Shown here: positions 1 through 32,250 of the stretch, piece after piece
How the letters are laid out: the number at the start of each line of letters is the position of its first letter
Numbering within the stretch: position 1 is the first letter of the stretch
Notes under the pieces: model-generated
Seen by the model: only the letters and a program-made list of their open reading frames with translations
The model's database searches: none
Told to the model about the DNA's origin: nothing
Origin: a virus
Virus record (IMG/VR): IMGVR_UViG_3300000117_000126
Coordinates: 1-32,250 of that record
Reading direction: 5' to 3' (one strand)
Length of the DNA stretch: 32,250 nucleotides
Program-made: the position numbers and the translations under genes

Positions 1-1
1 C

Positions 2-2038
2 GCAACAATGGCTACTGATGTTTTAACTGCTGCTGTTCGTGAGGGTAAATTAGAAGCTAGTGAATTAGCTGGGTCAATGGGCGGAGTAATACCTATTGCA
101 TCAAATATGGGTGTTGAATTTCATGAAGTTGGTGCTGCTCTTGCTGCTATGTCACGTACAGGTACTAATGCTGCAAATGGTGCTACACAATTAAATGCAA
201 TATTGATGGGTATTCAAAAACCATCAGATGACGCAAAAAAGAAATTATCTCGATTAGGAATTACGTTTGACGATCTTGAAAAATCAGTTGCTGAAGATGG
301 TTTAATGGCTACTCTAGCACAATTAAGAGGTAGTTTAGATGGTACTGGTATAAAAATGAAAGATTTATTTCCAAACATCAGAGCGTTAAAAGGTGTTATG
401 GATTTAACAGGCGCTGGAATGCAAGACAATATTGAAATATTTAATGAATTGTCTAACAGCGCAAATTCAACGGCTAACGCTTTTGCTATTGCAGAAGAAA
501 GCGCTGGTTTTAAATTTCAAAAAGCTACAAATAAAACAAAACAAAGTTTACAGGAATTAGGGGAAATATTGTTAGTTGCAGTTGTGCCGATAGTTGAATC
601 ATTTGGCAGTGTTGCGCAAAAAGTTACAGGTTTTTTAAAAAATTTACCAGGTCCATTACAAAAACTAGTTGCTGGTTTTATGATTTTTGTAGCAGTATTA
701 GGTCCAGCTTTAATTGTTGTTGGTAGTTTAATAAGTGCATTTGGTACTGTAATGAGTATTTTACCAGCTTTAAAAGCTGGTATTATGGCTGTAGGTGTTG
801 CCGTTAAAACAGCATTAGGTCCAATTGGCTTACTTATAACTGCGCTTGGTTTAATTGCAACTGTAATTTATACAAATTGGGATCGTATAAAACCTATATT
901 TATTAATTTGTATAATCAATTTGTTGATTTATATAATGGTAGTGAAGGATTACGAGTTGCAGTGCTTGCTTTAAGGGTAGCTTTTTATACTGCATTTAGA
1001 TTAATCAAAGCACAAATAGAATTAGTAATTGCACCTTTCATGACACTTTGGAATTTAATAAAAGAAGCTGGTAAAGGTTTTAGCGCTGATTTTGGTAGTG
1101 TGTTAAGCGAAGGTTTTGATAACGGTAAAAAAATAATTTCTGACGCTACTTCAGATATTGCTAATTTTGCTGCTGAAGGTTTAAATAATTTAGGTACTAA
1201 ATTAGAGCATAAAGTAATTGAAGAAGTTAATGAAGGATTAGAAAATGCTTCTGCAAATATTAGTGGAAAAACAATTGATGTTCCAGTTAATTTTAATACT
1301 TCAACACAAGGTGGTAGTTTAGGTGCTGGAAATCAACGTGAAACACAATCTTCAGTTTCATCATTAGGCGATTCTAGTCAAGGCATAGCGCCAATTAATA
1401 TAGACACAAAAACACCGCTTGAACAAATATCTAATTTTGGTACTTCTTATTCTGAAAAACAAATGGAATTAATGGGTAAAGCTAGAGAATTTAACGCTGG
1501 TCTGTCAGAAATAGTTACAGGTGGTTTGAATAATATGGCTGTAGGTATTGGTGAAGCATTAGGTGCAGCAATCAGTGGTAGTGGTAATTTAGCAAAAAGT
1601 TTAAGTAGTGTTTTATTAGGTTCATTAGGTCAAATGGCGACACAAATGGGTAAATTAGCAATTCATATAGGTTTAGGTGTAAAAGGTATAAAAAAAGCAT
1701 TAGAATCTTTAAATCCAGCTGTTGCTATTGCCGCTGGTATTGCGCTTGTTGCTTTAGGTAAATTTGCAAGTAGTCAATCACAAAAAATTGCACAACAAAA
1801 ACCAGCAGCTTTTGCAAAAGGTGGTATTGTAAGCGCACCAACTTTAGGTTTAATGGGTGAATATCCTGGTGCGAGAAGCAATCCTGAAGTTATTGCGCCA
1901 TTAGATAAATTAAAAAATATGATAGGTAATACAGGTGGCGCTCAACAAGTACAAGTGGGGGGTTCATTTGAAATAAGAGGTCAAGATTTAGTAGTCGCAC
2001 TTGAACGAGCAAACAGTACACGTAACAGATTAATTTAA
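2..2038 (+). CDS. Tail tape measure protein, 3' part (5' end outside window)
   Basis: The reading frame is open to the left edge (codon phase starts at base 2), so the ATG at 8 is internal and this is the C-terminal 678 residues of a longer protein. It begins inside a TP901-type PhageMin_Tail core (AAVREGKLEASELAGSMG, then SNMGVEFHEVGAALAAMSR). Two hydrophobic, Gly/Ala-rich stretches follow, at about nt 650-880 and 1530-1790, as expected of tape-measure proteins that line the tail tube and may insert in membranes. The C terminus has the common ending FAKGGIVSAPTLGLMGE followed by NPEVIAPLDKL. The protein sets tail length and helps DNA ejection. The stop codon overlaps the next start by one base, so the two genes are co-translated. 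Family identity is secure; total length is unknown. Confidence 0.9.
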   Translation, partial: ATMATDVLTAAVREGKLEASELAGSMGGVIPIASNMGVEFHEVGAALAAMSRTGTNAANGATQLNAILMGIQKPSDDAKKKLSRLGITFDDLEKSVAEDGLMATLAQLRGSLDGTGIKMKDLFPNIRALKGVMDLTGAGMQDNIEIFNELSNSANSTANAFAIAEESAGFKFQKATNKTKQSLQELGEILLVAVVPIVESFGSVAQKVTGFLKNLPGPLQKLVAGFMIFVAVLGPALIVVGSLISAFGTVMSILPALKAGIMAVGVAVKTALGPIGLLITALGLIATVIYTNWDRIKPIFINLYNQFVDLYNGSEGLRVAVLALRVAFYTAFRLIKAQIELVIAPFMTLWNLIKEAGKGFSADFGSVLSEGFDNGKKIISDATSDIANFAAEGLNNLGTKLEHKVIEEVNEGLENASANISGKTIDVPVNFNTSTQGGSLGAGNQRETQSSVSSLGDSSQGIAPINIDTKTPLEQISNFGTSYSEKQMELMGKAREFNAGLSEIVTGGLNNMAVGIGEALGAAISGSGNLAKSLSSVLLGSLGQMATQMGKLAIHIGLGVKGIKKALESLNPAVAIAAGIALVALGKFASSQSQKIAQQKPAAFAKGGIVSAPTLGLMGEYPGARSNPEVIAPLDKLKNMIGNTGGAQQVQVGGSFEIRGQDLVVALERANSTRNRLI

Positions 2039-4059
2039 TGGCATACGGTGTTAAATATAGATTAGAATTTAGTGATGTCTTAACTAAAGGCAAAAAAATT
2101 GAAATTCTTAAAGATGGTTATACAGGAAGTGTCTTGCCAATTGTAGGTCAAGCTGAACCTGTAGTTATTAAATGGAATGCAAATGACGATCCATTTAATT
2201 CGCCAATTATTGGTTCTGTTTGCACATTAAATTTATTTACTACTGATACAGTTACTTATGACGATTTTTATGAGCATGATGAACGAGAGTATCAGGTAAA
2301 AATTTCATATAAAGACAGTTCTAACGTTTATCAAACTTACTGGATTGGTTGGCTTGTTGTTGATAGATTTAAAGAACAATATAAAGCTAATCCAGTAGGA
2401 TTTAGTTTAAGCGCATATGATGGTTTAGGAACTTTAGATAATTTTAGAACACCAATTTCTTCTAGTCCATTTAATGAAGCTACTGGTATATTTAACAGCG
2501 TAAGAATAGCAGACATATTAGATCATCTTGATTTAGGTTTAGATATATATGTTCAAGCAGATTTATTATCGCCTTATTTTGGGACACCAACTTTTCCTAT
2601 CAGAAAAAGAGTAATGTCTGAATCTTTAATAACTAGTGGGCGTAATGAACTAATTAATAAATTTGATTTACCTACTTGTAAAAAACAATTAGAAGCAATT
2701 TTAAAAAATTACAATTGCCGTATATTTCAATCTTATGGACGTTGGTATATTATAGAAAATTCTAATATTTTTGATGCTAATGTTAAGTCATCAATATTTA
2801 CAACAGCACAAATAAATGGTAATAATCCAACTGGTATACAATCAAGCATTACAGCGCAATTAGTTAGTGCTAATGATGAAGTAATACAAACTGACATTTA
2901 CAATTCTTCTGGTGTTTATCAATCAAACAGCAATCAATCTGTTTTGAAAGTTGTTCCTACAAATTTAAAAAATGTAGGTGGTGATTTAGTGAGAGAATAT
3001 ATACAACCGATCAATGAAGCTAGATATAAATTTACAACCACACAAAATAACATATATGAGTTTACTAGAAATATTGGTTTTGAATATGGTACTTATGGTT
3101 GGGTTTTATCTAGTTATGCATCATTAACAACAGACGATTTTGCTCAACAAGGACGCAAAGCAATTAAATTTGTTAACGCTCCAACTAGTGGTGAAACATT
3201 AGTGTTTAATTCAGATTATGCTGGACAAACTGCAAAATCTTGGAATCCATATAATACTGGCACAACTGCTCAATTTGGAGTATTTGCAGAAAAAAATGAA
3301 AATAGTGTTTCATCATTTACAGTACAAGTTAGAATTGTGGTAAGTGCGCCACCAAACTTTCATTATTGGGACGATGATAATAGCACTTGGACTACAACAC
3401 AAACAACAATAACAAGAACAATTGAAGTTTTTAACAATTGGCAAACAATATCAATACCATTTACTGGTACTGGTTATCCTACAAACTTAACTAATGAACA
3501 AATTGGTGTGCAAGTTTTAAATTGTACTTATTCAGGTACAGGTATACAAGAAATTTATTTTGACAATGTAGGTGTTATTGGTAATTATTTTAAACCATCT
3601 GGTCTTCCCTCTGCGCCAAACGATAATAGACAGTTGCCGAGTTCATATATAGAATTTGCAAAAAGAACTTCTGCAACAAATGTTTACAGTGACGAAAAAA
3701 TTATAACAGGTACATATTATTTTGCCACTGGTAATGGTGTTGGAACAACTTATGGTTATAGAAGAACAAGAGATAATAATTTTAAACCTATGTTCCATAG
3801 ACATTTACAAAACATTATGAATGATTATAGAGAGTTTTTAGTAAGATATGAAGGGACATTTAGAAATATGGAAAACGACCCTGTAAGCATGCATAATAGA
3901 ATATGGTTTAATTTTGGTACTTCTATTGCACAAGACCCACAGAGTTGTTATATAGATGGACTAACATATAATGTAAAATCAGCAAACGCAAAAGTGATAG
4001 CACACTTACCAAATGATGATGATGATATAAGCTGTGATTTTAGAATAACAAGTGAATAA
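2038..4059 (+). CDS. Large tail-tip/baseplate-like protein with a carbohydrate-binding-like insert
   Basis: A 673-residue protein directly after the tape measure (ATG overlaps the tape-measure stop by 1 base), the usual place for a distal-tail or tail-tip protein. The N-terminal ~130 residues (YRLEFSDVLTKGKKIEIL, then YWIGWLVVDRFKEQYKANP) match what I recall of tail proteins in Bacteroidota siphophages. Residues ~340-520 look like a separate beta-sandwich: it starts with NIGFEYGTYGW and ends NCTYSGTGIQEIYFDNVGV, a pattern typical of CBM-like jellyrolls. The C-terminal ~130 residues return to a tail-like fold (FKPMFHRHLQNIMNDYREFL). A terminator follows at 4088-4120, so this closes the tail operon. 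Role in the tail tip is inferred from position; sugar binding by the insert is a guess from fold-like patterns. Confidence 0.6.
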   Translation: MAYGVKYRLEFSDVLTKGKKIEILKDGYTGSVLPIVGQAEPVVIKWNANDDPFNSPIIGSVCTLNLFTTDTVTYDDFYEHDEREYQVKISYKDSSNVYQTYWIGWLVVDRFKEQYKANPVGFSLSAYDGLGTLDNFRTPISSSPFNEATGIFNSVRIADILDHLDLGLDIYVQADLLSPYFGTPTFPIRKRVMSESLITSGRNELINKFDLPTCKKQLEAILKNYNCRIFQSYGRWYIIENSNIFDANVKSSIFTTAQINGNNPTGIQSSITAQLVSANDEVIQTDIYNSSGVYQSNSNQSVLKVVPTNLKNVGGDLVREYIQPINEARYKFTTTQNNIYEFTRNIGFEYGTYGWVLSSYASLTTDDFAQQGRKAIKFVNAPTSGETLVFNSDYAGQTAKSWNPYNTGTTAQFGVFAEKNENSVSSFTVQVRIVVSAPPNFHYWDDDNSTWTTTQTTITRTIEVFNNWQTISIPFTGTGYPTNLTNEQIGVQVLNCTYSGTGIQEIYFDNVGVIGNYFKPSGLPSAPNDNRQLPSSYIEFAKRTSATNVYSDEKIITGTYYFATGNGVGTTYGYRRTRDNNFKPMFHRHLQNIMNDYREFLVRYEGTFRNMENDPVSMHNRIWFNFGTSIAQDPQSCYIDGLTYNVKSANAKVIAHLPNDDDDISCDFRITSE

Positions 4060-4087
4060 AACCTTGCTTTCCTTTTCTGTTTGCGAG

Positions 4088-4120
4088 CCGTCATGACTTT
4101 ATAGTTGTGGCGGTTTTTTT
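4088..4120 (+). terminator. Rho-independent terminator ending the tail operon
   Basis: CCGTCATGACT and AGTTGTGGCGG can pair over 11 bp (several G-U wobbles) around a TTAT loop, followed by a run of Ts. It lies 28 bases after the tail-tip gene stop and before the early region. Confidence 0.75.
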
Positions 4121-4151
4121 ATATATTTTAAAATATTTTTTTTGTTTTATT

Positions 4152-4175
4152 GAAAATATTTTTTAATCTTTGTCA
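4152..4175 (+). promoter_or_regulatory. Candidate early promoter region
   Basis: GAAAATATTTTTTAATC at 4152-4168 is almost identical to elements at 10651 and 17464. It runs into AATCTTTG, which resembles but does not exactly match the Bacteroidota -7 box TAnnTTTG. It sits between the tail terminator and the first early gene, where an early promoter is needed. Confidence 0.4.
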
Positions 4176-4194
4176 GTGAATTAATAAAAATGAC

Positions 4195-4425
4195 ATGTAT
4201 ATAGAAAAAGCATTTAAAGACGATTTAAAACGTCTACGATTAAGGCGTTATGATGTGTGCGAAATACTTGAATGCACAATGCCTACATTAAAATCAAGAA
4301 TTTATAAACCAGAAACTTTTACAGTAAATGAAATGATACTGTTAAGAGATAATGGTTTTGATCAATTAATTAATAACATTTTAAAATATATAAATGAAAA
4401 TGAAAACAATAAATATTCATGGTAA
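4195..4425 (+). CDS. Small HTH-like protein, first gene of the early operon
   Basis: A 76-residue protein. The central part (YDVCEILECTMPTLKSRIY, then TFTVNEMILLRDNGF) reads like a short helix-turn-helix of the Cro/XRE kind: a helix, a turn around ECT, a recognition-like helix, then a third helix. It has no effector domain. As the first gene after the early promoter it could be a regulator of its own operon, but nothing in the sequence proves DNA binding. Its end overlaps the next gene by 32 bases. The ATG at 4195 follows an A-rich leader; an ATG at 4190 is in another frame. Function is uncertain. Confidence 0.5.
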   Translation: MYIEKAFKDDLKRLRLRRYDVCEILECTMPTLKSRIYKPETFTVNEMILLRDNGFDQLINNILKYINENENNKYSW

Positions 4426-4873
4426 AAATTACGTTGAAGTTCATGAGCGTGTTAAATTTTTTAGAGAAAATTTTAAAGACCATTCATTAACTACTGAAGT
4501 AATTGAAAAAACCGAAAACACAATCATGATGCAAGCCATTGTAAAAAATAAAGATGGTTTTGTTTTAGCTACTGGAACTGCTGAAGAAATAAAAGATAGC
4601 AGCAAGGTAAATAAAACATCACATGTTGAGAATTGTGAAACCTCTGCATGGGGTCGAGCATTAGCAAATCTTGGTATCGGTTTAGATACTAGTATTGCAA
4701 GCGCTGATGAAATAAATAGCGCTATTGCTAAACAAGATGACAGGAAATGGCTTACTGAAAGTCAATTTCATGCAACCTTGAAAGGCACAAAAAAGAAAGC
4801 AGAAAACGTTCTAAATGCTTTTAGAATGAAAACTGAATATAAAAATCAAATAAAATCAAAATTTAAAATTTAA
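4394..4873 (+). CDS. Putative single-strand annealing (recombination) protein
   Basis: A 159-residue protein with the stretch VNKTSHVENCETSAWGRAL at residues 72-90, followed by ANLGIGLDTSIASADEI. The ENCETSAxGRALAxLGIG signature is shared by phage proteins I recall as ERF/Sak3-like annealing proteins, which pair complementary single strands during recombination-dependent replication. The N-terminal half (VKFFRENFKDHSLTTEV) belongs to the same family pattern; the C-terminal ~45 residues are basic. The next gene encodes an SSB-like protein, and a RecE-type exonuclease follows within 1 kb, the usual partners of an annealing protein. A start at 4400 (two codons in) is equally possible. The family call rests on the motif and context, so it is moderate. 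Confidence 0.55.
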   Translation: MKMKTINIHGKNYVEVHERVKFFRENFKDHSLTTEVIEKTENTIMMQAIVKNKDGFVLATGTAEEIKDSSKVNKTSHVENCETSAWGRALANLGIGLDTSIASADEINSAIAKQDDRKWLTESQFHATLKGTKKKAENVLNAFRMKTEYKNQIKSKFKI

Positions 4874-4876
4874 ATT

Positions 4877-5164
4877 ATGGCAGAAAACAAATCAATTTAT
4901 GTAGATGGTGTAAGGTTTTTTAAACCTAATGACAATGCACCAGAGAACCTAGTTGCTAATGTAATTATTACACCAAAGCTATTAGGCGAATCATTACGTC
5001 AAAAAGGAATTGAAAACGCAAAAGGCGAGTATCAAGGCAATGAGCAATATAGAGCAACACTTTGGAAAAATAGTGACGGTTCTTGCAGCATGAGTTTTAA
5101 TACTTACAAAGCCGACAGCAAGGTTCAGCAAACAGAAGAAAATGGTGACGATTTACCATTTTAG
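4877..5164 (+). CDS. Short SSB-like single-stranded-DNA-binding protein
   Basis: A 95-residue protein ending in an acidic tail, EENGDDLPF, which closely resembles the SSB C-terminal tip (DDIPF) that recruits replication and repair partners. The body (SIYVDGVRFFKPNDNAPEN, later QYRATLWKNSDGSCSMSFN) is beta-rich with aromatic residues, as an OB fold would be, but is shorter than cellular SSBs. It starts 3 bases after the annealing-protein stop and a strong terminator follows 11 bases downstream, so the two probably work together on single-stranded DNA. The tip is direct evidence; the OB fold itself is inferred. Confidence 0.6.
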   Translation: MAENKSIYVDGVRFFKPNDNAPENLVANVIITPKLLGESLRQKGIENAKGEYQGNEQYRATLWKNSDGSCSMSFNTYKADSKVQQTEENGDDLPF

Positions 5165-5175
5165 TTTTTAATCAG

Positions 5176-5200
5176 GGGTGGCTTAATTGCCACCCTTTTT
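5176..5200 (+). terminator. Rho-independent terminator after the SSB-like gene
   Basis: A perfect 7-bp stem, GGGTGGC and GCCACCC, around the loop TTAATT, followed by five Ts. No clear promoter is seen before the next gene at 5213, so it may only reduce read-through into the replication genes. Confidence 0.85.
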
Positions 5201-5212
5201 AATTAAATAATT

Positions 5213-5722
5213 ATGAAAATAGAAAATTTAAAACCTGGTGATTTAGTAAAATATATTGGCGGTAGTAATAGTAAATATTTAATAAAGGGTAAATATTATG
5301 AATTTAAAGAATATCTTAAAACTCGTGGTAGGAAAAATTATGATAAAATATGGGTTAGAGATGAAAGAGGAAAATTTTCCTATAAATCTAGGACATTCTT
5401 TAAAATAGATGTTCCTGATAATTTTTTTAAAGAATTAAAACTCAACGTAATGTTTCCAAAAACAAAAGTAAAAACACCAAAATATTATAACGGTTTAAAT
5501 AATTATACTGCAAAAGAAGTGGTTGACAATTTTAATTTAAACTATCATTTAGGGACTGCATGTACTTATATATTAAGAGCTTATAAAAAACATGATACTC
5601 CAAATGAAGACATTCAAAAAGCTATTGACCATTTAACATTTGAATTAGAGAGAATCACATATATTGAGCAATATAATAGAAATCGAGATTTAAAAGATCA
5701 TATAATATCTGGAACAGAATGA
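5213..5722 (+). CDS. SH3-like plus DUF3310 protein
   Basis: A 169-residue protein in two parts. Residues 1-70 start ENLKPGDLVKYIGG and resemble a small SH3/KOW-like barrel of the kind that begins with 'pGDlVky'. Residues ~88-150 match the DUF3310 (SaV-like) pattern: YYNGLNNYTAKEVVDNFNLN, LGTACTYILRAYKKHDT, then DIQKAIDHLTFEL, a helical module widespread in phage nucleotide and replication gene clusters. Its biochemical role is not established. It lies between the recombination genes and the RecE-like nuclease, and its stop overlaps the start of the 40-residue gene that follows. Confidence 0.6.
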   Translation: MKIENLKPGDLVKYIGGSNSKYLIKGKYYEFKEYLKTRGRKNYDKIWVRDERGKFSYKSRTFFKIDVPDNFFKELKLNVMFPKTKVKTPKYYNGLNNYTAKEVVDNFNLNYHLGTACTYILRAYKKHDTPNEDIQKAIDHLTFELERITYIEQYNRNRDLKDHIISGTE

Positions 5723-5841
5723 GAACAAATTATTCACATCAAACAAAAGACACTTTGTTGCTAGAATATACATATAGAATCAAAGCATTACAAAACGAAA
5801 TAAAAAAATTAAAAAATGAAAACAGCAAAAGACAGCAATGA
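5719..5841 (+). CDS. Small coiled-coil-like protein (40 aa)
   Basis: ATG overlaps the stop of the DUF3310 gene (ATGA), and its 3' end overlaps the next gene by 26 bases. The 40 residues contain a heptad-like basic helix (YRIKALQNEIKKLKNENSK). The tight start/stop coupling supports a real gene; without it a reader would see only an unexplained ~90-base gap. Function unknown. Confidence 0.5.
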   Translation: MRTNYSHQTKDTLLLEYTYRIKALQNEIKKLKNENSKRQQ

Positions 5842-6571
5842 AAAATATCATTCAAGTCCAGGCATAAGCGCTTCTGGACTTAAAACAATTTATAAAAAAT
5901 CTGTTTATCATTATTTAAACAGAAAACCATTTGAATCTAAATCAATGGCATTTGGAACAGCTGTACATACAGCACTTTTAGAGCCAGATAATTTTAATAA
6001 AGAGTATTATGTTTTGCATAATATAGATAGACGTACTAAAGCTGGTAAAGAACAATTTGCAGCTGCCGAAAAATTAGCTAAAAATAAAATTATGTTGCCA
6101 GGTCAAGACAAAGAACGTATTGACGCTATAAATAAAAATTTCAAAAAATCTACGTTAGCGCAATATTATTCTAAAGGACAAATAGAACTTTCACATTATG
6201 GTGAATATCAAGGTGCTAATGTTAGAATTAGACCAGATGTTTTAAATAGACATAAAGATTTTATTGCTGATGTTAAAACTTGTCAAGACAATTCACCTAA
6301 AGCATTTAAGAATGATGTTTATAAATATTCTTATCATTTACAAGCAGCATTTTATATGGACATGTTAGAAATAAATCATTTTAGATTTATAACTGTACAA
6401 TCAACTCATCCATTTACTGTTGAGGTTTATGCTTTAAGCGAAGAAATGATAGAACAAGGGCGTTTAGCTTGGAAGCAAGCATTTGCAGATTATCAAATGT
6501 ATTTAGAAACTGGTGTAATACCAAGTTATAATTGGTATCAATACGCTAATGATGGTAGTTATTTATTATGA
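5816..6571 (+). CDS. RecE/exonuclease VIII-type PD-(D/E)XK nuclease (DUF3799-like)
   Basis: A 251-residue protein with the exonuclease VIII/DUF3799 pattern. Residues 12-30 are HSSPGISASGLKTIYKKS and residues 44-60 are MAFGTAVHTALLEPDNF with His51. The nuclease core is RIRPDVL (Asp141), FIADVKTC (Asp152 and Lys154) and LQAAFY (Gln176 to Tyr180), the RecB-like order of H, D, DxK, QxxxY. These enzymes resect 5' ends of double-stranded DNA to make substrates for annealing proteins, and both an annealing candidate and an SSB-like protein lie just upstream. Length is near that of the stand-alone family domain. The stop codon overlaps the next start. Confidence 0.8.
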   Translation: MKTAKDSNEKYHSSPGISASGLKTIYKKSVYHYLNRKPFESKSMAFGTAVHTALLEPDNFNKEYYVLHNIDRRTKAGKEQFAAAEKLAKNKIMLPGQDKERIDAINKNFKKSTLAQYYSKGQIELSHYGEYQGANVRIRPDVLNRHKDFIADVKTCQDNSPKAFKNDVYKYSYHLQAAFYMDMLEINHFRFITVQSTHPFTVEVYALSEEMIEQGRLAWKQAFADYQMYLETGVIPSYNWYQYANDGSYLL

Positions 6572-6942
6572 AAAAAGTAAGAGCAATTATAGAAAAGTTT
6601 TACGGAATAGATATTTCTGTTAAATGTAGGAAAAGGACATACGTTTATCCAAGATATATTTATTATTATATATGTTATAATGATTTAAAAATGACATATT
6701 ATGCAATAGCTAAATCATTAGATAAAAATCATGCATCAGTATTGTATGGCGTTAAAGAATTACCATACATTATGAAATATGATAAAAAAATAAGTCAAGA
6801 TTATCAGTTTATAAGAATTTTAACACAACAAAAGCATAGCAAAATGGGAATTTCACTAAAAGATTTAGTCAAAAAATATAATGAGTTATTGTTAAAATTT
6901 GGAAAATTAGAAGCTGCATATAAAAAATTAATGGAAAAATAA
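6568..6942 (+). CDS. Stand-alone DnaA domain IV-like DNA-binding protein
   Basis: A 124-residue protein. Residues 4-65 resemble the C-terminal, DnaA-box-binding domain of DnaA: IIEKFYGIDI, then RKRTYVYPRYIYYYICYNDL, then AIAKSLDKNHASVLYGVKEL, which matches the 'R..pR.i..yl' helix and the 'lg..HaTVlya..ki' recognition signature. DnaA's AAA+ ATPase is absent, so it would bind DNA but not assemble an ATP-driven filament by itself. The C-terminal ~30 residues form a coiled-coil-like helix (DLVKKYNELLLKFGKLEAAY). It overlaps the RecE-like gene by 4 bases and lies about 1 kb upstream of the candidate origin. It could mark phage origin sites or compete with host DnaA; both are inferences. Confidence 0.6.
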   Translation: MKKVRAIIEKFYGIDISVKCRKRTYVYPRYIYYYICYNDLKMTYYAIAKSLDKNHASVLYGVKELPYIMKYDKKISQDYQFIRILTQQKHSKMGISLKDLVKKYNELLLKFGKLEAAYKKLMEK

Positions 6943-6962
6943 ATTAACTTTAAAAATAAATT

Positions 6963-7340
6963 TTGAAAACTAACCCATTTTTTAAATATCTAACCAAAGA
7001 AGATAAATTACAACATAGGGTTATTTCATATCTACAATATCAGCACCCAACTTTATTATTTGCACACGTTCCTAATGAGGGTAAAAGAACTGTGTTTGAA
7101 CGATATAAATTTAAATATTTAGGTGGTAAAGCTGGTATTCCTGATTTATTAATATTTAAAACAAATAAAAATTATAGTGGACTTGCAATTGAATTAAAAG
7201 TTGGTTATAATAAACCGACAGCAATGCAAAAGGATTGGTTAAAAAAACTTAATAATAATAATTGGCTGGCTATTTGGCTAAATGACTATGACAAATGCAT
7301 ACAGACAATAGAAAAATATTTAAATAATGAGCAAATATAG
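6963..7340 (+). CDS. VRR-NUC domain nuclease
   Basis: A 125-residue protein covering a minimal VRR-NUC (PD-(D/E)XK) domain. It has QHRVISYLQYQ at the N terminus, VPNEGKRT, then GIPDLLIF with Asp61, AIELKVG with Glu77 and Lys79, and KPTAMQKDWLKKL with the conserved Thr/Gln. Family members are structure-specific nucleases, some resolving Holliday junctions, so a role in resolving phage DNA junctions or flaps is plausible. It uses TTG as its start codon; no in-frame ATG occurs before the conserved part. The 3' end overlaps the following gene by 14 bases. Confidence 0.8.
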   Translation: MKTNPFFKYLTKEDKLQHRVISYLQYQHPTLLFAHVPNEGKRTVFERYKFKYLGGKAGIPDLLIFKTNKNYSGLAIELKVGYNKPTAMQKDWLKKLNNNNWLAIWLNDYDKCIQTIEKYLNNEQI

Positions 7341-7575
7341 TTACGTTTACTTTGACCCAAATAATCAAAAAGTTCGCTGGACACAAAGCATTTCAGAAGA
7401 TGTGATCATTAATTATGAGTACGTTGGTAAAATGACTAGAGTAGAATTTGATTTGTTAGTTGAAGTGTTATGGGAAGTGTTTGAAGATAAAGACATTCCA
7501 TTAAAAGATTTTTTAAAATATTACAATGACATAAGAGTTTTTTGTGATAAATTAAAAGTCATATTAGATAGATAA
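7327..7575 (+). CDS. Hypothetical protein (82 aa)
   Basis: I do not recognise this 82-residue protein. The N-terminal part is beta-like and aromatic (YSYVYFDPNNQKVRWTQS); the rest is helical and acidic (VEFDLLVEVLWEVFEDKDIP). It is soluble, has no cysteines arranged for metal binding, and has no signal peptide. It overlaps the VRR-NUC gene by 14 bases and the replication initiator begins immediately after its stop, so it is embedded in the replication operon and probably serves DNA metabolism. Confidence 0.6.
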   Translation: MSKYSYVYFDPNNQKVRWTQSISEDVIINYEYVGKMTRVEFDLLVEVLWEVFEDKDIPLKDFLKYYNDIRVFCDKLKVILDR

Positions 7576-8418
7576 ATGAAAATAAATAAAATAATCAAAC
7601 CAAAACGTTTTTCACGTTTTGTAATAATACCGTCTGCAATTTTTAGATACAAAAATATTAGTGCTGCTGCAACTGGTTTATATTGTTGGTTGTTTAGTCA
7701 TGAAGAAAACCAAGATATTACGTTTACATTTATCATGGCGCATTTTAAAAATGGACGTGATGCCTTACAAACTTGTATAAAAGAATTAACAGCTGCTGGC
7801 TTTATGATACGTGAACAAGTTAAAGTTGAAGGTAAATTTAAAGGTTATAATTATATCTTAAATGACACACCGCTAACTGGAAAACCGCTGCCTGGAAAAC
7901 CGCTGCCTGGAAATCAACAACAAAGTAATATACATATAGATAATATATATAATAATAAAAGTAATATAAAGTATGATAATAGGGTTTTAAACGCCTTTGA
8001 TCATTTTGTAAAACTATTTCCAGAAAAAAATCAACCCCAAACAAAAGCGCAAAAAAACAACTGGCTAGATTGTTTAGACAAAATACAACGCATAGATAAA
8101 TACGATTTAGGTGAGGTATATTTAAAATGCAAAGAATTAAGAACAGATAGTTTTTGGCAAAATAATTTTCTTACAATACTTAAATTAAGAAACACTGATA
8201 AAAATGGTGTAAAATATATTGACAGGTTTATGTATAAAAAATCTGTTACCATTAATGATATAAGAAAAAAAATACCAGGTCATATAAGTTTTTATAAATA
8301 TAATGACCCCAATGGTAAAACATTAGTGGGCGCTAAAACCATTAATGGTGACATTGATTTTCTAATGTTACGAACAATGTTGACTGAAGATGAAATACAA
8401 ATAATTATTAATGATTAA
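7576..8418 (+). CDS. Replication initiator / replisome organizer with N-terminal winged helix
   Basis: A 280-residue protein. Residues 1-95 (RFVIIPSAIFRYKNISAAAT, TGLYCWLFSH, ALQTCIKELTAAGFMIREQ) read as the winged-helix domain found at the N terminus of phage replication proteins such as O/DnaD-like organizers. A linker at residues ~98-135 holds three 5-residue repeats (PLTGK, PLPGK, PLPGN) and then an Asn/Ile-rich stretch; its DNA is a candidate origin. The C-terminal half (residues 136-280) is helical and basic, perhaps for loading the helicase. It lies two genes upstream of the primase-helicase, in the order expected for initiator then helicase. Winged-helix identity is fairly sure; origin binding is inferred. 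Confidence 0.65.
   Translation: MKINKIIKPKRFSRFVIIPSAIFRYKNISAAATGLYCWLFSHEENQDITFTFIMAHFKNGRDALQTCIKELTAAGFMIREQVKVEGKFKGYNYILNDTPLTGKPLPGKPLPGNQQQSNIHIDNIYNNKSNIKYDNRVLNAFDHFVKLFPEKNQPQTKAQKNNWLDCLDKIQRIDKYDLGEVYLKCKELRTDSFWQNNFLTILKLRNTDKNGVKYIDRFMYKKSVTINDIRKKIPGHISFYKYNDPNGKTLVGAKTINGDIDFLMLRTMLTEDEIQIIIND
7870..7990 (+). other. Candidate replication origin inside the initiator gene
   Basis: Three 15-bp direct repeats lie head to tail without spacers at 7870-7884 (CCGCTAACTGGAAAA), 7885-7899 (CCGCTGCCTGGAAAA) and 7900-7914 (CCGCTGCCTGGAAAT). They are immediately followed by ~75 bp of almost pure A/T (7915-7990). They are G/C-rich islands in AT-rich surroundings. Iterons plus an AT-rich unwinding element within the linker region of the initiator gene is the lambda O arrangement. 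The repeats may instead just encode a Pro/Gly linker. Confidence 0.4.
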
Positions 8419-8914
8419 AAAAGGTCAAATATTTACATTAGATGAATTAGAGCAGAAAATAGTTTTTACTATTGCTACTGAAAGACAGTTAAATAAAGAA
8501 AAAACTGGTTGGAATGGCTATAGAACAGTTGCTAAAAAAAATGATGTAGAATTAAATAAAGTTGGTTTTGGCGCTGAATTTATATTTTGTAGGGAACTAA
8601 ATTTATTCCCTGACTTTACAATTTTAAATACATCAAAAACATTAGGAACTGATAAATATGACTGTATATATAAAAATTTTACTGTAGATGTTAAAGTAAA
8701 TAGAAATATTACTAATCCATTTATGATTCCAGAATATGCAAAAACCAATTGTAATATTTTTGCTTTGTTTGTTTGTAAATACCCTAAATACAGATTTGAA
8801 GGTTTTGCAACAAATGAAATGATCTTTAAAAATAATAATTTAAGAATGACTAGAGTTAAAGCATTTGTATTAGCAAAAAAATGCTTGCTAGAATTTGATG
8901 AATTAAATTTATAA
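8411..8914 (+). CDS. Putative PD-(D/E)XK-like nuclease
   Basis: A 167-residue protein. Residues 52-57 (GFGAEF, Glu56), 81-85 (DKYDC, Asp84) and 91-97 (TVDVKVN, Asp93 and Lys95) form the E...D...DxK arrangement of a small PD-(D/E)XK fold, similar to resolvase-like or restriction-like phage nucleases. The N-terminal ~45 residues are helical. Candidate roles are junction resolution or degradation of host DNA; the sequence does not decide. It overlaps the initiator by 8 bases and lies 18 bases before the primase-helicase, inside the replication operon. Confidence 0.55.
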   Translation: MIKKGQIFTLDELEQKIVFTIATERQLNKEKTGWNGYRTVAKKNDVELNKVGFGAEFIFCRELNLFPDFTILNTSKTLGTDKYDCIYKNFTVDVKVNRNITNPFMIPEYAKTNCNIFALFVCKYPKYRFEGFATNEMIFKNNNLRMTRVKAFVLAKKCLLEFDELNL

Positions 8915-8932
8915 ATTTATAAAAACGAAATA

Positions 8933-10615
8933 ATGATAAACGAATTAAGTAATTTAGGGATTAAAATTAAAAGACAGTCAGGTGAATACAAAACAACATG
9001 TCCAAAATGCAGTCACACCAGAAAAAACAAAAGCGACAAATGTTTATCTGTTAACGTCACCAGAGGTATCTACAATTGTCATAATTGCGGCTGGTCAGGA
9101 ACAGTGCAAAAGTTTTCTTCAAAACCTGAATATATTGTACCAACTAGACAAAATGTACAAATAAATGCCAGAGTATTAAACTGGTTTGAACAAAGAAAAA
9201 TATCAGAAGCTACATTAGTACATTGGCAAATTGGTGAATCATTAGAATACATGCCGCAAGTAAATAAAAAAAGGCGTGTAATTAATTTTAATTATTTCAG
9301 GGACAATCAATTAATAAATGTAAAGTTTAGAGATTCAGAAAAAAACTTTAAAATGGTTTCTGGTGCTGAATTAATATTTTATGGTTTAGATAATATAAAA
9401 GAACTAGACATTGTTTACATTGTTGAAGGTGAAATGGACGCATTAAGTTTACATGAAGCTGGTCTTTACAGTGTATGTAGTGTACCTAATGGCGCAAGTA
9501 AAGGCAGTCAAAAATTAGAATATCTTGACAATTGTTATAAATACTTTGAAAATAAAAAGACAATAGTTTTATGCACTGATAATGATGCACCTGGTTTAAT
9601 GTTAAGAAATGAATTAGCAAGGCGTTTTGGTTATTACAAATGTAAATATGTTGATTTTGGTGAATATAAAGACGCAAATGATGTTTTAGTTAAAGCTGAT
9701 AAAGATACTTTAAGAAGTATTGTTATTAATGCTAAAAATTTTCCGCTAGAAGGAATATTAAACATTGATAATATTTGGGATAGTGTGTTAAATTATAATG
9801 AAAATGGTATAAAAAACTATTCTATTGGAATGGGCGCATCAGATAATTATTTTAACATGGCTTTTGGTGAATGGACTGTTGTTACTGGCATACCTAATAG
9901 CGGTAAATCTGATATTGTAGATCAAATATGCTGCAACCTAGCTACAAGATATGGCTTTAGATGTGCAATGTTTGCACCTGAATCATTTCCATACGAGGGT
10001 CATATAAAACGTATTGCAAATAAATTAAATGAAAAAACGTGTACTAATGATGATTTGAATAACACAAAGGACTTTATACAAGAACACTTTCACTGGGTTA
10101 AAATAGATTTAGAGAACTTAACATTAAAAGGAATTTTAGACGCCTTTAAACAGCTTGTATTGCAAAAAGGTATTAATATTTGTGTTATTGACCCTTACAA
10201 TATGTTAGATCATTCAGCGCAAAAAGATTTTAGTTATATCGGCAAAATACTTTCACAAATAACACAATTTTGTCAGCAAACTAAAACACATTTATTTTTA
10301 GTGGCACACCCTAGAAAAATAGAATCAATTGAGGGTAAATATAAAAAACCGTCACTTTATGATATTTCTGGGTCAGCCGACTTCTTTAATAAATCTTATA
10401 ATGGTTTAATAGTGTTCAGACAAATAGGACAAAAATCAAAGTATAAGAGTGATATTGTCACTGTATATGTAGAAAAGGTAAAACGTAAAGAAAACGGTCA
10501 ATTAGGACACTTTGAAATAGCACCAGATTTCTATGAAGGTGGTGGTGTTTACAAACATTTGACACGTGAAAACAAAAAATTTGAAGTAATTAAAGATAAT
10601 AATATACCCTTTTAA
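8933..10615 (+). CDS. Bifunctional primase-helicase (T7 gp4-like)
   Basis: A 560-residue protein with the full gp4-type order. A zinc-binding domain has Cys23/Cys26 and Cys49/Cys52 (CPKCSHTR, then YNCHNCGWSG). The TOPRIM primase core is VYIVEGEMDALSLHEAG with the catalytic Glu, followed by VPNGAS and VLCTDNDAPG. The C-terminal RecA-like helicase has Walker A at residues ~318-326 (GIPNSGKSD), the ICVIDPYNM motif (Walker B) and HLFLVAHPRK. It would make primers and unwind DNA at the phage fork. The C-terminal tip is KDNNIPF, similar to the SSB-like tip at 5164. It is the last gene of the early operon; no phage DNA polymerase is present in the window. Confidence 0.92.
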   Translation: MINELSNLGIKIKRQSGEYKTTCPKCSHTRKNKSDKCLSVNVTRGIYNCHNCGWSGTVQKFSSKPEYIVPTRQNVQINARVLNWFEQRKISEATLVHWQIGESLEYMPQVNKKRRVINFNYFRDNQLINVKFRDSEKNFKMVSGAELIFYGLDNIKELDIVYIVEGEMDALSLHEAGLYSVCSVPNGASKGSQKLEYLDNCYKYFENKKTIVLCTDNDAPGLMLRNELARRFGYYKCKYVDFGEYKDANDVLVKADKDTLRSIVINAKNFPLEGILNIDNIWDSVLNYNENGIKNYSIGMGASDNYFNMAFGEWTVVTGIPNSGKSDIVDQICCNLATRYGFRCAMFAPESFPYEGHIKRIANKLNEKTCTNDDLNNTKDFIQEHFHWVKIDLENLTLKGILDAFKQLVLQKGINICVIDPYNMLDHSAQKDFSYIGKILSQITQFCQQTKTHLFLVAHPRKIESIEGKYKKPSLYDISGSADFFNKSYNGLIVFRQIGQKSKYKSDIVTVYVEKVKRKENGQLGHFEIAPDFYEGGGVYKHLTRENKKFEVIKDNNIPF

Positions 10616-10843
10616 CAGGTTAAAATGAAAAAAAATTTAAAATTTTAGTAAAAATATTTTTTTAATTCAAATATGTTGTTGTATATTTGAAATCAGAACA
10701 ACAAGTCAAAACAAAGTTTGATGTACCCAAGGGAGTTAACTGCATCTGTAAAGACAAAAAAAGTGATGTTTCTTTGTTTGCCATCACAAATTAAGAAATA
10801 GGAAACTGCAATGCATTGCTTATAGTTACACTAACTTAATTAT
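10616..10843. other. Gene-poor gap between early and packaging genes
   Basis: About 230 bases without a convincing protein gene. It holds an A/T motif and -7-like box (10651-10689), a possible 26-codon reading frame (10721-10801, starting MYPREL), an imperfect hairpin GTGATG/CATCAC at about 10763-10787, and the 12-base palindrome GCAATGCATTGC at about 10808-10819. A terminator follows at 10844. Confidence 0.6.
10651..10689 (+). promoter_or_regulatory. Promoter with A/T motif and TATATTTG -7 box
   Basis: AAAATATTTTTTTAATTC at 10651-10668 is followed 13 bases later by TATATTTG at 10682-10689, a full match to the Bacteroidota -7 consensus TAnnTTTG. The same pair recurs at 17464-17502. Confidence 0.55.
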
Positions 10844-10872
10844 AAAACCCCTACAAATTGTGGGGGTTTTTT
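10695..10872 (+). ncRNA. Candidate small non-coding transcript
   Basis: This is the region from just after the TATATTTG box to the strong terminator at 10844-10874, about 175 bases. It contains a 6-bp stem hairpin (GTGATG...CATCAC) and a GCAATGCATTGC palindrome. It ends in a terminator before any established gene, so transcription from this promoter would mostly give a short RNA. It could also be a leader/attenuator for the packaging operon or encode a 26-residue peptide. Confidence 0.3.
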
Positions 10873-10874
10873 TA
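10844..10874 (+). terminator. Rho-independent terminator before the packaging operon
   Basis: AAAACCCCTACA and TGTGGGGGTTTT form a 12-bp stem with one wobble around a 3-base loop, followed by more Ts. Its T-run merges with TATATTTA (10873-10880), only 4 bases before the next ATG. Confidence 0.85.
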
Positions 10875-10883
10875 TATTTACAT

Positions 10884-11090
10884 ATGACTAAAAAGCATTA
10901 TAAAGCAATCCAATGGTGTTTTGGAAATGACATATTTGTAAGTCCAATGCCCAGAAAATCAGGCATTTACATTGAAATAAAAGAAAAAAACAAAAAGATC
11001 ATTTCACCAAACCATTATAGTCAAAAAGAGTTGCAAAAAAAAATATGGGAATTATATTTGTATCTTTACGAAAAATATAATCATGAGTAA
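10884..11090 (+). CDS. Small hypothetical protein before small terminase (68 aa)
   Basis: I choose ATG 10884 rather than an upstream in-frame GTG at 10860, because that one lies within the terminator hairpin. The 68-residue basic protein (KKHYKAIQWCFGNDIFVSPM, then SGIYIEIKEKNKK) shows a beta-hairpin-like first half and a helical, aromatic C terminus (KIWELYLYLYEKY). I do not recognise a family. Its end overlaps the small terminase start by 8 bases, which ties it to packaging. Confidence that it is a gene is moderate; function unknown. Confidence 0.55.
   Translation: MTKKHYKAIQWCFGNDIFVSPMPRKSGIYIEIKEKNKKIISPNHYSQKELQKKIWELYLYLYEKYNHE
11061..11068 (+). promoter_or_regulatory. -7-like box before small terminase
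   Basis: TATCTTTA begins 22 bases before the small terminase ATG at 11083, inside the preceding gene. The same box at nearly the same distance precedes the starts at 15469, 18877 and 23762. Confidence 0.4.
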
Positions 11091-11463
11091 AAAGCCACAT
11101 AATGCAACACTAAAAAAGAGAATGATTGCAGCACTAGAAAAAACATTTGGTGTTGTATCAACTGCTGCACCTATGGCTGGTATTGATAGATGTACACATT
11201 ATAGATGGTTAAAGAGTGATGAAGATTATAAACAAAAGGTTGAGGATTTAGAAAACGTTATGTTAGATTTTGCAGAAACTAATCTGCATCAACAAATTAT
11301 GGAAGGCAATACAACAGCAACTATATTTTTGTTAAAAACTAGAGGGCGTAAACGTGGCTATATAGAGCGTCAAAATATTGAGATGACAGCTGACGTAACA
11401 ACAACTAAATTATCACCAGAAGCACAACAGAAAATTGACGATATTCTAAATGAAGAATATTAA
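11083..11463 (+). CDS. terS: Terminase small subunit
   Basis: A 126-residue protein. The N terminus carries a helix-turn-helix of the phBC6A51-like small terminase group: LEKTFGVVSTAAPMAGI, then DRCTHYRWLKSDEDYKQKV. A central helical oligomerisation part follows (FAETNLHQQIMEGNTTATIF, LLKTRGRKRGY). The C terminus is acidic and ends LSPEAQQKIDDILNEEY. It recognises phage DNA and feeds it to the large subunit, whose gene overlaps its 3' end by 14 bases. Length is normal for the family. Confidence 0.85.
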   Translation: MSKKPHNATLKKRMIAALEKTFGVVSTAAPMAGIDRCTHYRWLKSDEDYKQKVEDLENVMLDFAETNLHQQIMEGNTTATIFLLKTRGRKRGYIERQNIEMTADVTTTKLSPEAQQKIDDILNEEY

Positions 11464-12808
11464 TGGAATAATAAAAGAAAAATGCGAAAGTTCTTTATTA
11501 TTTTTTACTAGGTATATCTTTAAAGAAAATACTGGTATTAAATTTGAAGTAGCTAACTTTCACATAAAATTAGCAGAAACCCTAGAAGCTGTTTTTAGAG
11601 GTGAGATAAAACGCCTTATTATAAACATACCGCCAAGATATGGTAAAACAGAAATAGCTGTTAAAATGTACATTAGCTGGTGTTTAGCTAAAAACCCAAG
11701 AGCAAAATTTATTCACTTATCTTATTCAGATGCTTTAGCTTTAGATAATAGTTCTATGACTAGAGAATATATACTATCAGATGCATTTCAAAAAATATGG
11801 CAATTAACATTAAAGAAGGATAGTCAAAGTAGGAAGAAATGGTACACAACACAAGGCGGCGGTGTATATGCTACTGCTAGTGGTGGTGCAATTACTGGTT
11901 TTGGTGCTGGTAATGGTGGCGCTATAATTATTGATGACCCATTAAAACCAGATGACGCTTTAAGTGACGTTAGGCGTGGATTTATTAATAACAGATATAA
12001 TACAACAATTAGGTCAAGGGTCAACGATAGAGATGTTCCAATTATAGTTATTATGCAGCGCTTACATGAAGATGATTTGTCTGGATATTTATTAGAAGGT
12101 AACAGTGGTGAGCCATGGCATCACTTAAAGTTTTCTGCAATCGACAAAGAAAACAAACCGTTATGGTCAAACAAACATTCATTTAAAGAGCTAGAAAACA
12201 TTCGGCAAGCTGACCGTTATACATTTGCTGGCCAGTATATGCAAGACCCAGCGCCAGATGAAGGTGGTGAATGGCGTAAAGATTGGTTTAATATAATTAA
12301 TAAAGCAGAAATGCCTAACGATATACAATGGGAAATGTTTATTGATGGTGCTTATACTAAAGACACAAAGAATGACCCAACAGGTATTCAGATAAGTGGT
12401 AAAAGCGGTGATAATCTTTATATACTAAAAAGCATAGATAAATATTTAGAGATGCCAGAACTTAAATCATTTATAGTTTCTTTTGTTAAAAGTTGTGGTG
12501 TACATATTAGCCAAATATTAGTTGAACCAAAAGCGTCTGGTAAATCTTTAGTGCAATTATTAAGGCGTGAAACAGGTTACAACGTAAGTGAATTAAAAAC
12601 AGATTTTGTAAGATACAGTAAAATTGAAAGAGCAAGGGCATCGTCACCGTTTATAGAAGGTGGTCGAGTTTACTTAATTAAAGACAGCTGGAATGATGCA
12701 TACTTGCAGCAAGTAGGTACTTTTCCTAATGCAAAACATGATGAACATATTGACGTTACATCGTATGCAATAGAGCGTAATTTGATAAGAAATTTCTTTG
12801 TGGTTTAA
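11450..12808 (+). CDS. terL: Terminase large subunit
   Basis: A 452-residue packaging motor. The N-terminal ATPase has Walker A at residues 61-68 (PPRYGKTE) and Walker B at 158-163 (AIIIDD). The C-terminal RNase-H-like nuclease has acidic residues in MFIDGAYTKDTKNDPTG, ILVEPKASGKSL and HDEHIDVTSYAIE, the usual D...E...D spread. It pumps DNA into the prohead and cuts the concatemer. The size is typical for HK97-like siphophages. The gene overlaps the small subunit and is followed by the portal after a short gap holding a possible promoter. The identity is secure; the packaging mode (cos or pac) cannot be read here. Confidence 0.95.
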   Translation: MKNINGIIKEKCESSLLFFTRYIFKENTGIKFEVANFHIKLAETLEAVFRGEIKRLIINIPPRYGKTEIAVKMYISWCLAKNPRAKFIHLSYSDALALDNSSMTREYILSDAFQKIWQLTLKKDSQSRKKWYTTQGGGVYATASGGAITGFGAGNGGAIIIDDPLKPDDALSDVRRGFINNRYNTTIRSRVNDRDVPIIVIMQRLHEDDLSGYLLEGNSGEPWHHLKFSAIDKENKPLWSNKHSFKELENIRQADRYTFAGQYMQDPAPDEGGEWRKDWFNIINKAEMPNDIQWEMFIDGAYTKDTKNDPTGIQISGKSGDNLYILKSIDKYLEMPELKSFIVSFVKSCGVHISQILVEPKASGKSLVQLLRRETGYNVSELKTDFVRYSKIERARASSPFIEGGRVYLIKDSWNDAYLQQVGTFPNAKHDEHIDVTSYAIERNLIRNFFVV

Positions 12809-12824
12809 TTACTTTTTATTTTTG

Positions 12825-12832
12825 TATTTTTA
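12825..12832 (+). promoter_or_regulatory. Possible -7-like box before the portal gene
   Basis: TATTTTTA in the 50-base gap between large terminase and portal, within GTATTTTTACATAAAATTT, resembles the element before 18877. A TTTG lies 24 bases upstream. The spacing to the ATG (34 bases) is longer than at the other sites, so support is weak. Confidence 0.3.
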
Positions 12833-12858
12833 CATAAAATTTTTTATAGGTAAAAACT

Positions 12859-14613
12859 ATGGCATCAATCCTAGACCGTCTTAAATCCTTAATTACTAAA
12901 AACGCACAACAATCAGCAGCTGAATATAACAGAGCGATTTATAACTGGTTGGGTGAAAGTATTTTATGGAATCCAGAAAATGACGACACTTACATTAATG
13001 AAGGATATAGAAAAAATGCAACTATTTATTCATTAATAAATATTATTACTAAAGCTGCAACTACAATTCCATTTCAAGTTTATGAAATAGACAATAAAGC
13101 TGATTACAAAAGATATAAAGCAATGACATCTGGTTTAGTTGATGGTAATGTTTTACATAAATCTGAAATATTAAAAAAACGTGCATTAGTTGAAATAGAA
13201 GATACTGAATTGCACATGTTATTAGACCGACCAAATCCAATGCAATCTTATAGTAGTTTTATTACAGAAGTAATAGCTTTTGGTAAACTAACTGGTAATA
13301 GATACATCTACGGAATAGCGCCTGAATCAGGTTCTAATGCTGGTAAATACAAAGAAATGTATGTAATGCCATCACAAATGATGGAAATAGTTTCTGGTGG
13401 TATTATGCAGCCAGTTAAATCTTATAGAATACAATACAACGGTGAAGTAGATATTCCAGCTGAACAAATTTGTCACATAAAAGATTTTAACCCATATTAT
13501 GACGGTACTGGTTCACATCTTTATGGTCAATCACCATTACGTGCTGGTTTACGCTCTATGACTACAAACAACGAAGCTGTTCAAACAGGTGTTAAGTATC
13601 TACAAAACCAAACAGCAAGAGGTGTGTTAATGAGCGAAGAAGGTGACATAAATGAAGTACAAGCACAACAATTAAAAGATAAATTTAGATCAGCACATCA
13701 AGGGTCAAACAATGCTGGTGATATTATTATAACACCAAAGAAATTAAGCTGGGTTAACTTTGGTTTAAATGCTAGTGATGTGTCATTGATCGAACAATAC
13801 AATGCGTCTATAAAAGATTTATGTAATATTTATCATGTACCAGTACAAATGCTTAACAATACAGATGCCTCAACATATAACAATATGAAGGAAGCGAAAA
13901 AAGCATTATATCAAAACGCAGTCATTCCTGAACTTTGTAAAATACGTGATGAATTAAACAGATGGTTAGCGCCACAATTTGGTGAGAAACTTTGTATTGA
14001 CTTTGATTTTTCTGTTATACCAGAGTTACAAGAAGAAACTGAAAAAGTTGTAAATCAAATGAGCCAAGCATGGTGGTTAACACCTAATGAAAAAAGAATG
14101 GCAATGAATTACGGTGAAGATGAGGAAAGTGACATTTTAAATGATTACTACATTCCAGCAAACCTTATTCCTGTAAAAGACAATGATGTTTCTGATATTG
14201 AAGTAGATAATGAAATTGATGTTGCTAAACTTCTAAAAAAAAAAGAAGAACCTAAAGAAATAGTAATAAAAGAAACGTATGGTGATTACCCACAAAGCGC
14301 CACTAACAATGCAAAACGTGTAAAGAACTGGATTGAAAAACATGGACGTGAAGAAGTTAGGGGAATGACAGAGGTGGGACTTGCAAGAATGAACCAATTA
14401 ATTGCTAGGGAAAAATTAAGTTTATCTACATTAAAAAGAACTTTTAGTTTCTTATCAAGAACAAAAGGCGGTGGTTATGATAAAATAAATCCTGATTATA
14501 GAGATACGCCTTGGCGTGACAAAGGTTATGTGGCATTCCTTGGTTGGGGTGGTAATGCAATGTTAAAATATGCTGAAAGAAAATTAAATCAGCTAGAAAA
14601 TGATAAAGAATAA
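12859..14613 (+). CDS. HK97-type portal protein with C-terminal extra domain
   Basis: A 584-residue protein. Residues 1-~420 follow the HK97 portal family: YSLINIITKAATTIPFQVYE, LLDRPNPMQSYSSF, AFGKLTGNRYIY, ICHIKDFNPYYDGTG, then LCNIYHVPVQMLNN. It forms the ring at one capsid vertex through which DNA enters. Residues ~470-580 are an added domain not needed for a portal: DYPQSATNNAKRVKNW, GMTEVGLARMNQLIAREKLS, then PWRDKGYVAFLGWGGNAM. This domain recurs, in my memory, in other phage head proteins. A charged linker (KKKEEPKEIVIKE) separates the two parts. The 3' end overlaps the next gene by 14 bases. Confidence 0.92.
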   Translation: MASILDRLKSLITKNAQQSAAEYNRAIYNWLGESILWNPENDDTYINEGYRKNATIYSLINIITKAATTIPFQVYEIDNKADYKRYKAMTSGLVDGNVLHKSEILKKRALVEIEDTELHMLLDRPNPMQSYSSFITEVIAFGKLTGNRYIYGIAPESGSNAGKYKEMYVMPSQMMEIVSGGIMQPVKSYRIQYNGEVDIPAEQICHIKDFNPYYDGTGSHLYGQSPLRAGLRSMTTNNEAVQTGVKYLQNQTARGVLMSEEGDINEVQAQQLKDKFRSAHQGSNNAGDIIITPKKLSWVNFGLNASDVSLIEQYNASIKDLCNIYHVPVQMLNNTDASTYNNMKEAKKALYQNAVIPELCKIRDELNRWLAPQFGEKLCIDFDFSVIPELQEETEKVVNQMSQAWWLTPNEKRMAMNYGEDEESDILNDYYIPANLIPVKDNDVSDIEVDNEIDVAKLLKKKEEPKEIVIKETYGDYPQSATNNAKRVKNWIEKHGREEVRGMTEVGLARMNQLIAREKLSLSTLKRTFSFLSRTKGGGYDKINPDYRDTPWRDKGYVAFLGWGGNAMLKYAERKLNQLENDKE

Positions 14614-15433
14614 AGATGACTGGCAAAGGGCGTTTGAAAAACAAATGGATATTGCAGAGCGCAAAACAATCCCTTACGTAAAACGTTACTACAAAGCCGA
14701 ATACAACAAAGCAATAGAATCTTTTATTGCAATGAATCCTACAAATTACGAGAATGTATTTATGACTGAAGGTCTAGTTAGCATATACAGAGATTTATAT
14801 GTTACAATTGGATTAAGGTTTGCTAAATGGTATGCAAGAAACTTTGATAAGTTTATTAAAAAAGGTATTAATCCTGATCAATTTGAAAGTTTTTGGGCGG
14901 AACGTTTTGCATTTTTAGGAATGTCAATAGGCGCACAAAGAGTAACATTAGTTTCTGGAACTGCTAAAAAAACGTTAAAAAGAATATTGACTGGCTTTAT
15001 GGCTGACAGTGAATTTATGATGTTAGGTGCAGCAGAACAAGCAAGGATTTTAAGAAATACATTTAACCAATATTCTACAAATCAAGCAACTAGATTAGTA
15101 AGAACTGAAGCTACAGCTGCTGCAAATTTTGCTACAATGCAAAGCGCACAAACAATATTTCCAGGCGCACAAATGATGAAAGAGTGGGTTGCTAGTTTTG
15201 ACGATAGAACACGTGATGCACATGCTGAAGCTGGCGCTAGTAACCCAATACCTTATAATGATCAGTTTTTAGTTGGTGGTGAGTTTATGCAATACCCAGG
15301 TGACCCAGCTGGTAGTGCTGCAAACGTTATTAATTGTCGTTGTAGTGTTGCGCCTTTTCCTGTTGAAAATGCAGAAGGTCTTAATGATATAGAGGGTATT
15401 GGTTTTGGTCTAGCTGGTCAAGCAACTTTTTAA
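14600..15433 (+). CDS. Head morphogenesis / minor capsid protein (Mu gpF-like)
   Basis: A 277-residue protein of the phage Mu F/SPP1 gp7-like family. The diagnostic parts are in the C-terminal half: LVRTEATAAANFATMQ, KEWVASFDDRTRDAHAEA, and GDPAGSAANVINCRCSVAP with the paired cysteines. The N-terminal half is helical (KRYYKAEYNKAIESF). Family members sit in the prohead near the portal and assist DNA entry or ejection. It is translationally coupled to the portal gene by overlap and followed by the protease. Confidence 0.88.
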   Translation: MIKNKDDWQRAFEKQMDIAERKTIPYVKRYYKAEYNKAIESFIAMNPTNYENVFMTEGLVSIYRDLYVTIGLRFAKWYARNFDKFIKKGINPDQFESFWAERFAFLGMSIGAQRVTLVSGTAKKTLKRILTGFMADSEFMMLGAAEQARILRNTFNQYSTNQATRLVRTEATAAANFATMQSAQTIFPGAQMMKEWVASFDDRTRDAHAEAGASNPIPYNDQFLVGGEFMQYPGDPAGSAANVINCRCSVAPFPVENAEGLNDIEGIGFGLAGQATF

Positions 15434-15445
15434 AAATTAAAATTG

Positions 15446-15453
15446 TATCTTTG
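15446..15453 (+). promoter_or_regulatory. -7-like box before the prohead protease
   Basis: TATCTTTG exactly matches TAnnTTTG and starts 23 bases before the protease ATG at 15469. It could give the protease and capsid genes an extra, strong late promoter with a very short leader. Confidence 0.5.
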
Positions 15454-15468
15454 AAATAAATTTTTGTT

Positions 15469-16155
15469 ATGGGAAATATCATATTTAAACAAGCGCCAAT
15501 TGGTGAATTATTAGACGCTGATGAATATGCTGGAATTGTAAAGGGTTACGGCTCTTATTTCGGCAATAAAGATTCTGATAATGACGTTATTATGAAGGGC
15601 GCATACAAAAAAACCATTGCTGAAAATGGTTCAAGAGTAAAGTATTTATACCAACACAACATGATGCAGCCAATCGGTAAAATGAAAGAGATGTACGAGG
15701 ACGATAAAGGACTTGTATTTGTTGCAGAAATTGCCAAAACACAATTAGGTAAAGATGTTGTTGAATTAATGAAATCTGGTGTACTTACTGAAAATTCTGT
15801 TGGTATTATGCCAATGCAAAAAGAAAACAAAGGTGATTATAGAGAAATCACTGAAGTAAAATTATATGAAATTAGCGCTGTTACTTTAGCTGCAAATGAA
15901 GAAGCTAAAATATTAGATGTAAAAGGAAATGTAGATGTAGATAAGTTAAATAAGCGTTATGACAATCTGTGTAAATTAATCCGCAAAGGTGACATATCTG
16001 ATGAACTTGGATATGCTATTGAAGCGGAAATTTTAAAATTAAAATCTCTATTTATAGAGTTCACAAAGCCGATTGATGAAGTCACTTTGCCGAATGTTGA
16101 TAATAAAAAAGATGATTTTGACATGTATAATTATTTAATCAATTCTTTAAAATAA
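15469..16155 (+). CDS. Prohead maturation protease (HK97 family, S78)
   Basis: A 228-residue protein. The core (residues ~20-150) has YLYQHNMMQPIGKMKEM with the catalytic His, GVLTENSVGIMPM with the catalytic Ser, and YEISAVTLAANEEAKIL, the standard end of the U35/S78 domain. It cleaves the N-terminal scaffold part of the capsid protein and itself during maturation. The C-terminal ~75 residues (helix then acidic) are probably an assembly tail removed by self-cleavage. It lies 8 bases before the major capsid gene. Confidence 0.9.
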   Translation: MGNIIFKQAPIGELLDADEYAGIVKGYGSYFGNKDSDNDVIMKGAYKKTIAENGSRVKYLYQHNMMQPIGKMKEMYEDDKGLVFVAEIAKTQLGKDVVELMKSGVLTENSVGIMPMQKENKGDYREITEVKLYEISAVTLAANEEAKILDVKGNVDVDKLNKRYDNLCKLIRKGDISDELGYAIEAEILKLKSLFIEFTKPIDEVTLPNVDNKKDDFDMYNYLINSLK

Positions 16156-16163
16156 AATTCGTT

Positions 16164-17372
16164 ATGGAAGAAAATGTAAAAAAACAGCTTGACGAACTTG
16201 GTGGCATTATTGACGCTAAAATCGAAAAAGCTAACGAACAAGCTCAAACAAGAGCTGACGGTAAGATTGAGGAAACTTTAAAAAGTCAAATCAATAATCT
16301 TACAACTAAATTTAATGAGAGAATGGACGAAATGGAAGTTGCTAATAAGAAAAACTTTGATTCGTTAAATTCTAAAAAAGAATCTAAATCTTTTAAAAGC
16401 GCTTTAATTAAGTCAATTAATGAAGGTGCAATTGATGCTCTTAAAAACGGTTCATCAAGAGGTGCTGCTTTTCAAATTAAAGCTGATATGACTATGAACG
16501 CTGATTTTTCAGGTGAAGTAGTACCAGCTGACAGAGTTCCTGGATATAAATTTGATCCAGTAAGGTCTGTACATATGAGAAGTTTAATCCCACAAGGTTC
16601 AACAACTTCAGATGTTGTAAGATTCGTAAAAGAAACTGCGTATTCTGATGGTTCTGCGCCAAAAGCCGAGGGTAGTTCCCTAGGTCAAACGGACTTTACG
16701 ATGGCTGCCGACAACAATACTGTTGAAAAAATCGGTGCTTATTTAAGAATCTCTGAAGAAATGTTAGCTGATACGCCACAGCTTACTAGCTATATTTCAA
16801 ACAGAGTTCCAGCTAAATTATTAGCTAAAGAAGACGACCAAATTTTAAATGGTAACGGAACTTCACCAAACCTTTCAGGTATCTTAACTGATGCTGCTGA
16901 CTTTGATGAAAGTTCTTCAGCTGCATTTTATCAATCAGTTAACAATGCAAATGAGTTTGACGTATTAGTTGCTGCTTTAAATCAATTAGCATTAAGTGAG
17001 TATTCAGCGGATAGAATTATTCTACACCCAACTGATTTCCACAAAATCTTATTGTTAAAAGATACTCAAAATAGATATTTAAAAGACCAAGTTTATGCTG
17101 GTCTTCAACCAACATTTATGGGCGTGCCTGTTGTAATTAACACTGCAATTGCTGCTGGTTCATTCGTTGCTGGTAACTTTAGCCAAGGTACTCAACTTTG
17201 GATTAGAGATAATGTATCTGTTGAGTTCTTTAGAGAAGACGGTACTAACGTAAGAGATGGATTTGTAACTGTTAGATGTGTTGAAAGAATAGCTTTAACA
17301 AACTATTTACCAAATGCGTTTGTTTATGGTGATTCATTCACTGATGCAAAAACTAGTTTAGAAACACCGTAA
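16164..17372 (+). CDS. Major capsid protein (HK97 fold)
   Basis: A 402-residue protein. Residues 1-~75 form a coiled coil (KQLDELGGIIDAKIEKANEQ, RMDEMEVANKKNFDSL), the delta domain that acts as built-in scaffold. Residues ~100-400 form the HK97 capsid fold: FSGEVVPADRVPGYKFDPV, KAEGSSLGQTDFTM, ISEEMLADTPQLTSYI, ILNGNGTSPNLSGIL, and the C-terminal VRCVERIALTNYLPNAFVYG. The protease upstream probably cuts between the two parts near residue 100. Codon use looks more regular than in the neighbours, as expected of the most expressed gene. A strong terminator follows directly. Confidence 0.95.
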   Translation: MEENVKKQLDELGGIIDAKIEKANEQAQTRADGKIEETLKSQINNLTTKFNERMDEMEVANKKNFDSLNSKKESKSFKSALIKSINEGAIDALKNGSSRGAAFQIKADMTMNADFSGEVVPADRVPGYKFDPVRSVHMRSLIPQGSTTSDVVRFVKETAYSDGSAPKAEGSSLGQTDFTMAADNNTVEKIGAYLRISEEMLADTPQLTSYISNRVPAKLLAKEDDQILNGNGTSPNLSGILTDAADFDESSSAAFYQSVNNANEFDVLVAALNQLALSEYSADRIILHPTDFHKILLLKDTQNRYLKDQVYAGLQPTFMGVPVVINTAIAAGSFVAGNFSQGTQLWIRDNVSVEFFREDGTNVRDGFVTVRCVERIALTNYLPNAFVYGDSFTDAKTSLETP

Positions 17373-17389
17373 TCTTAACTATTAAATAT

Positions 17390-17421
17390 AAAAAGGGCGC
17401 TGTTTTAGCGCCTTTTTTTTT
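17390..17421 (+). terminator. Rho-independent terminator after the major capsid gene
   Basis: GGCGCT and AGCGCC pair around the loop GTTTT. The stem is extended by one G-U pair and an A5/T5 segment, then a long T-run. Confidence 0.9.
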
Positions 17422-17463
17422 GCTCTTTATATCTGTAAATGAAAAAATATTTAAAAAAAAACT

Positions 17464-17502
17464 GAAAATATTTTTTTAATCCAATATAGAATTGTAGATT
17501 TG
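17464..17502 (+). promoter_or_regulatory. Promoter of the accessory cassette
   Basis: GAAAATATTTTTTTAATCC (17464-17482) is followed 12 bases later by TAGATTTG (17495-17502), an exact TAnnTTTG. It has the same two-part layout as 10651-10689, and lies just after the capsid terminator. Confidence 0.6.
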
Positions 17503-17548
17503 TTATCAAATAACAATTAAAAACAATTAAAAATTTAAATAAAACGAA

Positions 17549-17812
17549 ATGAAAAAATTAATCCAAAAAATAATAAAAGAAAAAATAACTAATAACGACA
17601 CACCAGCAATTACTTTTGAAATACCAGAATTTGGTGATGAATTGCAATGGGGTGGTCATAGGGGTAGCATACAATTTGACAAAAGTGTTCCGCAATCTAT
17701 GAGGTGGGCGGTATTCTTCAATGGCAAATGTGTTAAATGTAGTTCGCTTTTACAAACCTGTGTAAACAAATTAGAAAAATTAGGTGTTGAGGAATTACAT
17801 TTAGAATTATAA
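17549..17812 (+). CDS. Hypothetical protein (87 aa), accessory cassette
   Basis: I do not recognise this 87-residue protein. It has a basic helical N terminus (KKLIQKIIKEKITNN), a middle with Trp and Gly (FGDELQWGGHRGSIQFD) and three cysteines (GKCVKCSSLLQTC). The CVKC pair alone does not make a clear zinc site. It is the first gene after the 17464-17502 promoter, with a leader of about 45 bases that is A-rich and unlike the short leaders elsewhere. Its position between capsid and neck genes suggests a non-structural accessory gene. Confidence 0.6.
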   Translation: MKKLIQKIIKEKITNNDTPAITFEIPEFGDELQWGGHRGSIQFDKSVPQSMRWAVFFNGKCVKCSSLLQTCVNKLEKLGVEELHLEL

Positions 17813-17836
17813 TAATTAATATCAAATAGAATAAAA

Positions 17837-18076
17837 ATGAAAACAACTATTGAAATGATGCTAGATAAAATAGCTAAAAAAAGATACGGTAGCAGATATA
17901 AATACTGTACAAAAAAAGAACAACACCAGTGTTTAATCTATTTAGATCAGGATTTAAAAATTATGCAAGAGGAAAAGGAACTTGAATTACACTTTAGAAA
18001 GTGTTTAAAGGTTATTTTTATGATACTTCTTGTTGGTTTGGTAGGAATGTCTTTAATAAACTTTTTTACGTCATGA
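17837..18076 (+). CDS. Small C-terminally anchored membrane protein (79 aa)
   Basis: A 79-residue protein with a charged, Cys-containing cytoplasmic part (residues 1-~55; RYGSRYKYCTKKEQHQC) and a single C-terminal transmembrane helix (VIFMILLVGLVGMSLINFF). Its tail-anchored layout suggests a protein held at the inner face of the cytoplasmic membrane. It is the second gene of the accessory cassette, and its stop overlaps the next start (ATGA). Function unknown; superinfection exclusion or membrane modulation are possible but unsupported. Confidence 0.6.
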   Translation: MKTTIEMMLDKIAKKRYGSRYKYCTKKEQHQCLIYLDQDLKIMQEEKELELHFRKCLKVIFMILLVGLVGMSLINFFTS

Positions 18077-18192
18077 GCGGTTATTATACGCCTTTTGAAG
18101 ATTTAGAATTTGTTTGCAGCGTTTGTGAAAAGCCAATGGTAAAAGATCAATATTATTGCTGCATTGATTGTTTTGAAGCAGACATGTTATGA
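18073..18192 (+). CDS. Zinc-ribbon-like miniprotein (39 aa)
   Basis: ATG 18073 overlaps the preceding stop as ATGA, so I choose it over an upstream GTG at 18001. The 39 residues hold two Cys pairs: CSVC and CIDC (preceded by another Cys, YYCCIDC), about 14 residues apart, the spacing of a minimal treble-clef or zinc ribbon. It is acidic outside the cluster. Metal binding is likely from the pattern; the target is unknown. Confidence 0.55.
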   Translation: MSGYYTPFEDLEFVCSVCEKPMVKDQYYCCIDCFEADML

Positions 18193-18332
18193 ATAATGAT
18201 TTAATAAAATATATTTTATGTACAACTTTACTGTTGTTTAGTTTAAGACAGTTATATTTGTATCACGACACAATAGGATTTCTATTCTTATTAATCCTAT
18301 TTTTTTCAGTTGCTTCCACAAGCAACAAGTAA
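18189..18332 (+). CDS. Small membrane protein (47 aa)
   Basis: Its ATG overlaps the preceding stop (ATGA). The 47 residues contain two hydrophobic stretches (YILCTTLLLFSL and IGFLFLLILFFSVAS) separated by a short polar turn, so a two-helix hairpin membrane protein is likely. It is the last gene before the terminator at 18361 in a chain of start/stop-coupled small genes. It could be a small holin-like or pore-like protein, but the true holin is probably at 23137. Confidence 0.5.
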   Translation: MNNDLIKYILCTTLLLFSLRQLYLYHDTIGFLFLLILFFSVASTSNK

Positions 18333-18360
18333 TTTTTTAATTGTTTAGTTTTAGTTAGTT

Positions 18361-18394
18361 AAAAAGCCAGGCAAAATTATTTGTCTGGTTTTTT
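18361..18394 (+). terminator. Rho-independent terminator inside the accessory cassette
   Basis: CCAGGCAAA and TTTGTCTGG pair over 9 bp (one wobble) around ATTA, followed by six Ts. Confidence 0.8.
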
Positions 18395-18408
18395 GTATAT
18401 TATAGAAC

Positions 18409-18780
18409 GTGGATACAAACTTGCTTGGTTGCACTGCGGAATATAAATTTGCCACTATGGCAATGGAAAGTGGATTGAAAGTATCAATGCCGCTGCTGGA
18501 TTCCTCACCTTATGATTGTATTGTTGAACTTCCAAATTTTGAGTTGAGAAAAATACAGATTAAATCAACAGCAAAGCCATCTGTCCCACGTGGTATTCAT
18601 GTTACGTTACACACTTACAATAGATATTATAAATTAAATGAAGTAGATTATTTTGCTATTTGGGTGCAAGCATTTGACGGTTTTTTCATAATTAAAAACA
18701 ATGGTACTAATTCAGCGTTCAAATTTACTAGACATGGTAAATATTCAAATAATTTTAATAACTTTGCAATCATAAACTAA
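18409..18780 (+). CDS. PD-(D/E)XK endonuclease (PDDEXK_5-like, homing-type)
   Basis: A 123-residue protein starting at GTG 18409; no in-frame ATG precedes the conserved part. LGCTAEYKFATMAMESGLKV (Glu11), SSPYDCIVE (Asp36) and KIQIKST (Gln50, Lys52) form the E...D...QxK active site of the PDDEXK_5 family, which includes the group I intron homing enzyme I-Ssp6803I. No intron boundaries are seen nearby, so it would be a free-standing nuclease. Terminators lie on both sides (18361, 18820), consistent with insertion as a self-contained unit between the capsid and neck genes. Cleavage target unknown. Confidence 0.65.
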   Translation: MDTNLLGCTAEYKFATMAMESGLKVSMPLLDSSPYDCIVELPNFELRKIQIKSTAKPSVPRGIHVTLHTYNRYYKLNEVDYFAIWVQAFDGFFIIKNNGTNSAFKFTRHGKYSNNFNNFAIIN

Positions 18781-18819
18781 TTCTATTATTATAGGTTATT
18801 TTTATTTCGTTTTCATTTG

Positions 18820-18854
18820 AAAAGTGCTGCAAAATATTGTGGCACTTTTTTTTT
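18820..18854 (+). terminator. Rho-independent terminator after the endonuclease
   Basis: AAAAGTGCTGCA and TGTGGCACTTTT form a 12-bp stem with two wobbles around AAATAT, then a T-run. It sits directly before the box at 18854. Confidence 0.85.
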
Positions 18855-18861
18855 ATCTTTA
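18854..18861 (+). promoter_or_regulatory. -7-like box restarting neck-gene transcription
   Basis: TATCTTTA begins 23 bases before ATG 18877 and directly abuts the T-run of the terminator. A promoter is needed here to express the neck genes after two terminators. Confidence 0.5.
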
Positions 18862-18876
18862 CATAAAATTTATATT

Positions 18877-19068
18877 ATGAAATTAAAAGCATTAATGGCT
18901 CTAAATCACAAAGGCAAAAGTTATGTTGCTGGTGATTTTATTGACGTTCCAGAAAATAAGGTTGAAGTATTTATCAATAAAGGTTGGGCGGCAAAAGAAG
19001 CTAAAGTAAAAAAAGAAACCAAGGAATTAAAAGTATCTAAAGAAACTAAAGACGATGCGTCAAATTAA
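18877..19068 (+). CDS. Small protein between capsid and neck genes (63 aa)
   Basis: I choose ATG 18877 rather than an upstream TTG, because that one lies in the terminator hairpin. The first ~40 residues (MKLKALMALNHKGKSYVAGD, then FIDVPENKVEVFINKGWA) look like a small beta-hairpin domain common in front of head-tail connector genes. The rest is a Lys/Glu-rich tail with a KETKELKVSKETK near-repeat. It overlaps the next gene by 14 bases, which ties it to the neck operon. It may be a capsid accessory or decoration-type protein; this is a guess. Confidence 0.6.
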   Translation: MKLKALMALNHKGKSYVAGDFIDVPENKVEVFINKGWAAKEAKVKKETKELKVSKETKDDASN

Positions 19069-19573
19069 AATTAATTCAACAACAGGTTCAGAACTAGTTA
19101 CAACAAGTGACGTAAAATCTTATGCAAGAATAGACACTTCAGCTGATGACACTATTATTGGGCGTATGATCGTACAAGCTAGGATTTGGTGTGAAAACTA
19201 TATTAGCAGAGATATTGTTGCTAAAAACAGAACCTATTATATTCCTAAAACATCTGGCGTATTTGACATTCCTTTTGCGCCTGTTGCTAGTATTTCAAGC
19301 GTTACTATTGACGGTGTTGCTAATACTGATTACACTGTTGAAGGTTTAGACAATGAAACTATTGATTTAGATGGTTATGCAGATAAAGTAAAAATTACTT
19401 ATGTAACAGCTGGATTATCTGACGATTTATTAAAGCAAGCAATTTTACAATTAGCTGCGACATACTACGATAATCGTTCAGAAGTTATAGATGAAAGCAA
19501 AGATATTCTTACAGTAGATGCGCCAATAAGTGTTAAAAATATATTAAGTTCTTATAGATCAATGTATTTATGA
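19055..19573 (+). CDS. Head-tail connector / neck adaptor (gp6-like, phage_connect_1)
   Basis: A 172-residue protein. TTSDVKSYARIDTSADDTII, then RIWCENYISRDIVAKNRTYY and LKQAILQLAATYYDNRSEV form the helical pattern of the HK97 gp6/phiE125 gp8 adaptor family, with an inserted beta part in between (VFDIPFAPVASISSVTIDG). It forms the ring that attaches below the portal. The 3' end overlaps the head-closure gene as ATGA, and the order adaptor, closure, gp10-like, tail completion is canonical. Confidence 0.85.
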   Translation: MRQIKINSTTGSELVTTSDVKSYARIDTSADDTIIGRMIVQARIWCENYISRDIVAKNRTYYIPKTSGVFDIPFAPVASISSVTIDGVANTDYTVEGLDNETIDLDGYADKVKITYVTAGLSDDLLKQAILQLAATYYDNRSEVIDESKDILTVDAPISVKNILSSYRSMYL

Positions 19574-19896
19574 ATCCAGGAAAACTAAATGATAGAATTA
19601 CTGTTAAAAGATTAACAAGAGTTGCTGACGGTTTTGGTGGTTATAATTCAACATTGTCAGACGTAATAACAGCATGGTGTGATTTTAAGCAAAAATCTGG
19701 TGAAATAGAAATGGTTGATGGTAAACGTCAAAGAAGCATAGAAGCTGAATTAATCATGCGTAAAAAGACCGCAGACAGCATTTCAGTAGGTGATATTTTT
19801 GTTCAAGAAAACCAAACGGATAAATTTAGAATAAATGAAATGTTTGAATCTGAATTAAAATATTTTGTAAAAATAAAAGCAACTAAAGTAGATTAA
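19570..19896 (+). CDS. Head-closure / head-tail joining protein (SPP1 gp16-like)
   Basis: A 108-residue protein of the phage_H_T_join family: MNPGKLNDRITVKRLTRVAD at the N terminus, TAWCDFKQKSGEIEMVDG, then ELIMRKKTADSISVGDIFV. It plugs the portal after packaging and provides the tail attachment surface. It overlaps the genes on both sides by single stop/start bases. The family fit is good on both length and motifs. Confidence 0.85.
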   Translation: MNPGKLNDRITVKRLTRVADGFGGYNSTLSDVITAWCDFKQKSGEIEMVDGKRQRSIEAELIMRKKTADSISVGDIFVQENQTDKFRINEMFESELKYFVKIKATKVD

Positions 19897-20336
19897 TGAA
19901 TGCAATTGTTAAAATAAATCAAAGTGATTTAAATGAACTTAAAAGAAAACTAAATTTTTTTAAAAGTTTAGACAATAAAGTTTTACCTACAGAATTAGCT
20001 AAAACGGCATTTGACATTTCAAGAGAAGCAAAAAAAACTGTTGCTGTTGATAAAGGTGGTTTAAGACAATCAATAACACCAGAAATTTCTGGCAAAACAG
20101 TTTCAGTTGTAGTAAATAAAAAATATGCGCCATACATAGAATTTGGCACTGGTAGATTAGTAAGTTTAGATGACATGTTAGAGTTAGGAATACCAAGCAC
20201 ATACGCAATGCAATTTAAAGGTAAAGGCATACGTCAAGTAAATTTACCAGCAAGACCATTTTTATTTAGTAGCGCAAGAAAAGAATTAAAAAATCTTATG
20301 GATAGGTTAACAAAAAGAATAAATAAAATTAAATAA
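19896..20336 (+). CDS. HK97 gp10-like neck/tail protein
   Basis: A 146-residue protein with the HK97-gp10 pattern: ISREAKKTVAVDKGGLRQSI, then KYAPYIEFGTGRLV and LPARPFLFSSARKE. Family members form a neck layer between head-closure ring and tail terminator. The start overlaps the preceding stop by one base, and the next gene begins at its stop. Confidence 0.85.
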   Translation: MNAIVKINQSDLNELKRKLNFFKSLDNKVLPTELAKTAFDISREAKKTVAVDKGGLRQSITPEISGKTVSVVVNKKYAPYIEFGTGRLVSLDDMLELGIPSTYAMQFKGKGIRQVNLPARPFLFSSARKELKNLMDRLTKRINKIK

Positions 20337-20773
20337 TGTTAGAATCAATACATTTTGTAAGGAAAGCAATTATTACAGCGCTGACTAGTAATGTTACTAT
20401 TGATTCAGCTAACGTGCCAGTTTATGGGCGTGTTCCTAATAATGCTAGTTTTCCTTATATAAGAGTTTATTCTGTATCTAACAATGAGGTTGACCAAAAC
20501 CGAACACAATATAACATGGAAACCATTACAAGAATAGAATGCATTGCAAGATATATTTCTGACGATGGTGGGGAATATGATGTAAATTCTATGGTTTCAC
20601 AATGTTTAAATTTATTAAGAACAAGATCGTCTGGGTATATTGATTTATCATCAGATGGTTTTACAGTTTATACAAGTGAAAACGCTGGGGTTACATATTT
20701 AGAAGAAGATATGTCTGACCATACTTATTATAGAGGAATTATTGAATTGTCAAACCGTATAACACAAAATTAA
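20336..20773 (+). CDS. Tail completion / tail terminator protein (DUF3168-like)
   Basis: A 145-residue protein. VRKAIITALTSNVTIDS, VYGRVPNNASFPYIRVYSVS and TRIECIARYIS are the DUF3168 pattern of the proteins that cap the tail tube and allow joining to the head. It follows the gp10-like gene, as in HK97-like siphophages. Normally the tail tube gene would come next; here an envelope and lysis block follows instead. Confidence 0.82.
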   Translation: MLESIHFVRKAIITALTSNVTIDSANVPVYGRVPNNASFPYIRVYSVSNNEVDQNRTQYNMETITRIECIARYISDDGGEYDVNSMVSQCLNLLRTRSSGYIDLSSDGFTVYTSENAGVTYLEEDMSDHTYYRGIIELSNRITQN

Positions 20774-20774
20774 A

Positions 20775-21077
20775 ATGGCACAAAAAATAAGCGAAAACAC
20801 TGAAATTAAATTAGATTTAAAAACAATAGGAACAATATTAGGGTTTACAGTTGCTTTAGTTTCTATGTATTTTGCTTTAAAATCAGACATAGCAAAAGCA
20901 ATGGAATTACCAGCACCTGAAATATCTAAAATAGAATGGACTTACAAAGACGATTTGATTCGTTCTAACATATCAAACACAAACGAAAAGGTTGAAGGAC
21001 TTGAAAAATCTGTTGACGAAATAAAAGAACAACTTAATAAGATAGACGAAAGATTATATCAAATAAGTAAAAAATAA
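20775..21077 (+). CDS. Membrane-anchored coiled-coil protein, i-spanin-like (100 aa)
   Basis: A 100-residue protein. Residues ~17-36 are a transmembrane helix (TIGTILGFTVALVSMYFAL) after a short cytoplasmic start; residues ~66-100 are a clear coiled coil (KVEGLEKSVDEIKEQLNKID). One N-terminal anchor followed by a periplasmic coiled coil is the inner-membrane spanin layout, and the gene begins the block that holds the endolysin and holin. No adjacent classic lipoprotein spanin partner is seen. A holin accessory role is the alternative. Confidence 0.5.
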   Translation: MAQKISENTEIKLDLKTIGTILGFTVALVSMYFALKSDIAKAMELPAPEISKIEWTYKDDLIRSNISNTNEKVEGLEKSVDEIKEQLNKIDERLYQISKK

Positions 21078-21416
21078 ATGAAACTATGTGTAACAATCCT
21101 AACTGCATTTTTTGTAACGGTTGCGACTAGTTCGCAAAACAAAGATGACATTACTGTAATTTATTATAGCGCCAAATTTATAGACGAAATATCTTTGACT
21201 GAATTTAAAGATTATAATTTGCAAAAATTTTACATGGGCGAAAACCCTAAAGTTTTTCAAAAAGAAAACGTTAAATTTTTACCAACTGTTATTTTATACA
21301 GTGACGGTGAAGAAATAATGAAATTAGAAGGAGATATAAGTTTAAAAATTAAACCAGAAAATTGGCGACAAATACTATCAGAAAATATAGATGTTTTGTT
21401 ATCGCAGCGTTTTTAA
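21078..21416 (+). CDS. Exported thioredoxin-fold protein lacking the CxxC site
   Basis: A 112-residue protein starting directly after the preceding stop. Residues 1-~19 are a signal peptide (KLCVTILTAFFVTVATSS) with Gln20 at the likely mature N terminus. The rest fits a thioredoxin fold: DITVIYYSAKFID where the active site should be, and KFLPTVILYSDGEEIMKLEG with the cis-Pro at residue 69 and the usual 'DG.e..kl.G' turn. The CxxC is absent; only Cys4, in the signal peptide, exists. It cannot do dithiol chemistry and more likely binds a protein or peptide in the periplasm. The 3' end overlaps the next gene by ~55 bases. Confidence 0.55.
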   Translation: MKLCVTILTAFFVTVATSSQNKDDITVIYYSAKFIDEISLTEFKDYNLQKFYMGENPKVFQKENVKFLPTVILYSDGEEIMKLEGDISLKIKPENWRQILSENIDVLLSQRF

Positions 21417-21733
21417 CAAGTGTATGTTTTAGTCAAATACAAAAAGACAAATACTATCACTTTGGTGCTGGAGTTGTTTCTGGTTATACTGGATATAAAA
21501 CAGTCGATCTGCCAATAGTTACTTCTTTTGTTGTAGGATTTGGCAAGGAAAGTTTAGATTATATACAATATGGTAAATTTGATACTAAAGATTTATTAGC
21601 AACTACGCTTGGTGGATTTGCAGTATCACTAACAATAAAATTAATTAATAAACCAAAAGATGAAAAAATTAATCAGCGTATTATTCGCAATTATCGTAAG
21701 CATAAGCGTAAACGGTCAAGAAAAAAAAGATAA
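21362..21733 (+). CDS. Exported YfiM/DUF2279-like envelope protein, TTG start
   Basis: No in-frame ATG occurs between the upstream stop at 21350 and the signal peptide, so TTG 21362 is the likely start. Residues 1-~24 form a signal peptide (YRCFVIAAFLTSVCFS) followed by Gln. DKYYHFGAGVVSGYTGY, then GFGKESLDYIQYGKFDTKDL and ATTLGGFAVSLTIKL resemble the YfiM/DUF2279 lipoprotein-like family (HF..G, GKE..D, D..AT..GG). There is no convincing lipobox. The ending (KHKRKRSRKKR) is very basic and coincides with the signal-peptide codons of the next gene, so this tail may reflect the overlap. Role unknown; envelope or lysis is inferred from neighbours. Confidence 0.55.
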   Translation: MATNTIRKYRCFVIAAFLTSVCFSQIQKDKYYHFGAGVVSGYTGYKTVDLPIVTSFVVGFGKESLDYIQYGKFDTKDLLATTLGGFAVSLTIKLINKPKDEKINQRIIRNYRKHKRKRSRKKR

Positions 21734-22757
21734 TATATTTAAACAAATATTTAAGTATTCAACGCCTTATGTTAGTTACTCTGAAGCTAACAGTTTACAA
21801 GGCAACCAAACATTCTATGTAACCCAATCTAGTGAACTTATAGAAACAACTGTAAGAAATCCTAACAACTATGCGTTTAATTTTGGTATTAGAAAAATAT
21901 CAAGATTTGGTTATCAAGACAGATTAAACTTTTATACTGGTAATGAAAGTAAAAGCGCATCAGAAAACGCTAATATAGGTAGCGTTGACGGTTTAGAGTA
22001 TCTTGTAAATATTTCATCTGGAAGGCAGCAAGGTATGGAGTTTACTAATAATAATTATTTCGTTAGATACGTTGGTAAATATTACATAGTAAAAGCAGAA
22101 CATTTAAAAAACCAAATAGTAGATATTGAATATAATTCTGTTGATTTAAGATTTAAATTACCTATTGGTAAAAGATTAAATTTTTCTATTGGTGCAGTTG
22201 CAAGAACAAATCCCGTTGCATATGGATTTAATCCAATACAAAAATATTTTGATGACGGCAATCCTTGGTGGTCATTAAGTTATGATTTCGGACATACAGA
22301 TCAAGTTTTTCAACAAGTAGATTTACAAGGTAATTTAATAGGTTATGATTATTTCTGGTACGATCAAAATGGAGTGCAAATAGCGAGTTCTGACGAAGAT
22401 TACAGACGTTTGCATTTTGGAACACTAGTTAATATTTATAACGCCAATGAATTATCTAAAATTGGTGATTTTACCTATTTATCTAGCATTGCTGCGTTAG
22501 ATTATTATTATTATCGTAAAAACATTTGGATTCATGGGTTTATAAACGTATTGCCACACCACAAATTATTAGACGGTGATGAACGTTATTCTTATGACAA
22601 TTTTATTGGTGATGACAAATGGGTTGATATAAAATCTGGTATTGTATTTGGATTTAGAATAAACAAATGGTTTGGTTTATTTACTGAATACAATTATCAA
22701 TCATATTGGGGTAAAGAAATACAGGAAATTAAAACAGGAATTAATATTAAGTTATGA
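21660..22757 (+). CDS. Predicted outer-membrane beta-barrel protein
   Basis: A 365-residue protein. Residues 1-~19 are a signal peptide (KKLISVLFAIIVSISVNG) followed by Gln20. The mature part is rich in alternating aromatic and polar beta strands (AFNFGIRKISRFGYQDRLNF, KLPIGKRLNFSIGAVAR, SIAALDYYYYRKNIWIHGF) and ends with strand-like WFGLFTEYNYQSYW and IKTGINIKL, as in outer-membrane barrels. Phages rarely encode such proteins; it might alter the host surface against superinfection or help disrupt the outer membrane at lysis. Both are inferences. It overlaps the preceding gene by 74 bases and the endolysin start by 4. Confidence 0.6.
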   Translation: MKKLISVLFAIIVSISVNGQEKKDNIFKQIFKYSTPYVSYSEANSLQGNQTFYVTQSSELIETTVRNPNNYAFNFGIRKISRFGYQDRLNFYTGNESKSASENANIGSVDGLEYLVNISSGRQQGMEFTNNNYFVRYVGKYYIVKAEHLKNQIVDIEYNSVDLRFKLPIGKRLNFSIGAVARTNPVAYGFNPIQKYFDDGNPWWSLSYDFGHTDQVFQQVDLQGNLIGYDYFWYDQNGVQIASSDEDYRRLHFGTLVNIYNANELSKIGDFTYLSSIAALDYYYYRKNIWIHGFINVLPHHKLLDGDERYSYDNFIGDDKWVDIKSGIVFGFRINKWFGLFTEYNYQSYWGKEIQEIKTGINIKL

Positions 22758-23137
22758 CAAAAAATTTTAGCAAATCAGAATTTGAATCAAAGTGTGGCTG
22801 CGAAATGCCACAAGAGGTTTATTATAATATTGTAAAGGTTGCAAACCAACTACAATATTTGAGAGAGCAAATAGGTAAACCAATTAAAGTAAATAGTGCT
22901 TATAGATCACCTGAACATAATGAAAAAATTGGTGGTGTAAAAAATTCACAGCATATTTTAGGTAAAGCAGCAGATATAGCTGTTAAAGGCATGCCAACAG
23001 AAATATTATACCAACATATAGAAGATGCAATTAGTAATGGCGAAATGTTACAAGGTGGCTTGGGTTTATATGACACTTTTGTTCATTACGATATAAGAGG
23101 TACTAAAGCACGTTGGGATTATAGAAAAAATAAATAA
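22754..23137 (+). CDS. Endolysin, peptidase M15 (D-Ala-D-Ala carboxypeptidase-like)
   Basis: A 127-residue single-domain M15_3 peptidase. VNSAYRSPEHNEKIGGV is followed by SQHILGKAADIAV, giving zinc ligands His67 and Asp74, and TFVHYDIRG gives the third ligand His111. It would cut peptide cross-links in peptidoglycan at the end of infection. No signal peptide is present, so release depends on a holin, which is encoded by the next gene. The start overlaps the preceding stop (ATGA), and the length is normal for the family. Confidence 0.9.
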   Translation: MTKNFSKSEFESKCGCEMPQEVYYNIVKVANQLQYLREQIGKPIKVNSAYRSPEHNEKIGGVKNSQHILGKAADIAVKGMPTEILYQHIEDAISNGEMLQGGLGLYDTFVHYDIRGTKARWDYRKNK

Positions 23138-23595
23138 TGAGTAAAAAAAGTTTTAAAGATAGTACAGTTGGAAAAATATTATTAGGCGCTGCTGGTGTTA
23201 TAAATCCAACTTTAGCAAATGTTTTAGAAGGCGTTACTTCACCAAAAGAAGCATTAGCAGAAATAACAAAATCAGACATATCACTTGACGATAAGATTAA
23301 ATTACAGCAAATGATATTTGATCAACAAAACAAAGAAATGGAAGCTGTTACAGCACGTTGGCAAGCCGATACAAGCGTTAATTCTGGCTGGTTAAGTAAA
23401 AACGTTAGACCACTTGTTTTAATTTGGTGTGTGGTAATATTTAGTTTTGCTGGCATTTTTGATAGTATAGAAGGTATTCCATTTCAAATAAATAGTTTAT
23501 GGAATGACACGTTTGAAAAAGTTATGATGTCTGTAATTATAGCATATTTTGGTGGGCGTAGTAGTGAAAAAGCAATTAATTCATTTAAGAAATAA
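23137..23595 (+). CDS. Holin of the 3-TM (GTA-type) family
   Basis: A 152-residue protein of the 3-TM holin family first defined in gene transfer agents. The N-terminal part (GKILLGAAGVINPTLANVLE) is a weak hydrophobic helix, followed by an amphipathic linker (DKIKLQQMIFDQQNKEMEAV). Then comes the hallmark NSGWLSKNVRPLVLIWCVVI and a last hydrophobic stretch (KVMMSVIIAYFGGRSSEKAI). It would permeabilise the inner membrane and release the M15 enzyme encoded just upstream. The ATG overlaps the endolysin stop. Confidence 0.85.
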   Translation: MSKKSFKDSTVGKILLGAAGVINPTLANVLEGVTSPKEALAEITKSDISLDDKIKLQQMIFDQQNKEMEAVTARWQADTSVNSGWLSKNVRPLVLIWCVVIFSFAGIFDSIEGIPFQINSLWNDTFEKVMMSVIIAYFGGRSSEKAINSFKK

Positions 23596-23720
23596 TGGCT
23601 AAAAGAAGTAAGGTTGTAAACCCAGCACAATATAGAAAAGCGCCTAAAAAAAGACCAGGCATACATTCCAAAAATAAATCACAGTCACAACGTAAAAAGA
23701 AGTCAAGAGGACAGGGCTGA
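23595..23720 (+). CDS. Tiny basic protein (41 aa)
   Basis: ATG at 23595 shares one base with the holin stop. The 41 residues are very basic (SKVVNPAQYRKAPKKRPGIH, then SQRKKKSRGQG). I recall similar short KKRPGxHSK proteins beside holin genes in marine flavobacterial phages, but this is memory, not a search. The charge suggests nucleic-acid or membrane binding. Function unknown. Confidence 0.6.
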   Translation: MAKRSKVVNPAQYRKAPKKRPGIHSKNKSQSQRKKKSRGQG

Positions 23721-23739
23721 AAGTGACTTTTATTTTTAG

Positions 23740-23747
23740 TAAATTTG
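23740..23747 (+). promoter_or_regulatory. -7 box before the giant fibre gene
   Basis: TAAATTTG exactly matches TAnnTTTG and starts 22 bases before ATG 23762, so the fibre mRNA would have a leader of roughly 8 bases. It lies in the only gap between the basic-protein gene and the fibre. Confidence 0.5.
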
Positions 23748-23761
23748 TAAAAAATCACTAA

Positions 23762-26700
23762 ATGGCTTCACTTACAGGAACTAAAATCCAAGATACTTAT
23801 GATGGCTTATTAAAAGTATCTGACAACGTTGGTATAAATTCTACAAAAAAAATAATCACAGACGGATTAGGTAATAATTCTAGTGTTAAAATATCAAGCG
23901 AGGATTTTGAAGTAGGTGGTTTTTTCTTTGTCGATATAGATGGCAACATTCCTGATTCTAAAATAGGTATTGGTACTAATGCGCCAACAGAAACTTTGCA
24001 TGTTGTTGGTGATTTTAGATTAACAGCAAGATTTTATGACGGCAGCAATTCTGCTGGTAGCAGTGGTAAGGTTTTAGTTTCAACTGGTAATGCTACAAGT
24101 TGGACTAATACGTTTACTACTTCTATGGTTTTTGATTCTGGTGTTCAATTTAACGCTGGTATAAAAGATTATACAGGTTCAAAAGGTACAGCTGGTCAAG
24201 TTTTAAGTTCTACAGGTAGCAACAATTTTGACATTGAATGGGTTTCATTATCAGAAATACAAGGTGTTGATGGTTCTGGAACTGCAAACTATATTCCCAT
24301 ATGGACTGATTCTGATACAATTGGAAATTCAGTAATATATCAATTAAATTCAAATATCGGTATTGGTACGCTTTCACCTGGCTCTTATAAATTAAATGTA
24401 TTTGGCGACTTCAAATTAGATTCTAATGGCAGTGGTTATATGCAATCTGACTACGGTGACCATAGAATTTCAATATATGATTCAAATGATAATCAAGTAG
24501 TTGCATTCCAAGATTTAGACGGCAGTTCTGCAAATCAATTAGTAGTTGCGTCAACTGGTGTTGGTATTGGTACTAATAATCCTGGTGAAAAACTTGAAGT
24601 TGTGGGGAATGTTGAAGCTGACGAATTTATTGGTGATTTAAGAGGTGCGGTTTTATTTAAAGCTCAAGCTGGTGAAGCATTAACAAAAGGTGAAGTGGTT
24701 TATATTTCTGGAATATCTGGCAACACAACCGTTGTAAGTAAAGCTGACGCAAATGATTCAGCTAAAATGCCAGCTTTTGGATTATCAGCAGAAACTGTTT
24801 CGTTAAATGCTGCTGTTGATATATATACTTTTGGAACATTATTGAATTTAGATACTAGTGCTTATTTAGAAGGTGATGAACTATTTGTTAGCACAACTGC
24901 TGGTGCGCTTACTAATACAGCGCCAACTGGTGAAAGTTCATTGATTCAGAAAATTGCTAAAGTAACTAGGTCACATGCAACCACTGGGTCAGTTAAAATT
25001 ATAGGCGCTGGCAGAACAAACGCCACACCAAATTTAGATACAGGAAAAATATTTGCTGGTAATTCAAGTAATCAAGCCGTTACAACTGACACTATTTATG
25101 TAGATATTGCAAATTCAAAAGTAGGTATTGGAACAGATAATCCTGGTGAGAAACTAGAGGTAAATACAGCAGCTCAATCAGCTATAATGTTGAGAGCTAG
25201 ATATAATGCTAATTACTACACTGACTACGGTAGTAATCAATTAAATTTTACAGGTACTAATCAAAGTTTTGATATAAAAAATAATGGAACATCTGCTTTA
25301 TTTATTAACGCATCTAGATACGTCGGGATTGGGACAACTTCTCCAAGTTCAAAACTTGAAGTAGTAGGAAATGCTAGAATAACTGGTGATGTAACACTTT
25401 CAAATGGAAATGCTCTACGATGGACTTCTGACGATGTTAGAATAGAAGGAACAACAGCTGGGGATAATATAAAATTTTATGTAGCTAATACGGAAATATT
25501 ACAATTAGCTCAATCAGGAACCTTAGCAACTATTACGGGTAATTTAAGAGTTACTGGAGCTTACTATGATTCAAACAACTTACCAGGTACTTCAGGTCAA
25601 GTATTAAGTTCTACAGCAACAGGTACTGACTGGGTATCGTTGTCTGAAATATCAGGTGTAGATGGTACAGGCACTACAAACTATGTAGCTAAATGGTCGG
25701 ATACAGACACTATAACAGATTCTGTTATTTATGATGATGGTACAAAAGTAGGAATTGGAACTGATTCGCCTGATGAACTTCTTCATATTTCCAAAACCAA
25801 TGGAACAAATGAACTTATTACTTTAAAAGTAGAAAACAACCTATCCAACGCTGAATTTGGAACACAAAGTAGTTACGCTAGAATATTAAGTGGAGGTTAT
25901 CTTGTTTATGCAGGGACTTATGGCGCAAGTTATTTTTATATAAACGGTAGTGTTGCTATGGGACTTACTTCTACTGGTTTAGGAATCGGAACTACTGCGC
26001 CAAGTTATAAGTTAAGCGTTACTACTGGCGCTGATATAGTTGCTAATTTTAATTCTACTGATAGTAAATCAAGTATATTAATAAATGATGACGATACTAG
26101 CGGTTATTTGGGTGTTGAGGATAGTGTAATGTTCATGGGTGGTTCATCTTCTGGGACTGGTGCAATTAATATATTAACAGGAATTGGTAATACTGGTTAT
26201 GTCGGAATTGGAACTGCTTCGCCTAATGAAAAACTAGAAGTAGCAGGTAATATTAGATTACAAAATTCAGGAAGAATTTATTTATGGCGTGATAATAATA
26301 ATAATTATATAGATTATGCTAACTGGATTGCATCCACAGGTACTTCTCAAATTATTCAGAATACAGGTTCTGGTGGTATAACATTTAAAACTGGAACAAG
26401 TGCTAGAATGTTTATTAATAGTTCAGGTGAAGTTTTAATAGGCGTTACATCAAACCAAACCGCTTCTAAATTAACAAGTAGAAAAAATGGTAGTTCAATT
26501 GAATTTGGTCATTTAAATCAAACTTCAGGTTATTATGGTACACTAGGAGCTATGTATACTTCTGGTCGCCCGTTTTTATCATTTAGTTGTGATAATGATT
26601 CAACTTCTGGGGGAAATAATTTTATAACTAGAGGATTTAAAGGTAATGTTATATACAATGAAACAAATGGTGATTTAAAATTTGCTCAAGCCACTAATGC

Positions 26701-29700
26701 TAATTCCACTTCACAAGCATTAACAGATAGAATGACAATTGATTCGGATGGTTTCGTCGGAATCGGAACTACTTCACCTGGTGAAAAGTTAACTGTTAGT
26801 GGAAATATTGAATCATTAGACACATTTATTTTAAACTACGGTAATAATGGTAATAAATGGCAACAATTATTTGATGGCGCTAATGGTTGGAATTTAAGAT
26901 ATTATAACGGTAGTAGTTGGAGTTCTAATTATTTAAATATATCTACTTCTGGAAATGCAACTTTTGCAGGTGATGTAACGGTTAATGGTGGTGATATATA
27001 TTTAGCTTTATCAGGTTCAACACAAAGAGCTTTGGCATCTACAGGTACTAATAGTTTACAGGTTGGAGATGCTGGAGTTCAAATGATAAGATTTAAAAAT
27101 GCAGCTGGCAACTCTTTAGATATAGCTGCTAATGGTAACGCAACTTTTGCAGGTGACATCATAACTTCATCTAACTCAGCTGTTATACAAACTCCAAGAA
27201 TTAGTATGGAAGCTGATGGTACTTTAGATTGGGGACAAGCAAGAGATTTTGGTACTTTAACTTGGGACACTGGTAAGATCATGATTAGAGCTCAAAGTGG
27301 TAAATACATGGAGCTTTCAACAGATGGTAATAACACAGCTCTAACTTTAGATACCTCTCAAAACGCAACTTTTGCAGGAGATGTAAATATTTCAAATAGT
27401 TCAGGCGCAACATTAAATATTAATACTAATTTAGGGGCGGCAGATTCTAAAATTTTATTACATGAGGGCAGTACAACTTCACCAGCTAATGGTGCATCAA
27501 TTAGATATGATGGTGTTAACAATTTATTTAAAATTGGTGTTGGAACAAATGTAGATACTACAAGATTAACTATTGCAAGGGACACTGGTGATGCAACTTT
27601 TGCTGCTGATGTAACTGTTGGAGATGACCTAAATATAAGTGGTAATGAATTAACATTTACAAATGATGCCGCTAGTGCATATATAAGAGGAGCAGATGCT
27701 TTACTTATTCAATCAGATTATAATACTGGAGAAAATAAACCTATTTATTTACAACCTTCTGCAGTTACAGAATTAAAAGTTGAAACAGGAATGTCAACTT
27801 TTACAGGTGATGTTACTATTGGTGGTGGAAATCTAGAAATAGATAGTACAATGTCATCTTCTCCAACTTCAATAATATATTTAGATGTTGACGGAAGTAA
27901 TATAAACGGTGGGGGTGGCTCTATTATATTTAGTACTTCAGCATCAGGTGGAAGTTTAACTAATTATAATGCTCAAATTAGAGGTGTAAGAGCAAGTGGT
28001 GGTGATGGTGGTGATAGTCAATTAGAATTTTGGACTACATTAGTATCTGACCAAACAGCGCCTCAAAGAAGAATGTATATCACCAAAGAAGGTGATGTTG
28101 TTATTGAGAAAAATTTAACAGTAAATGGAACTCAAACAATACTTAATACACAAACAGTAGAAGTTGAAGATAATATATTACAATTAAACACTACTCAGGG
28201 CTCACCAAATACAGCAACAGCGACTACTTCTGGTATATCTATTTATAGAGGCGATGGTGTTACACAAGCAAGTTTTATATTTGATGATGCAGACGATACA
28301 TGGGATTTAACAAATAATTTAGCTGTTGCGGGAGATGTAACTGTTGGGGGTAATATAATACTTAATGGTGCCTCTAATGAAATAATTAAATCTAATGGCT
28401 CAATAAGATTAAATATAGATTCAGACAATAATCAAACAGATAGAATATTTATAGTATCTACTGGTGCTAATTCTGAGTTATTTAGAGTGAATGAAAGTGG
28501 TAATGGAACTTTTGCAGGTACTGTTACAGCACCAAACTTTGTACTAACAGGAACTGATGGTTTTAATCTACCTTCTGGTGGTTTTGTAGATTGGGGGAAT
28601 GGTGACGCAAGAATTGTTGAAGGATTAGTAAATAATTACTCATTAAGTTTTCAAACATATGATGGTTCAGCTGTTTCTACAGCATTAAGATTAGATGGTA
28701 ATAATACAGCAACTTTTGCTGGGAATTTAACTGTTAATACAGCAAATGCTACGTTAAATTTATTATCAGGCACAAATGGTAATAGTACAATTAATTTTGG
28801 TGATCCAGCAGACAACAATCCAGGTCAAATAATATATAGACATAATGGAAATAGTATGTCATTTGATACAGCTGACAGTGAACGTATGCGTATTGATAGT
28901 TCAGGACGAGTAGGAATCGGAACTACTTCGCCTAGCAAACAATTAATGTTATATGGCAACACACCTTTTATAAGATTAGAAGATAATCAAGGTGGAAATA
29001 AAAGATTAGATTTATGGGTTGATAGTAATGCTGTTGCACATATAGATGCAAACCAATCTGCATCACAAATAACTTTAAGAACTGCTAGTACAGATAGATT
29101 AAGAATAACCAATGCTGGGTTAGTCGGTATAGGAACTACTAGTCCTCCTGAATTATTAACTATATCTGGTGATGCTAAGTATATAGCGCATTACGATGGT
29201 AGTAACTACGCTTTTAAGTTAGGCGCTGATTCTAGTGGTGATGGTAATTTTGAATTATTTAAATCTGATGGAACTAGAGTTATAAAAATATATGCAGAAG
29301 AAAACTCTCCTAGTTATATAAATAATGGCGGTAATTTTGGGATTGGAACTGATTCGCCTAGTTCAAAATTACATATAGATAGCACACAAGACGCAGTGCA
29401 TTTTACAAGAAGTGGTCAAGAAACTTATCGTATAATTCATGGAACATCTGGATTATATTTTACAAGACCAGATTCTTCTGCATTATCATTTGGTGTTACA
29501 CAAAATAGTGATTTTGATATTTTTAACACTTCTGCTTCTGTCATGTTTAGAGCAGAGGCATCAACAGGCAATATTGGAATAGGAACTACTGCGCCTAATG
29601 AAAAATTACATGTTGTAGATACAAGTAATCCAGATGCAACTTCTGGATCTGTAATAATAGAAGGTCGTAGAGATGGTTCTGCAAACCTACTAACATTAAG

Positions 29701-32250
29701 AGCAAAAGATGCTTCAGAACCAACTTCTGCCTTACCTAATGATCAAGGTGGTGTAGTTAGGTTTCAAGGTTTTGATGGAACTGATTTTGAGAATATGGGT
29801 TATATTCAAGTTGCAGCAGATGGTCAAGCAGTAGCCAATGGAGATGCACCAAGTTTTATGGCTTTCGGAACAAGTGGTGATGGTTCAAGTTCGCCTACAG
29901 AAAGAATGCGTATTGACAGTGCTGGAAATGTTGGAATAGGAAAAACACCAAATACTTGGAAATTAGATGTAGATAGTAGTAACGTATATGCTGCATCTTT
30001 TGATACCTCTAATAATGTAGGTGTGGTTATAAACGGAAACAATACTACGGCTGCTCAAATTTTCGGATTCTCTAATAGTGCTTCTACTTATAACGAATTA
30101 CATTTAAGGACAAATTCTACTAGTACAGACGGATTATATATAGATAGTTCTGGAAATGTTGGAATCAGCACTACTAGTCCTGGAGATTATGATGTTTCAG
30201 ACAATCCAATTTTAGCTGTGGGAAATACAGCAACAACTAATTACAGTTCACAAATATCTGTTTTATCTGGCTCGTCTGGTTTTGGTTATCTATTATTTGG
30301 TGATGGTGAAACAGGTAATGAAGCATATAGGGGTCAAGTACGTTATGACCACACTAATGATTCTTTAGAGTTTGTTACAGCTGGGTCAGAGAGAATGCAA
30401 ATTACAAGTGATGGTTATTTAGGAATAAACACTACTTTACCAGTTAACCCATTGCATGTTGAAGGTAACTTTACTTTACGAGGTAACCAATATATGGGTG
30501 ATGACGAAAAACTAATTTTAGGTTTAGGTTCAGATTTACAAATCTATCACGATGGCACTGATTCAGTTATACAAAACGAAACTGGCGATCTTGAGATTCA
30601 AAATAGGCAAAATGATGGTGACATTAAATTTAAATCTGATGATGGTTCTGGCGGGGTAGCTGAATATTTTAGATTAGATGGTGGTTTAGTAAATGGAACT
30701 TCAACTTTAGGTGCTACACTTTTTCCAGATAAATCAAAAATATTTATGGGTACTGGTAATGATTTAAGAATTTATCACAATGGTACTGATTCTGCATTTG
30801 AAAATGTAAATGGTGATTTATATATACAAAATTATGCTGATAATAAAGACATTATATTTCAATCTGATGACGGATCTGGCGGAGTTACTGAATATTTTAG
30901 ATTAGATGGTAACAATACAAATATGGTAGCATCTAAAACTATTGTATTTGCTGATAATGCAAAAGCTAGTTTTGGTGCAAGTGAAGATTTAAAAATAAAA
31001 CATGATGGTACAGATTCTTTTATAATAAATGAAACAGGTAATTTAAAAATTACGCAAAATGCTGATGATGGAGATATAGTATTCCAATCAGATAATGGTA
31101 GTGGTAGTTTAGCTACGTATTTTGCATTAGACGGCGGAATTACTAGAACAGTTGCTTATAAAAACTTTAATTTTCAAGATAATGTAAAATTAGAAATGGG
31201 AACTGGAGCTGATTTACAAATATATCATTCAGGTACTAATAGCCATATAGCTGATACAGGAACAGGTAATTTATATTTAGATGCTACCAACTTAATTCTT
31301 AGAAATGGTACTGGTACTGAAACATATATGACTGCTGCTAATAATGGCGGTGTTAATTTATATTACGAAAATGTTATAAAATTCTCTACAAATAGCACAG
31401 GTATAACAGTTCAAGGTGACAGCAATGATATTACTTTTGTTAATGATTCTTCAACTGATCATAATTATTTAAAAGTATTTGTTCCTGATGTAACAGTTAA
31501 TGCGTTAGGTGTTAGTCAAACTAATGTTTATATACCTATTGCTTTAGAGGTTGACGGTCAAGCAACATTTAATAATGGTATAGAAGTAGGAGGTGCTGCT
31601 TCGAGATTTAGCAATTCAGTAAGATTTTCTGCTAACGCAACATTTGATGATAATTCAAAAGCAATATTCGGCGACGATGATGATCTTCAAATATATCATG
31701 ATGGCTCAAATAGTTACATAGATGATACAGGTACAGGTAATTTATTAATAAGAGCTGGTAACCTACGATTACAAAGAGCAGATGGCACACAATCATTTTT
31801 AGTTGCAAATACTGGCGCTGAAGTAATTTTATACTACGCAGGCAATAAAAAGTTTGAGACAACGACAGGTGGTGTTGCTGTAACAGGTCAAGCATCAGTT
31901 ACAAATGGAATAGAAATAACAGGTGGTAATGCTAATTTTGCTGATAATAGTAGAGCAAGATTTGGTGCTTCTACTGATCTACAAATTTATCACGATGGTA
32001 GTAATAGTTTTATTACAGATTCTGGAACGGGTAATTTAATTATATCTAGTAGTTTTTTAACACTTAGCAACGCAGCCGATACAGAATATATGGCTAAGCT
32101 AGTTGAAAACGCACAAGTTGAATTATATTATAACGGAAGCAAAAAGTTTGAAACTACAAGTACTGGTGTTTTAGTTTCTGGATTTTTAGAATCTAAAAAA
32201 GCTGATACTGGTGCTGGTTATAATGACGGTATTGCAAGATTTGTAAATGA
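23762..32250 (+). CDS. Giant modular repeat fibre/adhesin (3' end outside window)
   Basis: An uninterrupted frame of 2829 codons plus two bases starts at ATG 23762 and runs off the window. I read three repeat families. Residues ~65-1010 and ~1710-2235 carry about 16 copies of an IGIGTxxPxEKLxVxGN motif. Residues ~1060-1660 carry about eight NATFAGDVTV-type motifs. From residue ~2250 on there are six DLQIYHDGTxSxI motifs with ETGDL or TGTGNL and YFRLDG or KKFETTSTGV partners. Residues ~298-420 form a distinct beta domain (AGEALTKGEVVYISGISG). Such repeats are typical of trimeric beta-helical tail fibres; many end in an S74 chaperone domain, which would lie beyond the window. Role in host binding is inferred. 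Confidence 0.85.
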   Translation, partial: MASLTGTKIQDTYDGLLKVSDNVGINSTKKIITDGLGNNSSVKISSEDFEVGGFFFVDIDGNIPDSKIGIGTNAPTETLHVVGDFRLTARFYDGSNSAGSSGKVLVSTGNATSWTNTFTTSMVFDSGVQFNAGIKDYTGSKGTAGQVLSSTGSNNFDIEWVSLSEIQGVDGSGTANYIPIWTDSDTIGNSVIYQLNSNIGIGTLSPGSYKLNVFGDFKLDSNGSGYMQSDYGDHRISIYDSNDNQVVAFQDLDGSSANQLVVASTGVGIGTNNPGEKLEVVGNVEADEFIGDLRGAVLFKAQAGEALTKGEVVYISGISGNTTVVSKADANDSAKMPAFGLSAETVSLNAAVDIYTFGTLLNLDTSAYLEGDELFVSTTAGALTNTAPTGESSLIQKIAKVTRSHATTGSVKIIGAGRTNATPNLDTGKIFAGNSSNQAVTTDTIYVDIANSKVGIGTDNPGEKLEVNTAAQSAIMLRARYNANYYTDYGSNQLNFTGTNQSFDIKNNGTSALFINASRYVGIGTTSPSSKLEVVGNARITGDVTLSNGNALRWTSDDVRIEGTTAGDNIKFYVANTEILQLAQSGTLATITGNLRVTGAYYDSNNLPGTSGQVLSSTATGTDWVSLSEISGVDGTGTTNYVAKWSDTDTITDSVIYDDGTKVGIGTDSPDELLHISKTNGTNELITLKVENNLSNAEFGTQSSYARILSGGYLVYAGTYGASYFYINGSVAMGLTSTGLGIGTTAPSYKLSVTTGADIVANFNSTDSKSSILINDDDTSGYLGVEDSVMFMGGSSSGTGAINILTGIGNTGYVGIGTASPNEKLEVAGNIRLQNSGRIYLWRDNNNNYIDYANWIASTGTSQIIQNTGSGGITFKTGTSARMFINSSGEVLIGVTSNQTASKLTSRKNGSSIEFGHLNQTSGYYGTLGAMYTSGRPFLSFSCDNDSTSGGNNFITRGFKGNVIYNETNGDLKFAQATNANSTSQALTDRMTIDSDGFVGIGTTSPGEKLTVSGNIESLDTFILNYGNNGNKWQQLFDGANGWNLRYYNGSSWSSNYLNISTSGNATFAGDVTVNGGDIYLALSGSTQRALASTGTNSLQVGDAGVQMIRFKNAAGNSLDIAANGNATFAGDIITSSNSAVIQTPRISMEADGTLDWGQARDFGTLTWDTGKIMIRAQSGKYMELSTDGNNTALTLDTSQNATFAGDVNISNSSGATLNINTNLGAADSKILLHEGSTTSPANGASIRYDGVNNLFKIGVGTNVDTTRLTIARDTGDATFAADVTVGDDLNISGNELTFTNDAASAYIRGADALLIQSDYNTGENKPIYLQPSAVTELKVETGMSTFTGDVTIGGGNLEIDSTMSSSPTSIIYLDVDGSNINGGGGSIIFSTSASGGSLTNYNAQIRGVRASGGDGGDSQLEFWTTLVSDQTAPQRRMYITKEGDVVIEKNLTVNGTQTILNTQTVEVEDNILQLNTTQGSPNTATATTSGISIYRGDGVTQASFIFDDADDTWDLTNNLAVAGDVTVGGNIILNGASNEIIKSNGSIRLNIDSDNNQTDRIFIVSTGANSELFRVNESGNGTFAGTVTAPNFVLTGTDGFNLPSGGFVDWGNGDARIVEGLVNNYSLSFQTYDGSAVSTALRLDGNNTATFAGNLTVNTANATLNLLSGTNGNSTINFGDPADNNPGQIIYRHNGNSMSFDTADSERMRIDSSGRVGIGTTSPSKQLMLYGNTPFIRLEDNQGGNKRLDLWVDSNAVAHIDANQSASQITLRTASTDRLRITNAGLVGIGTTSPPELLTISGDAKYIAHYDGSNYAFKLGADSSGDGNFELFKSDGTRVIKIYAEENSPSYINNGGNFGIGTDSPSSKLHIDSTQDAVHFTRSGQETYRIIHGTSGLYFTRPDSSALSFGVTQNSDFDIFNTSASVMFRAEASTGNIGIGTTAPNEKLHVVDTSNPDATSGSVIIEGRRDGSANLLTLRAKDASEPTSALPNDQGGVVRFQGFDGTDFENMGYIQVAADGQAVANGDAPSFMAFGTSGDGSSSPTERMRIDSAGNVGIGKTPNTWKLDVDSSNVYAASFDTSNNVGVVINGNNTTAAQIFGFSNSASTYNELHLRTNSTSTDGLYIDSSGNVGISTTSPGDYDVSDNPILAVGNTATTNYSSQISVLSGSSGFGYLLFGDGETGNEAYRGQVRYDHTNDSLEFVTAGSERMQITSDGYLGINTTLPVNPLHVEGNFTLRGNQYMGDDEKLILGLGSDLQIYHDGTDSVIQNETGDLEIQNRQNDGDIKFKSDDGSGGVAEYFRLDGGLVNGTSTLGATLFPDKSKIFMGTGNDLRIYHNGTDSAFENVNGDLYIQNYADNKDIIFQSDDGSGGVTEYFRLDGNNTNMVASKTIVFADNAKASFGASEDLKIKHDGTDSFIINETGNLKITQNADDGDIVFQSDNGSGSLATYFALDGGITRTVAYKNFNFQDNVKLEMGTGADLQIYHSGTNSHIADTGTGNLYLDATNLILRNGTGTETYMTAANNGGVNLYYENVIKFSTNSTGITVQGDSNDITFVNDSSTDHNYLKVFVPDVTVNALGVSQTNVYIPIALEVDGQATFNNGIEVGGAASRFSNSVRFSANATFDDNSKAIFGDDDDLQIYHDGSNSYIDDTGTGNLLIRAGNLRLQRADGTQSFLVANTGAEVILYYAGNKKFETTTGGVAVTGQASVTNGIEITGGNANFADNSRARFGASTDLQIYHDGSNSFITDSGTGNLIISSSFLTLSNAADTEYMAKLVENAQVELYYNGSKKFETTSTGVLVSGFLESKKADTGAGYNDGIARFVN
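23957..30480 (+). repeat. GIGTxxP repeat family in the fibre gene
   Basis: About 16 copies of GIGTxxPxxxLxV, for example at about 23966, 24561, 25120, 25324, 25750, 25981, 26206, 26758, 28915, 29125, 29338, 29575 and the degenerate last ones near 29935, 30160 and 30421. Spacing varies, from ~200 to over 2000 bases. DNA of several copies is nearly identical, e.g. GGAATCGGAACTACTTC near 26758 and 28915. Confidence 0.85.
26938..28740 (+). repeat. NATFAGDVTV repeat family in the fibre gene
   Basis: About eight copies of a short (N)ATFAGDVTV-like motif fill the part where GIGT motifs are absent. The minus-strand open frames in this part are by-products of the repeat. Confidence 0.75.
30533..32200 (+). 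repeat. LQIYHDGT repeats in the fibre gene
   Basis: Motif DLxIYHDGTxS starts at 30533, 30761, 30986, 31211, 31682 and 31976. The first four are in tandem with a period of 76, 75 and 75 codons; the last two belong to a longer variant unit of ~98-157 codons with TGTGNL and LYYxGxKKFETT parts. The array probably goes on past the window. Confidence 0.85.

Follow-up and report, generated by a model that had tools for sequence, protein, structure and literature searches.

Giant repetitive fibres, S74 caps, GIGT capping loops (in the Bdellovibrio MAT fibres) and fibre mosaicism have all been described previously. MAT fibres are trimeric beta-helices bounded by capping loops with the consensus V-G-G/N-pi-X-X-P-X-X-X-L, and they include an S74 subgroup that carries the SDxxxK motif (PMC10769870). 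In the parts of two further papers considered here, one on domain shuffling in tail fibres (Smug et al., PMC10684548) and one on metaviromic islands (Mizuno et al., PMC3909814), recognition genes are described as both mosaic and hypervariable among phages that are otherwise near-identical.

The window, which is the whole stretch of DNA analysed here (32,250 nucleotides), ends inside a fibre gene whose frame contains no stop up to base 32248, in agreement with an earlier note on this DNA that had read an open frame of at least 2829 residues. IMG/VR lists the window as a linear virus record, so the missing stop reflects the end of the contig, that is, of the assembly. The frame does code for protein, as its N-terminal module is conserved in four other contigs (84-96% protein identity over 281 codons) and a syntenic, complete homologue exists. 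The further claim that a gene finder would miss this frame was judged weak, since common gene finders accept genes that run off a contig edge. The fibre is laid out as follows:

23762..32248, + strand: fibre gene, ATG start, complete at the 5' end and open at the contig end; 2,829 codons
23762..24604, + strand: conserved N-terminal module, residues 1-281; probable virion-attachment end
24608..25081, + strand: globular knob, residues 283-440; AlphaFold core with pLDDT mostly 85-96; Foldseek matches to capsid decoration proteins and the phi29 head-fibre base
25121..26821, + strand: first GIGTxxP block beyond the knob, motifs at residues 454, 521, 663, 740, 814 and 999
26957..28729, + strand: ATFAGDV block, residues 1066-1656
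28910..30466, + strand: second GIGTxxP block, motifs at residues 1717-2220
30497..32248, + strand: LQIYHDG block, six motifs, the first four about 75 residues apart; all-beta AlphaFold model

A motif scan recovered the order GIGT, ATFAG, GIGT, LQIYHDG that had been proposed before. The first nine of the 15 GIGTxxP-like motifs lie at residues 68, 199 and 267 and at the six positions of the first block, and the last six at residues 1717, 1788, 1859, 1938, 2133 and 2220; chance cannot explain 15 copies of this eight-residue motif in the fibre. Five ATFAG-like motifs (residues 1066, 1127, 1202, 1278 and 1650) include a gap of 372 residues without a strict copy. The six LQIYHDG-like motifs start at residues 2258, 2334, 2409, 2484, 2641 and 2739, so that the tandem units of 75 residues described earlier hold for the first four (spacings of 76, 75 and 75) and give way to spacings of 157 and 98 residues. 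The earlier note had also overlooked the globular, non-repeat domain at residues ~283-440. A Pfam scan of the window fibre gave nothing significant (NfeD at 0.12), and a literature search returned no match to the LQIYHDG string. Seven PHROG families match the fibre, with E down to 1e-63.

The GIGT units match the Bdellovibrio MAT fibre structures 8ond, 8ojn and 8oml (phmmer, E 5e-7 to 5e-4), and because capping loops have been published for these fibres, the GIGT repeat is taken to be a known structural element. At the level of sequence, the 15 motifs and the phmmer matches agree with the capping-loop motif on a trimeric beta-helix by which MAT fibres are recognised; a signal peptide followed by a conserved beta-rich domain of ~130 residues, which also marks MAT fibres, was not found, the N-terminus MASLTGTKIQDTYDGLLKVSDNVGINSTKK being free of a hydrophobic signal stretch on inspection. 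The LQIYHDG block was modelled by AlphaFold as an all-beta monomer (pLDDT 83), a form of model that cannot test an intertwined trimer, and no convincing structural match to it was found, the best being the Mu tail fibre (E 1e-3, TM 0.2).

The gene would encode the main host-adhesion fibre of a siphovirus-like marine phage of ~35.5 kb. Three chains would intertwine into a long beta-helical shaft, in which the GIGTxxP motifs would form the capping loops of successive units, and the ATFAG and LQIYHDG/KKFETT motifs may play an equivalent joining role. A trimeric knob resembling decoration proteins would be located near the N-terminus; at the other end, an S74 chaperone would trimerise the chains and then cut itself off. 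The repeated motifs would act as seams, the near-identical short DNA at each motif permitting whole cassettes to be swapped between co-occurring phages through homology-driven recombination, with the outcome that the attachment end and the folding cap are conserved while the middle varies. Taken as a whole, this reading is considered quite probable: an adhesion fibre that is a trimer of beta-helical chains, whose S74 cap cleaves itself off and whose diversity arises from cassettes exchanged at the repeat seams.

The distal end of the fibre lies outside the window, as had been supposed, and in relatives it is an S74 chaperone. The related contig L032, which is 91-95% identical in DNA to the window over positions 1523-7120, also shares the last 297 bases of the window:

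31954..32250, + strand: C-terminal segment common to L032 (90.6% DNA identity); in L032 the frame goes on for another 150 residues, through Peptidase_S74 to a stop

The stop lies at L032:1738, and the Peptidase_S74 domain (PF13884) was detected at 5e-12 (46 bits against a cutoff of 22). The syntenic contig L005 contains an intact fibre homologue of 3,052 residues with the same ending (Peptidase_S74 at 1.1e-11), and SDYRLK, an instance of the SDxxxK catalytic motif, is present in both. A stop and a C-terminal S74 chaperone, which the earlier note had proposed to seek in flanking sequence, were thus both found in these relatives. The window sequence ends ~54 residues before the SDxxxK position, the S74 domain itself lying beyond the window. 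Provided that the window continues as L032 does, the complete fibre would comprise ~2,980 residues, and the mature fibre, if cut before the Ser of SDxxxK, would comprise ~2,880. Scaled roughly from MAT fibres, at about 0.4-0.65 Angstrom per residue, the fibre would measure 110-190 nm. On the same premise the genome would be siphovirus-like and ~35.5 kb long, the gap between the window ends being ~3.2 kb as measured on L032. This size agrees with the lengths of relatives' contigs (35.4, 35.7, 35.9 and 37.1 kb). The S74 end itself travels between phages, as it is 95% identical in DNA between L049 and L032, in which the downstream tail genes are ~66% identical.

A different arrangement is seen in the contig L026 of a distant relative, in which the fibre at L026:10001-12817 has 938 residues and lacks S74, another frame (12818-18133), 1,772 residues or more in length, follows directly after it, and a frame at the opposite end of the contig finishes in an S74-like segment; the fibre may be split into two genes in this phage.

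Comparison of fibres from different contigs places the borders of their shared segments at the repeat motifs. L003 is 96.7% identical to the window in DNA over positions 18299-24606, and past fibre residue 282, close to the GIGT motif at 267, the similarity is lost; in L004, L005 and L006 it breaks off at residues 269-274, near the same motif. Beyond these points, the window fibre shares isolated cassettes with individual relatives:

25979..26223, + strand: cassette common to L003, 94% DNA identity, reaching from the GIGT motif at residue 740 exactly to that at residue 814, with dissimilar flanks
28709..28898, + strand: cassette common to L005, 89.5% DNA identity, from ATFAG (residue 1650) to just before GIGT (residue 1717), with no more than moderate similarity over the first ~30 bases

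Junctions were collected from 60 fibre frames as the ends of segments shared at 85% DNA identity or more (85-100%) between otherwise dissimilar fibres, and were compared with 677 random in-register swap junctions simulated on the same genes and passed through the same BLAST procedure. The motif window of both partners contained 22 of the 63 distinct junctions (15 at GIGT, 4 at ATFAG and 3 at LQIYHDG), compared with 9.5% of the simulated ones (p = 3e-8). The other junctions weigh against seams at the motifs: 8 fell in the motif window of one partner only, and 33 had no strict motif in either partner, although several of them lie at degenerate motifs or in adjoining conserved ERMRI/KKFETT stretches. 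Some cassette swaps cross phage lineages: L118 has cassettes of 92-94% identity in common with L005, L006 and L032, and its only match to the other genes of the window is one of 43% to a small downstream protein. Likewise, L035, a contig of 59.9 kb, and L049 have in common a cassette of 90% identity that extends from one GIGT motif to the next.

These observations bear on the earlier proposal that the fibre was assembled stepwise from modules of different origin. They uphold a modular fibre whose segments are exchanged between phages, and support neither a stepwise order nor separate origins of the three repeat types. In hhalign, GIGT showed no clear excess over column-shuffled controls when compared with the other two motif regions, and ATFAG matched the KKFETT part of the LQIYHDG unit weakly, yet above 40 of 40 shuffled controls. 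In L174 and L175, one stretch of ~870 bases, 96% identical, follows GIGT in one phage and ATFAG in the other, suggesting that the repeat types are interchangeable at equivalent positions.

The main rival to exchange driven by homology at the motifs holds that the seams are structural: recombination would strike at random, and only swaps of whole units, from capping loop to capping loop, would fold and survive selection. As GIGT capping loops bound structural units in MAT fibres, unit-wise swaps are expected to fold, and the position of a seam could reflect the viability of the protein joint instead of DNA homology. The codons of the motifs bear on both accounts. Codon context explains part of their uniformity before proline, as the structural account would have it, and a plain codon-bias argument (Ser TCG 39% against a background of 3%) was dropped: these phages generally prefer NCG codons ahead of proline, so that a plain background exaggerates the uniformity. 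Against this account, the motif codons remain more uniform when each is compared with matching dipeptides in other parts of these genes (for example, Thr ACT 89% against 39%, Gly GGA 54% against 34% and Ser TCG 35% against 14%, and for the Lys of KF, AAG 76% against 35%), and both junctions between L035 and L049 lie inside GGNACTACT-CC, where the DNA is most alike between units. The leftover codon excess is consistent with recombination through motif DNA and is no proof of it, the copies being related by descent. Purely structural seams are a serious contender, judged somewhat doubtful, and DNA homology and selection on the protein joint may act together. A bolder extension, in which the motifs are a DNA currency shared by unrelated marine phages, the near-identical codons of GIGT, ATFAG and KKFETT being kept as recombination boxes through which fibre cassettes circulate and the repeat grammar selected for exchange as well as for shape, is entertained tentatively and thought unlikely.

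Exchange through homology at the seams would call for recombination enzymes, for which the window offers candidates:

4877..5164, + strand: 95-residue protein ending in ENGDDLPF, with an SSB-like acidic tail (by inspection), near the RecE-like exonuclease
5816..6571, + strand: exonuclease VIII (RecE-like) family protein, candidate engine of homology-driven exchange

Phage Rad52-like recombinases, together with such exonucleases, join diverged sequences via short homology (PMC3945230). The 95-residue protein has no significant Pfam match, and no annealing recombinase was identified in the window. A 159-residue protein (4394-4873) was considered for this role and is a candidate that no database supports, with no Pfam or PDB match; it adjoins the gene with the DDLPF tail, near the RecE-like exonuclease, and its relatives in Lactobacillus and Pelagibacter phages are all hypothetical. 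No reverse transcriptase, the mark of a diversity-generating retroelement, was found among the window proteins scanned against PHROGs, a set that left out several ORFs below ~125 residues.

The gene order of the window begins with a tape measure gene (cut), a 673-residue virion protein and replication and recombination genes, continues with the small and large terminase, portal, head morphogenesis, protease, major capsid, neck and tail terminator genes, and closes with a 365-residue protein of no assigned function, an M15 peptidase endolysin, a holin and the fibre:

22754..23137, + strand: endolysin, Peptidase_M15_3
23137..23595, + strand: holin, directly upstream of the fibre

A PDDEXK_5 endonuclease-like gene (18409-18780) is located inside the head-to-neck block. 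Downstream of its fibre, L032 encodes a DUF7936 protein, two Phage_tail_2 tube-like proteins and then the tape measure; the two tube-like proteins are encoded in tandem (L032:2355-3282; 155 and 135 residues), and the tube of this phage may be built from two paralogues. The portal is nearest to those of Cellulophaga phages (33%), which suggests a Bacteroidota host; as no relative turned up when bacterial and archaeal genomes were scanned for the major capsid protein, the host is a guess from portal similarity.

The fibre probably belongs to the tail, as indicated by its homology to three PHROG families annotated as tail fiber (9942, 8745 and 18345) and by its place in the structural gene module. 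That it is instead a head (capsid) fibre could be argued from the knob, whose Foldseek matches are the capsid decoration proteins of HFTV1, Pam3 and TW1 and the phi29 head-fibre base gp8.5, as well as from one matching PHROG annotated as head and packaging and from the position of the gene upstream of the tail tube genes. The knob, however, is internal (residues 283-440) and is present in annotated tail fibres of Synechococcus, Flavobacterium and Pseudomonas phages, and where the attachment of an S74 fibre is known, as for T5 Ltf, it is to the tail; together with the three tail fiber families, this makes a head fibre improbable. The knob domain also occurs inside many fibre-like proteins of unrelated phages; it is probably trimeric, and the modelled similarity suggests that decoration proteins and fibre knobs are one reused fold.

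The fibre gene, which takes up about a quarter of the genome, is cut in 13 of the 14 contigs that carry the N-terminal module (at least 84% identity) or the S74 module (at least 79%), namely in (the window, L003, L004, L006, L032, L049, L113, L114, L116, L123, L129, L149 and L172), a count biased by the loci having been found through the fibre; the gene evidently assembles badly. It is conceivable that short-read assemblers joined pieces of different phages at near-identical motif DNA, but a mosaic produced in this way is very unlikely, as four contigs, drawn from different metagenomes, agree on the GIGT motif at which the N-terminal module ends, the frames stay open over thousands of codons, and the most alike motif stretches, of ~20-30 bases, are shorter than typical assembly k-mers.

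Fibres that contain GIGT and LQIYHDG repeats abound in marine phages, and most of their annotations give no mechanism. Should the repeats be seams, a single swap through short homology would change the putative receptor-binding module while the attachment and folding ends are kept. This would help to explain both the sharp differences in fibres among near-identical phages and the frequent assembly breaks there, and the repeats would serve as a map for recognising modules.

Among known systems, a near precedent for exchange at repeat motifs is that of glycine-rich motifs in T-even gp38. The T5 L-shaped tail fibre and the K1F endosialidase likewise combine a long fibre with a C-terminal intramolecular chaperone, a domain seen here in relatives and presumed to function in the same way; unlike them, the window fibre has a much longer repeat shaft, no recognisable enzyme domain and no shaft Pfam domain. 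Repetitive structural and fibre proteins of cyanophages, pelagiphages and roseophages (PHROG 9942, 13518, 8745, 18345 and 19195) use the same GIGT and LQIYHDG vocabulary, and 179 phage records match the fibre, mostly from Synechococcus and Prochlorococcus phages, all at less than 60% identity and none covering more than 80% of the query in one place. The S74 subgroup of the Bdellovibrio MAT fibres (Bd3182 and others; PMC10769870) resembles the window fibre in the GIGTxxPxxxL capping-loop motif, the repetitive beta-helical fibre, the mosaic tips and the S74 ending with SDxxxK, which for the window fibre is seen in relatives. Unlike these MAT fibres, the window fibre is encoded in a phage structural module, has no visible signal peptide, is about three times longer, and contains additional ATFAG and LQIYHDG blocks as well as an internal decoration-like knob. 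In the parts considered here, the studies of fibre shuffling and metaviromic islands (PMC10684548 and PMC3909814) do not place junctions on repeat motifs, unlike the present mapping; the new detail is the specific anatomy of this fibre, together with cassette junctions mapped to repeat motifs across phage lineages.
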